A stretch of DNA of 64,000 nucleotides from a bacterium. Lineage in GTDB: Bacteria; Electryoneota; Electryoneia; Electryoneales; Electryoneaceae. This document shows, piece after piece, positions 1 to 64,000 of the stretch. How positions within the stretch are numbered: position 1 is the first letter of the stretch; each line of letters starts with the position of its first letter. The notes beneath the pieces were generated by a model. It saw only the letters and a list, made by a program, of their open reading frames with translations. It had not been told where the DNA came from and searched no databases. The position numbers and the translations under genes were made by a program. Location of the stretch: contig JAHLLH010000004.1 in NCBI GenBank assembly GCA_020444265.1, positions 124,001-188,000 on the forward strand, given 5' to 3'.

Positions 1-1
1 C

Positions 2-634
2 GTGCCAGCCGTGGTGGTGGATATTAATGGCTGCGGCATCACCGTGAATGGTGCGGCGATGCAGGATAACGGAGAAAATCCTCGAAGTGATGGCTATCGC
101 CGTTACATCAATGCGGAACCTGTGCTGGTCTACCAGACTATGGGTGGTTTGTCGAGCAGCCTGGAACCGGTGACAATTGCCATCGACCTGCCAAGCGAAG
201 ACAGCTACCACTACCCGGATGGGTATCCCCGCCTTGAAACGACCCTTGCACTCCCTGATTTTCAGTTTGAGGAATGGTATATGGGGGCGACGGTTGCCGA
301 AGGGGATACGATCCGCTATGGGTGGACACGTGAGCCCGACTTACTCCCATCCTGGTCGCTGGAGAACGATCCCGACGATGCCCACCTGATCCGCACCTAC
401 CGGGCAGCGGGGGAGGTCGTACGGACGGATACCCTCTGGGTGGATGCAACCGCTAATGAACTCGAGGTCGTGGTCGGTGAATTTGGTGCGGGCCAATCGA
501 ACCGTTCCCTGGAACTTCGTTTTCAGCTCACAACCGGGACAAATTCCACCATCACAGAAGTGGTCCCGGGTAAACAGGCTTCCATTGGATTGCGTGAAAT
601 CCGGGAGTACAATCGAATCTATGCCATCCAATAA
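2..634 (+). CDS. Lipoprotein-array protein, C-terminal part (partial at window start)
   Basis: The frame is open to the first bases of the window, so the true start and any signal peptide lie upstream. The visible 210 residues are acidic and beta-rich, with no catalytic motif that I recognise. The layout resembles the following lipoproteins: a 'V.V.....L' strand segment, a 'PDFQFEEWY' segment, then 'EGDTIRYGW' matching the 'GDT/GES' segments of its neighbours. It is probably an envelope-exposed member of the same divergent family. Function unknown. Confidence 0.6.
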   Translation: MPAVVVDINGCGITVNGAAMQDNGENPRSDGYRRYINAEPVLVYQTMGGLSSSLEPVTIAIDLPSEDSYHYPDGYPRLETTLALPDFQFEEWYMGATVAEGDTIRYGWTREPDLLPSWSLENDPDDAHLIRTYRAAGEVVRTDTLWVDATANELEVVVGEFGAGQSNRSLELRFQLTTGTNSTITEVVPGKQASIGLREIREYNRIYAIQ

Positions 635-816
635 ATGTGCAAAAAAATGATCCAGCACATAGTGTCTGCGCTCACCGTCCTGCCCGTCTTTGAAATGATC
701 GGTATCCCGGCTGAAGGAGCGACGAGGCAGGCTGGCAACTGCAGGATTTTCCGTGTCGAGCACTACGACAGCGGAGCCATTCTGACTGCAAATAATCCTC
801 CATCAGGGAGAGAGAG

Positions 817-1641
817 ATGAACCGCGAAAAGCATCACATTCTTTCACTGATCGCCGCGCTGATCGTTTTCTCTCTCGGCATTGGGCTGGTGGGTTGCAAC
901 ACGGAAGAGGAACCCGGGGAGAAACACCTTGCACCCGAATCCGTTGACTACAGGGTTCACATCGATTTCGCCGTTGTCGGCGATAGCTTGGCCCCGCCAG
1001 AAGCGACAGTCTCTCTGAACTATATCCATTCAGAGATGTTTACGCTGCATGAGTGGGAAGGGATTGCATCGGGGTGCTTTGGTTCTGAGCCAAGTTCCAG
1101 TCCAACGATCTACTATGACCAGTTTGATTGGGCACCGTTGCGGGATGCGCGTGTGACCCTGAATAGTATTGTCCTGGATTTTCAAGAGAATCAGTCCATA
1201 CTCCCGGATAGCAGTTTTTATGGTGGTTTTGCTAAGTTCGACCTGCCAGATGTTCCCGGGTTCAATCCGCAACCAGGGGACTCAACTCATCTGAGGGTCC
1301 AGGTTGAGGGTTACGACATGACCTATCAGGATACCTATGAGCCAGTAACCCTTTTGCCCATTGTTCCCTTGGATCTTCCCGAGGAGATGGCAGTCTATTC
1401 CCCGGGGGATACAATTGTTTTAACCAGTTCTGCAGCTATTTCTGCGCGAATAACCGCACGGCTCTTTGAGGATTCAACGCTCACCAGACAGCAAGCGTAT
1501 GCCTGGTTCAGTTCCGAACAGCCGGTGGTTGAGTTGCCGATCTGGCAAGGGTACAGTGAAGGAACCATCTATCTCGTTTGTACCCAGGAAGGACCATACG
1601 GCAGAAATTACGTTCACAAACGCACCTTTGTGATTCAGTAA
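817..1641 (+). CDS. Putative lipoprotein, CFG-motif family, member 2
   Basis: 274 residues. An N-terminal hydrophobic signal ends in the lipobox LVGC (Cys at about residue 27), so it should be lipidated and envelope-anchored. A purine-rich GGGAGAGAGAG ribosome-binding site precedes the ATG. The mature part has a 'GCFG' segment followed by 'PTIYYD' and 'DARVTLNSIVLD', which recur in the proteins at 2755 and 3648. No enzyme motif is seen. It lies in a same-strand array of related lipoproteins. I do not recognise a characterised family. Confidence 0.75.
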   Translation: MNREKHHILSLIAALIVFSLGIGLVGCNTEEEPGEKHLAPESVDYRVHIDFAVVGDSLAPPEATVSLNYIHSEMFTLHEWEGIASGCFGSEPSSSPTIYYDQFDWAPLRDARVTLNSIVLDFQENQSILPDSSFYGGFAKFDLPDVPGFNPQPGDSTHLRVQVEGYDMTYQDTYEPVTLLPIVPLDLPEEMAVYSPGDTIVLTSSAAISARITARLFEDSTLTRQQAYAWFSSEQPVVELPIWQGYSEGTIYLVCTQEGPYGRNYVHKRTFVIQ

Positions 1642-1746
1642 AGGGAAAATGGGAATGTTGTGTCCTGGTCCCAGCGCGAGTGTCGCCTGAGAACCCAGAT
1701 GTGATCAAGTGAGCCATGAGATTAAAGTCAATTGGAGATTCGAACG

Positions 1747-1887
1747 ATGAAAATGATTCCTTCAGTTCTGCTGCTCGTCTTCGTGCTCACTGCGCTGGTC
1801 GGCTGCTCGGAGGGCCCACCCGAATTTGATGGCCGTCGGGCAGACATCACAACATGCGTCCAAAAAAGAGGGTCTTTCATTTCCTGA
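1747..1887 (+). pseudogene. Truncated mini-lipoprotein (46 codons), probable array remnant
   Basis: The frame starts MKMIPSVLLLVFVLTALVGC, a clean lipoprotein signal with the same LVGC lipobox as its neighbours, but stops after 46 codons. The 5' end looks intact while no family body follows, so I read it as a decayed array member. A functional short lipoprotein cannot be excluded. Confidence 0.5.
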
Positions 1888-1939
1888 CGAGTCATTTATA
1901 ACATTGACAAGATAGACGAAGGTGTGACAGGAGACTAAG

Positions 1940-2716
1940 ATGCAACATCGAATGAAAGCAGGACCATTTATCGCAGGTAGCGCGCTCTTGATTTGGATGA
2001 TGATCGGTACGGGCTGTACGGTGGTCGAGGATGTGAAACCGGACGGGGTGCAGGCGTCATTAGGCATGGAATACATCGTGGCCGAGGATGGAGCGGTGAC
2101 AGCCGAACCATCCGTCTCCCTGTGGTACACCTACCCGGACAGGCATCCGGAATCCAGGGGATTCCTCTACTTCAGAGGGGACACCGAAGTTCATCATCAG
2201 CCCGGCAACCGCAGAGTTCTGGAAGAGGCGGTTGTCTCCGTCGGCGGGATGACCCTCGAATTCCTGGACTACGACCAAACGTCTGATCGTGCGAGGTTTG
2301 GGTTGCCGCAAGGGGCCGTTTCCACCATTCGTGACGGCGATGATGTCGAGTTGGTTGTGGACGCGGGCGAGAATCCGGTCAACGGCGCAGGAATCGTCTA
2401 CCTCCCGGATTTCACCATGCTGCACCTTCCGGAAGCAGGTACGGTGCTTTCTGCTGGGGAGTCGCTGCTGGTGGATCGTTTCCAGACAGACTGGTCCTAC
2501 ACGTTTGAAGTTGACGTTCTTCGTCCGAATGGGAACTGGTACACGCATGGTCAGGGGCGCTATTCGCAGATATTTGACGGCGAGAACTACCGGTGGACGT
2601 TCGACCTGCCGTCCGACCTTGTTTCCGATTCGGTACGGATCGTTGTCCATCAATCCACAGACCATGCCTACGCGAATCTGACTCGAAGCTGGGCGGTTGC
2701 CCATCCCGATGAATAG
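1940..2716 (+). CDS. Putative lipoprotein, array member 4
   Basis: 258 residues with a signal peptide ending in an IGTGC lipobox. AGGAG lies at 1929-1933, a good distance from the ATG. The mature protein has a 'RGFLYFRG' segment and 'EAVVSVGGMTLEF', which align in position with the GCFG and 'VTLNG..L' segments of the adjacent lipoproteins, but the cysteine of the GCFG motif is absent. It is the most divergent complete member. Function unknown; likely a periplasmic or surface beta-sandwich protein. Confidence 0.7.
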   Translation: MQHRMKAGPFIAGSALLIWMMIGTGCTVVEDVKPDGVQASLGMEYIVAEDGAVTAEPSVSLWYTYPDRHPESRGFLYFRGDTEVHHQPGNRRVLEEAVVSVGGMTLEFLDYDQTSDRARFGLPQGAVSTIRDGDDVELVVDAGENPVNGAGIVYLPDFTMLHLPEAGTVLSAGESLLVDRFQTDWSYTFEVDVLRPNGNWYTHGQGRYSQIFDGENYRWTFDLPSDLVSDSVRIVVHQSTDHAYANLTRSWAVAHPDE

Positions 2717-2754
2717 AATGTGAGTTGAATAAAAGGTGCGAGGGAGGCAAACCG

Positions 2755-3585
2755 ATGCGACGAAGCACACGGCACACAGGCATGGTGATCGCTCTTCTCT
2801 ATCTGGCGACCTCGATTGGGCTGGTCGGCTGTGGAGATGACGATCCGGAGGTCTATCCGCCCCTGGTGGAACCGTTGTTTTCTGCCGCCATTACCATTCA
2901 ACCGGATGATACCTACCACGTCACAGGACATACCTTTCTTCAGTTTCGTGGAGGGGGAAATGATATGCCGGTTCCGGAGGAGGACAACACTTCCGGAATT
3001 GGCTGTTTTGGAGGTGACGATCCTGATCCGGTCTATGAAATCGGGGACTACGAAAACATTGAGAATGCTGTCGTCACCTTGAATGGGGTTCAGCTTTTTA
3101 CAGATACCTACGAGAAGTCAGGTGGATGGGAACCACGGCAGACCGCTTACTGGCCTGGGATTCCCTTCGACATGCCTGAGGACAGTTTCCTCGTGATGAG
3201 TGAGGGTGATACCCTCTTCCTCGAATTCGATGTTCCTGAAGAAGAGGAGTCCCAGCTCGCCCCGGTTCCGCTCAGGCCGAATCGTCCCCCGCATATGCCG
3301 GAGAACTTTTTCGAAATATCTCTTTCCGACACTCTAGTTCTTCAGGAAATCATCGGCTATTGGATCAACCTGAGATCGTTGGACCAGCAACGTACCGCCT
3401 TGACGCGGCTTGACGAATGGGAGGAGCCCAACGGGGATTGGTACGCACACTACCTGTTTGAGCCTTGGGTGACAGAAGGCGACACCCTACTGGCCGTGTG
3501 TGATTGGACCGAAAAACTTCCTGGTTCACCCTGGGGACATATGTTGGCCTATAACGAATTGCGATATTTGCTGGTGGTCGAGTAG
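2755..3585 (+). CDS. Putative lipoprotein, CFG-motif family, member 5
   Basis: The start is placed at the ATG at 2755 because GGGAGG lies 7 nt upstream; a TTG 30 nt earlier lacks such a site. 276 residues. The signal peptide ends in LVGC, followed by an acidic stretch. It carries 'GIGCFGGDD' and 'NAVVTLNGVQLF', close to the equivalent segments of the neighbouring lipoproteins. No catalytic motif is visible. Confidence 0.72.
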   Translation: MRRSTRHTGMVIALLYLATSIGLVGCGDDDPEVYPPLVEPLFSAAITIQPDDTYHVTGHTFLQFRGGGNDMPVPEEDNTSGIGCFGGDDPDPVYEIGDYENIENAVVTLNGVQLFTDTYEKSGGWEPRQTAYWPGIPFDMPEDSFLVMSEGDTLFLEFDVPEEEESQLAPVPLRPNRPPHMPENFFEISLSDTLVLQEIIGYWINLRSLDQQRTALTRLDEWEEPNGDWYAHYLFEPWVTEGDTLLAVCDWTEKLPGSPWGHMLAYNELRYLLVVE

Positions 3586-3647
3586 GAAATGAAACTTGAT
3601 TCGTGTAGCCCAAGAGGTTACCCGGTCGTATGAAACGGAGGATACCG

Positions 3648-4520
3648 ATGAGATCTATTCGAATACCCATGCTGCTTGTTGTACTTGGCTATGCTGCGCT
3701 GGGTTTTGGGCTGGTCGGCTGTGAGCCGGATGAGGGAAAAAAGAAGGAGGTGCACCTCGATCCGGATGCGGTTGATATCTCCTACCTGTTCCAGTATCCC
3801 GTCGAGGGTGGGGTGATATCTCTCCTTCAGCCGACTGTCCGGCTTGGGTACACAAGCACACCGGTCGATCTAGTCGTCGAAGAATCGGGAGTGGGCTGTT
3901 TCGGGGTCAACGAAACTTCCTCCCCGACCTACTACTACTATGACCACCCCGATTACACTCCCTTGCTGGAAGCGGTGGTGATGGTCAATGGTACCCAGTT
4001 GGTGTACCGTGAAGCGCTTTCGTATCTCCCCGCCGAAGATTTCCGCGAAGGATACGCAACCTTTGTTGCCCCCGATGGGGTCCAGTTTGGAGCCGCACCT
4101 GGGGACACGTTGAGCTGGTCTGTTGAGGTGGAGGACTATCCGATCACGTCAGATCGTCCCGCCGGTTGGGAAATTATACCTGAGGTGGCCGAGCCGGAGC
4201 TGCCGGAAAACGGGACCATCATCCATCCGTCGGAGGCGATTTCGCTCGATCAGGATGCTGCAGAATGGTCCTACCACTATTATTACCTTTTTAAAACTAG
4301 TGATTTCAGGGACCACATTTCCGACGCGCACGTGGACGCTGATCGTCCAGCTGTTTCTAATCAGAACATATTTGTCCCCAGTATTGTTCACTCAGACACC
4401 CTCTGGCTGGTTTGCCATCAGTATTTCCTGTGGGATGAGCCCTCTTTTCAAGGGGAACCAGGAATCATTACTGGCGGAGTGTATCAGTGGGTGCGCACGC
4501 TTGTTGTGGAGCAGGAGTAG
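3648..4520 (+). CDS. Putative lipoprotein, CFG-motif family, member 6
   Basis: The ATG at 3648 is preferred over the one at 3630 because GGAGG lies between them. About 290 residues with a LVGC lipobox near residue 25. It contains 'GVGCFG', 'PTYYYYD' and 'EAVVMVNGTQLVY', the clearest version of the family signature, and the C-terminal 'SDTLWLVCHQ' resembles 'GDTLLAVCDW' of the preceding gene. It ends the same-strand array. Function unknown, envelope location inferred from the lipobox. Confidence 0.72.
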   Translation: MRSIRIPMLLVVLGYAALGFGLVGCEPDEGKKKEVHLDPDAVDISYLFQYPVEGGVISLLQPTVRLGYTSTPVDLVVEESGVGCFGVNETSSPTYYYYDHPDYTPLLEAVVMVNGTQLVYREALSYLPAEDFREGYATFVAPDGVQFGAAPGDTLSWSVEVEDYPITSDRPAGWEIIPEVAEPELPENGTIIHPSEAISLDQDAAEWSYHYYYLFKTSDFRDHISDAHVDADRPAVSNQNIFVPSIVHSDTLWLVCHQYFLWDEPSFQGEPGIITGGVYQWVRTLVVEQE

Positions 4521-4635
4521 ACGGCTCCAGGCGGGCTTCGAAACCCCTGACAGGCTGAACCCTCTTTTGTACCTTGTAGCTCCCGGCAGCGAATGGCTGG
4601 CGGGAGTTTTCATTCCGAAACGATGAGGATGTCCG

Positions 4636-5802
4636 ATGGCCTACCAGGGTGTCGACTACTACCATCTTGATGAGCTGCTGAGCGATGAGGAAAAGCTGGT
4701 CCGTGACAGTGTACGCGACTGGGTTTCCGAACGGGTGATTCCGGTGATTGACCAGCATTTTCGTGATGCCACCTTCCCGGGCGAACTGATTCCGGAAATG
4801 GCCGAACTCGGCCTTTTTGGACCGACCCTGCCGGAAGAATTCGGCGGCGCGGAGATTGGTGATGTGGCGTATGGGCTTGCGATGCAGGAGCTGGAACGTG
4901 GCGACAGCGGCATGCGCTCCTTTGCCTCCGTCCAGTCCGCGCTGGTCATGTACCCGATCTACACCTGGGGCAGTGAGGAGCAGAAACGGACCCTGTTGCC
5001 GAAACTGGCACGTGCCGAGATCATCGGCGCTTTCGGTCTGACCGAACCGGATTATGGCTCGGACCCTGGCTCGATGATCACCACTGCGAAAAAGGTGGAC
5101 GGCGGCTACCTGCTCAATGGCGCAAAGATGTGGATCACCAACTCGACCATCGCCGATTTACATGTCGTCTGGGCGAAGCTGGATGGACGAGTTGAGGGTT
5201 TCCTCGTCGAGAAAGGGGCGAAGGGGTTGTCCGCCCCGGAAACCAAGGGCAAGTGGAGTTTACGTGCCTCGGTCACCGGCGAGATCATCTTGCAGGATGT
5301 TTTTGTCCCGGAAGAGATGCGTTTGCCGGAGGCGCACGGCTTGAAATGCCCATTGATGTGCTTGAACCAGGCGCGTTACGGCATCGCGTGGGGAGTGATC
5401 GGTGCAGCGCAGGCCTGCTATGACAGCTCGCTGAATTACTCGCTGACACGTGAACAGTGGGGCGGGCCAATTGCCCGTCACCAGATGATCCAGGACAAGC
5501 TGGTCGAGATGATGTCCGAGATCACCAAAGCGCAGCTGCTGGTCTGGCGCCTGGGAAAGATGAAGGAGGCGGGCACCAGCACGTTCCGTCAGGTCTCGCT
5601 CGCGAAACGGAACAATTGCCGGATGGCGCTGGAGACAAGTCGTGTCGCGCGCGACATCCACGGCGCGAACGGCATCGCGGACGAGTACCCGATCATGCGT
5701 CACATGATGAACCTCGAATCGGTCTACACCTACGAGGGCACTCATACGATGCACACCCTGATCGTCGGGAGTGACATTACGGGGATCGACGCATACAAAT
5801 AA
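4636..5802 (+). CDS. gcdH: Acyl-CoA dehydrogenase, glutaryl-CoA dehydrogenase type
   Basis: 388 residues, the usual length of the family. An FAD-dependent flavoprotein that would oxidise and decarboxylate glutaryl-CoA to crotonyl-CoA in lysine, tryptophan or aromatic breakdown. The 'GAFGLTEPDYGSDPGSM' segment is the flavin/substrate loop; 'WITNS' and 'QWGGPIARHQ' are family segments. The likely catalytic base is Glu367 in 'YTYEGTHTMH', close to the 'YEGTHDIH' typical of glutaryl-CoA dehydrogenases. It stands alone, with no ETF or pathway genes beside it, so substrate assignment rests on sequence resemblance only. Confidence 0.88.
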   Translation: MAYQGVDYYHLDELLSDEEKLVRDSVRDWVSERVIPVIDQHFRDATFPGELIPEMAELGLFGPTLPEEFGGAEIGDVAYGLAMQELERGDSGMRSFASVQSALVMYPIYTWGSEEQKRTLLPKLARAEIIGAFGLTEPDYGSDPGSMITTAKKVDGGYLLNGAKMWITNSTIADLHVVWAKLDGRVEGFLVEKGAKGLSAPETKGKWSLRASVTGEIILQDVFVPEEMRLPEAHGLKCPLMCLNQARYGIAWGVIGAAQACYDSSLNYSLTREQWGGPIARHQMIQDKLVEMMSEITKAQLLVWRLGKMKEAGTSTFRQVSLAKRNNCRMALETSRVARDIHGANGIADEYPIMRHMMNLESVYTYEGTHTMHTLIVGSDITGIDAYK

Positions 5803-5965
5803 CGCAGCGTGGCCTGCGCCTGCGGCGCAGGTCTATCCTGTTTCCTCACCGTATTCCATTTGGGTGGCCCGACTTGCTTGTCAAGTCGGGTTTATTCATG
5901 TAGGCCGGGGTTTCCAACCCCGGCGAGGTCCGGCTGCGGCCGGACGTTCCGTTTTATAAGGTGTC

Positions 5966-5990
5966 AGGTGCCTTTGGCACCTTCTCTTTT
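5966..5990 (+). terminator. Rho-independent terminator downstream of gcdH
   Basis: AGGTGCC-TTT-GGCACCT hairpin followed by TCTCTTTT on the plus strand. Confidence 0.65.
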
Positions 5991-6043
5991 GCCGGATTCT
6001 CGAATCAGCCATAGTCAGACAAGTCCGGCCTACACTGGAATCC

Positions 6044-6070
6044 AAAACCGCCACCCGGTTGGGGTGGCGG
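6044..6070 (-). terminator. Probable terminator of the minus-strand gene at 6227-6583
   Basis: CCGCCACCC...GGGTGGCGG stem; on the minus strand it is followed by TTTTGG. It lies downstream of the small protein gene that ends at 6227. Confidence 0.55.
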
Positions 6071-6226
6071 TCAGAGAAAACAATCACAATTATCGTCGGG
6101 GTCGTCCATACGACCTCCATGTTGGGTTTTTGACGTCATTGCGAACGAAGCGTAGCGACGTGTGGCAATCTGTGTTTGAACGCCATCGAGGATGGCGATG
6201 CACGGGCAGGATGCCCGTGCTACAGG

Positions 6227-6583
6227 TTACCTTGCCCACGCTTGCAGGGGGTCGATGCTGCCCAGCTCAACCGCCTCACGGATCACCTCGAACATCTCAC
6301 GACGGATGAAATAAAGCGCCGCGTAATTCCGCTGGATCACCCGACCGTTGTTCAGGTACCAGTGCAGCATCTCGACACCCTCACGTTCCCGGACCAATCC
6401 GAGCGCGTAGTCGACATTTTTACGGGTCGGCAAGTCAACGGCCTCGTCCAACTGGTTCATCAAGATGACCACATCATCCTGGCTGCCTCGCTGCCCGCAC
6501 TGAGTGAACTCCTGCAACGTCATCCTTCCCTCGGCGGTCCATCTCGCACCAGGATGTTGGCTGGGTTGCTGGTTCCGGCACAT
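6227..6583 (-). CDS. Conserved-looking small helical protein of unknown function
   Basis: 118 residues. On the minus strand AAAGGAG lies 7 nt before the ATG, a strong reason to accept this frame. The C-terminal two thirds is amphipathic helix with 'REGVEMLHWYLNNGRVIQRNYAALYF', suggestive of a small helical-repeat fold; the N-terminus is polar. No domain recognised. A terminator-like hairpin follows at 6044-6070, so it is probably monocistronic. Confidence 0.6.
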   Translation of the reverse strand: MCRNQQPSQHPGARWTAEGRMTLQEFTQCGQRGSQDDVVILMNQLDEAVDLPTRKNVDYALGLVREREGVEMLHWYLNNGRVIQRNYAALYFIRREMFEVIREAVELGSIDPLQAWAR

Positions 6584-6618
6584 GGTTCTGCTCCTTTCTT
6601 CTGATTGCAGGGAAACAA

Positions 6619-6654
6619 TAAAAAGCCCCCGTCGAGCCTGCTCTCGACGGGGGC
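6619..6654 (-). terminator. Strong rho-independent terminator, minus strand
   Basis: GCCCCCGTCGAG / CTCGACGGGGGC stem with a 6-nt loop; on the minus strand it is followed by TTTTTATTG. It must end a transcript coming from above 6660, where only a very short frame (6680-6787) is visible. Confidence 0.8.
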
Positions 6655-6679
6655 ATTGGAATGCAGTTGTTGAGTACAG

Positions 6680-6787
6680 CTACGGTTCCATTCTCATCCA
6701 GGGCAGAGCGGGTCGGGTGCGATCATCGCGGATGATCGCACAGCTATCGACGCCTTGCGGGGTCCCAATGGTGAAGGTTCCGTTCAT
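6680..6787 (-). CDS. Possible very small protein or small RNA unit
   Basis: A 35-codon frame (could extend upstream to 6895) ends 25 bases before a strong minus-strand terminator. I see no ribosome-binding site at the ATG and no known domain. The terminator shows that something is transcribed leftward here; it could equally be a non-coding RNA. Confidence 0.22.
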   Translation of the reverse strand: MNGTFTIGTPQGVDSCAIIRDDRTRPALPWMRMEP

Positions 6788-6857
6788 GGGGCCAAATCTG
6801 GGGTGGTGGATGCTTGGAGTGCAAGGGGATGGGAGAGCCTTGTGTTGTTCATGAACC

Positions 6858-6900
6858 GGTGCCCCCGAGGCAAGCCTCGAGGCCTCCAGGGGCACCCGGA
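6858..6900. other. GC-rich cruciform upstream of hoxE
   Basis: Outer stem GGTGCCCC...GGGGCACC enclosing an inner CGAGG-CAAG-CCTCG hairpin. It lies about 210 bases before hoxE. It could be a terminator, a leader structure or a repeat. Confidence 0.45.
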
Positions 6901-6925
6901 AAAGCTTTCCTTGGTCGAATGAAGA

Positions 6926-6947
6926 TTATGTGTATAAATTCACATAA
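6926..6947. promoter_or_regulatory. CRP/FNR-like operator upstream of the hox operon
   Basis: A 22-bp palindrome with perfect 7-bp arms TTATGTG and CACATAA around an AT-rich 8-bp spacer. Arm sequence and spacing match the CRP/FNR superfamily site pattern (TGTGN...NCACA). It sits about 160 bases before hoxE, so redox, oxygen or carbon control of the hydrogenase is plausible. Confidence 0.5.
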
Positions 6948-7106
6948 GCGGACAGCGATTTGGCGCTCCAGGTGGCGGGATTGTGTAGAAGCCCCGTAAA
7001 AACTGGAGTGAGCAGGGGTTGTACGTCCGAGAACAAGCACCAAAATTCACGATGTCTAGTGATAGTGCCGGGCAACCGGCCATGAACGATAAGGGGAACA
7101 CAGCAC

Positions 7107-7610
7107 GTGATCGATTATGTCCACCCAGAGGTGCCGACCCAGGACAAGCGTTGGCGTCTGGTTCAGGCGGAGATGAGGAAGCATGGAAATGCTCACTCTG
7201 CCCTGATCCAGACCTTGCACGCGGTCCAGGATGCCTATGGCTACCTCGATCCGGAAACCCTTGAACGGGTTGCCGCCAATCTGCGTCTCCCGCTGAGTAA
7301 AGTGTGGGGAGTCGCCACCTTCTACCAGCACTTCCGGATGAAACCTTCCGGGAAGCATACCTGTGTCCTCTGTACAGGCACCGCTTGCTACATAAAGGGA
7401 GCGGGGGAGTTGCAACGTGCTGTCGAGGAGTACTTCAAGGTCAAGCTTGGCGGAACGACTGAGGATGGGGAGTTGTCCTTCCTCTCGGCACGATGTGTGG
7501 GTGCCTGCGGTCTCGCTCCGGTGGTTGTTGTCGATGGCGAAGCGGTCGGCAAACTAACTCCGGAAGCGTTGATCAATCATCTCGAGGGGGTCATCGATGC
7601 TGATCAATGA
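7107..7610 (+). CDS. hoxE: Bidirectional [NiFe] hydrogenase diaphorase subunit HoxE
   Basis: 167 residues, NuoE/24-kDa family, binding one [2Fe-2S] cluster. The four cysteine ligands are in '[10 protein letters not shown]' with its preceding cysteine and '[11 protein letters not shown]'. It joins HoxF and HoxU in the NAD-reducing module. The start is a GTG with AGGGGAAC about 10 nt upstream. It is first in hoxEFUYHW and overlaps hoxF by 14 nt, implying coupled translation. NuoE of a complex I is the alternative, ruled out by the hydrogenase genes that follow. Confidence 0.92.
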
Positions 7611-9231
7611 TGAACTACAACAGATCGCACAGCCGATTCTGGACGAGGAGGCCGGTGCCGAGCACAGCATCCGTGTCTGTGTCGCCGCAGGCTGTATCTC
7701 GTCAGGCAGCGACAAGGTCCTGAAGGAGTTGAAAGCTCAGGTCAAGGAACGTGGCCTGGAAGGACGCTGCCTTGTCAAAGGGGTCGGTTGCATGGGCCCC
7801 TGCGCGGGCGGCCCGGTGGTGCGGGTGGATGATGGCGACGTGATGTACCACAATGTCGGCTCGGACGATGCGGGCGAGATTCTCGATTCGCTCGATGGTG
7901 AACCGGTTAAGCGTCTCGCTCAATCGATGGACACTCCCTTCTTCAAGCGTCAGGTTAAAATCGCGCTGGAAAACAGTGGCGTGATCGACCCGGAGCGTTT
8001 GGAAGACTACGTCGCCCACGAGGGCTACCATGCTTTAGCGCGAGTCCTGACCCAGATGCAGCCGTGGGAAATCATCGACGAAGTGACTCGATCAGGACTG
8101 CGTGGACGAGGTGGCGCGGGCTATCCTGCCGGGTTGAAGTGGAGTACCGTAGCCAAGGCGGGCGGCACGAAGAAGTATGCAGTCTGCAACGCGGACGAGG
8201 GCGATCCGGGTGCTTTCATGGATCGCAGTGTCCTCGAAAGCGACCCTCATCGTGTGCTGGAAGGAATGGCGATTGCGGCGATGGCAGTCGGGGCCGACCA
8301 GGGTTACATCTATGTTCGCGCTGAGTATCCGCTTGCGATCAAACGTCTCGAAAAGGCGATCAAGCAGTCGGAACGTGCCGGCATCCTGGGCAAACGCGTA
8401 CTTGGGACCACCTACGACTTCCATGTGGATGTCCGTCTCGGCGCAGGTGCCTTTGTCTGCGGCGAGGAAACGGCACTGTTGGCATCGATTGAGGGACGGC
8501 GTGGCACACCACGTCCCCGTCCGCCATACCCGGCTGAAAGCGGCCTGTTCGGACAATCGACCTTGATCAACAATGTTGAAACCTACGCGAACATCCCGGC
8601 ACTGATCCGCAACGGTGCCGACTGGTTCAGCTCGATGGGCACCGAAACCAGCAAGGGGACCAAGGTTTTTGCGCTGGCGGGCAAGGTGAACAACACCGGC
8701 CTGATTGAAGTACCAATGGGCACCACCCTGCGGGACATTGTCTACGAGATCGGTGGCGGTATCCCGGAGGATCGTCCCTTCAAAGCGGTCCAGACAGGCG
8801 GCCCCTCCGGTGGCTGTATCCCGGCGGACCATCTTGACTCGCCGGTGGACTACGAAACTCTTTCCAAGCTGGGCTCGATCATGGGGTCGGGTGGCATGAT
8901 TGTGATGGATGAATCGTCCAACATGGTTGATGTGGCCAAGTACTTCATGGAATTCACCACCAGCGAATCGTGCGGCAAGTGTGTCCCCTGCCGTGTCGGC
9001 ACCACCCACATGGAAAACCTGCTGACCAAGATTCTTTCCGGCGAAGCGACCCACCATGACCTGCAGCTGCTCGAGGAACTCTGCGACCTGTTGCAGAACA
9101 CCAGCCTCTGCGGTTTGGGACAGGCAGCACCCAACCCGGTTGTCAGCACCCTGCGCTATTTCCGTCACGAGTACCAAGCGCTGTTGACTGATGACGAGGT
9201 GGAAACCACCGCGCAGGAGGAGGCAGAATGA
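7597..9231 (+). CDS. hoxF: Bidirectional hydrogenase NAD(H)/FMN diaphorase subunit HoxF
   Basis: 544 residues. The N-terminal ~100 residues form a thioredoxin-like [2Fe-2S] domain ('[12 protein letters not shown]', '[12 protein letters not shown]'). The rest is the NuoF-type flavoprotein: NADH-binding '[14 protein letters not shown]', FMN-region '[14 protein letters not shown]' and '[13 protein letters not shown]', and the [4Fe-4S] ligands 'SCGKCVPCR' with a distal Cys in 'SLCGLG'. It transfers electrons between NAD(H) and the hydrogenase. Its stop overlaps the hoxU start by 4 nt. Confidence 0.94.
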
Positions 9232-9953
9232 GCGACCAGACTGTCAGCATCAAAACCCTGAAGATCGACGGCCGTGACGTCAGTGCGCGTGCCGATGAGA
9301 CCATCCTCGCGGTTGCCCAGCAAAATGGCATTGACATCCCGACTCTCTGTCATCTCGACGGCTTGACCCCGGTCGGAGCATGCCGTCTCTGCCTGGTTGA
9401 GATCGCAGGTTCGAACAAACTTCTTCCCGCCTGTGTCACCACCGTGCGCGAAGGCATGGAAGTCTTCACCGAGTCGGAGAAGTTGAACCGTTACCGCAAG
9501 ATGATTCTTGAGCTTTTGTTCAGCGAACGGAACCACATCTGCGCGGTATGTGTCTCCAATGGTCATTGCGACCTACAAGATCTCGCGGTCCGTCTCGGGG
9601 TCGACTTCATCCGTTACCCCTATCTCCACCCGGTGGAGAAGGTGGATGCCTCCCATGATCGTTTCGTCCAGGATGACAACCGTTGCGTGCTCTGCGGACG
9701 GTGTGTACGTGTCTGCGGTGAACTGGAAGGTGCGCATACGTGGGACTTCATGGGACGTGGTGTTCAAACTCGCGTGATTACCGATCTCGACACTCCGTGG
9801 GGTGAATCGGACAGCTGCACCAGGTGTGGGAAGTGTGTGCATGTATGCCCGACGGGTGCTTTGATCGAGAAGGGACGGTCTGTTGCCGAGATGGCGAAAC
9901 GCCGTCAGTTCCTGCCCTACCTCACCCTGATGCGCCAGGAGGACCAGCAATGA
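9228..9953 (+). CDS. hoxU: Bidirectional hydrogenase diaphorase iron-sulfur subunit HoxU
   Basis: 241 residues, N-terminal part of the NuoG family. A plant-ferredoxin-type [2Fe-2S] domain ('[15 protein letters not shown]') is followed by the histidine/cysteine [4Fe-4S] motif around '[15 protein letters not shown]'. Two classical ferredoxin motifs follow ('[11 protein letters not shown]', '[16 protein letters not shown]'). It carries electrons from HoxF to HoxY. ATGA overlap with hoxY. The length excludes a full NuoG. Confidence 0.93.
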
Positions 9954-10483
9954 AGAAGACCACGATGGCCACGATTTGGCTGGATGGCTGCTCGGGCTGC
10001 CACATGTCGTTCCTCGACATCGATGAACGCATCCTCGAATTGGCGCAACGTCTCGAGATCACCTACAGCCCATTGGTCGATACAAAAAGCTACCCGGACC
10101 ATGTCGATGTGGCAGTGATTGAGGGGGCAGTCAGCACGGATGAGGACATCATCAAGCTGAAGAAGATCCGTTCCAAAACTGGCCTGATTGTCGCGCTGGG
10201 CGATTGCGCGGTGACCGGTAATGTGCCCTCGATGCGCAACAACTTCCAGGTTGGCGATGTACTGGACCGTGCCTACGTAGAAAATGCAGCACGTCAACCG
10301 GGCCGTCCCCACGAGATGCTGCCCTCGCTGCTTGAGAAAGTGAAGCCCGTGCATGACTATGTGAAAGTGGATGTGCATGTGCCAGGTTGTCCGCCTCCGG
10401 CGGATGCGATTTACTACGTGCTGAGCGAAATCCTGGAGGGTCGCAATCCCGATCCGATCCAGATGACACGGTTCGGGAGGTAA
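9950..10483 (+). CDS. hoxY: [NiFe] hydrogenase small subunit HoxY
   Basis: 177 residues, short for a hydrogenase small subunit, as expected for group 3d HoxY. The start is the ATG overlapping the hoxU stop. The proximal [4Fe-4S] ligands appear as 'DGCSGCHMS' (Cys14, Cys17), 'LGDCAVTGN' and '[10 protein letters not shown]'. There is no twin-arginine signal, consistent with a cytoplasmic enzyme. It pairs with HoxH, 3 nt downstream. Confidence 0.93.
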
Positions 10484-10486
10484 GAG

Positions 10487-11914
10487 ATGGGCAAGCAGAT
10501 CATGATCGATCCGATCACACGGATCGAAGGGCACGCGAAAATATCCCTGCATCTGGACGATAGCGGAGTGGTGGACGAGGCTCGAATGCACGTTACCCAG
10601 TTCCGTGGCTTCGAAAAGTTTTGCGAAGGTCGTCCCTTCTATGAGATGCCCTCGCTGATGGCACGGACCTGCGGCATCTGTCCGGTATCGCACCTGGTGG
10701 CGGCGGCAAAGGCCTGCGATGACCTATACTCGGTTCAGATTCCGGAAGCGGCAGTGATGCTGCGACGGATGATAAACCTGGCGCAGATCATGCAGTCCCA
10801 CGCGCTCAGCTTCTTCTATTTGAGCAGCCCCGACCTTGTCTTTGGTATGGATGCCGACCCGGCGATGCGTAACCTCTTTGGGGTACATGCTCAGGACCCC
10901 CAGTTGATGCGTGATGGCATCCGTCTGCGCCAGATCGGTCAACAGATCATTGAGCTGCTCGGCGGCAAACGGATTCATCCCTCGTGGGTGGTGCCGGGCG
11001 GGGTCAACGCGCCTCTGACTGAGGAGCATCGTGACACCATCCTTGCAGTGCTACCCGAAGCAAAAGCGCTTGCACAAAGGACGCTTCGCTGGTACAAGAA
11101 GATCATGAAGCAGTTCAAGCCGGAGATCGACACCTTTGCCAACTTCCCCAGCCTCTACCTAGGGCTGGTGGACAAGCTCGGTAATCTCGAGCATTATGAT
11201 GGCAATTTCCGGATGATGGATGCTGCGGGAAACATCATCATTGACCAGTTCGATACGCTTCGCTATGCGGAGATCATCGAGGAAGCCGTCGAACCCTGGT
11301 CCTACATGAAATTCCCTTACTACAAGAGCCTTGGCTACCCGCGTGGCATGTACCGTACCGGCCCGTTGGCACGCCTCAACATCATTGATGCTTGCGGCAC
11401 CCCGATGGCGGATGATGAGTTGGAAGAGTTCCGTGGCGGCAGCACCAAGCCGGTGCAGAGCTCCTTCCACTACCACTGGGCACGTTTGATCGAGATCCTC
11501 TTCGCGGTGGAGCGGATCGAGGACATCCTGACCACGAAGAGGGTGATGACCAAACATGTTCGTGCCTACGCCACTCCGAATAGTTTCGATGGGATCGGGG
11601 TGACAGAAGCACCTCGTGGCAGCTTGATCCATCACTTCAAGATTGACGAGCAGGGGCTGGTCACCTGGGCAAATTTGATCATCGCGACCGCGCACAACAA
11701 CCTCGCGATGAACCGTGGCATCCTCCAGGCCGCCAAGACCTTTGTCGATGGCAATCACCTGAAAGAGGGGATGCTGAATCGTGTCGAGGCGGTGATCCGT
11801 GCTTTCGACCCCTGTTTGAGCTGCTCCACCCATGCTGCTGGCCAAATGCCCTTCCATGTGGAGCTGGTGGCCCCGGATGGCGAGTTGCTGGATGAGGTAA
11901 AGCGAGGCGTGTAA
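10487..11914 (+). CDS. hoxH: [NiFe] hydrogenase large subunit HoxH
   Basis: 475 residues. Both nickel-binding motifs are present: 'RTCGICPVSH' (Cys62, Cys65) and 'DPCLSCSTH' (Cys443, Cys446, His449). A 26-residue tail follows His449; in this family it is removed by a dedicated endopeptidase after nickel insertion, and that gene (hoxW) is next. It oxidises H2 or reduces protons with NAD(H) through HoxEFU. No hyp maturation genes are in the window, so they must lie elsewhere. Confidence 0.95.
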   Translation: MGKQIMIDPITRIEGHAKISLHLDDSGVVDEARMHVTQFRGFEKFCEGRPFYEMPSLMARTCGICPVSHLVAAAKACDDLYSVQIPEAAVMLRRMINLAQIMQSHALSFFYLSSPDLVFGMDADPAMRNLFGVHAQDPQLMRDGIRLRQIGQQIIELLGGKRIHPSWVVPGGVNAPLTEEHRDTILAVLPEAKALAQRTLRWYKKIMKQFKPEIDTFANFPSLYLGLVDKLGNLEHYDGNFRMMDAAGNIIIDQFDTLRYAEIIEEAVEPWSYMKFPYYKSLGYPRGMYRTGPLARLNIIDACGTPMADDELEEFRGGSTKPVQSSFHYHWARLIEILFAVERIEDILTTKRVMTKHVRAYATPNSFDGIGVTEAPRGSLIHHFKIDEQGLVTWANLIIATAHNNLAMNRGILQAAKTFVDGNHLKEGMLNRVEAVIRAFDPCLSCSTHAAGQMPFHVELVAPDGELLDEVKRGV

Positions 11915-11933
11915 CTGTCAAGGGAGTCGTTGA

Positions 11934-11971
11934 CGAAGTGGCATGGGGGACCCGTCACCTAAGCCACTTCG
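11934..11971. other. Inverted repeat between hoxH and hoxW
   Basis: CGAAGTGGC ... GCCACTTCG with a 20-base loop. Possible mRNA stem controlling hoxW level or RNA stability, or one of the short palindromes scattered in this genome. Confidence 0.4.
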
Positions 11972-11999
11972 ACACAAGTGAGTGATCCAGGAGTAGGCG

Positions 12000-12464
12000 A
12001 TGGCACGCACGGTGGTGATCGGTTATGGCAACCCGCTTCGCGGGGATGATGCTGCGGGGGTAGCCGTTGCCCAGGCACTCCAAGAGAGGTTGAATGATCG
12101 GCCTGATGTGACGGTTGAAGCAGCGTTCCAGTTGCTCCCGGAACATGCTGCCCTGATTGCCGAGGCAGATCGTGTCCTCTTTGTCGACGCTGCCCTCGAT
12201 GGCTCACCGGGGGAGGTGAGATCCACTGTGGTTATGCCTGTTACACCACCTGGCTCACCCTTGACCCACACCCTGAGCCCAGGGCAGATCCTCGGGATGT
12301 GCCAGCAGCTCTTCGGGAAGTGTCCTCATGCCACACTCTGGACCCTGACCGGCTGGGAGTTTGAGCATCAGGAAGGGATGAGCGAACGGATCCAGCAAGC
12401 GATGCTGGGGTGGGTCGAGCAAATCGTAGAGGACTTGTTGCATCCCCCTGCACAGGCTTCGTAA
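12000..12464 (+). CDS. hoxW: Hydrogenase maturation endopeptidase (HoxW/HyaD family)
   Basis: 154 residues. It opens with 'VIGYGNPLRGDDAAG', the hallmark of the family; the Asp after GD is a nickel ligand used to sense the loaded large subunit. 'VLFVDAAL' provides the second conserved acid, and a histidine is seen in 'PLTHTLSP'. It would cleave the HoxH tail after His449. Last gene of the hydrogenase cluster. Confidence 0.88.
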   Translation: MARTVVIGYGNPLRGDDAAGVAVAQALQERLNDRPDVTVEAAFQLLPEHAALIAEADRVLFVDAALDGSPGEVRSTVVMPVTPPGSPLTHTLSPGQILGMCQQLFGKCPHATLWTLTGWEFEHQEGMSERIQQAMLGWVEQIVEDLLHPPAQAS

Positions 12465-12497
12465 GGGAAACAGATGCTCGAACCGTTCCGTCAGGTC

Positions 12498-12532
12498 TCC
12501 CGACCTGGCGGATTTTCTGTCGGGTCGGGATA
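12498..12532. repeat. Short inverted repeat after hoxW
   Basis: TCCCGACC...GGTCGGGA stem downstream of hoxW; it may act as a terminator although no T-run follows. Confidence 0.4.
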
Positions 12533-12549
12533 TCTGACAAGAGGGAGTG

Positions 12550-12775
12550 TGTCATCCCGGGCTTGACCCGGGATCCAGCATCCTTCCTTTCTCGGAGCGA
12601 CTGGGTCAAATCTGAGGACGGTGTTACGCTTTGAAGCGGTGTTGATCGACGGCATCCCGTTGCTCTACCAAATGCGAACCCTCCCCTTACTCCACCCTTT
12701 GGATGACCTCGGCTTTGGCCTGGTCGCTCGTGGTGAGTTCGGCTAGCTAGGCCCCGGGTCAAGCCCGGGGTGACA
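12550..12775. repeat. MITE-like element, copy 1
   Basis: 226 bp bounded by near-perfect ~24-bp terminal inverted repeats beginning TGTCA(T/C)CCCGGGCTTGAC. There is no coding capacity inside. It shares its ends and internal blocks ('ATCCAGCATCCTTCC', 'GGTCAAATC.GAGG', 'TTACTCCACCC') with 14978-15207. It fills most of the gap between hoxW and the arginine deiminase gene. Confidence 0.75.
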
Positions 12776-12882
12776 CAAATAGCGGCGGACCCACCACCCC
12801 ACAAGAGGCCATTGCCGGCCCAAGTGTGGCGGAACCGTCTTTCATCTGCTACGTTAGCCACGAGACCAACGGGGAGTGGAAG

Positions 12883-14148
12883 ATGGACAAGCTGGGTGTC
12901 TTTTCGGAAGTCGGACGTTTGAAAACCGTCCTGGTGCATCAGCCGGGGTGGGAGCACAAACGGATGGTGCCATGGAACCGTGAGGCCTGGCTCTTCGACG
13001 ATATTCTCGACATCGAATCGGCACGACCCGAGCACAAGGCGTTTGTGCTCAAGATGCACCACAATGGTGTACAGGTCATCCACTTCCTCGATCTGCTCAA
13101 AGATGTCTGCAAAGATCCGGACCGTCACCGCGAGGTGGTCGCCGAGGTCTCCTGCTGCCTGCCGCATGGTCGCCTTCCAGACCACATCGACCCGATGGAT
13201 ATCCAGCCGACTCACCTCATCATGGGCTACCCGGAACACTTCACCCTGAGCGAGGAATTGATCCTCGAACCGGTGCCAAATTTCTACTTCATGCGTGACC
13301 CGGCCTTCATGATCGCCGACAAGCTGATCATCAGCCATCCGGCCCGTATGATCCGTATGCGTGAAGCCTACCTGCTCCGAGCCGTGGCCACACGTCATCC
13401 GATGTTCGAGGGGACCGACATCTATGATGGCATCCTGCTGGACGATGAGGCGAGCATCGAGGGCGGCGATGTGCTGGTGCCGGACGGCGAGAATGTGATT
13501 GTCGGGCTCGGGGAACGGACCAATGATGCTGGAGCGGAGCATTTGGCTCGTTACCTCTTCGCAAATACCGACGTCCAACGTGTGATCAAGGTGACCTATC
13601 CCAAGCGTCACGAGTTCATGCACCTCGATACGTTGCTCACCTTTGTCGACCGTCAGCAGCTGGTCACGATGCCCTATTTCTGGGATCAGCCGGAATTGTA
13701 TGCCAAGATCGCCGAACGGACCCAGAACCTGGTCAAGGCGCATGGCGGCAGTTACAGCGGCCCACCCCCTGAGCAGCTTGCCAAGGGGCCCACCATGGAA
13801 GTGGTCAACCGGGATGGCAGCCGCTACACGCGATCCAATGTCCTCGAAGGGCTGGTCGAACTCGAGTTGGCGGTACCGGATATCACGGTCAATGTGGCGG
13901 GTGCACCGCAGTTGTACCGGTCGAAAGAGGAACACATCCTCGAAGCGCTACGTGAGCAGTGGAACGATGGCGCCAATACGGTGGCCCTGAAACCGGGTCA
14001 TGTGATGAGCTACGCGCGCAACGATAAGACCATCGCGGCCCTCGAGCATGTGATGGTGGAAGTAACCACCTTCAACGGTGGCGAGCTGGTCCGTGGACGA
14101 GGCGGCGCGCGCTGCATGACCATGCCGCTGCTGCGTGAAGCGCTGTAG
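12883..14148 (+). CDS. arcA: Arginine deiminase
   Basis: 421 residues from the ATG at 12883, chosen because GGGGAG lies just upstream; an in-frame GTG at 12826 lacks a site. Hydrolyses L-arginine to citrulline and ammonia. Guanidino-modifying fold motifs are present: 'FMRDPAFM', 'EGGDVLV', 'HEFMHLDTL', and the nucleophile Cys411 in 'GGARCMTMPL' near the C-terminus. No arcB, arcC or transporter gene is adjacent, so the usual ATP-yielding pathway is not encoded here as an operon. Confidence 0.93.
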   Translation: MDKLGVFSEVGRLKTVLVHQPGWEHKRMVPWNREAWLFDDILDIESARPEHKAFVLKMHHNGVQVIHFLDLLKDVCKDPDRHREVVAEVSCCLPHGRLPDHIDPMDIQPTHLIMGYPEHFTLSEELILEPVPNFYFMRDPAFMIADKLIISHPARMIRMREAYLLRAVATRHPMFEGTDIYDGILLDDEASIEGGDVLVPDGENVIVGLGERTNDAGAEHLARYLFANTDVQRVIKVTYPKRHEFMHLDTLLTFVDRQQLVTMPYFWDQPELYAKIAERTQNLVKAHGGSYSGPPPEQLAKGPTMEVVNRDGSRYTRSNVLEGLVELELAVPDITVNVAGAPQLYRSKEEHILEALREQWNDGANTVALKPGHVMSYARNDKTIAALEHVMVEVTTFNGGELVRGRGGARCMTMPLLREAL

Positions 14149-14164
14149 GGACTAACCTATGGCG

Positions 14165-14312
14165 GTTGAGGTGTCGCTGCGAGGACCGCAGGGACGAAGC
14201 AGTCTCGAATCGCTCCCCCTATCGAAGCTGCGCGCGCGGGCGCGCAGGGACATCAGGTGAGTGCTATGAGATTGCTTCATCCGGCATTCGCCGGATTCGC
14301 AACGACACCTTG
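14165..14312. repeat. Degenerate dispersed repeat with inverted ends
   Basis: GGTGTCGCTGCGAGG at the left and CGCAACGACACC at the right are inverted copies. Internal 'GAAGCAGTCTC' and 'GAGATTGCTTC' are also inverted. It resembles the 'GTCATTGCGAGC..GAAGC' type of dispersed repeat, also hinted at near 6134. Non-coding. Confidence 0.5.
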
Positions 14313-14434
14313 AATTGCCGAGAAGTTGTTGTGCTGATAGGCACGTTTGGGTGGCGGGGCACCCAAGCCACGTTGTGTCAGGTCCCTGAGCCTGATTCAC
14401 GTTCACCATTCGAGCCGAGAACACGAGGAGTGAT

Positions 14435-14908
14435 GTGACCAATCTTCCCCTCGCCATCATCCTGCTTTGGGTGGCTGCGACCATGTCGATCCAGAGCGGG
14501 GTGGACCTCTATTTCTCGAAGACGTTGCTTCCCGGGACTCAAAAGGCTCGTTTCTGGATCCTGATGGCGGCCAACGGGGCCGCCTTCCTGCTTACCGGCC
14601 TGGTCTACCGTCTCACCCTGCCCCTGACCGATGCCTGGTTGATCGCAAGCCGTGAACAGGGGTCGATGGCGGTCACTGTCATGCTGCTGATCCTGGTCTA
14701 CTTCCTTTGGATGGCGCCGATTATCGGGATCCGTGGCTATGTGGTGCAGGAGTGGCTGCTGGGCGATGCGATCCGTGAGAAACGGCAATCCTGGTGGGGG
14801 TACGCGGCAATCGGGACCATCACCAGCGCGCTGCTGCTGGGTGCCCTCTACATCGCCCTGACCATCGTCCCGCCCCTGATGACCGGCATGGACAGCCCGA
14901 GGGGTTGA
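14435..14908 (+). CDS. Four-helix integral membrane protein, unknown function
   Basis: 157 residues with about four hydrophobic helices (residues 5-20, 42-60, 78-100, 122-145). GTG start 4 nt after GAGGAG, a good site. No recognised domain. Inner-membrane location inferred from hydropathy. It lies between a degenerate repeat and a MITE-like element, with no functional partner evident. Confidence 0.65.
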   Translation: MTNLPLAIILLWVAATMSIQSGVDLYFSKTLLPGTQKARFWILMAANGAAFLLTGLVYRLTLPLTDAWLIASREQGSMAVTVMLLILVYFLWMAPIIGIRGYVVQEWLLGDAIREKRQSWWGYAAIGTITSALLLGALYIALTIVPPLMTGMDSPRG

Positions 14909-14977
14909 TGGGGTAAAAGGGGCCTGTCGCGCTTGGCAGATGTCCACGTTTGATCAGGTAATCTGCCCGGACAATGG

Positions 14978-15207
14978 TGTCATCCCGGGCTTGACCCGGG
15001 ATCCAGCATCCTTCCTCTCCCCGGAGCGACCAGGTCAAATCCGAGGTCCACTCTTGATACGAACGGCGGTGTGGAGGGATGACATCCTGCCAAACGTCCA
15101 ACAAAGAACACGACACCCTTACTCCACCCAGGGCAAGCCCTCGGCTTTGCTCGAGATGCTCGTGGCGACATATGGTAGCTGGACTCCGGATCAAGTCCGG
15201 GGTGACA
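14978..15207. repeat. MITE-like element, copy 2
   Basis: 230 bp with ends matching copy 1 at 12550-12775; the right terminal repeat has drifted (CCGGATCAAGTCCGG). Lies after the membrane protein gene. No coding capacity. Confidence 0.72.
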
Positions 15208-15282
15208 CCACAGCCTGTACATGACCTGTGGATAACGAGGTGAGATAAAATCCCGATCAATTCGCCTTCGCAAAGGCTATGG

Positions 15283-15304
15283 CGGGACAAGAGTCCCGGG
15301 CCAC
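15283..15304. repeat. GGGACAAGAGTCCCGGG-type palindrome, copy 1
   Basis: Short palindrome ending in CCGGGCCACCC, matching the one at 16410-16436; downstream of member A. Confidence 0.45.
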
Positions 15305-15337
15305 CCCTGGGCAATTTACAGCTCCAAACCCGCTGCA

Positions 15338-16258
15338 CTACTCCCCAAGCAGCGTATCTCCGCAGACACTCATCAACTTCTGGTTGATGTAGTCGTTGAG
15401 AGGTAGGGAGCTCCCGCCCGCGACGTGAAGATTCTCGAGTCCCTCGAGGGGGACGGCCATGGAATCCGCGTAGGGAACGAGGGCATCCTTGTACTGCCGT
15501 GCAACCCACCTCAAAGAGTCACAGTTTCCATCTTCGGCATAGGTCTCCAAAAGCCGTCGCAGAATCACACGGGAGGTGGGGAAGGATCGCAAAAGGGCAG
15601 TGGCAACATCTTTGTTCCAGTCCAACTGGTCGCCAAAGTACGCCCAGGCGAGTGAATCGTAGGCGGTTTCACGCTTGGCCCGGATGATGGTCCAGGGGTC
15701 CTCAACCGTAAGGATTTCTTTGCCAGGGATGGGCTCATCTTCAAACACAACCGGCTGGAAGATGTAGGCGGAACCATCATTCGGAATGGGCAGGTCGCGG
15801 AGATCGAGCAAAACGTGATCAGTTGTCCAGCCATACTCCCACACGAGATTAGTCGTATCAGGAATCCCAAGTTGAAGTGGGAAATAGTTGATCGCGCCTG
15901 TTTTGACGGACTCGATTTTCCAGAATAGATGGGTGCGCACCTGTTCATAGCGAAGTACGTCGCCCCATGCTGGGGTGGGGGCTTTTCCAAGTCTGGCAAA
16001 ATGGATAGAAAAGTTCATTCTAGCTGGAAGATCGGTATCCTCCCAGATCATGAACTGTGGAAAGGTGCCGTATTTGGTTTCGAAGTAGTTGATGAAACTA
16101 CCTGTCAAGGTTGGGAAATTTGAATCTGTGCCTCGGTATGCATAGCCGGCCTTAAAAAGACCTTCGTCATCCCACGGGAGTACCGCAAAACAAACCGCGA
16201 CACCCGCTAGCAGAACTCCAGACATCCACAAGGCTATCCGTCGAATTGTTTTTCTCAT
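15338..16258 (-). CDS. Membrane-anchored protein of a three-gene tandem family, member A
   Basis: 306 residues. One N-terminal transmembrane segment (about residues 8-28) precedes a large hydrophilic, probably periplasmic, domain. Shared blocks with the next two genes: 'LPWDDEGLFKAGY', 'FPTLTGSFINYFETKYGTFPQ', 'DSLAWAYFGDQLDWNKDVA' and the C-terminal 'INQKLMSVCGDTLLGE' carrying a single conserved cysteine. I do not recognise the family. Palindromic repeats separate it from member B. Confidence 0.72.
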   Translation of the reverse strand: MRKTIRRIALWMSGVLLAGVAVCFAVLPWDDEGLFKAGYAYRGTDSNFPTLTGSFINYFETKYGTFPQFMIWEDTDLPARMNFSIHFARLGKAPTPAWGDVLRYEQVRTHLFWKIESVKTGAINYFPLQLGIPDTTNLVWEYGWTTDHVLLDLRDLPIPNDGSAYIFQPVVFEDEPIPGKEILTVEDPWTIIRAKRETAYDSLAWAYFGDQLDWNKDVATALLRSFPTSRVILRRLLETYAEDGNCDSLRWVARQYKDALVPYADSMAVPLEGLENLHVAGGSSLPLNDYINQKLMSVCGDTLLGE

Positions 16259-16326
16259 CGGAATTTTCCCTACTTATATATCATCACATGATAAAAAAAT
16301 GTCTGAATTGGTGAAACCAGAATAGG

Positions 16327-16436
16327 GTAGCCTGGGACTTTTGTCCCAGGTTTCTCTATAGGACGTGGTGTCGGAATGTTTGGCTGGTACAAGAGCTGGA
16401 TACGTTGAAACCCGGGACTAAAGTCCCGGGCCACCC
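16327..16436. repeat. Pair of palindromes between tandem family members A and B
   Basis: CCTGGGACTTTTGTCCCAGG at 16332-16351 and CCCGGGACTAAAGTCCCGGG at about 16411-16430. Both are near-perfect hairpins. They may act as terminators or as mobile palindromic repeats. Confidence 0.5.
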
Positions 16437-16442
16437 AAGCAA

Positions 16443-17381
16443 TTAATCCCCCAGCAACGTATCCCCGCAGACACTCATCAACTTCTCGTTGATGTACTCA
16501 TTCGCTGGTAAAAAGGACCGCGAGGATTCCACACCTGCTATATGCATGTTGTTAAATCCTTCTAACGGTACGGCCATCGGATCAGCATTAGGAACCAAAG
16601 CATCCTTGTACTGCCGTGCCACCCACTTCAGCGAGTCACAGTTTCCATCTGCGGCATAGGTATCCAGTAAACGTTTCAGTATCGCACGCGAGGTGGGAAA
16701 TGACTGAAGCAGTGCTGTAGCAATATCCTTGTTCCAATCAAGTTCATCACCGTAGTACGCCCAGGCAAGTGAGTCATAAGGGGTATTTCGCTTAGAGCGA
16801 ATCACACTCCAAGCATCTGTGGAGCGAAAGATTTCTTCGCCCTCAATTGGCAATTCTTTAAAGACTACAGGTTGGAGATAGTAGGCTGTAGTGTCACTGG
16901 GGAAAGGAATGTTGCGTAGGTCAACTAGACCGTTGTAACTCCATCCGTAACCCCATTCGGTATCAACTATGTTACAGGTGTCAGAAGAACTATCAGTGAA
17001 TGGGATAAAGGTAATTGAACCGTCTTTCACTGATTCGATTCGCCAGAATAAGTGTGATCTGACTTCCCCGAATAGTAGAGTATCACCCCATGGGGGGATA
17101 GGCGATTTTCTAGGACGGTCGTATCGGAAATTCAGGGCAATTTTCGCAGGCTGATTTGTTCCCTCCCAAATCATGAACTGTGGGAATACACCAAACTTAG
17201 TCTCAAAATAGTCGACGAAATTTCCGGTCAAATATGGAAATCGTGCATCAGTACTATCGCGTGAATATCCGTACTTAAATATGCCATGATCGTCCCACGG
17301 AAGTACCGCATAACTAATCGCGATACCCGCGAGCAGGACACTCAATGTCCATATGGTCGTTCTTTGAAGGGCTGCTTCCAC
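16443..17381 (-). CDS. Membrane-anchored protein of a three-gene tandem family, member B
   Basis: 312 residues from a GTG start with GGAG about 9 nt upstream on the minus strand. N-terminal transmembrane helix, then the family blocks 'VLPWDDHGIFKYGY', 'YLTGNFVDYFETKFG', 'DSLAWAYYGDELDWNKDIA' and C-terminal 'KLMSVCGDTLLGD'. It is the most diverged member in its middle third. It lies 25 nt after member C and may be co-transcribed with it. Confidence 0.72.
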   Translation of the reverse strand: MEAALQRTTIWTLSVLLAGIAISYAVLPWDDHGIFKYGYSRDSTDARFPYLTGNFVDYFETKFGVFPQFMIWEGTNQPAKIALNFRYDRPRKSPIPPWGDTLLFGEVRSHLFWRIESVKDGSITFIPFTDSSSDTCNIVDTEWGYGWSYNGLVDLRNIPFPSDTTAYYLQPVVFKELPIEGEEIFRSTDAWSVIRSKRNTPYDSLAWAYYGDELDWNKDIATALLQSFPTSRAILKRLLDTYAADGNCDSLKWVARQYKDALVPNADPMAVPLEGFNNMHIAGVESSRSFLPANEYINEKLMSVCGDTLLGD

Positions 17382-17406
17382 TTGATCCTGCTCCAGGAAA
17401 TTTTAT

Positions 17407-18336
17407 TCATTCTTCTAATAACGTATCCCCGCAGACACTCATCAACTTCTGGTTGATGAAATCCTGTGCTGTTGTGAATGAAGGTGTCGAGGCACCAGCA
17501 ATATTCAGGTTCTCGAATCCCGCGACTGGCATGGATAGGGAATCTGCACCTGGCTGGACTGCATCCAGATATTTACGGGCTGCCCATCGCAAGGAATCAC
17601 AGTTTTCATCATTTGAATAAGCGAGGACCAGCCTGTAAAGGATTGCCCGGGAGGAGGGAAAAGATTGAAGTAAAGCGGTTGCGACATCCTTGTTCCATTC
17701 CAGTTGTCCCCCATAGTATGCCCAAGCGAGCGAATCGTAAGGGGTTTCCCGTTTTGATCGGATGATCGTCCAAGGGTCCTCTGTTCGGTAAACTTCTTTT
17801 CCTCCTATTGGCTCCCCTTCAAAGACAACTGGCTGGAACAGGTATGCAGAACCGTCATTTGGAATGGGCAGGTCGCGAAGGTCAATGATTATTTTACCAG
17901 TCGTCCAACCATAATCCCAAACAAGATTCGTTGTGTCAGCAATTCCCAATTGAATCGGGGTATGGAATACTGCTCCAGTTTTAACGGACTCTATTCGCCA
18001 ATAGAGATGAGTTCGCACTTGGGCATAACTGAGTACACTATTCCAAGGTGGCGTGGGCGCCTTTCGAGGTCTGACGAAGGAGATTGAAACGTTCATTTTC
18101 GAAGGTAGATCAGTATCCTCCCAGATCATGAACTGCGGGAAGGTGCCATACGTGGTTTCGAAGTAATTTATAAAACTACCAGTTAATGTTGGGAACGTAA
18201 CGTCCGTATCGTAGTAAGAATACCCTGCCTGAAACATCCCATACTCATCCCACGGAAGTATTGCATAACAAATCACGACACCCGCTAGCAAAACTCCAGA
18301 CATCCACAAGGCTATTCGTCGAAAAGTCTGTTTCAT
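17407..18336 (-). CDS. Membrane-anchored protein of a three-gene tandem family, member C
   Basis: 309 residues starting at the ATG (MKQTFRRIALW) that aligns with member A; an upstream in-frame extension to 18420 lacks similarity. Single N-terminal helix, then the same blocks as A and B, ending 'INQKLMSVCGDTLLEE'. Closest to member A. First gene of the minus-strand trio. Function unknown. Confidence 0.74.
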   Translation of the reverse strand: MKQTFRRIALWMSGVLLAGVVICYAILPWDEYGMFQAGYSYYDTDVTFPTLTGSFINYFETTYGTFPQFMIWEDTDLPSKMNVSISFVRPRKAPTPPWNSVLSYAQVRTHLYWRIESVKTGAVFHTPIQLGIADTTNLVWDYGWTTGKIIIDLRDLPIPNDGSAYLFQPVVFEGEPIGGKEVYRTEDPWTIIRSKRETPYDSLAWAYYGGQLEWNKDVATALLQSFPSSRAILYRLVLAYSNDENCDSLRWAARKYLDAVQPGADSLSMPVAGFENLNIAGASTPSFTTAQDFINQKLMSVCGDTLLEE

Positions 18337-18431
18337 GCTATCCCACACCAACTCCAATTGTATTACAAGGTAGGGCATCACAACGCAGGAAATGAAGTCC
18401 AGGTCTGTAGATTCGGGCAACGAGTAGCGGT

Positions 18432-19295
18432 TTACTTCCGTGTCAACCCCAGTACATTCGGCACGGCCGGACCATCGCCATAGCCGTTGGGACGGCTGAA
18501 GTCGGTTTCACGGCCCGAGTGGAATTCCTGCTTGTGGCCTGCGATATCAATGTAAAGCTGCGCCTGCAAGCCACCTTCGAGATGCTGGGCGGTTTGCAGG
18601 TCGAGGGGTAGTGTAAGCAGCACCTTATTAAACTCGTACATTGTCACAACCGCAGGTGTGTAGATCATCAGCAAACGTCCCTTGCCATCTTCTCCCATCG
18701 CCGCTTCGCTCCACCACGATTTTCCGCCGGGTTGCCAACGGTTTTCACGGGGTCGTTTGATCAGACGGAGATTCTGGACGAGGGAACCGTATTGCTTACG
18801 GATCGCCGGCATCGAATGGGTGTCAAGGTCGTAACTCTTCCAGGCGGGCAGCTTTTTCTTCACCGGATCGAAGGCGAAGACAGCCATATAATTGCCATGC
18901 TTACGCGGGTTGTTCTGGTGGCGACGGGTGACCATCATGCCGATATGCGTCTGCATGTCGGTATCGTAGAGGCCGGCATTGATCACCACCGACGAACCGG
19001 TCTGCTCGGCCCATTCACGGCTGGACAACCCCTTGTCGAGTCCCTCTTCGCTGATGCTGTGCGCATCCAGCTCCCATTGGTCCGGATGGGCCCGGACAAT
19101 CACCACGAACGAGTCGCTGTCTGCTGTAGCCCCGGGGAAGGGGAAACGTGCCATTTCCAAACCGGGTGTGAGCTCCTGCCAGGTGGACCGTGGGATTTGG
19201 GCGTACGCAGGCATCGCCGATAGCAGCAGGGCGCTGAAGCCTAGGAGCAGTGCAAGGAAGCGGTGGCGTTTAAAAAGGGGCATGAGATGCTTCAA
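18432..19295 (-). CDS. Exported phosphodiester glycosidase-domain (DUF2233/NAGPA-like) protein
   Basis: 287 residues with a cleavable signal peptide (hydrophobic run ending 'AMPAYAQ', about residue 33). The core shows 'VVINAGLYDTD', 'GRLLMIYT', 'LPLDLQTAQHLEGGLQAQLYI' and a closing 'GDGPAVPNVLGL', the pattern of the phosphodiester glycosidase fold, whose characterised members act on N-acetylglucosamine phosphodiesters. Substrate here is unknown. Its first 4 nt overlap the stop of the upstream flavoprotein gene, so the two are probably co-translated. Confidence 0.72.
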   Translation of the reverse strand: MKHLMPLFKRHRFLALLLGFSALLLSAMPAYAQIPRSTWQELTPGLEMARFPFPGATADSDSFVVIVRAHPDQWELDAHSISEEGLDKGLSSREWAEQTGSSVVINAGLYDTDMQTHIGMMVTRRHQNNPRKHGNYMAVFAFDPVKKKLPAWKSYDLDTHSMPAIRKQYGSLVQNLRLIKRPRENRWQPGGKSWWSEAAMGEDGKGRLLMIYTPAVVTMYEFNKVLLTLPLDLQTAQHLEGGLQAQLYIDIAGHKQEFHSGRETDFSRPNGYGDGPAVPNVLGLTRK

Positions 19296-20719
19296 CGCGA
19301 GTGAGGGAGAACTTTGTTGGGATTGAAGACGAGTTCGGGGTCAAACGCGCTTTTCATCGCACGCAGCACATCGATCTCGTCCTGTGAGAACTGGAGGTTC
19401 ATGTAGCGGTTCTTCGCTGCGCCGATGCCATGTTCGCCGGAAATGGTCCCGCCGAGTTCGACGGTCGCCTTGAAGCATTGAACAATCGCATCATGGGCAC
19501 GAGTCGCCGCCTTGTGGTCATCGGCATCGTACATGCCGTTGAGGTGCAGGTTCCCATCCCCCGCATGGCCATAAATCGGGATGCGGGTATCGTACTGGTC
19601 GGCGATCAGCGCGACTCGATCGATCAGGTCGCCAAGCCGTCCAATCGGTACCACCACATCCTCGTTCATCTTGCCGCTGGCGAGACGTGACAGGCTGGGG
19701 CTGACCAGACGACGCAGCTCCCACAACCGTTCACGTTCTGCCTCGTCGGATGCCGTATGAATCTCCAACGCGCCCGCTTCCTGCAGCACCTCGAGGATAC
19801 GTTCCGCTTCACGCTCGCAGACATCACGTTCCCCATCGGTCTCGATCAGCAGCGCCGCCTGAGTGCCGTCGGGGAAAGGGTAGGGGTCGTGGCCACGGAT
19901 CGCTTCGATTACGGATGCGTCCATGAATTCGAGCACACTCGGCACCAGTTCGGGCAGGATGGTGTGTATGGTGGCAATCGCCTGAGCCGTTTCCGCGAAA
20001 TGGGCAATCAGAGTGCGTGTTGCTTTCGGAGCGGGAATCAATGCCAGCTTCATCTCGACCACAATCCCAAACAGCCCTTCCGAACCGATAATCATCGGGG
20101 TCAGGTCGAGCGGGGTGGGCTCATCGGCGAGTACGCCCGTGCCGTGGACCGTGCCCTCATGGTCGACGTACTTCAGCCCGAGGACATAGTCTTTTGTCGT
20201 GCCGTACTTGACACAACGTAACCCGCCAGCATTCTCTGCGACATTGCCGCCGATGCTGCTGATGCGGTAGCTACTGGGGTCGGGCGGGTAGAGCAAGCGA
20301 TGTTTCGCGGCGGCTTGTTTCACATCTTCGGTGGTCAGCCCGGGTTCGCAGTGGAGCCAGCGCTCGTTGGCATTGACCTCGAAGACCTTTCGCATCTTTT
20401 CGGTGACCACCACAATCCCGCCACCGAGCGGGACCGATCCGGCACTCATCCCGGTGCCTGCGCCGCGCGGAACAATCGGCAGTCCCTGTTCACGCGCGAA
20501 CAGGACTGCCTCAATCACATCCTCGGTTGATTCACAGAGGATGACCAGGTCGGGATCATGGTTTCCGGGGGGAGCGGTGTACGAGGCATCGACGGCGTAG
20601 ACGAGACGGTCCTCATCCCGATCGAGCACCTTGTGGGCACCGATCCGACGTTTCAGCTTCCGGTAAGGATCTCGCGAAAATAACGACAGCACAGCCGCTC
20701 CGGGTTCGAGGTCTTCCAT
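19292..20719 (-). CDS. glcD: FAD-binding oxidoreductase, glycolate/D-lactate oxidase GlcD type
   Basis: 475 residues from the ATG at 20719, which has GGGAGGG 7 nt upstream; a longer start at 20749 is possible. N-terminal FAD_binding_4 domain ('PRGAGTGMSAGSVPLGGG', 'IGGNVAENAGGLRC') and a C-terminal FAD-oxidase domain with 'GHAGDGNLHLNG' and 'GTISGEHGIGAAK'. It would oxidise a 2-hydroxy acid. No GlcE or GlcF is adjacent, so D-lactate dehydrogenase is an equal reading. Confidence 0.87.
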   Translation of the reverse strand: MEDLEPGAAVLSLFSRDPYRKLKRRIGAHKVLDRDEDRLVYAVDASYTAPPGNHDPDLVILCESTEDVIEAVLFAREQGLPIVPRGAGTGMSAGSVPLGGGIVVVTEKMRKVFEVNANERWLHCEPGLTTEDVKQAAAKHRLLYPPDPSSYRISSIGGNVAENAGGLRCVKYGTTKDYVLGLKYVDHEGTVHGTGVLADEPTPLDLTPMIIGSEGLFGIVVEMKLALIPAPKATRTLIAHFAETAQAIATIHTILPELVPSVLEFMDASVIEAIRGHDPYPFPDGTQAALLIETDGERDVCEREAERILEVLQEAGALEIHTASDEAERERLWELRRLVSPSLSRLASGKMNEDVVVPIGRLGDLIDRVALIADQYDTRIPIYGHAGDGNLHLNGMYDADDHKAATRAHDAIVQCFKATVELGGTISGEHGIGAAKNRYMNLQFSQDEIDVLRAMKSAFDPELVFNPNKVLPHSR

Positions 20720-20764
20720 GATACGACCCTCCCAATATAGCGGTTCCATGCTCTCAGGCCAACG

Positions 20765-20792
20765 TAAAAGGGGCTGCCGAAGCAGCCCCTTG
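20765..20792 (-). terminator. Terminator downstream of the sorting-domain protein gene
   Basis: AGGGGCTGC-CGAA-GCAGCCCCT stem; on the minus strand it is followed by TTTTACG. Confidence 0.7.
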
Positions 20793-20867
20793 GAATATCA
20801 TCTGGTGTAGATCCTTCAGACGCTATACTGCACCGTCTTCTGGATCACGAATCGCCACGGCGATCCA

Positions 20868-22331
20868 TTACTTCATGTAGACAACCTTGCGTGTGGCGCT
20901 CCAGCCTTGGGCTTTGGCGACGACGAGGTAGACGCCGGCGGAGCCGGTCGGGGTCCAGGTCATCGTGTGGCTGCCGCTGCCGAGGGCACCCTGGTGCAGG
21001 GTGGTGACCTGACGGCCCAGCATGTCATACACGGCGACCGTCACCGGGGAGGAGTTCGGCGATTCGATGACCACGTTCAAGCTCGGGTTGAACGGGTTCG
21101 GGTAGGCCGAGGCAATCGCCCAGCTACCGGGCAGGACACCCTCTTCGCCAACCGAGTTGGTCTGCGCGGTGAAACTGAAGGTGTCCGTCGAATTGGTCTC
21201 GAGACCTTCATCGTCTGCCGCGATCACACGCCAGAAATACGTTTCACCATCCGTCAGACCAGGATCGTTCAGGACAGTTCCAGTGAAAGCGCCAAGTTCT
21301 TCGTTGAAGACAAAAGTACTGAAGTCATCGTTCTCGGAAACTTGAAGAGTGAAGACAACCGCTTCTTCGCTGTCCGGATCGTTGCTTCCTTCCCAACTGA
21401 ACTCAATCGGGCCGTCCGGGTTCACCGTCGCGCCATCTGTTGGCGTAAGTAGCGTGAACGCTTCGGGGGCAACATTGGCCGCAACACCGGTACCGTTCAC
21501 CGTAATCTCGTACGATCCTTCATCGGGATCATTGCTGGTGATGGTAATCGTGCCGCTGTACTCCTGCTCCATGGTGGGCTGGAAACGGACCTGCCAGAGC
21601 TCCTCTTCGCCTGCGGCAACCTGGAAGGGTGCGGCCGGCGAGAAGGTGATCTCATCGGTGTCGGATACGATATCCGTGATCGACAACTCGGCATCACCCG
21701 TGTTCTGGATCGGCAGGTTGATGGTCAGTTGGATGCCAACGGTGACCTCGCCGAAATCGAGCGTGGTGACATTGGTGTTGATATCCGCTTCGCCACCGCC
21801 AGCCGCCTCGGGGATGGTCATCGAGATGGTATAGATGTAGTCGCCGCTGGTACTGAAGTTGTTGTTCGCTGCGTTCCCTGCGACATAGAATGTCACATCA
21901 CCCGTACCCGCTGCCGGGGCAGTCCACTGGAAATCCCAGGAGTTGCCGGTTGTTGAGCCGGCGTTGGTGCCCGTCGAGGTGTGGTTGATGTAGTCACCAT
22001 TCGCCTGGGTGTTGGTGCCATCGGAGATGACCAAAGCACCAGCAGTCGCGTTAGACCCATCCTTCGGAATAGCCTGGAAGCCCCAACGGCTCTGGCCATC
22101 ATCGGTCAGGGATACGGTGAGGTCATACGTTTCGCCCGGTTCATATTCCAGGATTTCAGAAATTGTCAGGCTTCCATCGCCTGAATTCACACCAAAGCTG
22201 GAATGACACACGGTGCAGTTGGCATTACCAGGGGGGTCGCCAGCGCGGCCCTGGGGGGGACCACCAGAAAATGCAAAACTCATCGATACTGTGGTTAGCA
22301 GTGCGACGAAAGCAATCGCAAACCGTTTCAT
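20868..22331 (-). CDS. Exported multidomain protein with choice-of-anchor V, ASH-like, FN3-like and C-terminal sorting domains
   Basis: 487 residues from the ATG preceded by GGAGG. Signal peptide (residues 1-20), then a domain opening 'GGPPQGRAGDPPGNANCTVC' with a CTVCH heme-type motif at residues 39-43. This matches choice-of-anchor V proteins. Next come an abnormal-spindle-like beta domain ('LDFGEVTVG....LPIQNTGDAELSI'), an FN3-like domain, and a C-terminal domain with 'AYPNPFNPS', 'VYDMLGRQV' and 'GVYLVVAKAQG'. That last domain is a type IX or FlgD-like sorting/anchoring domain. Expected at the cell surface or secreted. Confidence 0.8.
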   Translation of the reverse strand: MKRFAIAFVALLTTVSMSFAFSGGPPQGRAGDPPGNANCTVCHSSFGVNSGDGSLTISEILEYEPGETYDLTVSLTDDGQSRWGFQAIPKDGSNATAGALVISDGTNTQANGDYINHTSTGTNAGSTTGNSWDFQWTAPAAGTGDVTFYVAGNAANNNFSTSGDYIYTISMTIPEAAGGGEADINTNVTTLDFGEVTVGIQLTINLPIQNTGDAELSITDIVSDTDEITFSPAAPFQVAAGEEELWQVRFQPTMEQEYSGTITITSNDPDEGSYEITVNGTGVAANVAPEAFTLLTPTDGATVNPDGPIEFSWEGSNDPDSEEAVVFTLQVSENDDFSTFVFNEELGAFTGTVLNDPGLTDGETYFWRVIAADDEGLETNSTDTFSFTAQTNSVGEEGVLPGSWAIASAYPNPFNPSLNVVIESPNSSPVTVAVYDMLGRQVTTLHQGALGSGSHTMTWTPTGSAGVYLVVAKAQGWSATRKVVYMK

Positions 22332-22537
22332 CGTTCTAAACCTCCACTCCAAAAGGGTCATCATCCGCGGGGAACGGGTTATCGGCGTAACATCTGCTTC
22401 ATACTACGGGCGTTGAGTTAGGCTAGGCAAACTTAACGTGTTAAAAAGGAAATGAAGATGGAGGCCTCGAGGGAGACACCGTGCAAAGCGGATTGCTCCA
22501 ATTGATCCCTCTCTAACTTCAATCCTACCTTAGCCGC

Positions 22538-23899
22538 ATGGCACAAAACAAAACTCATTATGTCTGCCAGAGTTGCGGCTCCTCTCAGCCTCGATGGCTG
22601 GGGCGATGCCCGGCGTGTGGTGGATGGAACACTCTCGTGGAAGAGGCGGCGCCGGGGAAAAAGGAACGCGCTGCGACCAAGGGTGGGGCACGCAAAGCAG
22701 AACCCACCGTCCTCGCCGACCTGCAACCGGATCGGTCACCACGGGCCAGCAGCGGCATCCCCGAACTGGACCGTGTCCTCGGCGGTGGTTTTGTCGCCGG
22801 GTCGAGTGTGCTGATCGGAGGCGACCCCGGTGTCGGCAAGTCGACCCTGCTGCTGCAGGCCGCTGGGACGATGGCGGTGCAAGGAGTGGGAGTCCTCTAT
22901 GTGACCGCGGAAGAGGCGCCGGCCCAAATTCGACTGCGCAGTGACCGTCTCGACATCGCCAGTAAGGAACTCCAGGTGCTGGGCGAGGCAGATGCTGATG
23001 CCGCCATCGCCTGGGCACGGAAGCTGAAACCCGGTTTGGTCATCGTCGACTCGGTGCAGACCTGCCGCAGGTTGGAGTTCGATTCGGCGCCGGGAACAGT
23101 CACCCAGGTACGTGAAGTCGCCAATCTCTGGTCGGACTTTGCGCGCGAAACCGGAGCCTGTGTCGCGTTGGTCGGGCATGTGACCAAGGAAGGGGCGATT
23201 GCAGGGCCACGAGTTATTGAGCATCTGGTCGATGCGGTCCTGATGTTCGAGGGCGATCACCTCGGCTCGGTCCGCATCCTGCGTGCCCTGAAAAACCGAT
23301 ACGGCGCGACCGGTGAATTGGGCGTCTTCGAGATGACGGGTCAGGGGCTGGCCGGGATCAGCGATCCCTCGCGGCGGTTTGTCGCTCAACGCAGCGAAGG
23401 AGTGACCGGGGTGGCGGTGGCATCCGTCATACGTGGATCACGGCCCATGCTGATCGAAATTCAGGCGCTGGTGACCTCATCACTCTACGCTTCGCCGCAA
23501 CGTAATGCCACAGGTGTTGATCCACGACGCATGGCGATGTGGATTGCGGTGCTCGAGAAAAGAGTCGGCCTCGGGCTGGCGGGCCGTGACATCTTCCTTA
23601 ACGCGACCGGTGGGCTCAAACTTGAGGATTCTGCCGCCGACCTTGCCGCTGCCGCCGCGATCAACAGCAGCTTACGTGACCAGCCGCTCGACCCGGAAAC
23701 GGTGATGATTGGGGAGATCGGCCTGACCGGAGAAGTGCGTGCCGTTGCGGCGATGGACCGTCGCCTCTCCGAAGCGGCCCATCTCGCTTTCAAAAAAGCA
23801 GTTATCCCACACGGCTACAAGGATGATGTTCCGAAGGGGTTGAAGGTGATTCCGGTGAAGACGATGGACGAGGCAATCGAAGCCTCGATGGGGAGCTAG
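22538..23899 (+). CDS. radA: DNA repair protein RadA (Sms)
   Basis: 453 residues, full length. N-terminal C4 zinc finger (Cys10, 13, 24, 27), RecA-like ATPase with Walker A 'GDPGVGKST' (residues 95-103), the RadA-specific 'KNRYG' motif, and a C-terminal Lon-protease-like domain. It promotes branch migration in recombination. The tgt gene starts 3 nt after its stop, suggesting one transcript. The ribosome-binding site is weak. Confidence 0.95.
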   Translation: MAQNKTHYVCQSCGSSQPRWLGRCPACGGWNTLVEEAAPGKKERAATKGGARKAEPTVLADLQPDRSPRASSGIPELDRVLGGGFVAGSSVLIGGDPGVGKSTLLLQAAGTMAVQGVGVLYVTAEEAPAQIRLRSDRLDIASKELQVLGEADADAAIAWARKLKPGLVIVDSVQTCRRLEFDSAPGTVTQVREVANLWSDFARETGACVALVGHVTKEGAIAGPRVIEHLVDAVLMFEGDHLGSVRILRALKNRYGATGELGVFEMTGQGLAGISDPSRRFVAQRSEGVTGVAVASVIRGSRPMLIEIQALVTSSLYASPQRNATGVDPRRMAMWIAVLEKRVGLGLAGRDIFLNATGGLKLEDSAADLAAAAAINSSLRDQPLDPETVMIGEIGLTGEVRAVAAMDRRLSEAAHLAFKKAVIPHGYKDDVPKGLKVIPVKTMDEAIEASMGS

Positions 23900-23902
23900 G
23901 CG

Positions 23903-25036
23903 ATGCCGTTCAGGATTGAAGCGACTTCCGGGCGAGCTCGAGCCGGGACCATCACCACTGATCATGGCGAGGTGCCGACCCCGGCCTTCATGCCGGTCGG
24001 GACCGTCGGCTCGGTGAAAAACATTGAAAGCCGTGAGCTGAAGCAGCTCGGGGCGAACATCTCGCTGTCGAATGCCTACCACCTCTACCTGCGTCCTGGC
24101 CTGGACACGCTTCACAAAATGGGTGGGCTGCACAAGTTCATGGCGTGGGATCGACCCATCCTGGTTGATTCCGGCGGCTTCCAGGTTTTTTCGCTGGCAG
24201 ATTTGCGCAAAGTGAAGGAAGAGGGGGTCACCTTTCGGAGCCATATCGACGGCTCTGCTCACCTCTTCACCCCGGAAAAGGTAATCGAGATTCAGCGAAC
24301 CATCGGACCCGATTTTGTCATGCCACTCGATGAACTGGTCGGGTGGCCTGCGGAACGTCAAGCAGCCGATGATGCTGCCCAGCGGACTTGGCGCTGGTTG
24401 CAACGCGGCTTGGAAGCGTTCGAAAAGAGCGAACCGCTCTATGGGCACAAGCAGATCCTGCTGCCCATTGTACAGGGATCATTCTATGACGATTTGCGGG
24501 TTCGGGAGGCGGAACGGCTCGCATCCTTGAACGCCGAGGCCTATGCCATTGGCGGGTTAGCGGTGGGAGAAGAGACCGGTCTGACCCGGAAAGCGCTCGA
24601 CATTGTCACCCCGATCCTGCCGGAGGATCGTCCACGCTATGCGATGGGAGTGGGTACGCCTTCGGACATTCTTGATGCCATCGGACGTGGGGTGGACATG
24701 TTTGACTGTGTGGTACCGACTCGTAACGGCCGCCGTGCCACTCTCTTCACCTTCAACGGTCGGTTGAATATGAAGAACGCGAAGCATGCGACCGACGATT
24801 CGCCGGTTGAAGAGGGGTGTCCCTGTCCCTGTTGCAGCCAGTACAGCCGTGCTTACCTGCGTCACCTTTATGTCGCCGGTGAATTCCTCGCGATGAAGCT
24901 GGGTAGCGCACACAACCTCAGTTTCTACTTCCGGATGATGGCCGAAGCCCGTCGTCAGATCGAAGCGGGCACGTTCGAAGGTTGGGCGAAAGTGATGATC
25001 CCACGTTTTGGCGCACCTGAAGTGGTTGAAGCCTAA
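23903..25036 (+). CDS. tgt: tRNA-guanine (queuine) transglycosylase
   Basis: 377 residues. Exchanges guanine-34 of GUN-anticodon tRNAs for preQ1. 'DSGGFQVFSL' holds the substrate-binding Asp, 'VVPTRNGRRATLFTFNG' the nucleophile region, and 'CPCPCCSQY' with a downstream His the zinc site. Directly after radA. Its end overlaps the possible upstream extension of the next gene, but not the chosen start. Confidence 0.95.
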   Translation: MPFRIEATSGRARAGTITTDHGEVPTPAFMPVGTVGSVKNIESRELKQLGANISLSNAYHLYLRPGLDTLHKMGGLHKFMAWDRPILVDSGGFQVFSLADLRKVKEEGVTFRSHIDGSAHLFTPEKVIEIQRTIGPDFVMPLDELVGWPAERQAADDAAQRTWRWLQRGLEAFEKSEPLYGHKQILLPIVQGSFYDDLRVREAERLASLNAEAYAIGGLAVGEETGLTRKALDIVTPILPEDRPRYAMGVGTPSDILDAIGRGVDMFDCVVPTRNGRRATLFTFNGRLNMKNAKHATDDSPVEEGCPCPCCSQYSRAYLRHLYVAGEFLAMKLGSAHNLSFYFRMMAEARRQIEAGTFEGWAKVMIPRFGAPEVVEA

Positions 25037-25064
25037 GAAAATCAACAAGAAAGATATTGTACAA

Positions 25065-25751
25065 ATGGTACGATACGCTATTACTGTACTAATCTTGGCT
25101 ACATTGCTCTACCCTTTGCCGGCAGAAGCACAAGGACCGGCATGGCCCGCTGATGACCCTGATCAGTGGCTGTTGGCGTTTGTCGATGTCGAGACAACGG
25201 GACTGATCCCGGGCTACCACGAGATGATCGATGGTGGTTTTGTTTACACCGATCTCGCGGGCAACGAAGTGGGCCGCCTCTTTGTCCGCATCATGCCGGA
25301 GCAGTTGGACCGTATCAGCGAGGGGGCGGTTGCGGTGAATGGATTCGATGTGGAGCTTTGGAAGGAACGTGGCTGTGTCACTCCTGTCGAGGCAGTTGAA
25401 CAGATCGCTGCATTTCATGATTCAGTCACGGCGGGCAAGCAGGTGATGCTGGTCGCACTCAACAGCCATTTTGACAGCGCCTTTCTCGATCACCTGATGC
25501 GCGGTCAAAACCGTTCCTGGCGCGAGTTTTATCACTACTTTATCCTCGACATCCCGTCGATGGCGTGGTCACTGGGGTTACGTGGTCTGACTGGAACAGC
25601 CTTGAGCGACACCCTGGGTATAAAGGACGAGCCCCATGACCCTTTGCTGCACACAGGAATTACGGGAGCGTTGGTGAATGTTCGTATTTACCGCGCGCTC
25701 CTTGACTATCGTACTTCGTTTACACGTGACCAGGGAAATTGGGATAAATGA
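25065..25751 (+). CDS. Exported RNase T/DnaQ-type exonuclease-fold protein with altered catalytic residue
   Basis: 228 residues from the ATG at 25065, giving a signal peptide (MVRYAITVLILATLL... ending AEAQ, about residue 23). The fold is marked by ExoI 'FVDVETTG' (Asp41, Glu43), ExoII 'NSHFD' (Asp137) and ExoIII 'HDPLLHTG'. In the DEDDh family that last motif reads H-x4-D; here the Asp position (196) is His. The protein would be periplasmic, unusual for this fold. It may be inactive or bind other metals. Overlaps the next gene by 4 nt. Confidence 0.7.
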   Translation: MVRYAITVLILATLLYPLPAEAQGPAWPADDPDQWLLAFVDVETTGLIPGYHEMIDGGFVYTDLAGNEVGRLFVRIMPEQLDRISEGAVAVNGFDVELWKERGCVTPVEAVEQIAAFHDSVTAGKQVMLVALNSHFDSAFLDHLMRGQNRSWREFYHYFILDIPSMAWSLGLRGLTGTALSDTLGIKDEPHDPLLHTGITGALVNVRIYRALLDYRTSFTRDQGNWDK

Positions 25752-25984
25752 TGTCTGACAAAAGCAGCGACGTGAACGAAACTCCTCATTCCGAGCCCAA
25801 GGGCAAACCTTGGTTTTTCATCGGGATCATTGGTGGAATCCTCGTCGGAGCTATTTTCAGCAACGTCGGGGCAGGAGTCGCGATTGGGATCCCCTTTTGG
25901 CTCATTATGAGTATGGTAGAAAAGAAGCGAATGTCCGGCGCGAAAGATGCCCGGGGCGAACAGGCACAGGGTTCAGGTGAGTAG
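25748..25984 (+). CDS. Small single-pass membrane protein
   Basis: 78 residues. Polar N-terminus, one long hydrophobic stretch with glycine repeats (about residues 23-50), then a charged tail. The ATG overlaps the stop of the exonuclease-fold gene, so it is translationally coupled and may work with it in the envelope. No known domain. Confidence 0.6.
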   Translation: MMSDKSSDVNETPHSEPKGKPWFFIGIIGGILVGAIFSNVGAGVAIGIPFWLIMSMVEKKRMSGAKDARGEQAQGSGE

Positions 25985-26262
25985 CGACCCTGGAAAGGGG
26001 TGATTGGGACTATGTGCCGGTATCGTTTCACACCTGACAGAAACGATCGACCCGCCGGGCTGACCGCCTTTCGGCGTGAACAGGTACGTCTCTACCCTTT
26101 CCCGATCACACGAGGCCAGACGACCGTTGAGCGGATGGTTCGAGATCAGTCAGGAGGCCTTGATTTCCAGTATCCTCATCCATCGCCTCACGACGTCGCG
26201 AAAAAGCGCTTCTCGGTGTGAGGCATTAACGGGTTCACGATCCTCTCACTTCAGGGGCATGC

Positions 26263-27357
26263 ATGACAACAATTATGTTCCTGATTCTCGGTGCAACAGC
26301 CCTCGTGCTTGGTGCGGAGATGCTGGTCCGTGGGGCGAGCAGAATCGCCAGTTCCATCGGGGTCTCCAACCTTGTGATCGGGTTGACAGTAGTTGCCTAT
26401 GGTACGAGTGCACCCGAATTGGCGGTAAGCGTTCAGGCGGCGCTAGGAGGATCGAAAGACATCGCTGTCGGGAACGTGATCGGAAGCAACATCTTCAACA
26501 TCCTCCTCATCCTGGGATTATCCTCGGTTATCACCCCCCTCGCCGTTGATCGGGCGATCATTCGACGTGAAGTTCCCATCCTTATTGGTGTTTCACTTCT
26601 CGTATTTGCCTTTGCAAGCACGGGGAACGTATCCCTGCTCGAGGGGGTCGTTCTACTCACTGCCCTTGTCTGCTACACACTGTTCCAACTCATTGGAGTG
26701 CAAAAATCTCCCGCCGGTCGCGGCAATTCAGGTCCAACTTCAGGGCCCCGTGGACGGACGCAGCTTGCGGTATCCCTCGGGATGTCTTTGGTGGGGTTGG
26801 GTCTGCTTGTAGCGGGGGCGGATTGGTTTGTTGAGGCGGCTTCCTCGATAGCTCGGAAGATGGGGGTTAGCGAGCTCGCGATCGGCCTGACCATAGTTGC
26901 GGGCGGCACATCTCTTCCCGAGGTGGCGACTTCAGTGGTCGCAGCCGCTCGTGGTCAACGGGACATCGCTGTGGGGAATGTCATCGGCAGCAACTTGTTC
27001 AACCTGCTGGGTGTGCTGGGCGCATCGGCGATGGTGGCGCAGGATGGGCTTGGTGTCAGCATACAAGCGCTACAGGTCGACTTTCCTGCTATGATCGCGG
27101 TCACCTTCCTCGCTTTGCCAGTCATGATTTCAGGGGGACGGATCAGCCGGTGGGAAGGTTTGTTATTCCTGGGGTTGTATGTGCTCTACGTGACCAATCT
27201 CGTCCATTTGCAGAACGGATCTTTCCTGTTCGGTGCGTCCATGGCGCAAGTCACAGGGAGCCTCGTAGCGATCAGCCTGGTTGGAATTCTATTGACCTTT
27301 TTCCAGTTGGTATCCCGTCGGCAATACAGGACGACGCTTGGAGGCAGGGGGAAATGA
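26263..27357 (+). CDS. CaCA-family Na+/Ca2+ antiporter (YrbG type)
   Basis: 364 residues, about 10-11 transmembrane helices. The two inverted alpha-repeats of the cation/Ca2+ exchanger family are plain: 'GTSAPELAVS' with 'GNVIGSNIFN' in the first half, and 'GTSLPEVATS' with 'GNVIGSNLFN' in the second, including the ion-binding Glu/Asn residues. Inner membrane. No linked transport genes. The actual counter-ion cannot be read from sequence. Confidence 0.9.
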   Translation: MTTIMFLILGATALVLGAEMLVRGASRIASSIGVSNLVIGLTVVAYGTSAPELAVSVQAALGGSKDIAVGNVIGSNIFNILLILGLSSVITPLAVDRAIIRREVPILIGVSLLVFAFASTGNVSLLEGVVLLTALVCYTLFQLIGVQKSPAGRGNSGPTSGPRGRTQLAVSLGMSLVGLGLLVAGADWFVEAASSIARKMGVSELAIGLTIVAGGTSLPEVATSVVAAARGQRDIAVGNVIGSNLFNLLGVLGASAMVAQDGLGVSIQALQVDFPAMIAVTFLALPVMISGGRISRWEGLLFLGLYVLYVTNLVHLQNGSFLFGASMAQVTGSLVAISLVGILLTFFQLVSRRQYRTTLGGRGK

Positions 27358-27695
27358 CCCCACAGGGAAACGTTCATGTCCTCTTATTGAGGTGATTTCC
27401 CGTCCGGATTGAGGACATCCGTCCGGCATTTCTTTCCGCGATAGGCAGAGTCCGAACAAGCTGTGCTGGTGTGTTACGACCTGCTTAATAATAGGGCTCC
27501 ATGTCCACAATGAGACAGGCTATCTTAAGCTTCTGATATTCTGATTCTTAGTGAGTAATTCGAATTCGAAAGACAAGTACGACCGTCAGTTACGATTTGC
27601 CGTCTTGTTCGCTTCTGCTGGCCTTCGATTTGCGTTACTACACGGGTAACCCACATTTTGCTGGTATCGTCGAAACACTCCAGGCAGGCAGCTAG
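27358..27695. other. Intergenic, no gene seen
   Basis: 338 bases, AT-richer toward the right end, probably the promoter region of the gene at 27696. I see no tRNA, terminator or repeat that I can support. Confidence 0.4.
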
Positions 27696-29276
27696 ATGGA
27701 TCGTCCACAGAGAGTGCTTTGTTTTGCTCCGTACAACCGTTGGCAATTGCACGGTGTATGGGAAATGACCATCCTGCACGGGCTGCGTCTGCGCGGCGCC
27801 GAGGTGCGTCATGTTTTCTGTGATGGTGCCTTCAGCGATTGCGACATCCACTGGAAGGCGACCAATCCACGCACTCCTGTTTCCTGCCTGCAATGCCAGG
27901 CATCGGTGGCAGAACTCGCCTCCCAGTTAGCTTCACCTTATGAGTGGGTCAGTCAGCATATTCGTCCCGATGAAAAACGTAAGGCGTACGAATGGGTGCG
28001 TACCCTGCCGCGCGAGGAGCTCCCCCAGGCGGTTTTTGAGGATCGTCCCATTGCGGATTGGGCACGGAAATCGATGCACCAGCATTTCCGAAATTCGGAA
28101 CTAAACCTGCAGGATCAAGAGGTTGAGGAAACCTGGCGTTCCTACCTCTACAGCACCTTGATTTCATTCTTCGCCGCCCGTCGATTGTTTGATGAATTCA
28201 AACCGGATGCAGTTTTCCTTTTTAACGGCTATTTCTCGGTGATTCGCCCGTTCCGTGAGTTGGCCCTCGAACGAGGGGCGACGTTTGTACGTCATGAACG
28301 TGGCAAGGTGAAGCACAGCATCTACATCGCCGAGGGCGATGCCAGCACGATGCAGGTGGATCAGCTCATGTGGCAACAATGGGCAGGGATTCCATTAGCA
28401 AAAGATCAGCTAGACAATATCTACCAGTTCCTGCTGGACCGTCGTGCGGGACGCAACCAGACCTGGCATGTCTTCAACCCGCCCGCGAAGGATGTGGAGG
28501 AAGCAAAGGCGCAGCTGAAACTGGATGGCAGCAAACCGGTCTGGGCGGTCTTTCCCTCTTCCGATGACGAGGCGGCGGCGTTCAAGGAGCGACGAGAGGG
28601 GTACGGCGACCATGATGGCTGGTTAGAGCACATTATCCGGTTCGCCGGAGATCATCCAGAAATTCAGGTGGTCGTGCGGGCGCATCCGAACATCTCGCAT
28701 ACCGCACGCGGGACCAATCGCAGGCAGTATGATTACTTTGCCACCCTCAAAGAAATGGCACCCTCGAATGTCCGAGTGGTGATGCCTGAGGAACCGGTCA
28801 ACAGCTATGTCCTGATGGATCTCGCCTCGGTCGGTCATGTCTTCGTCAGCTCAACAGGGCTGGAAATGGCTACCATGGGCAAACATGTTGTCGTAGGTGG
28901 TGGGGCCAGCTTCCGGGATAGCGTATTTGTCAAAACAGCACGTTCTCCCGAACATTTCAACACCCTGCTCGAGGACTGCCTGACGGTCCAGGGGAATGAG
29001 CTGGACCGTGAGGTGGCGCGCATGGCATTCCGTTATGCTTACGGGCAGTTCTTCCGGACATCCGTCGTCTTCCCGCTGGTCCGTATGCCGGAAGTGCATC
29101 GAGGTGAACCAGCCTACCAGAACCTGGGCGAGCTGCTACCCGGCAAGGATGCTGGCCTCGACCGTATCTGCGAGATTATCCTCGGGCAACGCTCTGCGAT
29201 CGATCCTCCCTCGGATGATGATCTGGTGAGAGGGCTGGATCAGGAGAACGGTTTCCTCGCAGAATTGTTCGGCTAA
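27696..29276 (+). CDS. Capsule-polysaccharide-synthesis-like (GT-B type) protein
   Basis: 526 residues, no signal peptide. The C-terminal half has 'VWAVFPSSDDE', 'VVVRAHPNIS', 'NVRVVMPEEPVNSYVLMDLAS' and 'VSSTGLEMATMGKHVVVGG'. This order is typical of capsule polysaccharide biosynthesis/Kdo-transferase-like GT-B proteins that bind a nucleotide sugar. The N-terminal half carries paired cysteines 'SCLQCQ'. No polysaccharide operon surrounds it. Cytoplasmic or membrane-peripheral. Donor and acceptor unknown. Confidence 0.65.
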   Translation: MDRPQRVLCFAPYNRWQLHGVWEMTILHGLRLRGAEVRHVFCDGAFSDCDIHWKATNPRTPVSCLQCQASVAELASQLASPYEWVSQHIRPDEKRKAYEWVRTLPREELPQAVFEDRPIADWARKSMHQHFRNSELNLQDQEVEETWRSYLYSTLISFFAARRLFDEFKPDAVFLFNGYFSVIRPFRELALERGATFVRHERGKVKHSIYIAEGDASTMQVDQLMWQQWAGIPLAKDQLDNIYQFLLDRRAGRNQTWHVFNPPAKDVEEAKAQLKLDGSKPVWAVFPSSDDEAAAFKERREGYGDHDGWLEHIIRFAGDHPEIQVVVRAHPNISHTARGTNRRQYDYFATLKEMAPSNVRVVMPEEPVNSYVLMDLASVGHVFVSSTGLEMATMGKHVVVGGGASFRDSVFVKTARSPEHFNTLLEDCLTVQGNELDREVARMAFRYAYGQFFRTSVVFPLVRMPEVHRGEPAYQNLGELLPGKDAGLDRICEIILGQRSAIDPPSDDDLVRGLDQENGFLAELFG

Positions 29277-29342
29277 TCGCGCACTTCCATGCAGACCTTC
29301 GTATCATCGACAGTCCCAAGGTTCATGAACAGGAGATCGATG

Positions 29343-30401
29343 ATGCCCATGATAGATAAAACCAAACCCGTCCTTGTCACCGGCGCGACCGGCTATGTTG
29401 CCGGGTGGCTGGTCAAGCTGCTGCTGGAGGATGGGCTGACCGTGAATGCGGCGGTCCGTGACCCAAACAACCAGAAAAAAATCCAACATCTTGTGGATAT
29501 TGCCAACGCCTCCTCCGGAACAATCCGCTTCTTCAAGTCCGATCTGCTCGAGGATGGTTCCTATGCCGAGGCGATGGAGGGCTGCGAACTCGTCTACCAC
29601 ACCGCGTCGCCCTTCTCGACCAGTGTCGAGGATCCCGTCAAGCAGCTGATCGAACCCGCAGTCAACGGGACACGTAATGTGCTCGAACAGGCGAACCGTA
29701 CCGAAGCAGTGAAGCGTGTAGTGCTGACCAGCAGCTGCGCGGCGATATACGGCGACAATGCGGATGTGCATCGTGCGCCGAATGGCATCCTGACCGAGGA
29801 GGTCTGGAACACCAGCTCAACATCAACCCACCAGCCCTATTCCTACTCGAAAGTAAGCGCTGAAAAGGAAGCATGGAAGATTGCAGGGGAGCAGTCACGA
29901 TGGGACCTGGTGGTGATCAATCCCTCTTTCGTGATGGGCCCCTCGATGAACCCAAAGCAGACCACTTCGGAAAGTTTCCAATTGGTCAAGCAATTGGGAG
30001 ACGGCACGCTGAAGAGCGGTGTGCCAAGGATGGGAATCGGAGTGGTCGATGTACGAGAGGTAGCTTTCGCCCACATGAAGGCAGGGTTCCTGCCGGAGGC
30101 GGAGGGACGGCACATCCTTTCCGGCCACAATTCGAGTTTCTATGGTCTGGCGCAGGCGCTACTACCCACGTTTGGTGATCGCTACCCGATCCCGAAACGT
30201 GCCCTTCCAAAGTCGCTTGTCTGGCTCCTTGGCCCGATGATCAACAAGGCGCTGACTCGCAAGACCGTTTCGCTCAACGTTGATGTCGCCTTTAAGGCAG
30301 ACAACACGAAAAGCCGTGAAAAGCTTGGAGTGGAGTATCGTCCCCTGGAAGAATCGATGCGAGATATGTTCCAGCAGATGATTGACGAGGGTCTGCTTTA
30401 G
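29343..30401 (+). CDS. NAD(P)-dependent epimerase/dihydroflavonol-reductase family protein
   Basis: 352 residues from the ATG 7 nt after AGGAG; a tandem ATG at 29340 is possible. Extended short-chain dehydrogenase: Rossmann 'VTGATGYVAGWLVK', a catalytic Ser in 'VLTSSCAAIYG', and the Tyr-x3-Lys pair in 'YSYSKVSAEK'. It resembles dihydroflavonol 4-reductase and cinnamoyl-CoA reductase-like enzymes that reduce carbonyl groups. Substrate unknown. A strong hairpin follows. Confidence 0.82.
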   Translation: MPMIDKTKPVLVTGATGYVAGWLVKLLLEDGLTVNAAVRDPNNQKKIQHLVDIANASSGTIRFFKSDLLEDGSYAEAMEGCELVYHTASPFSTSVEDPVKQLIEPAVNGTRNVLEQANRTEAVKRVVLTSSCAAIYGDNADVHRAPNGILTEEVWNTSSTSTHQPYSYSKVSAEKEAWKIAGEQSRWDLVVINPSFVMGPSMNPKQTTSESFQLVKQLGDGTLKSGVPRMGIGVVDVREVAFAHMKAGFLPEAEGRHILSGHNSSFYGLAQALLPTFGDRYPIPKRALPKSLVWLLGPMINKALTRKTVSLNVDVAFKADNTKSREKLGVEYRPLEESMRDMFQQMIDEGLL

Positions 30402-30421
30402 TCCGAGAGATTTGAACAGTA

Positions 30422-30455
30422 AGAACGGGGTGCTGATCGCTCGGCACCCCGTTCT
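30422..30455. terminator. Terminator hairpin after the reductase gene
   Basis: 12-bp perfect stem AGAACGGGGTGC / GCACCCCGTTCT. No long T-run on either side; it may serve both converging transcripts. Confidence 0.6.
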
Positions 30456-30520
30456 CATGAAACCTACTATAATCAACAGGAGAGCAAACGCTTAAGCGCA
30501 GCAAACCACTTGATCGCTAT

Positions 30521-30697
30521 CTACTCTTTTGCCTTGGGAATAAACGCTGCGACCAGCAGCCCAACGCCGATTCCGGCGAGGATGCAGCCGACGAAGATGA
30601 AGACTGATGTGGTCAGGTAAAAGAAGCCAATGCCGAGGCCAACCATCGTGCCGCCGCCCATCGCCAAAGCGCTACGGTCTTTTGTCGGATCTGTCAT
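30521..30697 (-). CDS. Small two-helix membrane protein
   Basis: 58 residues (MTDPTKDRSALAMGGG...), with GGGGAGGAAG just before the ATG on the minus strand. Polar N-terminus, then a glycine-rich hydrophobic region forming two helices, ending in PKAKE. It resembles small AtpZ/I-like or DUF-type hydrophobic proteins but has no decisive motif. Convergent with the reductase gene. Confidence 0.62.
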   Translation of the reverse strand: MTDPTKDRSALAMGGGTMVGLGIGFFYLTTSVFIFVGCILAGIGVGLLVAAFIPKAKE

Positions 30698-30902
30698 CTT
30701 CCTCCCCAGAATAAGGTCTGCTTGAACGTCAGTATGGTAGGGAAGCTGAAAAGAATAGGCAACGGTTGAATGTTGAAAGCAGGTGGTTGAGTCGAATCGG
30801 GATGCGGAGGGATGGATCGATCCCCGAACTGAGACGTCTCTTTGGCTCCATGCAGGATTGCGTGGCTACATTGGCTGAGATGGTCCGAACTGCTGAGGGA
30901 AG

Positions 30903-31598
30903 ATGCACTTGAAAGCACTTTACGACACCATGTGGAAAGATGCCCATGCGAGGTTCGAGAGGGGCGATTTTGAACTCGATCAGCATATCAATTCATCGCT
31001 GGATACCCGTCGCGGCCTGACCCTGCTGGCACGACCCCCTGCATATATCCTCGACTCACTTCAAGAGCTGCTGACGACCCTGAGCCCGGTTGTCGAAGGG
31101 CAGTACAGTTATCCACGCAGTGACATCCACATGACGATCCTCTCGATCATTTCCTGCTATGCCGGTTTTTGCGAGGAGGTGGTTCCGCTCGAAGAATATT
31201 GTCGCCTGATCCGCAATAGCGTAGAGCACGTGCCTCCCTTCGAAGTAACCTTTACAGGATTGACCGCATCTCCTTCCTGCCTGATGGTGCGAGGATACCC
31301 TTCGGGAGAGGGACTAACTGTCCTGAGGGACCGCTTGCGTGAAACCTTCCTGGAGAGCGAACTTGAACAGTCGATCGATTCACGGTACCGGATCGAAACC
31401 GCGCACCTGACCATCCTTCGCTTCGCACGGTCCGTGGCGAGGCCAAAGGAATTTCTTGATCTGCTGCGTGAGACTAGCACAATCGAAATAGGCCGTTGCA
31501 AGATTGACAACGTGGAGTTTGTCGCGAACGATTGGTACCAGCGTCAGGCGAACACTCGTTTGATTGAGCGGTTTCAGCTTGGTGGAAGGGATTCGTGA
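30903..31598 (+). CDS. 2H phosphoesterase (2'-5' RNA ligase-like) protein
   Basis: 231 residues. The two H-x-T motifs that define the 2H superfamily are present: 'DIHMTILS' (His76, Thr78) and 'TAHLTILRF' (His168, Thr170). Such enzymes act on 2',3'-cyclic or 2'-5' phosphodiesters. The N-terminal extension is longer than in ThpR. GAGGGAAG precedes the ATG. The frame extends slightly past 31564 but the next gene starts after it. Confidence 0.72.
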   Translation: MHLKALYDTMWKDAHARFERGDFELDQHINSSLDTRRGLTLLARPPAYILDSLQELLTTLSPVVEGQYSYPRSDIHMTILSIISCYAGFCEEVVPLEEYCRLIRNSVEHVPPFEVTFTGLTASPSCLMVRGYPSGEGLTVLRDRLRETFLESELEQSIDSRYRIETAHLTILRFARSVARPKEFLDLLRETSTIEIGRCKIDNVEFVANDWYQRQANTRLIERFQLGGRDS

Positions 31599-31617
31599 GA
31601 GTCCGATTGGGGGAGTG

Positions 31618-32091
31618 ATGAAGCAGAAGATGAGTGAAGTCAACGCCTTTCTGGAAAACAAGCGATTGGCGATTGTCGGCATGTCACGTGACGAAAAACA
31701 GTTGAGCCGTCACCTGCTGAAAGCATTTGGGGAACGTGGCTATGATGTCGTGCCGGTGAATCCCGCTGCGGACGAGATCGGTGGCTTCCCGGTTTCGCAT
31801 ACCATCAACGAAATCGATCCACCGGTCGATGCTGCACTGCTTATGCTCTCAGGAGAAAAGGTCGAGCAAGCTGCGAACGATGCCCTTGCGGCCGGGGTGA
31901 AGAACCTCTGGATCTACGGGGTGACCGGCCCTCGTGAGGTGGACAAGGAACTGCTTTCTGCCCTCAAGCAGAAGGGTGCCAACGTTATCGCCGGCTATTG
32001 CCCCTTCATGTTCCTCGAGGGTGTCGAGACAGGCCACAAGGTCCACGCCTGGATATGGAAAGCCATCGGGCTCATGCCGAAAAAAGGGTGA
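31618..32091 (+). CDS. CoA-binding (YccU-like) protein
   Basis: 157 residues from the ATG at 31618, after GGGGGAG. Rossmann-like CoA_binding domain: 'LAIVGMSRDEKQ', 'VPVNPAADEI', 'GVKNLWIYG', 'GYCPFMFL'. Family members resemble the CoA-binding part of succinyl-CoA synthetase and usually have no known enzyme role. 19 nt after the phosphoesterase gene, likely co-transcribed. Confidence 0.8.
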   Translation: MKQKMSEVNAFLENKRLAIVGMSRDEKQLSRHLLKAFGERGYDVVPVNPAADEIGGFPVSHTINEIDPPVDAALLMLSGEKVEQAANDALAAGVKNLWIYGVTGPREVDKELLSALKQKGANVIAGYCPFMFLEGVETGHKVHAWIWKAIGLMPKKG

Positions 32092-32114
32092 TGAAAGAGT
32101 GATTGACCACAACT

Positions 32115-32531
32115 CTAATCTTCCTTCTTATCCTTAGGAGGGGCGAAAGTGATTTTCTGACGAGAGTATACTTCAACAGGAGTATCGAGCTGGTAAGCAG
32201 GTGTAAAGGTCATCGCTTTCAATACTGATTTTGCTGCTTTGCCAAATCCCATATACTTCGGGCTTTCGACCTTGACTCTGATGTTGCTCACCTTTCCATC
32301 GACATCGACTTTAAATGTGAGAATGACAATCCCATCAACACCCTCAACTTTCGCTTTTTCCGGGTACAGATTATGCTCATCTATGTATTGATATATGGCT
32401 TCGGGACCACCAACTACCTGCGGAGCTTTTGTAATAACAATAAACTTGTCTTTTTTAGTTAACCCTGTGCATCCTGTCATTAGGAATGCAACAAGGAGTA
32501 ACCCTACAATATATTTCATCTTCGATACCAT
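32115..32531 (-). CDS. Lipoprotein with TonB C-terminal domain
   Basis: 138 residues from the ATG preceded by AAGGGGG; lipobox LMTGC at residues ~18-22. The body reads 'NLYPEKAKVEGVDGIVILTFKVDVDGKVSNIRVK......LKAMTFTPAYQL', the TonB_C fold of energy-transducing TonB family proteins. It lacks a proline-rich linker and membrane helix, so it is a free-standing periplasmic lipoprotein rather than a true TonB. Convergent with the CoA-binding gene. Confidence 0.8.
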   Translation of the reverse strand: MVSKMKYIVGLLLVAFLMTGCTGLTKKDKFIVITKAPQVVGGPEAIYQYIDEHNLYPEKAKVEGVDGIVILTFKVDVDGKVSNIRVKVESPKYMGFGKAAKSVLKAMTFTPAYQLDTPVEVYSRQKITFAPPKDKKED

Positions 32532-32699
32532 CAATAGCCCCCTTCTTTCGTGACAAGCAGGAATAGTATTCTCATCCGGTGTTGTTTCAGCTCTCAGTAT
32601 GTGTTTCAGATAGACGTATAATAAGGTCGGTCGCAACAAATTTCCAGATCTACCTGATGACGTTGGGCGAATGTTGACGGCCAGGACAACCAACAAGCA

Positions 32700-33302
32700 T
32701 GTGTTCTGCCAGATCGGTTACAAGTTGGAGAGCATGGGCGAGGCAAGAAAGTTCTTCCAGTCGAACCCATCGCCTGGCAAAATGGCAGGTGAAAACGAAG
32801 AAGAGGTACCCCCTCATAATCAAGGCGTACAGATTGCAGCATGGTCCTCAGGTAAGGTAGATTTTTACGAGGCCTGTGCAGGGTTACTTTACACGGTGTG
32901 TTGTTCTGATCGCATCAAATGATCTTTCTAGATCGGATAATCAGAAAAACTGCGAATAGTATTTCAGACTTCCCGAACAGGCTTAAGATAGGGGCCAGCA
33001 TAAGTAGGATATCCGGAAGGGTGAAGTACAGCAGGCTGTTCAGGAAGTCGGACAAGCCGCCGAGTAGGCCGAGAATACCCAGCTAGCGAGGCAGCACATT
33101 AGATTCCATTACCTGCAGACCGAGATCAAAGAGGTGGAAGCCAAGCACAATATGGCAAAAGGGAATCCTTCACCCTCGATCCACTAGCAATCGTCCTCAA
33201 AAGTTCGGTTTCCGACCCCATCTTTATCTCGGGACGATTATCCTGAGAAGTATCCTCTGGTCCTGATGGTTAGCGGGACAGCTATCAAACGACGAGATTA
33301 TC
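32700..33302. other. Gene-poor stretch with decayed coding look
   Basis: About 600 bases without an acceptable gene. Around 32980-33185 one frame reads like the end of a helical, charged protein interrupted by stops, suggesting an old pseudogene, but I cannot name a parent. The right 100 bases should hold the promoter of the membrane protein at 33303. Confidence 0.35.
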
Positions 33303-33884
33303 ATGAGCGGAAAGATGATGATGGATACATACGACCAGCATCGCAACTATCGTCTTTGCAACAAAGGTGGTTCTGTTTACCTGGCGGTTGAGGGGGTTCT
33401 CTGGTTGAGTTCAGCAACGTTCGGGGCCATCGGGCAGATTCCGGTTGCCATGCTCCTCCTGATGGTAGGGGGGATGTTGATCCACCCGATCGCTGCACTC
33501 GTTTCCAAGCTTCTGAGGTTGCCCACGCCCAATCCGTCAAACCGACTATCATCTTTGAACACATGGATCGCCCTGACCATTCCTCTCGGCATCCCCCTCA
33601 TTTTCATGGCAACAGCAGGCGGCCATGAAAACCACTTCTTTCCGGCGTTTGCAGTTCTCGTCGGTGCCCATTGGCTACCGTTCACCTATCTCTATGCGAT
33701 GAAATCATTTGTGTTTCTGGCTGGAATGATGGTTCTGGTCGGAATCCTCTTCGGGTTCGAATACACCCAATCCTTCTCTGCATCTGGCTTTCTTATCGGA
33801 GGCATTCTTCTACTCTTCGCAGCCACTCATCTGGTAATCGTCCGCCACGAAACACAACGTGATTCTGACGGTACCAGGGACTAG
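33303..33884 (+). CDS. Six-helix membrane protein, DUF7010-like
   Basis: 193 residues with about six hydrophobic helices and a short cytoplasmic tail. Features such as 'GGMLIHPIAALVSKLL', 'IPLGIPLIF' and 'VGAHWLPFTYLY' recall the DUF7010 membrane family, but this is from memory and unverified. Function unknown. Faces the convergent methyltransferase gene 12 nt away. Confidence 0.6.
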   Translation: MSGKMMMDTYDQHRNYRLCNKGGSVYLAVEGVLWLSSATFGAIGQIPVAMLLLMVGGMLIHPIAALVSKLLRLPTPNPSNRLSSLNTWIALTIPLGIPLIFMATAGGHENHFFPAFAVLVGAHWLPFTYLYAMKSFVFLAGMMVLVGILFGFEYTQSFSASGFLIGGILLLFAATHLVIVRHETQRDSDGTRD

Positions 33885-33896
33885 AGTGTGTCCCCC

Positions 33897-34454
33897 TCAC
33901 GCCGGTTCTGCGACGAGCAAACGGCAACGGACTTCCGTCCCTGCGAGATTCTCCTCACGCTGCACCCGAAATCCGGCGGTGCCCAACTGACGCTTGAACG
34001 CCTCCCAGTCTTCAGCACGACCCGGCACCGATTGATCCTTGACGAACGCCACCTCGCCATCCCGTTCCAGCACCCGACGCACCTCGTTCAATCCCTTTTG
34101 CTTGTCCTCCCAATGATCAAAGGAATCGAAGGCGACGATCAGGTCGGCGGAGTGGTCCTCGAACGGTAGCTCTTCCGCACTGCCCAGTCTGAACTCGATG
34201 CGATCCGCGTGCGGGAATCCCACGAGACGCTCATGCGCGATCTCGATCATCCGTGGCACAGGATCAATGCCAATGAAGCGTGCGGCCGCTGATAACGTTG
34301 CAGCGTGACGGATTGCTGCCCCTGTCCCGCACCCGATATCAACGACTATTCCCTGCTTCGGGATGGCTAGCGCATCCATCGCAATCCGGTTCGTCTCGTA
34401 CTCGCCATACTGCTTCGCATACCATTCCGCGGTCTCGTTCGTCCACTCAGGCAT
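33897..34454 (-). CDS. Class I SAM-dependent methyltransferase
   Basis: 185 residues from the ATG giving MPEWTNETAEWYAKQYG. Motif I 'VVDIGCGTGAAIRHAA', an acidic end of strand 2 in 'FIGIDPVPRMI', and 'ADLIVAFDSFDHWEDK' as motif IV/post-I region. A methyltransferase_11/25-type small-molecule methylase; the substrate cannot be told. The first 86 codons plus are duplicated at 36604-36862. Confidence 0.82.
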   Translation of the reverse strand: MPEWTNETAEWYAKQYGEYETNRIAMDALAIPKQGIVVDIGCGTGAAIRHAATLSAAARFIGIDPVPRMIEIAHERLVGFPHADRIEFRLGSAEELPFEDHSADLIVAFDSFDHWEDKQKGLNEVRRVLERDGEVAFVKDQSVPGRAEDWEAFKRQLGTAGFRVQREENLAGTEVRCRLLVAEPA

Positions 34455-34616
34455 CGGGGTACCCTGTCCGTTTGGTTGGGATGTAAAATGGCTAAATCGA
34501 CGGTTCGTCGGAGAACACCCTGACACATCCTCCAGTTCCTCAACAGCGTCTATGTGCAGACGTGCTGATTGTCAAAGGTATTTAAACTTGGGTGCACAAA
34601 GCTACGCGATCTCACA

Positions 34617-35291
34617 TCAGGTCATTTCAAGGGTTTCAGCCCAGACGTGGATATCTTTCCAATCTCGGTAATCACCTTCCTTAACTCTTCGTGCAAGCAG
34701 TATACTGCCAAGCAACATCTTGGTAAAAATGGACATCTTAGAATAGTCCACTGCACCACCAAAGCCTTTAACCGCGAATGGACTCACGCTCGGTACGAGG
34801 GTTCGCAATTTATCCGCATACTCTTGAGCGGTTCGTAAAGAGTCTTCCGTTCTTCTCGAAAGTGTCATGCAGGTGAAGAAAAATGCCACCGGGATTTTGC
34901 TGAGCACTTCCCGATTTTCTTCCACGAACCCGGTCGCCTTGGGCATCCATTTGTCATACTGAATCGGGCTGCCGACAATGACGGCATCATATGCGCTCAG
35001 GTTTTCGACGCTGTCAACTCTCAAAACATCAACAGAGTTTCCGGATTCGTGAAGCGTTTTCCCGATCGCGATCGCCACCTCGGCAGTTGATCCATAGTCA
35101 CTCTCGTAGGCGACCAGCACTTTTTTCCCCGTTCCTAACCTGCTCTCGAGAGACGCTTCGGGGAAGGGCTGGTTTCCTGCAATGGCGGTCTCTGGAAAAA
35201 GAAATCCTGTTCCCAGTGCAGATGCGCCGAGCAACCCGCCTGCAACTTTGGCGCTACTGACCATGAAATCTCGTCTGGTATGGTCTTTCAT
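34617..35291 (-). CDS. Tat-exported flavodoxin-like protein
   Basis: 224 residues from the ATG with GAGGAG 8 nt upstream. The N-terminus 'RRDFMVSSAKVAGG' is a twin-arginine signal, so it is exported folded with cofactor. It then has a flavodoxin domain: phosphate loop 'YESDYGSTAEVA', 'YDAVIVGSPIQYDKW', and 'VKGFGGAVDY', similar to HemG-like flavodoxins. A periplasmic FMN electron carrier is likely. Divergent from the AraC-type regulator at 35460, which may control it. Confidence 0.8.
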   Translation of the reverse strand: MKDHTRRDFMVSSAKVAGGLLGASALGTGFLFPETAIAGNQPFPEASLESRLGTGKKVLVAYESDYGSTAEVAIAIGKTLHESGNSVDVLRVDSVENLSAYDAVIVGSPIQYDKWMPKATGFVEENREVLSKIPVAFFFTCMTLSRRTEDSLRTAQEYADKLRTLVPSVSPFAVKGFGGAVDYSKMSIFTKMLLGSILLARRVKEGDYRDWKDIHVWAETLEMT

Positions 35292-35459
35292 CCTGGATTC
35301 TCCTCGATCAAACATCCTGACAGTGCTCCTACCGGTATCATTTCCCTGAGCACTCTCTTCTCAGTTCCAAATGACGATGGCATGATAGGGAGTCGAATTT
35401 GGCGTTGCAATGATAGAAAGGCCATAATATCTTGCAGATCGTCCAAAAGGAGGGATGTA

Positions 35460-36473
35460 ATGAAGACTCTGTCCGCTGAACCACCCCGGCCGCTGCCGGG
35501 GAATGACGATTTCCTCGGAAACGCTCTGCACCACCTCCGTATGCAGACGGCACTCTACTGTCGGTCAGAATTGACCGCACCCTGGTCGATTGACATGCCT
35601 GTGATGGAAAACATTCTGATGATTCATGTTGTCTTATCCGGTCAGTTCTGGCTCGAAATGGAGGGGGTGGAACCACAGCTAATTCGGGCAGGACAGCTTG
35701 CGCTAGTCGCCCATGGAGATGGACACCGGCTGAGTAGCGAGACTGGATTGCAAAGCAGAGAATTTTTCTCCCTACCCGTTGAGAAGGTGAACGAGAGTTA
35801 TGAGATTTTACGACATGGAGGAGGGGGAGAGGAGACACATTTAGTCTGCGGTGTGGCTTCCTTCGGTGACCTGATCGCGAAGCAGTTTTTCTCTGCACTG
35901 CCTCCATTCATCCACTTGGATACCACGGATTCTCCGCAGGGTGCCTGGATGCAAAGTACGATGAACCAGATGGCCTACGAAGCTGGCGCCATGCGTCCGG
36001 GTGGGGAAACCATGGTCACCCTGCTTGCTGACCTGCTAGTTATCCAGGCGATACGCTCCTGGCTGAATTCTCCCACGCACCAGACAACTGGATGGCTCGC
36101 CGCAATGCATGATCCTGCCATCGGTCGTGCGCTGGAACTGATTCACACGAACCCCGGCCATCCGTGGACGGTATCTGAACTGGCAGTAGAAGCTGGCAAA
36201 TCGCGGTCGGGATTTGCCGCTCGTTTTTCGGAGCTGTTGCGTATGACACCGTTTGAGTACATCAATGAATGGCGAATGGGAATCGCGACCAATCTACTGA
36301 AAGAAGATCACCTTTCCCTCCACGACATCGCCGAACGATGCGGCTACACCTCCGAAGCCGCCTTCTCACGTGCCTACAAACGGCAAACCGGCAGCACACC
36401 AAGGCAAGTCACACGCAACAAGCACTACGTTCACTCTCTCGCTGAGGCTATTCCGGAGGAACACTCATCCTGA
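35460..36473 (+). CDS. AraC-family transcriptional regulator with cupin sensor domain
   Basis: 337 residues from the ATG after AAAAGGAGGG. N-terminal cupin_6-type domain ('PWSIDMPVMENILMIHVVLSG', 'IRAGQLALVAHGDGH') and C-terminal double helix-turn-helix ('WTVSELAVEAGKSRSGFAARF', 'LHDIAERCGYTSEAAFSRAYKR'). Members of this subfamily often sit divergently next to a reductase or oxidase they activate; here the neighbour is the Tat flavodoxin, with a 168-bp shared promoter region. Confidence 0.85.
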   Translation: MKTLSAEPPRPLPGNDDFLGNALHHLRMQTALYCRSELTAPWSIDMPVMENILMIHVVLSGQFWLEMEGVEPQLIRAGQLALVAHGDGHRLSSETGLQSREFFSLPVEKVNESYEILRHGGGGEETHLVCGVASFGDLIAKQFFSALPPFIHLDTTDSPQGAWMQSTMNQMAYEAGAMRPGGETMVTLLADLLVIQAIRSWLNSPTHQTTGWLAAMHDPAIGRALELIHTNPGHPWTVSELAVEAGKSRSGFAARFSELLRMTPFEYINEWRMGIATNLLKEDHLSLHDIAERCGYTSEAAFSRAYKRQTGSTPRQVTRNKHYVHSLAEAIPEEHSS

Positions 36474-36514
36474 AGTATGGGGGATCTCCCTAAGTATCAC
36501 CAGCAGGGGGAAGA

Positions 36515-36862
36515 TCACAAAGAGTGATCCCGCGAAGCAAATGGGGGACAGATGTCGATAAAACACGAGAGATTATTAGATGTCTGTCCCCTTTTTCCGT
36601 CCCCGATACGATCTGTGTGCGGGAATCCCTCGAGTCGCTCGTGCGCGATCTCGATCATCCGTGGCACGGGATCAATGCCAATACAGCGTGTGGCCGCTGA
36701 TAACGTTGCAGCGTGACGGATCGCTGCCCCTGTCCCGCACCCGATATCAACGACTGTTCCCTGCTTCGGGAGGGCTAGCGCATCCATTACAATTCGGTTC
36801 GTTTCGTACTCTCTATACTGCTTGGCATACCATTCCGCAGTCTCGTTCGTCCACTCAGACAT
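36515..36862 (-). pseudogene. Truncated second copy of the SAM methyltransferase
   Basis: 36604-36862 aligns without gaps to 34196-34454, covering codons 1-86 of the methyltransferase (MSEWTNETAEWYAKQYREYE.., intact motif I). Then the similarity stops after 'HTDRI' and the frame runs into unrelated sequence. The catalytic half is missing, so it should be non-functional. Direct orientation with the full copy. Confidence 0.82.
36543..36592 (+). terminator. GGGGACAGA...TCTGTCCCC hairpin
   Basis: Inverted arms GGGGACAGA and TCTGTCCCC followed by TTTTT. It may end the araC transcript; related GGGGTC(A/T)GA/C motifs occur near 44643 and 45176. Confidence 0.45.
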
Positions 36863-36863
36863 C

Positions 36864-37219
36864 GTACTTGTACCTCGTTGCGGGGAGCTAGGGAACAACA
36901 TCGTCCATTGCGCTCCGTTACGAACGTATAGAGCGGGCCACGATGGGGTAAAATCATTTTAGTTTGCAGGAGGGTTGTGGCTTTTGTTACAAGGGGCTTT
37001 TCTGCCTCAAGCCATGCTTCCTTAATCGAAGTGCTGGATCAGGAAGACACCTCTTTTCTACTCGAGATAACAAACCTATGGCTTGGTTGGACAGGCGAAC
37101 GAGACAACTTGCCCAGCCAAGCATAAGGGATACCTCCGTCACGATTTGCATACTAAACGGACCGAGACTATATTCTTGGAGACAAGTCTGTAGCGCAAAC
37201 AAGTCTGAGGGGGCACAAG
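36864..37219. other. Intergenic, no gene seen
   Basis: About 355 bases before the membrane protein at 37220; no supported gene, repeat or RNA. Confidence 0.35.
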
Positions 37220-37885
37220 ATGAGTGATGTAGATCTGGACAAAGTGAGGCGCAGGGCGCTCACAGCACATATGTATGATGGACTATTCGAACTCTATATC
37301 GGGTTTGCGCTCTTCTTCATAGGCCTTACAGAGGTGCTGGGTCACTACACAGAGAGCGAAGGGTACCAGACCTATTACACGCCGGTCCTGGTTGTCTTCC
37401 CGCTTTTTCTGCTGTTTATCGCCAAACGGAAAATTACACGACCTCGCATAGGCTATGTCGATTTCAAAAACTCACGACACACAATAAGCTGGTCCAAGAT
37501 GGTGCTCGTTTGGGTAGGGATCATTGCACTCGTCGCTCTGGTCTATCTGATTCAACATCTCCGTGGGCTTACACCTGCTGAAGTTGGATTCAAAGTGGCA
37601 CTCAAGCAGCATGTTGGCCTCTACACAGCGATTTTTATTTCCGCGATCCTCAGTACCATGGCAGTAATGGGCGAACTCCCTCGATGGCACCTTGGTTCGC
37701 TGCTGTTCCTGGTTGTCTTCGGTATCCTCTATGCCTTCGATCTTTTTCCCGGCATAGGATTTGTTGTCTGCGGCATTGTCCTTCTGCTGGTGGGAGGCAT
37801 GAGTTTACGGGCCTTCATTCGCAACAATCCGGTACTGCCGCCTGACGCTTTTGCAGAGGAAGAGGCTCATGAACGAACCGAATAA
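37220..37885 (+). CDS. Multi-pass membrane protein paired with a wHTH regulator
   Basis: 221 residues. About five or six helices, with a soluble N-terminus 'MSDVDLDKVRRRALTAHMYDG' and an acidic tail. No known domain. The regulator gene starts inside its last codons (17-nt overlap), a common arrangement for a small membrane protein whose synthesis is tied to its regulator. Confidence 0.72.
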   Translation: MSDVDLDKVRRRALTAHMYDGLFELYIGFALFFIGLTEVLGHYTESEGYQTYYTPVLVVFPLFLLFIAKRKITRPRIGYVDFKNSRHTISWSKMVLVWVGIIALVALVYLIQHLRGLTPAEVGFKVALKQHVGLYTAIFISAILSTMAVMGELPRWHLGSLLFLVVFGILYAFDLFPGIGFVVCGIVLLLVGGMSLRAFIRNNPVLPPDAFAEEEAHERTE

Positions 37886-38174
37886 AAAAGCAGGAATCGA
37901 ATTGGACGAGATGGTCCACGCTCCCGCGCGACTGCTCATTTTAACGATTCTTTCCGTGACCGGGTCGGTGGATTTCACGTTCCTGCAGAAGCAATCACAG
38001 TTGACCAGGGGAAATCTCTCCTCTCATCTGCGAAAACTTGAGGATGCGGGCTATGTAAAGGTGACCAAGGAATTCGTAGAAAGAATCCCACGCACCCTGA
38101 TCCGAATCTCTGACACAGGGTTCGAGGCTTACAACCAGTATCGCGAGGACATGAAACGCCTTTTGGATGATTAA
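37869..38174 (+). CDS. Winged-helix transcriptional regulator (HTH_27/ArsR-like)
   Basis: 101 residues from the ATG after GAGGAAGAGG. Winged-helix core: 'HAPARLLILTILSV....DFTFLQKQSQLTRGNLSSHLRKLEDAGYVKVTKEF', the DNA-binding domain seen in small MarR/ArsR-like one-domain regulators without metal-site cysteines. Probably an autoregulator of the gene pair. Confidence 0.82.
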   Translation: MNEPNKKAGIELDEMVHAPARLLILTILSVTGSVDFTFLQKQSQLTRGNLSSHLRKLEDAGYVKVTKEFVERIPRTLIRISDTGFEAYNQYREDMKRLLDD

Positions 38175-38339
38175 TCTACTCGATTTTGTCCGATAGGTTG
38201 GATCATCCACACCGCACTTACCTGTTGAGATGGTGGTAGAGTGAGCAAGACTCATTTTGCCCGATTCCACGGAGTCTTACGTACCAGATTCGTGCCCATA
38301 CCTGGCCGATTTGATGTGGTCAATCGATGGTGCTTCATC

Positions 38340-38740
38340 TCATTTGCCTTGTACGGGACGCATGATGGCTAGTGTGAGTTCATCGGCGAAGGACTGGTTT
38401 AACGCTGGTTTAACGAGAGATGACTGACCAGCAGACGGTACCACATGGAACCGTAAAGCATATCGACACGGATATCCAGGTTTTGACCCGGGTCGATTTC
38501 GCATCGATCGAACGCATCCTGAAGGATATCGTCGGTCCTCGACAAGATTTCTTCTGAACCGCTTTTGAAACTCTTCCTCTTGTTGCGCCTGAGCCATTAA
38601 AATGCTGGGGTGCGCTCCTTTGAGGGCTTGATGCCGTATGGTATACGTTTTTGAGGGTAGAGGTGCATGAACCATGAGGATGGTAGCACCCGTGTTTTGC
38701 TGAAGCCGAAGCGAATCAGTTCTGTAGATAGGGGTGGCAA
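38340..38740 (-). pseudogene. Decayed TetR-family regulator (C-terminal domain)
   Basis: Three pieces in different frames read as one TetR C-terminal domain on the minus strand. They are 'SILMAQAQQEEEFQKRF', then 'DDILQDAFDRCEI' with 'MLYGSMWYRLLVSH', then 'SFADELTLAIMRPVQGK' and a stop. The last frameshift is an 11-bp tandem duplication (CTGGTTTAACG at 38394-38404 and 38405-38415). Removing one copy restores 'SLNQSFADE'. No DNA-binding domain is found upstream. Confidence 0.7.
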
Positions 38741-38974
38741 GCAAAGGGGGGCAACGCCCGTACGTCCATCTTAAACGAAGCTGACCTGGTATCTGGAGGG
38801 ACTTTTACATGGTAGCTGGACGCTACTCCTTAGCTCGATGTGTACTCGTTTGATACCCCTGGTTTAGGGTATGTCAAATAAAAACAAACTCAATTTCGCC
38901 TGACAGGTATGGCCCTTCTTTTGCATGAATCTTTCTATAAATCTTTGTAATAGCCCAACCTGGGAGTTTTGGCC

Positions 38975-41413
38975 ATGGTGAAGAATTACCTTCTCACCGC
39001 GCTCCGTGTACTCTTGCGTCGCCCCTTGCAAAGCGTCATCCATCTTATTGGTCTATCAACAGCAGTGGCGGCCTGCTTTCTGATCTTCAACTATCTCAGG
39101 CATGAATGGAGCTACGACCAGTTCCATGAGGCGAGCGACCGCAGCTTTCTTGTTTTGTTGAGGTTCACCCATGAAGGCGAAGAGAATATCAACTCGACGG
39201 TGAGTGCAAAGATGGTGGATGCGATCGGCGAGTCGCTTCCGATGTTTGAACGGTTTGTCCGCATCGCTGATGGTTGGGTTTCACCAGTCCGTGACGATCT
39301 GCCTTTCCCGGCTCAAGGCCTCTATGCAGATGCCGGCTTCTTCAAACTCTTCGATTTCCCCTTGCTTCGCGGGGAGGCTGGGGCGGTGCTCAACGATCCA
39401 ACAGGTGTTGTGATCAATCGCAGCATGGCCCAAAAAATCTTCGGCCGTGAGGATGTACTGGGGCTGGCTCTGCCGATCAACATACAGGGGGAACGGCACC
39501 AGTTTACTGTCAGCGGTGTCATGGAAGACCTGCCCGACAACACCTTTCTTCCTTCGATCGTGGGGAAGTGTGAAATCATCCTGCCCTTTTCAGTCCTGCG
39601 CAAGCAGATGGCCAGCATGGAAGAACAGAACGACTGGGGCATGACATTCTCCTATACACTTGCCGAAACACGCGAAGGAGTGGATCCCGTCGCTGCGGAA
39701 GCGGCCTTGCAAAACCTGGTCGAGCAAGTGGAAGATTACGGCCGGGAGTCGACAGAAGTCCATTCCTACGAGCTGCAGCCGATCACCAAACGCTACCTGG
39801 CGCTGCACAACCCACGAAATCATCCGACATCGACAACGCCTACCGGATCCTTCGTCCTCATCGGCATCGGCCTGGTCATTGCGCTAATCGCCTGCATCAA
39901 CTTCACAACCCTGACCATCGGTGGCTCCTTTGGGCGGGCGCGAGAGGTGGGCGTACGCAAAGTCATGGGCGCGAACAGCAGGCAGGTGGGTACCCTCTTC
40001 TGGGTTGAAATCGGTATGCTGTCAGCGCTTTCTGCTTTGTTCGGGATAGGTCTTGCCCTGCTCGCCAATCCTCTCTTCAACGAGATCGTTCAGAGCAACA
40101 TCGCATTACGTTTCGATGGGATAAGCCTGCTCGCGCTGGGAGTGTTGTGGGCATTGTTGCTCCTGGTATCAGGGATCTACCCCACACAGGTCCTCTCGCG
40201 CTTTGAGACGATCAACGCCATGCGTGGTTCGGTGCAGGTGGGAGGGCGCGGCTATCTCAGGCGCAGCCTCGTTTTTTTCCAGCTTTTCACCTCTGTCGCC
40301 CTGATCTCTGTGACCTTGCTGATGCGTGAACAGCTCTCGCATATGCTCAACCTTGACCTCGGTTACAAAGGTGATCAAATCCTGAGAATTAACGCATTTA
40401 ATCGAGATTACAGCGGTAAGCAGGCGGTCGAACGCCTGGCGGTCAAGCTGGCTGGCGAGCCATCTGTTCTGGCGGTTGCGGGTTCAGCCAACAGTCCGGG
40501 GAGTGGTTTGATCTGGTTCTCTTGGGACGATGATGGGGTGACTCACGAAGACTTTCGCGCCAACACCGTCAATGGGGACTTTGTCGATGTGATGGGCCTC
40601 GAAATCGTTCAGGGCAGGGATTATTCAGAGGAGATCCCTTCCGACGCTGACCGTGCCATCCTGGTGAATGAAACTCTGGTCGATCATTTTGGGTGGGCTA
40701 ACCCGATCGGGCAGCGCTTGCCAGGTAAGTTCCGTGACCACGAAGTGATCGGTGTGGTGAAGGATTACCATTTCGAACCTCTTACCGAAGAAATCCACCC
40801 GTTGGTAATCGCACAGAATGTTCAGATTGTTTTCTCGGTGCCCCTGCAATGTGGCTGGCAAAACTACGTTACCGTTCAAGAGGCATTAGTAAAACTGCGG
40901 AGCGAGGATCTCGCCTCCGGGGTAAATCGGGTGAAAGAAGCCTGGCTGGAAGTAGCACCTGACTTCGGCTTCGATTCGATCTTCCTCGATGAAGAGGTCC
41001 AGAAATTCTACGAAGAGCAACGCCGCTGGGACCGTACCATCACCATGGCATCGATCCTGGCGATGCTGATCGCCACCCTCGGTCTACTCGGTATCGCTAA
41101 TTTACAGGTTGCCCAGCGAACTCGTGAGATTGGCATTCGTAAGGCCCTTGGCGCAGGTGAAGGCTCGCTGGTGCTGTTGCTGTCGCACGAGGTGATCTGG
41201 TTAGTGATCTGCGCCTCTCTGCTGGCGGCACCGTTGGCCTGGTGGATTGGGACGCTTTGGCTGGATCAATTTGCCTACCGTATCAGCATCAGTCCTTTGC
41301 CGATGCTGCTTTCGATGCTCCTCGCCCTGACCGTTGCCCTCTTCACTGCTGGGCTTCTCGCCTGGCGTGCCTCACGGATGAACCCGGTGAAGACGCTTCG
41401 TGCAGAACGCTAA
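38975..41413 (+). CDS. ABC transporter permease, MacB/FtsX type
   Basis: 812 residues from the ATG 8 nt after GGGAG. N-terminal helix, a large periplasmic MacB_PCD domain, then three helices of an FtsX domain (about residues 285-420). A second PCD-FtsX unit follows ('LGLLGIANLQVAQRTREIGIRKALGAG' near the end). Such duplicated FtsX proteins extrude peptides or antibiotics, or act in lipoprotein handling with a MacB-like ATPase. No ATPase or fusion-protein gene is adjacent. Confidence 0.85.
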   Translation: MVKNYLLTALRVLLRRPLQSVIHLIGLSTAVAACFLIFNYLRHEWSYDQFHEASDRSFLVLLRFTHEGEENINSTVSAKMVDAIGESLPMFERFVRIADGWVSPVRDDLPFPAQGLYADAGFFKLFDFPLLRGEAGAVLNDPTGVVINRSMAQKIFGREDVLGLALPINIQGERHQFTVSGVMEDLPDNTFLPSIVGKCEIILPFSVLRKQMASMEEQNDWGMTFSYTLAETREGVDPVAAEAALQNLVEQVEDYGRESTEVHSYELQPITKRYLALHNPRNHPTSTTPTGSFVLIGIGLVIALIACINFTTLTIGGSFGRAREVGVRKVMGANSRQVGTLFWVEIGMLSALSALFGIGLALLANPLFNEIVQSNIALRFDGISLLALGVLWALLLLVSGIYPTQVLSRFETINAMRGSVQVGGRGYLRRSLVFFQLFTSVALISVTLLMREQLSHMLNLDLGYKGDQILRINAFNRDYSGKQAVERLAVKLAGEPSVLAVAGSANSPGSGLIWFSWDDDGVTHEDFRANTVNGDFVDVMGLEIVQGRDYSEEIPSDADRAILVNETLVDHFGWANPIGQRLPGKFRDHEVIGVVKDYHFEPLTEEIHPLVIAQNVQIVFSVPLQCGWQNYVTVQEALVKLRSEDLASGVNRVKEAWLEVAPDFGFDSIFLDEEVQKFYEEQRRWDRTITMASILAMLIATLGLLGIANLQVAQRTREIGIRKALGAGEGSLVLLLSHEVIWLVICASLLAAPLAWWIGTLWLDQFAYRISISPLPMLLSMLLALTVALFTAGLLAWRASRMNPVKTLRAER

Positions 41414-41435
41414 CTGCATCGTTTTGTGTATAAAA

Positions 41436-41459
41436 GAAGCCCCGGATCTCCGGGGCTTC
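41436..41459. terminator. Bidirectional terminator hairpin
   Basis: GAAGCCCCGGA / TCCGGGGCTTC; on the minus strand it is followed by TTTTATAC, so it ends the small minus-strand gene at 41565 and perhaps also the permease. Confidence 0.7.
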
Positions 41460-41564
41460 ACATCTCTCCGGACAGGTATCTCCCGTCCGGGCTGCTGCCC
41501 ACCTCCCGTGCCCGTTGGCGGACACGCAGAACTCGGGGGTTGGGCGCACTTCTGTCGTTGCAGG

Positions 41565-41777
41565 TTACTCGGTGTCGGCGGCCGCTGCAGCCATCACGAC
41601 TGCGTTCTTGCTGATCTCGACGCTGTCCGTGGGGTTCAGTCCACTGGACGCGTTCTGTGCCACCGAAGCCGCCTGCTTGCCAGCAATTGCTGCGCCGCCA
41701 GCGTGGACCTGTCCGCGAAGGGCTGCTGCGAACATCTCCTGCTTCACGAGTTCCTGGTTAATTCCGACGCCATCCAT
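41565..41777 (-). CDS. Small alanine-rich protein, unknown
   Basis: 70 residues starting MDGVGINQELVKQEMFAAAL, with GGAGG placed 6-7 nt upstream (a tandem ATG 3 nt earlier is possible). A longer upstream frame lacks this site. No signal peptide. Contains 'AGGAAIAGKQAASVA' and a tail 'SVEISKNAVVMAAAAADTE'. A terminator lies 105 bases downstream, making a tidy single-gene unit. No domain recognised. Confidence 0.55.
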   Translation of the reverse strand: MDGVGINQELVKQEMFAAALRGQVHAGGAAIAGKQAASVAQNASSGLNPTDSVEISKNAVVMAAAAADTE

Positions 41778-42164
41778 CATGACCTCCTTGTACTGCTTAT
41801 GTGATACGTTCTCCAAGTGCCGAACGTGATCTGGGCTCCTTCTACTCTTCTCATCGGCAGGGGATGGCAGGACTTTAGCTTTTGTGGGCAAAAATGGCGG
41901 GAAATGATCACGAATCGCCGAAAACTCTCTGCGACTACTCGAAGTTCTGGACGTGAACCAGAATGCGGTTGATGGTGAGGACAACGTGAAACAACAGGCA
42001 TGATTCATTCTTTACAACAACTTACAAACAGTCCCACTTCTTCCATGTGCTGCAAAACCTCAAGCTCGCCACGTATCCTTCCCACTCCACACCAACAGCG
42101 TTATTCTCACTCCTGGAGCGCCGGTTTTTCAGGATGCAAATGGTAAAACGCTGGACTGCTTCGC
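41778..42164. other. Intergenic, nothing supported
   Basis: Upstream region of the small alanine-rich gene, then about 300 bases with no gene, RNA or repeat that I can support. Confidence 0.35.
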
Positions 42165-42460
42165 CTGATCCGCGGTTTCATTGATCGCGCCGATTGGCAA
42201 GATTTGGTTTTACACTGGACGATAGTCGAGGGAGTGGACTACGACAGTGCTCGCAGGTCACGCAAATCGGCAAGAGAGCCACGCTGAGGCCTCGCGTCCT
42301 CCATTCGCACGATTCCCAAGGCGAAAATGCAGGCGATTTCCCGCAAACGATTGTCCGGTATCCTCAGGTTCGGGTTCTGCTTCATCAAGTCCTCCTAGAC
42401 GTCTTACACATCCGTCTAAGAGATACATACCGGGAGGGTGTTGATGAAGACCCAGGTTGG
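42165..42460. repeat. Recombinase-associated-type repeat, copy 1
   Basis: Begins CTGATCCGCGGT and ends just after GTCTAAGAGATACATAC (about 42414-42430). Contains the conserved minus-strand small ORF. Its sequence runs parallel to 45253-45500 and, more weakly, 43221-43400. Confidence 0.6.
42239..42385 (-). CDS. Tiny ORF of the repeat family, copy 1
   Basis: 48 codons, MKQNPNLRIPDNRLREIACI followed by FALGIVRM, with AGGAGGACTTG before the ATG. The first 28 residues match the copy at 45246-45425; the tails differ. The reading frame and ribosome-binding site are preserved while the MTPEER segment is lost, so it is partly decayed. Confidence 0.4.
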   Translation of the reverse strand: MKQNPNLRIPDNRLREIACIFALGIVRMEDARPQRGSLADLRDLRALS

Positions 42461-42494
42461 AGGAATGCTTCCTTCAAACAGGGTCAATCTCCCT

Positions 42495-42929
42495 TCATAC
42501 CCCCTGTTCTTCCGGGACAGCACCTCGAGGACGTATGCCCCAGAGGGACATCCCAACAGCGATGAAGGATGCGACAGCGACCGATCCGAGCATCAGAGCC
42601 ATCATTAATTCCGCGCCCGGGGCTCCCTCCGCACCACTCGCGGCGACTGGGGTGACCTTTCCAGCACCGAAAAGTGCACCAACCAAGACACCAAGCCAGT
42701 TGATATAGCTGGAGTAAAGCCAGCACCAGTACATCACACGCTTTTGTTTATCCGAGAGGTCAAAGTGGTTCCAGATCGAACCGATGGCGATCAGCAGAAC
42801 ACCACTCAGCAGACCGATGGTATGAGCTGAAAGGCCGAGACGGGGAATTTTCATCTGGGGGATGAATAAGCCGAAGAGAAGCGCTACCAGAAAGAGGATG
42901 AAACCATGACGGATGAATTTTCTTTGCAT
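42495..42929 (-). CDS. Hydroxylaminobenzene-mutase-like (HAB) membrane protein
   Basis: 144 residues from the ATG with GGAG 7 nt upstream. Four hydrophobic helices with 'PRLGLSAHTIGLLSGVLLIAIGSIW', 'NWLGVLVGALFGAGKVTPVAA' and 'ALMLGSVAVASFIAVGMSLWG'. This pattern recalls hydroxylaminobenzene mutase and its many relatives of unknown role. Membrane location is clear; the enzymatic label is a family resemblance recalled from memory. Confidence 0.6.
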   Translation of the reverse strand: MQRKFIRHGFILFLVALLFGLFIPQMKIPRLGLSAHTIGLLSGVLLIAIGSIWNHFDLSDKQKRVMYWCWLYSSYINWLGVLVGALFGAGKVTPVAASGAEGAPGAELMMALMLGSVAVASFIAVGMSLWGIRPRGAVPEEQGV

Positions 42930-43220
42930 TGTGCACTCCATAAACTGTACCGAAGCTGACGTTTCTAAGAGATGGTTTCGTGCAATCACCCGTGCAATTG
43001 AGGTCGCAGGAAGATAGGACTCCCTAACTATTAATGCAATCGTGGTTTCGGGTCCAACCACGATCTGTTGTCTTCGGTCCAAAACATGTCATCCAGAAGT
43101 CTCTTATGACTTTCCACGAACAAGTGCTGGAGGTGAACGTCCTGTATCAGCCACGATCCGCGACCTTTGGCTTCATTGAACTTGGAGGTTTGGGGTGCAG
43201 GTTTGAATAGGACGCCGAGA

Positions 43221-43400
43221 AGGATGTCTGCTTTCTCCATTCGCATGAATCCCGCACAGGTTCATCCGGTGTCATCCTGTTCGGTTTCTTCTATCAAATT
43301 ACTACTCAGGGATCTTATGCTCGGTCTAAGAGATGCATCACGTAGGGAGATTGATTTGACGAAGGTTTGGGCGGATTCCTACTATAAACCGGGGTCCTTC
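43221..43400. repeat. Recombinase-associated-type repeat, degenerate copy 3
   Basis: Shares CGGTCTAAGAGATGCATCA and the 'ATGACACCGGA' and 'CGAATGGAG' minus-strand blocks with the other copies. The small ORF's start is lost (ATA in place of ATG) and the frame is shifted. Confidence 0.5.
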
Positions 43401-43433
43401 CCCGTTTATTCGTGGATGAACAATGGGTGTTGC

Positions 43434-43877
43434 ATGCGGAATGTTGAGAGTGAAAAACGTTCCCCGGTTGTCGTTGCCCTGTTGGTGTTGCTTGGCTTCC
43501 AGGCGTTGAGTGGAATCGGGGGTGGAGTGTACCTCGTTGCGGATCCCAGCGGAGCCGCGATCGGATTTCCCGAAGGTATGCTGGACGGTGCGGTATTCAA
43601 GGACTACCTGATCCCCGGATTGATTCTACTGCTGGTGCTGGGAGTGTTCCCCACGGTGGTTACACTTGCGGTGTGGAGACGGCAGGCATGGGCCTGGTTT
43701 GGCAGCGGAGCCACAGGAATTGCCCTGGTCATCTGGATTCTTGTCGAAATCCTCATTGTCGGCTATATGCCGGACCCCCCGCTCCAGGCGATCTACGGTC
43801 CTGTGGGCGCTCTTATCCTACTGCTGACACTTCACCGCTCCACAAGGATGTACCTGGGGCAGAGGGCGGAGGGATAG
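43434..43877 (+). CDS. Four-helix membrane protein, unknown function
   Basis: 147 residues from the ATG at 43434 (MRNVESEKRSPVVV); starts at 43416 or upstream are possible and no start has a strong ribosome-binding site. Helices at about residues 10-30, 48-70, 78-100 and 108-125. Immediately right of the degenerate repeat, so its 5' region may have been remodelled. No domain recognised. Confidence 0.58.
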   Translation: MRNVESEKRSPVVVALLVLLGFQALSGIGGGVYLVADPSGAAIGFPEGMLDGAVFKDYLIPGLILLLVLGVFPTVVTLAVWRRQAWAWFGSGATGIALVIWILVEILIVGYMPDPPLQAIYGPVGALILLLTLHRSTRMYLGQRAEG

Positions 43878-44024
43878 CGGGATCCCGGTGCATGGAAGCA
43901 AAGCTGAGTTTTCACGCTTCTATATTGTCCCGTCCTGAACCAGGTTGACACATTTATTGGGAAGTCTTTGCGCACGTACATGAGGCGAGACCCTGTAACC
44001 TGCGCAATAAACCGGGGGGCTTAC

Positions 44025-44579
44025 ATGCAAATCGATCATCGTAAAACGGGCGGGAAGTACTGGTGGATTATCATGCCGGTGGTACTGCTCTTTTCAGCCT
44101 GTGCACCAAGCACTCGATTGATTGAGCCGGTAGATCGTTTTGAGGTGAACCGCTATACGGGCAGGTGGTATGAAATCGCCCGTTATCCCCACCGTTTCGA
44201 GAAAGATTTGTCGAGGGTGACTGCAACCTACACGTTGAATGAGGACGGTTCGCTGGATGTAGTAAACCGTGGCTACAATGAGGTGAGTAAAGAGTGGAAA
44301 TCCGCTCGGGGAAAAGCCTATTTCAAGGAGGAGCCCACCCTCGGTTTGCTGAAGGTCTCCTTTTTCTGGCCGTTCTATGGCGAATACAAGGTCATTCGAC
44401 TGGACCGGAAAGACTATTCCTATGCTGTGATCACAAGCAGCACGTTCAAGTATCTATGGATTTTATCCAGGGAGCCTCAGTTGTCGCAGGAGGTGTTGGA
44501 CGGGTTGCTGAAGGAGGTTGAAGAATTGGGGTTTGACCGTTCACGGATCATCATGGTCGACCAGTCATCCCCCGAATGA
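44025..44579 (+). CDS. blc: Lipocalin family lipoprotein (Blc type)
   Basis: 184 residues from the ATG after GGGGGG. Signal peptide with lipobox LLFSAC, then the lipocalin signature 'YTGRWYEIARYPHRFEKDL' and 'YGEYKVIRLDRKDYSYAVI' with 'YLWILSREP'. An outer-membrane lipocalin that would bind fatty acids or lysophospholipids in the envelope. The end 'VEELGFDRSRI' is also typical of Blc. Confidence 0.9.
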   Translation: MQIDHRKTGGKYWWIIMPVVLLFSACAPSTRLIEPVDRFEVNRYTGRWYEIARYPHRFEKDLSRVTATYTLNEDGSLDVVNRGYNEVSKEWKSARGKAYFKEEPTLGLLKVSFFWPFYGEYKVIRLDRKDYSYAVITSSTFKYLWILSREPQLSQEVLDGLLKEVEELGFDRSRIIMVDQSSPE

Positions 44580-44664
44580 GGTCGGATCCTCCCTGAACAG
44601 GAACCGAGTCCTTTTTGCCTGAAGATCAGATGATGGTAAATGGGGTCAGACTCTAGTTATCCCC

Positions 44665-45057
44665 CTACAATACCAGGGGTAGTGTATAACAGATAGCTAG
44701 CGACCCAAACCATGCCACCAGGATAATATGGAAGAGGGGCTTCCCTGCAGGAGGTTTGAAGTAGACTATCTGCCAGCCAGCTCGCCAGAACCAGAACAAG
44801 GCAAGAACCAGCAATACGCCCTGCGCCAAACCTTGAGCTTCAGCGAGTTCTGAAGAATATCGTAGAGAGAGATAGGCTAGCCCGATGAAAAGGGCATACA
44901 ACGCGATATGGATCGTGTAAAAAATTCTACTGTTCGGTTCTTTGACTTTCTGGAACGCCCGACGCCAAAGAAATAGTTTCGGGAAAGTAAGGTGAAAGAC
45001 GAACATCAGCAGGGTGAGAATCCCACCACAAATGACTGAAACGTGGTTCATTTCCAT
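44665..45057 (-). CDS. Four-helix membrane protein, unknown function
   Basis: 130 residues from the ATG giving MEMNHVSVICGG, with AAGGG upstream. Four hydrophobic helices, 'HLTFPKLFLWRRAF' between the first two, short loops. No family recognised with confidence. Convergent with the lipocalin gene; a GGGGTCAGACTC motif lies just beyond its stop. Confidence 0.62.
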   Translation of the reverse strand: MEMNHVSVICGGILTLLMFVFHLTFPKLFLWRRAFQKVKEPNSRIFYTIHIALYALFIGLAYLSLRYSSELAEAQGLAQGVLLVLALFWFWRAGWQIVYFKPPAGKPLFHIILVAWFGSLAICYTLPLVL

Positions 45058-45245
45058 TTCAAAGCCCTTTATCCAGATGATGGAAAAATCGCTGAAATAT
45101 ACGGACTCTATGTTCAAGCCAGATAAGACTCCCAAGCAAAAGGGGCTATTATCTCAACGAGATTATTTGTAAATGGGGTCTGTCCCAATTTTGCCCACTG
45201 CTCATCCGAGATCAAGTGTTCGTAATGACCATAGAGTTCTGGCCA

Positions 45246-45425
45246 CTAACCACTGATCCGCGGTGTAATTGATTTTGAAGGCTTGGAGAGGCTTGGTTCG
45301 GTAGGTTTGGAAGGGGAAGACAACAGGATGTTCGCGTACACCATTCGCACGATTTCCTGTGCGAAAATGCAGGCGATTTCCCGCAAACGTTCTTCCGGTG
45401 TCATCTTAGTCGGGTTTTTCTTCAT
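45246..45425 (-). CDS. Tiny ORF of the repeat family, copy 2 (MTPEERLREI type)
   Basis: 59 codons: MKKNPTKMTPEERLREIACI, FAQEIVRM, then a Ser/Pro/Lys-rich tail ending ITPRISG. Short proteins with an MTPEERLREV-like start are, as I recall, typical neighbours of serine-recombinase/DUF2924 mobile loci. No recombinase remains here. An AAGAGGACTCG site precedes the ATG. Confidence 0.5.
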   Translation of the reverse strand: MKKNPTKMTPEERLREIACIFAQEIVRMVYANILLSSPSKPTEPSLSKPSKSITPRISG

Positions 45426-45500
45426 CGAGTCCTCTTAGGCGTGGTACACATCCGTCTAAGAGATACATACCTGAAAGGGGTTTGATATGACGAATCTTGG
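45253..45500. repeat. Recombinase-associated-type repeat, copy 2
   Basis: Best-preserved copy: CTGATCCGCGGT at the left, GTCTAAGAGATACATAC near 45454-45470 at the right. It lies directly upstream of the NACHT-nuclease gene. Confidence 0.6.
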
Positions 45501-45657
45501 AGGAGGAAGAACTCTTACGTGTTGGACCCGTATGCAATCGTATTTTAATCTTCAGGTTGACTCTCAGTCCCTTGGGATTCGAGGTATGCACGAGGTTGGA
45601 TGTCGGATTTGTTTTTCGAGTGAAATGATCGTGAGGCGAGGCCACCATGTTTGTTGA
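45487..45657 (+). CDS. Possible leader ORF overlapping the NACHT gene start
   Basis: 56 codons (MTNLGGGRTLTCWTRMQSYF...), with AAAGGGG 6 nt before the ATG. It ends TGA inside the first codons of the next gene, an 11-nt overlap that could couple translation. No similarity recognised. Its first codons lie in the repeat, so it may be a chance frame. Confidence 0.28.
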   Translation: MTNLGGGRTLTCWTRMQSYFNLQVDSQSLGIRGMHEVGCRICFSSEMIVRRGHHVC

Positions 45658-48600
45658 TTTGAAGCGAAGATTTAGAAAATGGGACAAAGAAACGAGCGAT
45701 TTGTTGGCAATGATGGAGTTAATTCAGCTCGACGAGTCTGGTGAGTTTCAATATTCAAGGGGATGGGAGGAATTACTCGAGCGGAAATCGACAATTGTGT
45801 TAGGTGAGGCAGGAAGTGGCAAATCGGTTGAGTTCAAGAATCAGGTAGAGCGAATTAACAGTAATGGAAAATTTGCTTTCGGGATAGAAATTCACGACTT
45901 GTGCAAAAATCCATTATCTAATTGTGTTGATCAAGCACTCTTTAAGAAATGGCGTAGATCAAAGGAATCTGGTTATTTCTTTCTGGATTCACTCGATGAA
46001 GCCAAACTTCGCCAAAGCACTCTTAGACAAGCATTACTTTCTCTATCGAATGGCATCCAGGGATTTGAGTCAAGAATTCATATATTTATTTCAAGTCGAA
46101 CTAGTGATTGGGATAATCGAACAGACTTTGAAGAGTTCAGTGCAGCTATTAAGAAATTAGTTGATCTTAAAAGGGATAAAATATCAGAAGATGCTAATTT
46201 AAATGCGGATAACCACGAAAATATTATAGAATCATGCTTTGTGCTCCTACCTCTTGACGGTTCTCGTGTAGTGCAGCTTGCTAAAGCAATTGGTGTTGAG
46301 AATCCTTCAGGCTTTTTAGACGCAATTCGGCATGCAGGAGCAGAGCCACTCGTTGGGCGCCCGTTGGATGTTGAATGGATGGCAGAGCATTGGATTGAGG
46401 AAAACCTAATAGGTACTTGGACAGAGATTCTAGAAGGCAAGATTTCTGCCGCACTATTCGAGCGTCACCGCGAGCGTGAATCCAGACTTAGTGATACAGA
46501 CGCATATGGTTATGCAGAACGAATTGCAGGATTCATGTCATTGTCTAATGCAAGATATATCTCTGCACCGGGAAATTCGACCAGCGAAACTGGAATTCTG
46601 CCTATAGATGATCTCGCAGCCGATCTTGAATTGCACAAAAGGCATGAATTGGTTTCACGAGGAGTGTTTGATGTTCCGACCTTCGGACGTATCAAGTTTC
46701 ACCACGAGTTCATTCGCGAGTACTTGGCTTTCAAATGGTTGGCCCGTCCGGAGTTCTCACGACAAAAAGTGGCTCAGTTGTTCTTTTCATCGGGTGAGGC
46801 ACATCCAATCCCAATGCATCTTAAAGCCATAGCTGCTTGGTATTGTATTTATAGTCCTGACTTTCGAAGAACGGTAATCAGAAAAGAGCCAGAGTTGCTA
46901 TTTGATTTGGGGGATCCACAAGCGATTTCGGTAGAAGAGCGTATACAGATTCTCGAATCTCTTCGCAGAAAATACAAACACAGACTAGAGTTCGGCTTTT
47001 ACTACGACAGATCGCGTCTGGCAAGATTTTCTAATGGCTTACCTACCAAAGCTTTGGTGAGCTTGCTGGAAGACCAGGAGGCACCTGATGAATTTGTTAG
47101 AACAATTCTGGAGATTGCTCTCGCCGGTGAACACAAAGATCTAGCAAATCAGGCAACCCAGATTGCTCTGTCTTCTGAACGAGGCCCTTCTGTCCGAATT
47201 GAAGCAATCAACGTAGTATCAAAGCTTGGATCCTCTGAATTGCTTTCAGTTTTATCCGGCTTGAAAAACGATCTATCGCTTCAAGAGGAAATTGCCGCAT
47301 CTCTTATTGACTTTCTATTCCCTGGTATTCTCACCATCGGTGATGTTACAGCCGTTTTGAAGGGTATAGACAAGCGGCCCAGACATGTCCATACGCTGCT
47401 AGACTCAGTTATTACAAGGAGTATCCCAGAACATGCTAACTTAGAGCAACTTATTGAGATAATAATCGGTGTTGGGGACTTCGTGTTCAAGGAAGATGAA
47501 AGGGGTGATATTACAATCCAGCAAGGCCAAGGATGGCTGCTCAATGGTCTATATCTCTGGGTTACTAAAGTGGTTAATCAAACCAGTATTGAGGTATACA
47601 ACGATCAACTTCTAAATGTAATGCACCTTCTATTTCACCATATCTATTCCCACCTCCATTCAAATCTAGATTCAAGTGAGTTCTTAAAGGCAGTGGCTTC
47701 ACGATCTTCTGTAAAGCGCGTGGTTATTGATTATTTGTTGAAAATCCATCCCAACACCACTTGTAGAAACATTATAAATGATCATAATCTCTATAATGCT
47801 CTAAGTATGGAGGATTCTGAGTGGGTACTAAAGTATGCAGAGTATGCTGAATTGGATCGGGCGAGTGAGTCCGCCAAGGAATTAGTCTGGGATATATACT
47901 TAAATTCGAACAGGACGGCTAAGGCAAAGCGCTTTGTCAAACAATTCAACGATCTTATACCAGAGAAAGCAATTCGATATAAGAGAACGATTTTGGGGAT
48001 ACTCAAATACAAATTGCACTTTCATCGTCCGCGTTGGCCACGCTATAAACATAGACTACTGCATTGGAAGAACTTGTTTCTTGACACATTGCGATTGCTG
48101 GTTAACCTTAAACAAATTCAAGCAGGCAATCACCTACAAAATCTTCAATATCTGGCGCGTCTGATGCAAGAAGAGTCGCCTTCAAGCTATAGCGCGGTTA
48201 ATCCAGAGAGAGTTAGGAATAGGCATGGCAGACTGATTGAAGATGCAGCTGTTGAAGGGCTTAAACGTAGATGGCGAACATACAGCCCACCGTTACCATT
48301 TGAGAAAGAAGAAGGTCGAGGCACTACCTACGGCACAATAGTAGGGCTTGCGGGGTTGTCGCTTGAGATGCCAGACCAAGGTTTAGGTCGCCTCGACAAT
48401 CAGAGCACCACTGACTACTTGAACGAAGTTGTAGTAGGATGGGCTATTGACCCAAGATCTTTAAATAGAGAAGAGATCACGTTGATGACTCGATACGCCA
48501 TTCACGAGCTCAACCAGCCGCCGAAATGGTTTTCGGTTGTAGCTTATTATCACCCCATATGGGTGATAGCAGCACTTTCTGAGCAAATAGAATATGAATT

Positions 48601-49897
48601 CGATTATCCGCCGGGTGAAGAAGATCTTGAATGGGGAATGGCAGTCTTCAGGAAATTCCCTTATTTAGATGATTGGGTCAAGCGATCATTGGCCGCACCT
48701 TTCCAAGAACAATTCATTGCCAAACAACCACTACACACCGAAGTACTGAAGCGAGCGCTCGAAGTCTTAATGACCGACGAGTACTTGTTTTTCGTGCCTC
48801 TCGTCAACCTTGCTTCAGAAGAACTAGGCGATGAGAGACTTGAACCTGGACGCTTTGCGGTTTGGTGGATAGTCTTTGCACATAGTCAGCCTCAACGCGC
48901 TACAGAGGTTTTACGTACCCGATTGTCGACGCTTTCATCTACAAAAGCTGATCAACAGATGGTAATCCTACTTGATTTACTTCACGATTGGTTTGGTGAT
49001 CGACATAATTATCACTCAAGGTGGCTGTACAATGAGCTGATTCTAGCCTCTTTGATTCCACTGATTCATGCCCACCTTCGCTACGAGGAAGACCTGGAAC
49101 ATGAGGGAGGGTATAGCCCCTCAGCGCGTGACGAAGCTCAAACGATGCGTTCAATAATATTGGGGCGAGCTCGAAACATTGGTGGTGACAAAATTCGAGA
49201 AGCATTTGAATTGATCGCAAATAAAGAATCTAACCCAGAACGTGCTGAGTGGTTCCGAAACATGGGCGATGTGTCTGAGCTGAGAATTGAAAGGCTAAAA
49301 CCGATGACGATTCCTCAAGTATTTACTTGGGAATCAGAAAGTACTCTTTTGGTTGAGAACGAGCCAGATCTATTTAGATCAACCCTCCACGTTCTTGGAG
49401 AGATTAAAGCTTTTATTGAAAATGACGACTTCAGCATTCGAAATCTATTTGTCGAGAATAAAACCAAGAGTCCAGTGAAAGAAACTCAGGTACAGCTATG
49501 GCTTGCACATGAGCTCGAGGGTAGAAGTCGGGGCCAGTTCAGTGTAGAACGTGAACCCGAGGTAGACCTTGGGAAAAAACCGGACATTCGACTGTCTAAT
49601 CCCAAGAGCAAAGGCCCGATATCAATCGAGGTGAAAATTTCGAGCCAATGGAGTGGAAATGAGCTTAAAGAAAAGGCGTTGGAAGAACAGGTTACTACCA
49701 GCTACCTTAAGGCTTGGAATTCAAGGCACGGGATTCTACTTATTTGCAATATTGGGCCAAAAAAGGAATGGGAAATCGGGGGCAAGAAGCTGAATTTTCA
49801 ATGTTTGATAAATGAACTCCAAGAATACGCTAATCTGATCCTCAATAATAATCGTGAGATAGAAGATATTCGTGTTGTTGGGATTGACTTTAATTAG
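45647..49897 (+). CDS. NACHT-like STAND NTPase with C-terminal PD-(D/E)XK nuclease, putative anti-phage protein
   Basis: 1416 residues. N-terminal NTPase: Walker A 'GEAGSGKS' (53-60), Walker B 'FFLDSLDEA' (111-119) in the NACHT-style hhhDxxDE form, sensor-like 'IFISSRTSDW' (~146-155) and winged-helix-like 'IKFHHEFIREYLAFKWL' around 348. A ~900-residue mostly helical region follows, likely repeat-like and possibly the sensor. The C-terminal domain has 'KKPDIRL' (Asp1313), 'SIEVKI' (Glu1328, Lys1330) and 'EEQVTTSY' (Gln1348, Tyr1353), the pattern of a PD-(D/E)XK nuclease. Characterised bacterial NACHT/Avs proteins carry the effector N-terminally; here it is at the end. AT-rich compared with all neighbours, suggesting transfer. 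Likely a self-contained abortive-infection protein. Confidence 0.72.
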   Translation: MFVDLKRRFRKWDKETSDLLAMMELIQLDESGEFQYSRGWEELLERKSTIVLGEAGSGKSVEFKNQVERINSNGKFAFGIEIHDLCKNPLSNCVDQALFKKWRRSKESGYFFLDSLDEAKLRQSTLRQALLSLSNGIQGFESRIHIFISSRTSDWDNRTDFEEFSAAIKKLVDLKRDKISEDANLNADNHENIIESCFVLLPLDGSRVVQLAKAIGVENPSGFLDAIRHAGAEPLVGRPLDVEWMAEHWIEENLIGTWTEILEGKISAALFERHRERESRLSDTDAYGYAERIAGFMSLSNARYISAPGNSTSETGILPIDDLAADLELHKRHELVSRGVFDVPTFGRIKFHHEFIREYLAFKWLARPEFSRQKVAQLFFSSGEAHPIPMHLKAIAAWYCIYSPDFRRTVIRKEPELLFDLGDPQAISVEERIQILESLRRKYKHRLEFGFYYDRSRLARFSNGLPTKALVSLLEDQEAPDEFVRTILEIALAGEHKDLANQATQIALSSERGPSVRIEAINVVSKLGSSELLSVLSGLKNDLSLQEEIAASLIDFLFPGILTIGDVTAVLKGIDKRPRHVHTLLDSVITRSIPEHANLEQLIEIIIGVGDFVFKEDERGDITIQQGQGWLLNGLYLWVTKVVNQTSIEVYNDQLLNVMHLLFHHIYSHLHSNLDSSEFLKAVASRSSVKRVVIDYLLKIHPNTTCRNIINDHNLYNALSMEDSEWVLKYAEYAELDRASESAKELVWDIYLNSNRTAKAKRFVKQFNDLIPEKAIRYKRTILGILKYKLHFHRPRWPRYKHRLLHWKNLFLDTLRLLVNLKQIQAGNHLQNLQYLARLMQEESPSSYSAVNPERVRNRHGRLIEDAAVEGLKRRWRTYSPPLPFEKEEGRGTTYGTIVGLAGLSLEMPDQGLGRLDNQSTTDYLNEVVVGWAIDPRSLNREEITLMTRYAIHELNQPPKWFSVVAYYHPIWVIAALSEQIEYEFDYPPGEEDLEWGMAVFRKFPYLDDWVKRSLAAPFQEQFIAKQPLHTEVLKRALEVLMTDEYLFFVPLVNLASEELGDERLEPGRFAVWWIVFAHSQPQRATEVLRTRLSTLSSTKADQQMVILLDLLHDWFGDRHNYHSRWLYNELILASLIPLIHAHLRYEEDLEHEGGYSPSARDEAQTMRSIILGRARNIGGDKIREAFELIANKESNPERAEWFRNMGDVSELRIERLKPMTIPQVFTWESESTLLVENEPDLFRSTLHVLGEIKAFIENDDFSIRNLFVENKTKSPVKETQVQLWLAHELEGRSRGQFSVEREPEVDLGKKPDIRLSNPKSKGPISIEVKISSQWSGNELKEKALEEQVTTSYLKAWNSRHGILLICNIGPKKEWEIGGKKLNFQCLINELQEYANLILNNNREIEDIRVVGIDFN

Positions 49898-50240
49898 ACG
49901 AAGCGGAGTAGAGTCAATTGCCAAAGTTTTATCTACTAGGTTTTGGATACCGAGGTCGATTTGGGCATTTAAATAAGGATCGGCTTAATAGATAGAGGGG
50001 AGAGAGTCGAGTTGTGGATGGGGAGTTTTGAAGAGGAAAGAGTGCTGAATCAAACCTCTATGGGATTCTGTGGGGTGAGGATTAAAAGGATACTGGCGAA
50101 AAGTGAAACCGTAGATCTTCAGGAATAGAAGGGTTATCGGGGGGGGGAGACGTGCTGCTGAGAAAGCGTGCGCGAAAAGGTGACAGTCACTCTTAAACGT
50201 CAACACCTTGGTGACTGTCACATACAGTGGGTAGTAAACG
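49898..50240. other. Intergenic between NACHT gene and att site
   Basis: AT-rich at first, no gene supported. At 50171-50222 two 11-bp inverted copies, GTGACAGTCAC and GTGACTGTCAC, lie about 30 bases apart beside the tRNA-Lys fragment. Confidence 0.45.
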
Positions 50241-50270
50241 AACGTGGCGACCCAATAAGGTCGCCACGTT
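50241..50270 (-). terminator. Terminator hairpin abutting the tRNA-Lys 3' end
   Basis: Perfect 12-bp stem AACGTGGCGACC / GGTCGCCACGTT immediately after the tRNA CCA end on the minus strand; presumably the original terminator of the tRNA-Lys gene. Confidence 0.65.
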
Positions 50271-50322
50271 TGGTGAGCCGAGTGGGACTCGAACCCACGA
50301 CCTTGGGCTTAAAAGGCCCAAC
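50271..50322 (-). other. Attachment site: displaced 3' half of tRNA-Lys(UUU)
   Basis: On the minus strand this reads from the anticodon stem (TTGGGC, loop CTTTTAA, GCCCAA) through the variable loop, T arm (GTGGG TTCGAGT CCCAC) and acceptor TCGGCTCA to CCA. No 5' half precedes it: the expected GAGCCG...D-arm is absent. This is the direct-repeat footprint left when an integrative element inserts in a tRNA gene. The intact gene should lie beyond the right edge, next to the integrase at 63700. Confidence 0.78.
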
Positions 50323-50578
50323 TTGCGATTTTCGCTGAGTGTGGTACTCGAATCTAAATAGCTATAAGTCAAGGAGTAAGATGTGGGTTTATTGCTGTAG
50401 TCTGTCGTGCTCCGAGGGGAGGTCTTGCGATTTACTCCCCCATAGCTCCCCCATAGATGTCGGAGGGGAGGGGGGTGCGGGCATGTGGGGTGCCCCTGCC
50501 TGCGGGCAGGTACAATTATTCGGCGCACAACATTTTCTTATATTCTCTGCCACTCTTCGAGCTATTGGTTTTGAGCCA
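50323..50578. other. Non-coding left end of the integrative element
   Basis: Low-complexity, G/C-strand-biased sequence with repeated CTCCCCCATAG at about 50436-50456 and a hairpin CCTGCCTGCGGGCAGG near 50498. No gene supported. Confidence 0.4.
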
Positions 50579-50625
50579 AACAGCCCCCACAGCAAGGACC
50601 TTCAGGTCGCCACTGAGGGGGCTGT
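50579..50625 (-). terminator. Terminator following the serine-type tRNA
   Basis: ACAGCCCCC ... GGGGGCTGT outer stem with an inner GACCTGAAGGTC hairpin, directly 3' of the tRNA on the minus strand. Confidence 0.55.
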
Positions 50626-50627
50626 CG

Positions 50628-50716
50628 CGGAGGGTATGGGATTCGAACCCATGAATGTGGTTTCCCACATCTCTCGATTTTCAGTCGAGCGCAATCGGCC
50701 ACTCTGCCAACCCTAT
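50628..50716 (-). tRNA. Serine-type (class II) tRNA with GAA (Phe) anticodon, possibly pseudo
   Basis: Minus strand. D arm GGCAGAGTGGCCGATTGCG, anticodon stem CTCGA/TCGAG with loop CTGAAAA, long variable arm ATGTGG-GAAA-CCACAT, T arm ATGGG TTCGAAT CCCAT. The long variable arm and D loop are those of tRNA-Ser, but positions 34-36 read GAA, the phenylalanine anticodon. The acceptor stem pairs at five of seven positions (ATAGGGT with ACCCTCC), and CGA stands where CCA would be encoded. Either a decayed tRNA-Ser(GGA) or a tRNA that would put serine at Phe codons. Confidence 0.6.
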
Positions 50717-50803
50717 CTGGGGTTCAGCAAACCCTGGATACGGCTGGGTTAAAAGTAGTATAACAACATTTTTCGAATTGTCAAGTCTACAGCATCACCG
50801 AAA

Positions 50804-51475
50804 TCACTTGCGGGTCATCTTCTTTCTCTTTGGAGTTGTCGCTTGAAGCGATTCGCTATGTTTTCCAAGGATATAAGTAGTGTGCAGTACATTCTCTGTG
50901 ATTTCCGCCATATGGTTGACCTCTGATTTTTTTGGATTCCACCCCCGATGATTCGCTGCATGTCCTGCTTCAACAACGGAGGCAAAATACTCGCTCTGTT
51001 TTCTTCCAATCAGGCCTGCACCCTCGATAGCCTCTAACCCTTTTCGGAATGAACTCTGTTCTCCTACCCGATCCCGGATAACGAAGTCCGCCATCGCGCG
51101 CAATCCCATTGCCGCAAGTCTGTTTGAATGATGCGAGATGGCGCTGTAAACTTCGCGCATTAGATCTCCAAGGTCTTGCGGAAGACCACCTATCCAATCA
51201 GGTAATTGCCTCGCAATGGAAGCTGGATATTGAGTAACCCCGAACTCCTGATTGTCAAGAAACTCAAGTTCTTCAACCTTATATGCGTCACACCCTTTGC
51301 ATTGGAGCACTTTCCATACATAGTCAAACTTGTACCAAGAGCGGGGATCACTTTCGTTCGATAAAAAGGACTCCGACCAGCTGCCTGTATGCTGAATGAT
51401 ATGTTTGGTCTTGTGCCCGCAGTTGTTACACCATGAAAGTTTCTCAACTAAGGCTTCATTATTTTCCGTTTTCAT
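50804..51475 (-). CDS. DUF4145-type protein with N-terminal zinc ribbon
   Basis: 223 residues from the ATG with AAGGAGAG upstream. Zinc-ribbon cysteines 'CNNCGHKTKH' and 'CKGC', then a DUF4145-like helical block 'LPQDLGDLMREVYSAISHH' with 'RLAAMGLRAMADFVI', ending in a basic 'TPKRKKMTRK' tail. DUF4145 domains are frequent inside or beside restriction systems, often fused to type I R subunits. Last gene of the minus-strand defence cluster. Confidence 0.78.
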   Translation of the reverse strand: MKTENNEALVEKLSWCNNCGHKTKHIIQHTGSWSESFLSNESDPRSWYKFDYVWKVLQCKGCDAYKVEELEFLDNQEFGVTQYPASIARQLPDWIGGLPQDLGDLMREVYSAISHHSNRLAAMGLRAMADFVIRDRVGEQSSFRKGLEAIEGAGLIGRKQSEYFASVVEAGHAANHRGWNPKKSEVNHMAEITENVLHTTYILGKHSESLQATTPKRKKMTRK

Positions 51476-51557
51476 GCCTTCTCTCCTTGCCGCCTCTACC
51501 CTAAAGTTCTTGATAGAAGTTACTCGCACACATTCAAGGCGATGGACTGGATTTCCT

Positions 51558-52466
51558 TCAACTTCCCTCGATTTTGTCATACCCATCCAGCCGGACTTCC
51601 TGAATCTTCATGTCATTGGACACGCGGTTGAGGAAGTCGCTGACGTCGCTGTTCAGGTCGGCGAGCTTGTTCAGGGTATCCCAATCGATTTCGTTCTTGG
51701 GCCGTGCAGGGTAGAGAACCCTTGAGGCGTCCCTGTCCTCTATATCCAGGAGGATCACCCCAATTCCGAAGGCTGTGGATAGACGTTCCAGCTCACTCTG
51801 GAATTCTGGTTCATTGCTGATCGAAGCAGCCACCAGATACCCCTCATGCGCCCACGATGAATTTGAGACAGCTTGAAAGAAGGACTCCCGAAGGTTGCCA
51901 AAGCTGAGGGAGCGTTTCATCTCAAACGAGTAAAACCGAACAACTTCTGATCCGGTCACTTGTGCCAGTTGTGAGATACTTGGGTGCCAACTCTCGAAGA
52001 AAAACTGAGCACCTATAAGATCAGGGTGCAGCCATTGGTTTTCTTTTCGGCTATGCCCCTTCTTGGATTTCTCGTGTCTGATCGTTTTCGTATACACCGG
52101 GAAACGGAAATAAGCAAATTGGCTCAGGTATTTGTGCAGTTCGCGTTCTTTTGGGAGTTGTTGTTCGGTTTTTTGTTCGATCTTCTTCTCGATGGTTGAT
52201 TGCCACTTTGGGGGAAGGTTCAGGGACTTGACAAAGAAGCGAGTAGGTCGTGATCCGATACGAAAGAACTCAGTTTCATCGGGTTTGTGTTTTGTCTCCC
52301 AGTACAGGGTAGATATAATAGTGGCATCAGGAGTCTTTCCTTGTAGAGTACTCAGCTTGTCGAGTCCCTTCTCAACGGCATACTCCCAAATCTCTGCGCC
52401 GGTCAGTGGATACCCTACTTCCTCGATCACCTTGATTGCGAGTTGACGCCATCCAAGCTTTGCCAT
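51558..52466 (-). CDS. HARE-HTH domain protein with C-terminal restriction-nuclease-like domain
   Basis: 302 residues from the ATG 5 nt after AGGAGGGG. N-terminal ~80 residues are a HARE-HTH DNA-binding domain ('IKVIEEVGYPLTGAEIWEYA', 'TPDATIISTLY'). The C-terminal domain has 'HPDLIG' (Asp149), 'SFEMKRS' (Glu182, Lys184) and 'ESFFQAVSNSSWA' (Gln199), the order of a PD-(D/E)XK nuclease. HARE-HTH domains have been proposed to sense modified DNA, so a modification-dependent nuclease is plausible. 50 nt downstream of the peptidase gene. Confidence 0.72.
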   Translation of the reverse strand: MAKLGWRQLAIKVIEEVGYPLTGAEIWEYAVEKGLDKLSTLQGKTPDATIISTLYWETKHKPDETEFFRIGSRPTRFFVKSLNLPPKWQSTIEKKIEQKTEQQLPKERELHKYLSQFAYFRFPVYTKTIRHEKSKKGHSRKENQWLHPDLIGAQFFFESWHPSISQLAQVTGSEVVRFYSFEMKRSLSFGNLRESFFQAVSNSSWAHEGYLVAASISNEPEFQSELERLSTAFGIGVILLDIEDRDASRVLYPARPKNEIDWDTLNKLADLNSDVSDFLNRVSNDMKIQEVRLDGYDKIEGS

Positions 52467-52516
52467 TGCCCCTCCTGATTCATGTAGATCGAACGCACAG
52501 CTCTCAAACATAACCC

Positions 52517-53212
52517 CTACACATCCATCCCCGCACCGTTAACCCGCAACCAGTTTTTACGCTCACGGTAATCGGGGAGCACTTTGTCCACCTCGTTCCA
52601 GAACGCTTCTGTGTGGTTGGGATGGACGAGGTGCGCGAGTTCGTGGACGATGATGTAGTCGATGATGGTAGCGGGGGCCATCATGGTTTTCCAGTGGAAA
52701 TGGACGAGACCCGCCTCATTGCAGGATGCCCAGCGATGTTTGAGGTCCATCACCTTGAGGGCTTTCACCTCCACACCCATCCGCTCAGCGAAATATTCCA
52801 CCCGTTGGAAAATTCGAGCTTTGGCCTTCTCGCGGTAGAACTCCTTGAAAGCCTTGTCCGCATGGCCGTTGTGAACGTAGTCGCTGTGCAGGCAGAAGTA
52901 CCCGTCCTTCAGCAGCAAGGGCGCGTCCTGGTCATTCACGAGCTTCAAACGGTACGTCCGACCCATATACAGGAAGCCCTCACCATTCACATAGTCCCGG
53001 CGAATCTTGGTGGCGTTCAGGTCACGCCACTCGGCGAGGTTGCGGTATATCCAGGACCGCTTCTTCTCCAGCATCTCCTCGATGTCACCCGCACTCAGTT
53101 CTTCCGGCACCAGCACAGAGACCTGCCCATCCCGCTCGATGTAAATGCTCGCGGTTTTACGCTTGCTGCGTGTCAGCGTGTAGGCAATGTCCTTGTACTG
53201 CTGCTGCATCAT
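52517..53212 (-). CDS. YgjP/SprT-type metallopeptidase (M48-like, DUF45)
   Basis: 231 residues. Zinc site 'HELAHLVHPNHTEAFW' (HExxH plus a downstream His), preceded by 'WASCNEAGLVHFHWKTMMAP'. This is the YgjP-like family commonly encoded next to type I restriction genes; in other systems it is proposed to act on or with the R subunit. Its ATG overlaps the hsdR stop by 4 nt, so it is part of the hsd operon. Confidence 0.88.
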   Translation of the reverse strand: MMQQQYKDIAYTLTRSKRKTASIYIERDGQVSVLVPEELSAGDIEEMLEKKRSWIYRNLAEWRDLNATKIRRDYVNGEGFLYMGRTYRLKLVNDQDAPLLLKDGYFCLHSDYVHNGHADKAFKEFYREKAKARIFQRVEYFAERMGVEVKALKVMDLKHRWASCNEAGLVHFHWKTMMAPATIIDYIIVHELAHLVHPNHTEAFWNEVDKVLPDYRERKNWLRVNGAGMDV

Positions 53213-56200
53213 GAGAGAAGGTCCTTGTGCCGATGCTTCGCGAGGTTAGTGATCTCGGTGACCAACTTTGGCGTTTTGTCCGCGATGGCATCCACCTCTG
53301 AGCCGAGCAGGATTTCCGAGATGGATGCGCGCAACTGCCTAACCGCATCCGTGTTGTTCCAGAAGTTGATGATGTTGATCCGCTCGGCCAACAGGATCAC
53401 AACTTCCGCAGTGATCCTCTTCACTTCAGGATCGTCCTCGGGTGGCATCTGAGTGCCTTCGTAGGCTATCGAGGCGATGTTGGCATAGAAGGGCTGAGCC
53501 TTCCGTCCGAGGCCCTCTACGGCGTCCTTACGGCCTTCAGCGGCCTCCTGGCGGATGGAGAACAGCTCGGCGAAGAGCTTGTCCCAGTCGTCCTTGTACT
53601 TCTTGATGGCGTCCTCGAGCTTCTCGCTGATTTTCTTGTAGAACGCCGGGTCCTCATTAAAGTGCACCTTGGCGTGCTTACGGATGGCGTGCTCCATCTC
53701 GCTCGCTTTCGCTCTGGGGCTTTTGCTCGAGTGCTTGTCCAGCTCCTTGATGAACTTGTCCGACAGCAGCTCCACGGGTGGAATCTTCGGGTTGATCCCG
53801 AGGCTGATGAGGTGCTCGTCGATCAGCTTCTTCACCTTGCCACCCACGCCGGAGATGGTCAAGGTCTCGTCCTTGTACCGCTGACGGACGTGGGCCATAA
53901 TCACCCCGAAACGCTTGGCCGGAATCTTGTACGGGTTGCCGCTGGGGTTGGGCAGGACCACGTCCAGGCTGGTGAGGAACTTCTTCAGGTAGACCTCGAA
54001 GTTGGCCCGCTGCTTCAGGTCCTCCATCTTCGTCACAGCATCGTCGAGAATCAGGTATTCCTCGGCGGTGGTCATCTTTTTCTGTTCAACAAAGTCCTTG
54101 ATCCGGTCTACCTTCAGCTCGGTGAACAGGTTCAGCAGGCGCTGGTACCGGGTCTGAAGGATCGGGATTTCATCGGACACATCCCGCAGCCCTTTCTCCA
54201 CCTCATCGGCATCTTCCTGGGCATAGATCGAGAGGGCATCACTAAGGTGATTGGCGAGGCCGATGTAATCCACGATGAAGCCACGACTCTTTCCCTTCGC
54301 CACACGGTTCACGCGGGCGATGGTCTGGAGCAGGTTGTGATTCTTGACCTTCTTGTCGATGTACATGACCTGCTCAACAGGGGCATCAAAACCGGTCATC
54401 AGCATATCCACGACTACAAGGAACGCCACGCCTGTGAGTGGTTTCTTGTAGTCGAACCGAGCTTTGAAACTTTTTACTGCATCCATCTCCCTGGCACGCT
54501 TCCGCTCGATGGTGATCTCAGCCAGCTCGTTCGTACCCATACCCGAGATGACCACCACCACCTTCAGGAACTCGATCTTCGCAATAAGCTCATCATTGCG
54601 GTGGGCCTCGAAGTCCTCCTCGGTCATGTCTTGCGGGTCACCTTTCCAGACCGGTTTGGCGTACTCGTAGGCGAGACGTTCCTCGATGGCCGCCTCGATG
54701 AAACGCCTGTACTTGACCGCTGCCTTCTGCGAGGATGCCACCACCTGCGCCTTGAAGCCGTTGGGGAGGATTTCATCGATGTAGTGGTTCACCATGTCAC
54801 GGGCGATTTCTTCGATGCGTGCATCCGCTTCGAGCAGGTCTCCGGTGGTACCCCACTTCTGTTTCAGCTTCAGGATCTCGAGTTCGGTGTGTTCCTGGAT
54901 GAGGTCGTCGAGGGGTTTGTGTTCCTTCCCGGAAATCTTCCGCAGCTTCGCCAAGTTCGCAGCACGGCGCATCTGACTCTCGACAATCCTCCGGGCTTCA
55001 GCGTCCACCTTTGTGTCGAATTCGTGCTTCCGGTCTACCGCTGCATCGTGGGTCTTGCCCTCGTAGACGATGCGCACCGTGGCTCGGTCTGCGACAGCAT
55101 CCAGCAGCATGTACTTGTCGATGTATGTCCCAAAAGTCGAGACGGTCTTGTGTTCTCGCTGTTGACCATCTTTCACCTTGATGAGGGGGGTGCCGGTGAA
55201 GGCGAGACGGGTGGCATTTGGGAACGCTTCGACAAGGTTGTCACCGAGATCGCTGCCATGACTGCGGTGGGCCTCGTCGATCATCAGCAGGATACGGCTG
55301 CTCTCATTTACCACCCCGATCCGTTCGAAGCGGGGGATAGTGAGGGCCTCGTCCAGGTAGTCCGGAACATCGTCAAAACGCTCGCCCTGGAACTTGTGCA
55401 CCATCACCATGTTCAGGTTCGAGGCATCCGTGGCGAGCTTCTGCTTCATCATCTCGGACGACTCGATGGTGGTCACCTTCTCACCGGAGAGTTCCGCGGT
55501 CCGTGTGAGCTGGTCCTCGAGGTCGGTACGGTCACAGACAAGGCACACCTTGTAATCCTTCAGGTCCTCCAGCATCCGCAGCTTGCGGATCACAAAGACC
55601 ATCGTCAGGCTCTTGCCCGATCCCTGGGTATGCCAGATAACACCCGAGCGTTCTTCGGGGGTGGACCCCTCGCGCAGCCGTTCGATGATCTTGACCATTG
55701 CCCTGTACTGCTGATGCCGTGCGAGGACCTTCACACGCTTGTTGCCCGCATCCATGAAGACGGAACAGGTACGGATCAGGTCGAGCAGGGTCTCCTTCGG
55801 CAGCATCCCCTGAATCAGAACTTCCTGCGCGCGTTTCTTGCCGAGTGGTGGGTCGTACTCACGATACTGCTCGGGGAAGATGGAGCGCCACGGGTACCAG
55901 AACTCCTCGTCCGTCGCGGTGATGGTTCCGAATTCCGCTTCCTCGCCGATGGTGCGGATCAGGAGCTGGTTTGTCCAAAAGAGCTTGGGCTCGCCTTCAT
56001 GCAGTCCTGCCAGCCGGGTATCCTCGCGCTGGTCGGAGTACCGCATTAGTTGCTGAAACGCTTCATTCAGCGGGTTGGCTTCGGTCTTGCTGACACGTTT
56101 GCACTCAACCACCCCAATGGGCAGGCCGTTGACAAAGAGGACGATGTCCGGGATAATCATTTCCTTGACACGGCCCGGAGTATCGATGCGGAACTGGTTG

Positions 56201-56607
56201 ATAGCGTGGAAGGCGTTGGCTTCGGGGTGGTGGAAGTCGATCAGCTTGACACGAGGGTGTTCTTCACCGGTGACTTCATTCACATCGGCATGCGCCTGAA
56301 AGAGCAGCCCAAGGATCGATTCGTTCGCTTCGGCGAGGTTGCGAGGGGCGCGGTGGTAAACCTCATCAAGAAGTGCACCGAGCTGCTTGTCGGTCAGCCA
56401 CGGTTTCCCGTCCTCGGTCAGGTTGATGGCCCGGATCGCCTCGAAGAAGACACCCTTCAGCGCCACCTCACGAAAGCTGCTCCGCAGGCTTGCCGCAGGG
56501 TCTTCAGGGATGTCCGTCTTGCTGCCCACCGCCTGGTCGATTACCGCCCAGCCGAGGGCTTTGAGCTGGTCAAGGAAGGGCTTCTCTACGTGCGTGTATT
56601 CACTCAT
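53209..56607 (-). CDS. hsdR: Type I restriction enzyme R subunit (translocase/nuclease)
   Basis: 1132 residues, starting at [10 protein letters not shown]; this ATG overlaps the hsdS end by 8 nt. N-terminal nuclease: Asp154 in 'IPDIVLF', Glu168 and Lys170 in 'VVECKR', Gln/Tyr in 'FQQLMRYS'. SF2 translocase: Walker A 'TQGSGKS' (327-333), DEAH at 444-447 in 'LMIDEAHRSH', and motif VI-like 'QTIARVNRVAKGKSRG'. Coiled C-terminal region for M/S contact. All key residues are intact. Confidence 0.95.
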   Translation of the reverse strand: MSEYTHVEKPFLDQLKALGWAVIDQAVGSKTDIPEDPAASLRSSFREVALKGVFFEAIRAINLTEDGKPWLTDKQLGALLDEVYHRAPRNLAEANESILGLLFQAHADVNEVTGEEHPRVKLIDFHHPEANAFHAINQFRIDTPGRVKEMIIPDIVLFVNGLPIGVVECKRVSKTEANPLNEAFQQLMRYSDQREDTRLAGLHEGEPKLFWTNQLLIRTIGEEAEFGTITATDEEFWYPWRSIFPEQYREYDPPLGKKRAQEVLIQGMLPKETLLDLIRTCSVFMDAGNKRVKVLARHQQYRAMVKIIERLREGSTPEERSGVIWHTQGSGKSLTMVFVIRKLRMLEDLKDYKVCLVCDRTDLEDQLTRTAELSGEKVTTIESSEMMKQKLATDASNLNMVMVHKFQGERFDDVPDYLDEALTIPRFERIGVVNESSRILLMIDEAHRSHGSDLGDNLVEAFPNATRLAFTGTPLIKVKDGQQREHKTVSTFGTYIDKYMLLDAVADRATVRIVYEGKTHDAAVDRKHEFDTKVDAEARRIVESQMRRAANLAKLRKISGKEHKPLDDLIQEHTELEILKLKQKWGTTGDLLEADARIEEIARDMVNHYIDEILPNGFKAQVVASSQKAAVKYRRFIEAAIEERLAYEYAKPVWKGDPQDMTEEDFEAHRNDELIAKIEFLKVVVVISGMGTNELAEITIERKRAREMDAVKSFKARFDYKKPLTGVAFLVVVDMLMTGFDAPVEQVMYIDKKVKNHNLLQTIARVNRVAKGKSRGFIVDYIGLANHLSDALSIYAQEDADEVEKGLRDVSDEIPILQTRYQRLLNLFTELKVDRIKDFVEQKKMTTAEEYLILDDAVTKMEDLKQRANFEVYLKKFLTSLDVVLPNPSGNPYKIPAKRFGVIMAHVRQRYKDETLTISGVGGKVKKLIDEHLISLGINPKIPPVELLSDKFIKELDKHSSKSPRAKASEMEHAIRKHAKVHFNEDPAFYKKISEKLEDAIKKYKDDWDKLFAELFSIRQEAAEGRKDAVEGLGRKAQPFYANIASIAYEGTQMPPEDDPEVKRITAEVVILLAERINIINFWNNTDAVRQLRASISEILLGSEVDAIADKTPKLVTEITNLAKHRHKDLLS

Positions 56608-57895
56608 CGAGGGCATCCATAGCTTCGTCCACATTCACCCGGACCTTGCCGGTCAGGAGGTCTTGCATCAGGCCTGTTTTCAAGTGTTGGAGCTTCTCCA
56701 AGTCAGACCGATAGGTGTCAATGGTTCGATTCATAGTCTGGAATACATCAGCAACTCGTTCTTGTTCTTTTGCCGGGAAGACCGCCACAACGAGTTCTCG
56801 AATTTCTTCAAGGTGGAGGTTCGTCACAGTGCCTTGTTTTGAGCGTTTCCTAATCTGAGCCCACGTTTGATCTGACTGAAGGTAGTATGTCAGGAATCTG
56901 GTGTTGATCTTCGACACGATTGGGCGGATGAGTGCAAGACTGACGAAGATCGAAAACTCCCAGTCCCAATCAACAATTTTCAACAGCCCAATAGTACCAT
57001 TCTTAGAGAGAAGGATGTCCCCACGCATCGGATTACATCGAAGGGTGAGTATTCGGTGTTCTTCAGGGCTAATGTATTTCAGCTTGCTAAAATCAATACT
57101 GGTATCCTGTATATCTGTCACCCGTAAAAAAGGTACTCCGTGCTCTCGATATTCGGGCGTGAAGTGCGTTCCGTCGATGATCTTTTCTGTCAACTCCTCA
57201 AGTAACGATGTATCCCACTCTTTCGGGATCATTCCGAGTTCGGAGGGTTTGTATAGGTCGGGGGCTTGTTCGTAGGGGGGGCGAAGCTGACCATGTTCGT
57301 CCACGCCACGGGTGAAGAGGTCGTGCATCATCCCCTGCTTGATGGACTCCTGCTTCGCGATCAGCGCCTCCGTCCGCTCAATCAGGTTGTCCACCGTCGT
57401 CAGGATTTCCGCGATCTTCCGCTGCTGCCCTGGGGGGGGGGTTGGAATTAATAACCGCCGGACATCTTTCGTGTTGATAGCTGGGTAGTTCGAACCCACC
57501 ACATGGCCTTCAACCTGCTTGGCGATGTTGTCTGACAGAATTGAGTAAAGGATGAATCGATCATCCACACCCTGCTTGGCAGTCAACACAGCGAAACCGG
57601 TCGAGGCAACTGTAAGGTCATCGGAATGATCGAATTGGGCAAAAGCGCGAAGGTTAGGACGCACTGTTGACATTAATACATCGCCTCTTTTCAGCACTTT
57701 GCGTGCACGGGATGGGGCTTCACCATAGGGGATTTTATTGGATGGCAACCGCAACTTACCCTCAAAAGCAGAACTGATATCGATGTAGAAAAACTCCTGG
57801 GCAGAGGGTGTGATAACACTGAGTTGCTCTCGGTCAATTTCAGCAAGCTCATCTAATGGTTTCCATTTCCAATTTGTTGGTAAAGAGTCACTCAT
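56600..57895 (-). CDS. hsdS: Type I restriction enzyme specificity subunit
   Basis: 431 residues with two target-recognition domains separated by a conserved helical spacer ('[44 protein letters not shown]') and a second spacer at the end ('[28 protein letters not shown]'). The TRDs set the bipartite DNA target, not readable from sequence. Overlaps hsdM and hsdR by 8 nt each. Confidence 0.94.
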
Positions 57896-60494
57896 AGCCC
57901 AACTCCTTCAAAAACTGGTTGAGTCGGGCGGCTTCAGTGTCTCGGGCTGCGAGGATGTCATTGGCGGTGACAGCGTACTTGTCGTACAGGTTCTCGATGG
58001 CTGCGATCAGACTGCGCAGGAACTGCCGGAGGTAACCGTCATACTGTTCCGATAGCAGCTTGTGCAGCCGTTCGAGGATCAGGGTGCGGGCTTCGTCCTC
58101 GGTGATCTTCTTGCGGGCCTCGGTCACAAGTGCTTCGGTGCGTTTCTCCACTTGCCGGACATTGGCACGTTTCTCCTTCAGCTCCTTCTCCAGGTCGGTG
58201 TGGGTTTTCAGCTTGGTAGTGATCTCGTCCAGGTCAGTCTCGCACTCATTTCGCCGTTTTGCGAGCTTGTCTATCCGCTGCTTCTTCTCCTCTACCTCCT
58301 GCCGATCAAAGAGCGAATTTTCCATCCGTTGGAGATCCTGCTTCGCGATCTTAGAGTCCTTCGTGAGCTGAGTGATCTCACCCTTCAGGGCTTTCTGCTG
58401 GTCTTTCAGCTCCTTGACCGTTGCCTTGGGTAGGACATCCCCATCAGGGTCGTCGCTATCCTCGCTATCCTCCTCTTCGGAGGTGTCCGCAGCAGCGAAG
58501 AGGGCGGTCAGTTCGGCTATCCGTGCCCGGTCTGCTTCCAGCTCCTCCAACACCTGCGGGAACTGGGACGCGAGGATGTCATCCTCCGGGATCAGCTCTG
58601 CACTCCATCCGCTGGCAGCGATGGACTTGAAGTCCGATTCCAGCTCTTTCATGTAGCTCGCGAAGGCACCCCGTACCTGGTGCAAGGTCAGGATGCCCTG
58701 CGGGGTCAGCACCTCCTCGATGTCGTCGAGAAACTTCCTGCGCAGGTCGAAGAGGGCCTGGTCACCCGCCCCTGCGAGGGCTTCGATCTTTGGAAGATTT
58801 GCTGACCACCAGTCATTCAGGGCGTTGTGGAAGGCTTCATGCTTGGCCTGGACACCCTCCGCCGATTCAATCAGAGGCTTGATAGCTTTCTTGTTCTCTA
58901 TGGCATCAGAGAAGTTCCGGTAGGCTTCCTCACGAGGGGCGAAGAGAAGTTCACGGACGCCGGGATAGACGCTCCAGGCATCCTTCAGGCTATCGATCTC
59001 GGCGAGGGGTACGCCACCATGCAGGTGAGCACGCACATCATGCGGTTCCGGCGGAGGGCTGTTGTCCACATAACGCCGGATGTTGAGGTTCCAGTCTTCC
59101 GCTTCCAACTCGCTGACGGGGACGTTCCGTGAGTACTTGGGTTCGTCCAGCTTCTTCCGGTAGACATGGGTGATTTTTTCCAAGTCCTCCGGGCGCAAGC
59201 TGTTCTGGTTTTTGCCTTCCCTGTACTCCCGGTCTGCGTTGATGAAGAGGATGCTGTCCCGTTCCCTTGCACCCTGCTTATTGAAGACGAGGATGCTGGC
59301 AGGAATGCCGGTACCATAGAAGAGGGAAGGTGGAAGGCCGATCACCGCCTCGAGGTAGCCGTCCTCGATGAACCGTTTGCGGGCTTTGCGTTCGTCACCC
59401 CCACGGAAGAGGACCCCGTGCGGCATGACCACGGCCATCCTGCCTTCTTCCTTCAGGGACGCCACCATGTGCTGCACGAACATCAGGTCCGCCTTTTTGC
59501 CGCTGGTAGGCATCCAGGTGTGGAACCGTTCCGTGAACTTCATGTTCGTCTTGCTGTAGTTCTGACTAAAGGGCGGATTTGCAATCACCCGGTCAAAGCG
59601 CTGCCACTCACCCCGTTGGTCCGTGTGTTCCGGCTCGAGAAGGGTATCCCCCTGCTTGATGCTGGCGGACTGAATGCCATGCAGCAGCATATTCATCTTG
59701 CAGATGGACCATGTGGTTCCGTTCAGCTCCTGCCCTGCGAGGAAGAGGTCAGTGGTATCCCCACCGGACTCCTCCACGTACTGCTTCGATTGGATCAGCA
59801 TACCACCGGACCCGGCGCAGGGGTCGTAAATCGACATGCCCTGATGCGGTTCGATGAGCTGGACCATCAGCCGGACAACAAATGCAGGCGTGTAGAATTC
59901 CCCACCCTTCTTGCCCGCGCTGTCTGCGAAGTACTTGATGAGGTATTCGTAGGCTGCACCGAGGAGGTCAGGGAACTCGAAGTCCTCGTTCGAGAGGGGG
60001 ATGTCATCGAAGTGCTGAATGAATTCCACCAGCCGGTCATCGCTGACCACCTTCTGACCGACCTTGCGGTTGTAGTTGATGTGCTTGAGAACGTCCTCGA
60101 GGGTGTCCGGGTTGGCATCCTCGATGGCCCCCAGCGCCTTATTCAGCCCTGAGCCCACCTCTTCCTTCAGATGCTTGATTCTGGACCAGTGCCCCTCCTC
60201 GGGGATGACAAAGGAGTAAATGTCCGGGTTGTTGTCGAGTTGCTTCTGAATGCGATCATCCGGCCAACCGAGGCGCTCGTATTCCTTGCGTTTCTGAGCA
60301 CGCTCCAGGTCGTATTGGTCGGAGAGACGTTTCAGGAAGAGGACGCCAAAAATGAAGTCCTTGTATTCGGAGGCGTCCATATTGCCGCGCAGAATATCGC
60401 AGGCGGTGAAAAGCTTGCTCGCCAACCGGGGGAGGGTCAGTTTTCCATCTGTGTTGCTGTTCCCATTGCCGTTCCCGTTCCCATTCCTCGCCAC
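57888..60494 (-). CDS. hsdM: Type I restriction enzyme M subunit (N6-adenine methyltransferase), long form
   Basis: 868 residues from a GTG 6 nt after AGGAGG. N-terminal HsdM_N domain, '[13 protein letters not shown]', SAM motif '[11 protein letters not shown]' (223-233) and catalytic 'NPPF' (306-309). About 350 residues beyond the usual end are helical, with an acidic patch '[12 protein letters not shown]' and a long coiled coil. The first residues are an (Asn-Gly)n run encoded by near-repeated GGGAAC hexamers at 60453-60485. First gene of the operon hsdM-S-R-peptidase. Confidence 0.94.
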
Positions 60495-60896
60495 TGCTTC
60501 CTCCTGCCCGTTCGCTGGTTTTCATTCTTCCCTGGTGGGGTGACCCTGAATATTGGGAACTGGGGAGGAGGTGTCAACCAACTCCGGGGTGATAGGTAGC
60601 GCGAAGCACACAACCGCCTCGCTTTTTCCAACCATTGGAAAGTTCCATTCGAGCACATCGTGGAAGGGCCTGAAGGTACCGATCACTCAGCCCTGTCCAG
60701 TAAAACTAAGCGAAGTCCGCGAGCACCCCTTGGAGGAGCGCTGCAAAGCCCCTGAAGGGCGAGAATGTGTTGCTGTGACAGTGAAAACAACCCAGTGTGC
60801 CCTTGATCTTGTTTTGTACAAAACGTACATTCAAGAGCACATTGAAAAGCGAGAATCTGAGCGATTGAAACGCTTCGTTTTCTCAAGCCCCAAAAG
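60495..60896. promoter_or_regulatory. Upstream region of the hsd operon with a 14-bp palindrome
   Basis: No gene is convincing here. GTTTTGTACAAAAC at 60811-60824 is a perfect palindrome suited to a dimeric repressor; it lies about 320 bases before hsdM. A plus-strand open frame across 60553-60900 has no ribosome-binding site or domain. Confidence 0.4.
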
Positions 60897-60936
60897 GTAA
60901 AAGCCCCTTTCGGGGCTGGCGGGCAAGATGCCCGCC
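60897..60936 (-). terminator. Terminator of the primase operon
   Basis: AGCCCCGAAAGGGGCT followed by TTTTACC on the minus strand, with a second hairpin GGCGGGC-AAGAT-GCCCGCC just before it. Lies after the primase gene and before hsdM. Confidence 0.65.
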
Positions 60937-60980
60937 TGGTGTTCAGCTCGCTCGAATAAGCAATAACCTGGGGTCGAGAA

Positions 60981-61081
60981 ACGTGAGATACGTGAGATGA
61001 ACTACAAAGCTCTCACTCGAACGTTAAGAAGAAGACTCTTTTTTTAACGTCTGAGCACTATCTATCTCACGTATCTCATGA
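60981..61081. repeat. Iteron-like direct and inverted repeats after the primase gene
   Basis: ACGTGAGAT occurs twice in tandem (60981-60998). Its inverse ATCTCACGT ATCTCATGA lies at 61064-61081. Between them is a hairpin ACGTTAAGAAGAAG / CTTTTTTTAACGT. Could be a replication origin or transfer region of the element, or a complex terminator. Confidence 0.5.
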
Positions 61082-61084
61082 TTC

Positions 61085-62863
61085 TCACCCTGCGAGACGG
61101 TTACCGGGGAGTGCGTAACTCCCGGAATCAGTCTTGCACAGGACACCGTCCCTGACCATGTCGTTCAGAAGCCTGTTGACGGTCTTGGGATGGCGGTCCA
61201 GACGCTGCGCGATATCGGTGTAGAACATGGGTTCCTCACTCTGCTCGATCAACCGATACAAATCGGTCCTCGTAGGCGACAAACCGGGGGGAGGTGCATC
61301 CCCTTCAATGAGCCACCCACCTTCGGTGAGGTCCAGCTTGACCTGAAAACTCACCGAAACTACATCACGGCCACCGATTCGCAGCACACCATTTCCCGGC
61401 GAGGAAGTCTCGAGCAGGATGATGGTATCCGCTGTGCCGGTCAGCCCGAAGGAACCAGACACACTCGAGGTCCGTTTTGTGCTTTCCCGCTCCTTCCGTG
61501 TGTGGTGAACGCAGAGGATGCAGACACCATACTTCATGGCGAGTTTCTGAAGCCCGGAAAGCATCTCCACATCGTGGAGGTACACGCTCCGATTCCCACT
61601 CGTGTCTTCGGCGATCCGGCCATACGTGTCAATCACGATAAGCCGAGGATTGTCCTTGGACATTAGCCACGATTCAAGCTCCTCAATCGCACCGTTCCGA
61701 ATACGACTCAGACCACCTGCGTCCACGAAATCAAGATCACCATCCTTCGGCCACTCTGAGGCGTTCAGGAGTTTGTGCATCCGTGTCTGAAGCCTGTTCG
61801 GACTATCCTCGAGACCACAGTACAAGATCTGGCCCTGGTTCGTAGGATACGCTCCGAGGGTGGTCTTTCCCCGCGACACATCAAGAGATACCTGTAGCGT
61901 CAGCCACGATTTCCCAGCCTTCGGCTCACCTGCGAGAATCGTGAGCCCCACAGGAAGCAACTCGGGGATGACCCATTCAGGAGGTTCGTACGCTTTCGTG
62001 AGGAGGGCGTTGGTGTCGAGAATGTTGAGGAGGGACCCACTCCGCTTCTTCTTTCCGTCCTGGTGGTTCTCCAGGAACGTAGCGGTCCACTCCGGAAGTG
62101 ATGCAGGGTCAAAATCTGAGGTGCCTGCAATCCGATCCACAAGTTCGGCGGTGGAGTGACCCTTATCGAGCCACTCGCTGACATCCTTCGCATCCGAAAA
62201 GGGCTCAACCAGCTTCAACCACTCAGCAACCTCATTCAAGCTGGCAGAAGCTTTCAGGCTATGGCTGACTCCTGCACGGTCAGCATCAGAGAGGAAGATG
62301 ACCTTCTTTCCCCTGAAGTACTGCTGGTATTCACTCCGGTACGCTCCAGCGCCATCGGGGAAGGTGGTCACACAACCCATTCCGGCTTTGACAAGGCGGT
62401 CAGCATCTTTCTCGCCCTCCACCACAATCACCCGTTCTGCTTTCACGAGTTCGTGGAGACGGTAGGGTACGCGACGGACCCCCTCCAAGCCATTGGTGTA
62501 GCCGCCCTTACCATCAGGGCGGCGGTGATAAAACCGTTTTCCTTCCAACCGTACCAGTTCGGAGAGGAGGTTGCCCTCCTCATCCGTGTACTGGTAAATG
62601 GTTTCTTTCTTGGGGCTGGGTTCGAGGCGCTCGGGATAGAGGTCTGCCATTTTGAGCCCAAGTGCCTCAAGAATGCTCTCGATGGTGCAACCAGCTTGGC
62701 AGTGCATCAAGACACGGCCATCCGGTGCTTCAGCGATGGACAGTGAAGGGTTTTTGTCGTCATGCGCAGGGCATTGTGCCAGAAATCCCTTGCTCTGTTT
62801 CGAGAAGCGAAGCCCCTTGTCGGTGAGGGCCTGCAAAACCCTCTGAAGTGGGAGGTTATTCAT
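61085..62863 (-). CDS. Primase-helicase (CHC2 zinc finger, Toprim, RepA-like ATPase)
   Basis: 592 residues. CHC2 zinc site Cys31/His34/Cys55/Cys59; Toprim domain with 'IVVEGEKDADR' (Glu149) and 'FLSDADRAG' (Asp193, Asp195); RepA/AAA_25 ATPase with Walker A 'GEPKAGKS' (312-319) and Walker B 'LIVIDTYGRI'. A C-terminal winged helix follows ('PMFYTDIAQRLDRHPKTVNRLLNDM'). This is the typical replication protein of integrative elements and satellites. Overlaps the excisionase-like gene by 8 nt. Confidence 0.88.
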   Translation of the reverse strand: MNNLPLQRVLQALTDKGLRFSKQSKGFLAQCPAHDDKNPSLSIAEAPDGRVLMHCQAGCTIESILEALGLKMADLYPERLEPSPKKETIYQYTDEEGNLLSELVRLEGKRFYHRRPDGKGGYTNGLEGVRRVPYRLHELVKAERVIVVEGEKDADRLVKAGMGCVTTFPDGAGAYRSEYQQYFRGKKVIFLSDADRAGVSHSLKASASLNEVAEWLKLVEPFSDAKDVSEWLDKGHSTAELVDRIAGTSDFDPASLPEWTATFLENHQDGKKKRSGSLLNILDTNALLTKAYEPPEWVIPELLPVGLTILAGEPKAGKSWLTLQVSLDVSRGKTTLGAYPTNQGQILYCGLEDSPNRLQTRMHKLLNASEWPKDGDLDFVDAGGLSRIRNGAIEELESWLMSKDNPRLIVIDTYGRIAEDTSGNRSVYLHDVEMLSGLQKLAMKYGVCILCVHHTRKERESTKRTSSVSGSFGLTGTADTIILLETSSPGNGVLRIGGRDVVSVSFQVKLDLTEGGWLIEGDAPPPGLSPTRTDLYRLIEQSEEPMFYTDIAQRLDRHPKTVNRLLNDMVRDGVLCKTDSGSYALPGNRLAG

Positions 62864-63089
62864 TGCCCACCTCCCGTGCAGGAAGACCCTGCTCCTCGCT
62901 TTTCTGTTCCACCCAATCGAAGAACGCTGCTTCGTCGATCAGGATGCGCCGCCCAGCGCGGCGAATGACTTTGTCGAAGCCGTTGGTTTTCGAGTAGAAG
63001 ACCAGATGACGCAATCCCCCAAGGGGTGGCCATGCGTGGTACTTCGGCCAATCCGCCAGTGGGATCAGCCTTGGCTGCTTGGAAATCAT
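62856..63089 (-). CDS. AlpA/excisionase-like small DNA-binding protein
   Basis: 77 residues from the ATG with GAGG upstream (MISKQPRLIPLADWPKYHAW). The layout 'RHLVFYSKTNGFDKVIRRAGRRILIDEAAFFDWVEQ' is that of a MerR-like helix-turn-helix domain used by AlpA and Xis proteins to direct excision and regulate the integrase. Directly upstream of and coupled to the primase-helicase. Confidence 0.72.
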   Translation of the reverse strand: MISKQPRLIPLADWPKYHAWPPLGGLRHLVFYSKTNGFDKVIRRAGRRILIDEAAFFDWVEQKSEEQGLPAREVGNE

Positions 63090-63212
63090 CTTTGCCTCAC
63101 AAGTAAATGAATCGTTCAACACTGCGCGCGCTGGGACGAGAATAGACTTGATGAGGCTTGGAGGTTAAAAGCTTAAATCGGGGTGTTTGGGATGTGTAAT
63201 ATTTGCAAACGT

Positions 63213-63677
63213 TTATTCTTCATTTTCACCGGATTCATCGTCTGTGGATTCCTCTCCATACACTTCTGGGAGGATGTCACGCAGAAGCTTCCGCTCTTTG
63301 TAGTACAGGTTTGCGACGTGTCTCCACTCGATGTTGGTTGCTATCTCAACTTTGAAAAAAGCATCCTCAAGGGTCTTTGCTGAGCCATCTTCAAGCAGCT
63401 TCTCCACAGCACAGAACGTCTCATGCTGCCGGGCTTCGGTTTCCCAATAGTCCTTCTGGTGGCCAGGTTTTTTTCTGAGATTGAAAGCTGAATCAGCACT
63501 TTCACCATTCAGAATTCTTGTAAAACACATGACCGAATACGCCTTCAGAGGTTCAGGGAACTTCATACCTGCTTCGTTAAACTCCTTCATATGGCCAATC
63601 AACATCATGGCGTTTCTTGTTTCTCCATCTTTCGCTGAGGCAATCAGCACTTCAAGCATTCGATCCTGAGCCCACAT
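63213..63677 (-). CDS. Element-encoded protein of unknown function
   Basis: 154 residues from the ATG giving MWAQDRMLEVLIAS; GAGGAG lies about 10 nt upstream (a TTG at 63707 would add 10 residues). Helical and charged, with an acidic tail 'EESTDDESGENEE'. 'AEKLLEDGSAKTLEDAFFKV'-like segments suggest a small regulatory or packaging role, but I recognise no family. 22 nt after the integrase gene. Confidence 0.65.
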   Translation of the reverse strand: MWAQDRMLEVLIASAKDGETRNAMMLIGHMKEFNEAGMKFPEPLKAYSVMCFTRILNGESADSAFNLRKKPGHQKDYWETEARQHETFCAVEKLLEDGSAKTLEDAFFKVEIATNIEWRHVANLYYKERKLLRDILPEVYGEESTDDESGENEE

Positions 63678-63699
63678 GGGTATTCTTCTCCTCTTGGGA

Positions 63700-64000
63700 C
63701 TATCCAATGAACTTCGAGTTCATCCGTTCGAGAATGGCGGATGTGTGCTGCTCGGTCAGGTGTGCATAACGCTTGACCATAGCGAGGGTTTTGTGGCCCA
63801 AGACCGCAGCGATCTCCGAGGGTGTAGCGCCACTCATGGCGAGATAGGAAGCGGTGGAGTGCCTGAGGTCATGCCACCTGAAATCAGTCAGTTCAGCCTT
63901 CGTAACTGCGTTTTCCCATGCCGTGCGGAAGTCGATGGGTTTCTGAGGGTCGAGGCCTGGGAAGAGGAGGTCTGTGTCGATCCTCCGCAGCCGACTTTTC
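63700..64000 (-). CDS. int: Tyrosine recombinase/phage integrase, C-terminal part (cut by window end)
   Basis: About 99 visible residues. The catalytic C-terminus is clear: 'FRWHDLRHSTASYLAMSGAT' (His-x-x-Arg), 'AAVLGHKTLAMVKRYAHLT' (His and the nucleophile Tyr). The catalytic first Arg and the N-terminal domains lie beyond 64000. It presumably inserts the element into the tRNA-Lys gene whose 3' half is repeated at 50271-50322. Confidence 0.92.
   Translation of the reverse strand, partial: KSRLRRIDTDLLFPGLDPQKPIDFRTAWENAVTKAELTDFRWHDLRHSTASYLAMSGATPSEIAAVLGHKTLAMVKRYAHLTEQHTSAILERMNSKFIG

Follow-up and report, generated by a model that had tools for sequence, protein, structure and literature searches.

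Does the gene at positions 45647..49897 of the 64,000-nucleotide window (the whole stretch of DNA that was analysed) encode a new defence protein with an inverted domain layout, as a first-pass annotation had proposed? The open reading frame was found at these positions on the plus strand, which carries all parts of the gene described below, and encodes 1416 amino acids. It is a stand-alone gene and, as the annotation had noted, it is AT-rich, with 43.2% GC against 52.7% in the left flank and 54.3% in the right-hand element. The NCBIfam search returned a match to NF058534, the 'antiphage_HyoA' equivalog, with 778.6 bits and an E-value of 1.3e-233, and the alignment was colinear and full-length, with residues 5-1415 on model positions 1-1427 of 1430. 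The score did not reach the curated equivalog cut-off of 1200 bits, and the tested activity of HyoA is therefore not simply transferable to the window protein. The proposal of a new defence protein did not survive this comparison, since the gene product is a relative of an anti-phage protein already listed in NCBIfam. Judged by its sequence it is a divergent HyoA member, not a new kind of system. The anti-phage role that had been suggested is likely, given the homology to this family.

The position of the protein in the family was examined in a tree. A clade of 21 rows with 100/100 support contained the window protein and all the proteins above the HyoA cut-off, with EruA-like proteins outside. 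The window protein grouped with L065 and L012 (91/87), beside proteins passing the HyoA cut-off. In this tree it is a deep side branch within the HyoA clade, and its long branch makes the placement inside the clade less sure.

Conservation was read from an alignment of 71 full-length proteins, the window protein and 70 homologues that are ~20-26% identical to it. The N-terminal part, described in the annotation as a NACHT ATPase with Walker A and B motifs, was borne out by both motifs and predicted fold. Walker A (GEAGSGKS, residues 53-60, 45803..45826) had G58 and K59 invariant in all 71 proteins, as were D114, D117 and E118 of the NACHT-type Walker B (FFLDSLDE, residues 111-118, 45977..46000). 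An arginine past the next strand, R151 (46097..46099), was likewise kept in 71/71 and may occupy a sensor-1-like position. The AlphaFold2 model of residues 1-700 (pLDDT 86.7) predicted nucleotide-binding, helical and winged-helix parts in the order of the NBD-HD-WHD fold, which together form the NACHT module (residues ~1-500, 45647..47146). This model matched NLRC4 with Z 16.3 over 364 residues and NOD2 with E 8.3e-8, while the Pfam NACHT model itself stayed below threshold on the window protein (13.8 vs 26.7 bits). The window protein is a bacterial cousin of the human NOD/NLR immune sensors.

The region that follows the NACHT module (residues ~501-1275, 47147..49471) was all-helical in the models, as had been described, and showed importin/armadillo-type structural matches with Z of 8-11. 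This HEAT/ARM-like region is the putative sensor. It was the least conserved part of the protein, with a mean pairwise identity of 0.27 over residues 441-900, which is what a sensor would lead one to expect; the NACHT module and the nuclease were the conserved parts. We infer that phage sensing may reside in this variable middle.

The PD...ExK...Q-x4-Y motifs that had been read in the tail were present and near-invariant. D1313 of the PD motif (residues 1312-1313; D1313 codon 49583..49585) and E1279 were kept in 71/71 proteins, and E1303 in 70/71. The ExK motif E1328-V-K1330 (49628..49636) and the Q-x4-Y motif from Q1348 to Y1353 (49688..49705) were each kept in 70/71, with one gap. Mean pairwise identity over the nuclease domain was 0.40. 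In the AlphaFold model of the C-terminal half, DSSP assigned the tail the order helix-strand-strand-strand-helix-strand-helix-strand. The predicted topology is of the PD-(D/E)XK type, an alpha-beta-beta-beta-alpha-beta core with the D and the ExK on strands 2 and 3. Model residues D613/E628/K630 (D1313/E1328/K1330) were on or beside these strands, and Q648/Y653 (Q1348/Y1353) sat in the helix after them. Secondary structure, motif placement and a profile match to NucS delimit the domain at residues 1276-1416 (49472..49894).

The tail profile matched NucS weakly, with P 0.0011, equal to that of Mrr against NucS (P 0.0011), and with E, D and ExK in register; reversed and unrelated controls gave P of 0.069 or more. 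Only NucS matched, and the Mrr and NOV_C profiles did not match the tail. Pfam and PDB sequence searches with the C-terminal domain returned nothing meaningful, and PADLOC on 54 C-terminal domains gave scattered single weak matches and nothing more. The fold search with residues 701-1416 listed HEAT/ARM-type proteins and no nuclease among its matches, because the helical repeats fill the list. The tail resembles NucS_C (PF01939) and other PD-(D/E)XK nucleases in the order of its E, D, ExK and Q..Y motifs but differs from them in that searches of Pfam, PADLOC and PDB sequences gave it no substantial match. By these comparisons the nuclease domain is a family of its own inside the PD-(D/E)XK superfamily.

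At least 268 relatives were found in GTDB species representatives from many phyla, and relatives also occur in 58 plasmid records; both chromosomes and plasmids carry the family. All of the family shares the nuclease-last layout. Outside its own genome, the gene had only weak or partial matches in 41 close relatives, and it is therefore not core. The distribution of the family is patchy and mobile. PADLOC matched 210 families in 107 neighbour proteins and 114 in 107 controls, these being counts of families and not of proteins.

The annotation had also placed the gene next to a tRNA integration site. An integration site is indeed there, but it was imprecisely described: a tRNA-Lys serves as the target, and the element linked to it does not include the gene. 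ARAGORN located this tRNA-Lys just past the window, at C1:188883-188956. A pattern search of the own genome found a 45-nt copy of the 3' end of tRNA-Lys(TTT), the far att site, on the minus strand at 50271..50315, where the match was exact, and at C1:188881-188925 with 2 mismatches; the own genome held no third copy within 3 mismatches. The tRNA-Phe at 50627-50716 does not serve as the integration target. The element is 14.6 kb long and carries a type I restriction-modification operon, hsdM-hsdS-hsdR (53209..60494, minus strand), with Pfam matches to N6_Mtase, HsdM_N, Methylase_S, HSDR_N and SWI2_SNF2 and PADLOC matches to REase_I and Specificity_I. The HyoA-like gene ends ~374 bp outside the far att site. 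As the far att copy falls between gene and element and there is no third copy, the gene was rejected as cargo of this element.

We consider it probable that the gene encodes a divergent single-gene anti-phage NLR-like protein of the HyoA group, in which the NACHT module would trigger the tail to cleave DNA. At rest, the NACHT ATPase would bind ADP in a folded-back state. The fast-diverging helical middle may then recognise either a product of the phage or a change that the phage causes in the host, upon which ADP would be swapped for ATP and the protein would oligomerise via its NACHT module. Oligomerisation would bring the C-terminal PD-(D/E)XK domains together, and DNA, presumably of the phage, the host or both, would be cut. 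Infection would be stopped, probably at a cost to the cell, so that the tail nuclease may act as the toxin of an abortive infection system.

The tail could instead be a selective, restriction-type enzyme and no host toxin, with NACHT oligomerisation loading it onto the DNA of the phage. Cleavage would then be confined to foreign or modified DNA, and the cell would not die. As a PD-(D/E)XK domain with a motif of the QxxxxY type, the tail is similar to nucleases of DNA repair and restriction (NucS-like), and the gene adjoins a type I restriction system. However, no DNA-recognition or modification-reader domain was detected in the window protein, and characterised NACHT-nuclease proteins, bNACHT25 among them, degrade plasmid DNA, a proxy for host DNA, once activated by phage (PMC12169576). 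We regard selective cleavage as unlikely. It is very unlikely that the main target is not phages but plasmids or other mobile DNA; the many relatives on plasmids make inter-plasmid competition plausible there, but any defence gene may ride on plasmids, and the NCBIfam family is named for anti-phage activity. Hardly any weight falls on a non-defence STAND regulator, transcriptional or developmental for example, with a degraded and inactive nuclease fold as its tail. STAND proteins do include regulators, and the annotation of one homologue names a transcriptional-activator domain. Against this, the catalytic positions are all invariant across ~70 deeply diverged proteins, which indicates strong purifying selection on the nuclease, and the patchy, mobile distribution also speaks against this reading.

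Among the closest known systems, HyoA (NF058534, a NACHT domain-containing antiphage protein) has the same domain order and the same invariant residues in ATPase and nuclease. The relatives above its cut-off (L046, L047, L049, L060 and L125, with 1392-1739 bits) retain every motif, but the window protein is only ~25% identical to relatives that pass. EruA (NF058535, also a NACHT domain-containing antiphage protein) has the layout in common with the window protein, including the NACHT and helical region, and the tail of the EruA-like L255 retains DIL...EIK...Q-x4-Y. In contrast, the window protein scored only 129 bits on the EruA model with partial coverage (residues 43-881), and the EruA-like proteins formed a separate clade with full support. 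Thus the order of NTPase, helical region and nuclease stands as described, but it is not new, as HyoA and EruA already have it.

Avs (AVAST) STAND NTPases such as Avs4 share with the window protein a STAND/NACHT-type ATPase and a long helical repeat sensor, and the structures matching the N-terminal half included Avs4 (8dgf). Avs proteins carry their effector at the N-terminus. The window protein starts directly with the NACHT module and has its nuclease at the other end, and PADLOC on the whole protein matched no model, Avs included. The clade 6 bacterial NACHT proteins bNACHT25 and bNACHT32 likewise combine a NACHT ATPase with a PD-(D/E)XK DNase and are anti-phage (PMC12169576), but their nuclease is N-terminal and their sensor C-terminal, the reverse of the window protein. 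A recent paper gives effector, NACHT, sensor as the order in bacterial NACHT proteins and in all STAND NTPases (PMC12169576); a family of at least 268 members from many phyla whose effector lies at the opposite end shows that this rule is not general. The family itself is already catalogued as anti-phage, and it offers material for asking how a tail nuclease stays silent and then switches on. Tentatively, NLR-like immune proteins whose effector and sensor share one end, such as the window protein and HyoA/EruA, might use an undescribed activation geometry in which the nuclease is paired by movement of the helical sensor arm and not by hub stacking as in inflammasomes and Avs tetramers, and this deep-branching member might sense a trigger other than that of HyoA.

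The reading frame of the HyoA-like gene (45647-49897, + strand) was unbroken and encoded 1416 amino acids, starting from an ATG shortly before R7 and F9, both invariant in a 12-protein alignment. The gene stood alone. Upstream, a lipocalin gene ended at 44579 and the opposite strand carried a short membrane-like ORF (44665-45135); the next feature downstream was a tRNA-Lys 3' fragment (50271-50315). The first-pass annotation had called the gene AT-rich, and its GC content was indeed 43.2%, compared with 52.7% on one side and 54.3% on the other. The upstream region also held a 173-nt direct repeat (42292-42464 and 45332-45504, 80% identical; shorter copy at 43250-43292), the right copy of which stopped ~140 bp before the gene.

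The NCBIfam model for HyoA, named there as a NACHT domain-containing antiphage protein (NF058534, 1430 positions), aligned over positions 1-1427 with residues 5-1415 of the protein (E 1.3e-233), at 778.6 bits, below the curated equivalog cut-off of 1200. EruA (NF058535) gave a partial match of 129 bits, the Pfam signals for NACHT/STAND were all sub-threshold, and a PADLOC search of the protein gave no match. In a maximum-likelihood tree the protein fell inside the HyoA clade (21 rows, 100/100), on a small side branch with the homologues L065 and L012 (91/87) beside proteins scoring above the HyoA cut-off (100/98); the other clade comprised EruA-like proteins. Its exact place is uncertain because its end branch is long (1.84). 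The suggestion of a new defence protein did not hold, as the window protein is a divergent new member of a family that already has an anti-phage entry in NCBIfam.

An N-terminal model covering residues 1-700 (mean pLDDT 86.7) matched NOD2 (E 8.3e-8), NAIP/NLRC4, NLRP3 and Avs4; NLRC4 had the highest Z, 16.3 over 364 residues. NLRC4 residue 129 aligned to model residue 1; the NACHT module therefore has no effector domain in front of it. The model of the C-terminal half (residues 701-1416, pLDDT 82.5) was helical to ~1275, followed by a helix, three strands, a helix, strands, a helix and a strand. D1313 was placed immediately before strand 2, E1328 and K1330 within strand 3, and Q1348 and Y1353 in the following helix, which in the predicted tail is the standard PD-(D/E)XK arrangement. 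Fold searches with the C-terminal half returned lists filled by HEAT/ARM repeats and were therefore neutral on the nuclease call.

We compared a profile built from 54 tail domains (alignment A6) with those of known PD-(D/E)XK families. It matched NucS at P 0.0011, and E, D and ExK fell in register; by the same method Mrr against NucS, both accepted superfamily members, also gave P 0.0011, and P ranged from 0.069 to 0.42 for the reversed and unrelated controls. The tail profile did not match the Mrr and NOV_C profiles, and sequence-level searches of the tail matched no named nuclease family.

In an alignment of 71 full-length proteins, K59, D114, D117, E118, R151, E1279 and D1313 were invariant; E1303 was present in 70 of the 71, as were E1328, K1330, Q1348 and Y1353 (one gap). 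These residues, together with the NLRC4 and NOD2 matches at one end and the motif placement and NucS match at the other, uphold the N-terminal NACHT NTPase and the C-terminal PD-(D/E)XK nuclease of the first-pass annotation. Mean pairwise identity was lowest over residues 441-900 (0.27), against 0.36-0.42 for the NACHT part and 0.40 for the nuclease. Two conserved catalytic ends around a fast-diverging middle would be the pattern expected of a protein with its sensor in the middle.

At least 268 relatives turned up among the GTDB species representatives; the top 80 had record titles pointing to Pseudomonadota, Desulfobacterota-type deltaproteobacteria, Chlorobi, Nitrospirota, Verrucomicrobia, Cyanobacteria, Planctomycetota, Acidobacteria, Omnitrophica, Bacteroidota and others. 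Relatives also occurred in 58 plasmid records (tblastn, best 22-30% identity), some with SIR2, HEPN, helicase or type III restriction genes nearby. Among 41 related genomes, four, own genome counted, had any match and only the own genome a full-length one, which marks this as a mobile accessory gene. In many Burkholderia glumae plasmids (tblastn matches H16-H32) the relative appeared split by an ISNCY-family transposase, which suggests gene loss by insertion in one lineage. Reading frames were broken in 3 of 73 relatives examined (L089, L101 and L109), and the gene may thus sometimes be lost. One genome (G378, C13 and C42) held two EruA-like copies, at 837 and 778 bits, both below the EruA cut-off of 1000.

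Downstream, a 14.6-kb integrative element extended from a 45-nt copy of the tRNA-Lys(TTT) 3' end (window 50271-50315) to the intact tRNA (C1:188883-188956), 0.9 kb past the window end. No further copy was found in the genome at up to 3 mismatches. A tyrosine integrase adjoined the tRNA, and the cargo comprised an AAA/zinc-ribbon protein, a type I restriction system (hsdM, hsdS, hsdR), a YgjP-like metallopeptidase, a HARE-HTH protein and a DUF4145 protein. The integration site noted earlier is thus real, but the HyoA-like gene lies ~374 bp outside the element (window 50271 to C1:188956) and seems to have been acquired separately, at a site that collected defence genes. Within the element, ARAGORN called a tRNA-Phe(GAA) at 50627-50716 (-) that is 90 nt long, combines a serine-like body with a long variable arm and scores lowest (44.1 bits) of the genome's 44 tRNA hits; a normal tRNA-Phe(GAA) lies at C9:159621-159693. 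If charged with serine, the former would misread Phe codons.

Most likely, judging from the domain anatomy and catalytic residues, both supported at the level of prediction, the helical middle would sense a phage-linked signal, the NACHT module would switch from ADP to ATP and oligomerise, and the tail nucleases, brought together, would cut DNA and abort infection. We infer sensing, oligomerisation, DNA as substrate and cell death. A parallel is bNACHT25: after activation by phage, its PD-(D/E)XK domain breaks down plasmid DNA, the stand-in used for host DNA (PMC12169576); that domain is N-terminal, whereas in the window protein it is C-terminal. The first-pass observation was confirmed and its interpretation stood in part: the nuclease-last order, which it took as inverted, is the standing layout of HyoA and EruA, with tail motifs in both clades, including the EruA-like homologue L255. 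Recent papers describe effector-NACHT-sensor order as general (PMC12169576; DefensePredictor, PMC13092281). HyoA/EruA-type proteins, the window protein included, differ from it, and their layout contradicts the stated rule for NLR-like proteins, yet the family is one already listed as anti-phage.

Follow-up and report, generated by a model that had tools for sequence, protein, structure and literature searches.

The window analysed here is a stretch of 64,000 nucleotides, and its minus strand carries a tRNA-like gene that joins the body of a tRNA-Ser to the anticodon GAA. We read this gene, at roughly even odds, as a constrained mimic of tRNA-Ser that would not be chargeable and that is carried by an integrative island. 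The reading is built on sequence comparisons. The evidence that carries it is a linkage, found across phyla in unrelated bacteria and on their mobile elements, phages included, between a foreign anticodon and damage at the tip of the acceptor stem. The features of the window that bear on the argument are as follows.

50270-50319, minus strand: repeat at the distal end of the island, the 3' end of tRNA-Lys(UUU), 96% identical to 64880-64929
50579-50626, minus strand: strong GC-rich hairpin of 20 bp that begins immediately after the tRNA; terminator-like, with a short U run
50628-50716, minus strand: Ser-type class II tRNA-like gene with anticodon GAA (ARAGORN, Rfam); pairs 1-72 and 2-71 broken, without CCA
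50717-50736, minus strand: small hairpin of the 5' leader, GGGUU-UGCUG-AACCC, directly preceding the tRNA body
50757-50784, minus strand: promoter-like site TTGACA-16-TATACT, matching the consensus at 11/12 bases, with TG ahead of the second hexamer
50804-51586, minus strand: DUF4145 (HEPN superfamily) gene, Pfam PF13643, E 7.6e-12
51558-52511, minus strand: gene for a HARE-HTH protein, part of the restriction island
52517-53212, minus strand: YgjP-like metallopeptidase gene
53209-60494, minus strand: putative type I restriction genes R, S and M, named from their translations by inspection
63700-64000 and past the window end to 64761, minus strand: tyrosine recombinase, recognized by inspection only from the motif R-HDLRH-GH-Y

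ARAGORN calls positions 50627-50716 of the minus strand as tRNA-Phe(gaa), and an Rfam search matches 50716-50628 to RF00005 with 44.1 bits. This is above the gathering score of 29, though the lowest score among the 44 tRNAs of the genome. The gene has a long variable arm, a Ser-type D arm (GGCAGAGTGGCCGATTGC) and G73, and its 7-nt anticodon loop CTGAAAA (CUGAAAA in RNA) gives the anticodon GAA rather than the NGA or GCU of serine. Both programs and inspection of the stems thus uphold the first-pass annotation, which had described a serine-type body with a phenylalanine anticodon and had left its covariance score to be checked. The acceptor reads AUAGGGU/ACCCUCC-G, with mismatches A1.C72 and U2.C71, while the acceptor is paired from 3-70 to 7-66; all the other stems (D, anticodon, variable and T) are unbroken, and the acceptor and T arms have the ordinary 7/5 layout. 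The 3' end carries CGA in place of CCA (GCGA vs GCCA), so that the damaged tip and missing CCA reported earlier are also real. Compared with a functional tRNA-Ser, the gene has the class II body and lacks both G1-C72/G2-C71 and a serine anticodon; a functional tRNA-Phe would have a class I body and A73, where this gene is class II with G73.

The gene is identical to the tRNA-Phe of the same genome at 46/90 positions and to the resident tRNA-Ser(GGA) at 63/91. The latter value means that it is no recent copy of the resident gene, and the two identities together mean either a foreign origin or an ancient divergence. Normal tRNAs for serine (TGA, CGA, GGA and GCT) and for phenylalanine (GAA) are all present in the genome, so the gene is an extra one that fills no decoding gap. 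A sequencing error at the anticodon, which had been named as a way for the original claim to fail, is unlikely because an independent relative, MAG87, has the same anticodon.

An island of ~14.6 kb at tRNA-Lys(UUU) covers window positions 50270-64000 and continues to C1:188956; the tRNA-like gene is part of it, about 310 bp from its distal end. The end repeats of 50 nt derived from tRNA-Lys, together with the tyrosine recombinase, mark an integrative island, and the suspected location on a mobile element is thereby borne out. The DUF4145 gene lies 88 bp upstream on the same strand. DUF4145 is a member of the HEPN superfamily, and its genes share operons with restriction systems (PMC3710099). 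In the protein encoded here the conserved His is present, and the usual HEPN Arg is missing. Just outside the island, at 45647-49897 on the plus strand, is a gene for a protein of 1416 aa. This protein matches no Pfam family and has an apparent P-loop (GEAGSGKS) in its N-terminal part; from its sequence it is possibly a large defence-type NTPase.

The promoter-like site ends 40 nt upstream of the tRNA-like gene; one such site was found, against a mean of 0.7 in shuffled sequence. On the downstream side, the first-pass annotation had proposed a terminator-like hairpin. A long hairpin is indeed present there, but it is followed by just three U and was not listed by a simple terminator scan.

SerRS ignores the anticodon, and most bacterial tRNA-Ser conserve G1-C72 and G2-C71, with C72 and G2-C71 among the listed determinants of serylation (PMC9976931). 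The acceptor tip was compared in copies that had been collected without regard to it. The anticodon scans covered anticodons whose middle base is A or T. A serine body with the loop NTGAAAA occurs at 8 loci in about 85,000 genomes, one of them (L046) a 6-nt-loop case, and serine-type bodies with a non-serine middle-A anticodon are very rare altogether. The tip-blind set comprised 18 copies, namely 8 genomic GAA copies (the window gene included) and 10 viral Ser-type copies with a middle A. Two 6-nt-loop cases, Methyloceanibacter L046 and viral L095, were excluded, as were viral tRNA-Tyr(GUA) matches and the class II tRNAs of Asn, Lys, Gln and Leu.

Pair 1-72 or 2-71 is broken in 15 of the 18 copies (7/8 GAA copies and 8/10 viral copies), and three have an intact tip. 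Mismatches affect 26/54 tip pairs vs 4/162 pairs in acceptor positions 4-7 and the anticodon stem, with p about 1e-14 for small numbers of copies, some of them related. The lesions differ in kind. On the 5' side they read AUAG in the window gene, CUAG in Photobacterium and ACGG in phage; on the 3' side they read UAUU in prophage copies and GG in Brachybacterium. Searches by tip, blind to the anticodon, gave the same picture from the other direction: the 3' UAUU tip returned six viral copies with anticodons GAA, GAU and UAG, and the tip ACGGGGG/UCCCCCC returned three viral copies, all with GAU. No broken-tip match in these anticodon-blind searches has a serine anticodon, and a corresponding search of 386 genomes for broken tips returned the window gene alone. 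Conversely, the tip is intact in all 14 distinct tRNAs with serine anticodons from the loci retrieved. Members of the UAUU group have different stem sequences in which pairing is preserved, and they share an identical tip.

Linkage of this kind between tip and foreign anticodon is not predicted by drift alone and is predicted by selection against charging a tRNA with the wrong anticodon. The rule is not valid for every serine-like body, since the phage class II Asn(GUU) tRNAs L113, L142, L164, L183, L205 and L208, which by identity may be for Asn or for Ser, combine such a body and G73 with intact acceptors. Tip lesion and foreign anticodon in combination provide a simple sequence rule for finding mimics, and hence a directly testable question.

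The copies occur in varied settings. The window genome shares its family with MAG87 (G005), which has a 74% identical copy flanked by dnaN and a DUF721-gyrB block. This copy adjoins a DUF4145 gene matching the PD-T7-4 defence family at 3e-69, an AT-rich gene (L041:11990-12856) inserted between dnaN and DUF721-gyrB. The same gap holds neither a tRNA-like nor a defence gene in the window genome (G000) and G002, and in G006 it holds a RecQ-type helicase gene; no tRNA was found at the dnaN loci of the other relatives. These differing contents identify the dnaN/origin region as a variable insertion site. The window genome also has three dnaN-like genes (C11:103080, C17:70045 and C2:25775), where its relatives have one each. 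Among plasmid copies, that of Photobacterium damselae has the Ile anticodon UAU and lies beside hsdR and a MauJ-like gene, and that of Arthrobacter has the Ile anticodon GAU and lies beside an AbiJ_NTD4 gene. A Brachybacterium copy from the plasmid searches, likewise GAU, has a resolvase nearby and no gene of the MauJ-like, AbiJ or DUF4145 type. Viral copies adjoin terminase, tail or methylase genes, not HEPN genes. Three UAUU-ending tRNA-like genes (L049, L158 and L188) lie next to prophage terminase-like genes, and each is followed by a hairpin.

The strongest competitor to a constrained mimic is decay, in which a tRNA-Ser copy on a mobile element has lost its function while its anticodon and tip drifted. 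The gene has the lowest tRNA score in its genome, no CCA and a broken tip, a complete normal set of tRNAs is encoded elsewhere, and the copies are very patchily distributed, all of which a pseudogene would explain. Against this, the remaining stems are perfect, and the gene is flanked by a promoter-like site close to consensus and, downstream, by a hairpin. In a random pseudogene, damage would also be expected throughout the fold and whatever the anticodon. That pattern is absent from the copy set, a statement about the set and not about the window copy alone; in unrelated copies the damage is nearly confined to the tip and tied to a foreign anticodon, and drift predicts neither. The decay favoured by the earlier annotation is weakened by this recurrence in unrelated bacteria and phages, and we regard it as possible but doubtful. 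In their extra, island-borne character the window gene and the pseudo-tRNAs or relics of integration sites are alike, but relics are usually 3' fragments, whereas this gene is complete in length, keeps its body intact and has a promoter-like site and a downstream hairpin.

An active chimeric tRNA is a second alternative. SerRS would charge the RNA through its variable arm, and serine would enter at Phe codons at a low and perhaps useful rate, held down by the weak tip. The variable arm, G73 and R4-Y69 are all retained, and the enzyme's indifference to the anticodon (PMC9976931) would permit it. There is also a precedent in a human tRNA-Ser whose anticodon was changed from AGA to AAA (G35A) and which is known to mistranslate (PMC9956149). 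That tRNA shares with the window gene a serine body and a Phe-reading anticodon. Chimeric tRNAs of this type, however, have an intact acceptor and are charged with serine, whereas the window gene has lost its terminal acceptor pairs. Gone with them are the pairing of C72 and the pair G2-C71, and CCA is not encoded; moreover, the recurrent loss of exactly these tip pairs resembles avoidance of charging. The insertion of serine at Phe codons that had been foreseen for an active copy is therefore not supported, because the pairs 1-72 and 2-71 used by SerRS, near-universal as G1-C72 and G2-C71 in bacterial tRNA-Ser, are broken. We consider mistranslation unlikely.

The nearest known kin are the inactive allo-tRNAs, notably the allo-tRNA(UAU) group. 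Most allo-tRNAs have, like the window gene, a Ser-type class II body with a non-serine anticodon. As described in PMC7609411, allo-tRNAs (Mukai et al. 2017) have a 12-bp acceptor branch with acceptor/T arms of 8/4 or 9/3, and links to mobile elements are suspected for the inactive UAU group. The window gene differs in its 7/5 layout and in damage that is confined to the tip.

If the gene is a constrained mimic, its RNA would be expressed from the promoter-like site and would take the tRNA fold yet escape serylation, so that no serine would be inserted at Phe codons. Lack of charging makes a serine tRNA with a foreign anticodon tolerable and leaves its retention unexplained; the RNA may be kept because it binds something that recognizes tRNA bodies or anticodon loops. 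The simplest role would be that of a decoy or lock for a factor that cuts or senses tRNA, and in the island of the window the candidate factor is the adjacent DUF4145 protein. A decoy for tRNA-cutting toxins had been suggested by the first-pass annotation. It gains some weight from this HEPN-family neighbour and from the second genome of the same family, but it stays a candidate, and taken by itself we hold this decoy role to be questionable. More broadly, and only tentatively, phages, plasmids and islands may carry a recurring class of non-chargeable Ser-type mimics with foreign anticodons, RNAs that regulate or act as decoys. Selection would favour their binding to an enzyme that recognizes tRNA (here perhaps the DUF4145 protein) and their absence from translation. 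Annotation pipelines label such genes tRNA-Phe or tRNA-Ile and then trust or discard them. Were they selected uncharged mimics, they would represent a type of RNA by which mobile elements could protect tRNAs from nuclease defence, partner HEPN effectors or signal by way of uncharged tRNA, and the so far puzzling inactive allo-tRNAs might find an explanation in them.

The pairing with a HEPN protein is a separate and weaker claim, since the RNA is missing from most DUF4145, PD-T7-4 and AbiJ loci and viral copies are otherwise flanked. In this version the RNA would be the partner of the adjacent protein, holding it inactive or acting as a phage-defence sensor. In its favour, the family has the RNA in two genomes, the window genome and MAG87, and in each a DUF4145 gene adjoins the tRNA-like gene, with only 9 DUF4145 matches in 39 genomes of the phylum; in MAG87 the two genes lie together within the variable insertion site. 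The known association of this HEPN family with restriction systems also fits, and plasmid copies adjoin the MauJ-like and AbiJ_NTD4 genes. The two DUF4145 (HEPN) neighbours are suggestive only. About 30 other DUF4145, PD-T7-4 and AbiJ loci have no tRNA-like RNA, and the window and MAG87 proteins are only distantly related (18% identity). The MauJ-like and AbiJ neighbours do not match the DUF4145 profile, and the Brachybacterium copy has its resolvase and no HEPN-type gene. A specific partnership seems improbable. A strict HEPN-tRNA module is unlikely, as DUF4145/PD-T7-4 loci in the phylum, beyond it and on plasmids, and AbiJ/PDC-S32 loci, have no tRNA-like gene; homology of the MauJ-like and AbiJ proteins to DUF4145 was likewise unsupported in profile comparison, in which each was a single sequence. 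There is some resemblance to PrrC-type systems, in that a HEPN-family gene, a type I restriction island and a tRNA-related RNA occur close together. Unlike those systems, this one has no ABC ATPase domain, and its DUF4145 protein lacks the usual R of the R-x4-6-H motif. No tRNA mimic is known from systems with PrrC-type HEPN anticodon nucleases.

Least probable among these alternatives is a relic or hot spot of recombination, where the gene would belong to an attachment or resolution site and would matter as DNA alone. It lies near the island end, and in three actinobacterial loci (L097:2998-3857, L243:2497-3297 and L050:6320-7492) a serine resolvase gene is immediately preceded by a Ser-type tRNA whose anticodon is not one of serine. 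The island, however, uses tRNA-Lys and not the tRNA-like gene, and the promoter, the hairpin and the RNA fold are preserved. Direct repeats of the gene are absent near most copies, and an attachment-site origin was rejected for this reason. Thg1-like 5' editing, suggested by mismatches confined to positions 1-3, was discarded because PF04446 is absent from all nine genomes searched.

One further viral tRNA deserves mention. L155:234-298 is a Ser-type tRNA with an intact acceptor and the anticodon UUA, predicted to pair with the stop codon UAA; judged from its sequence it is a candidate ochre suppressor.
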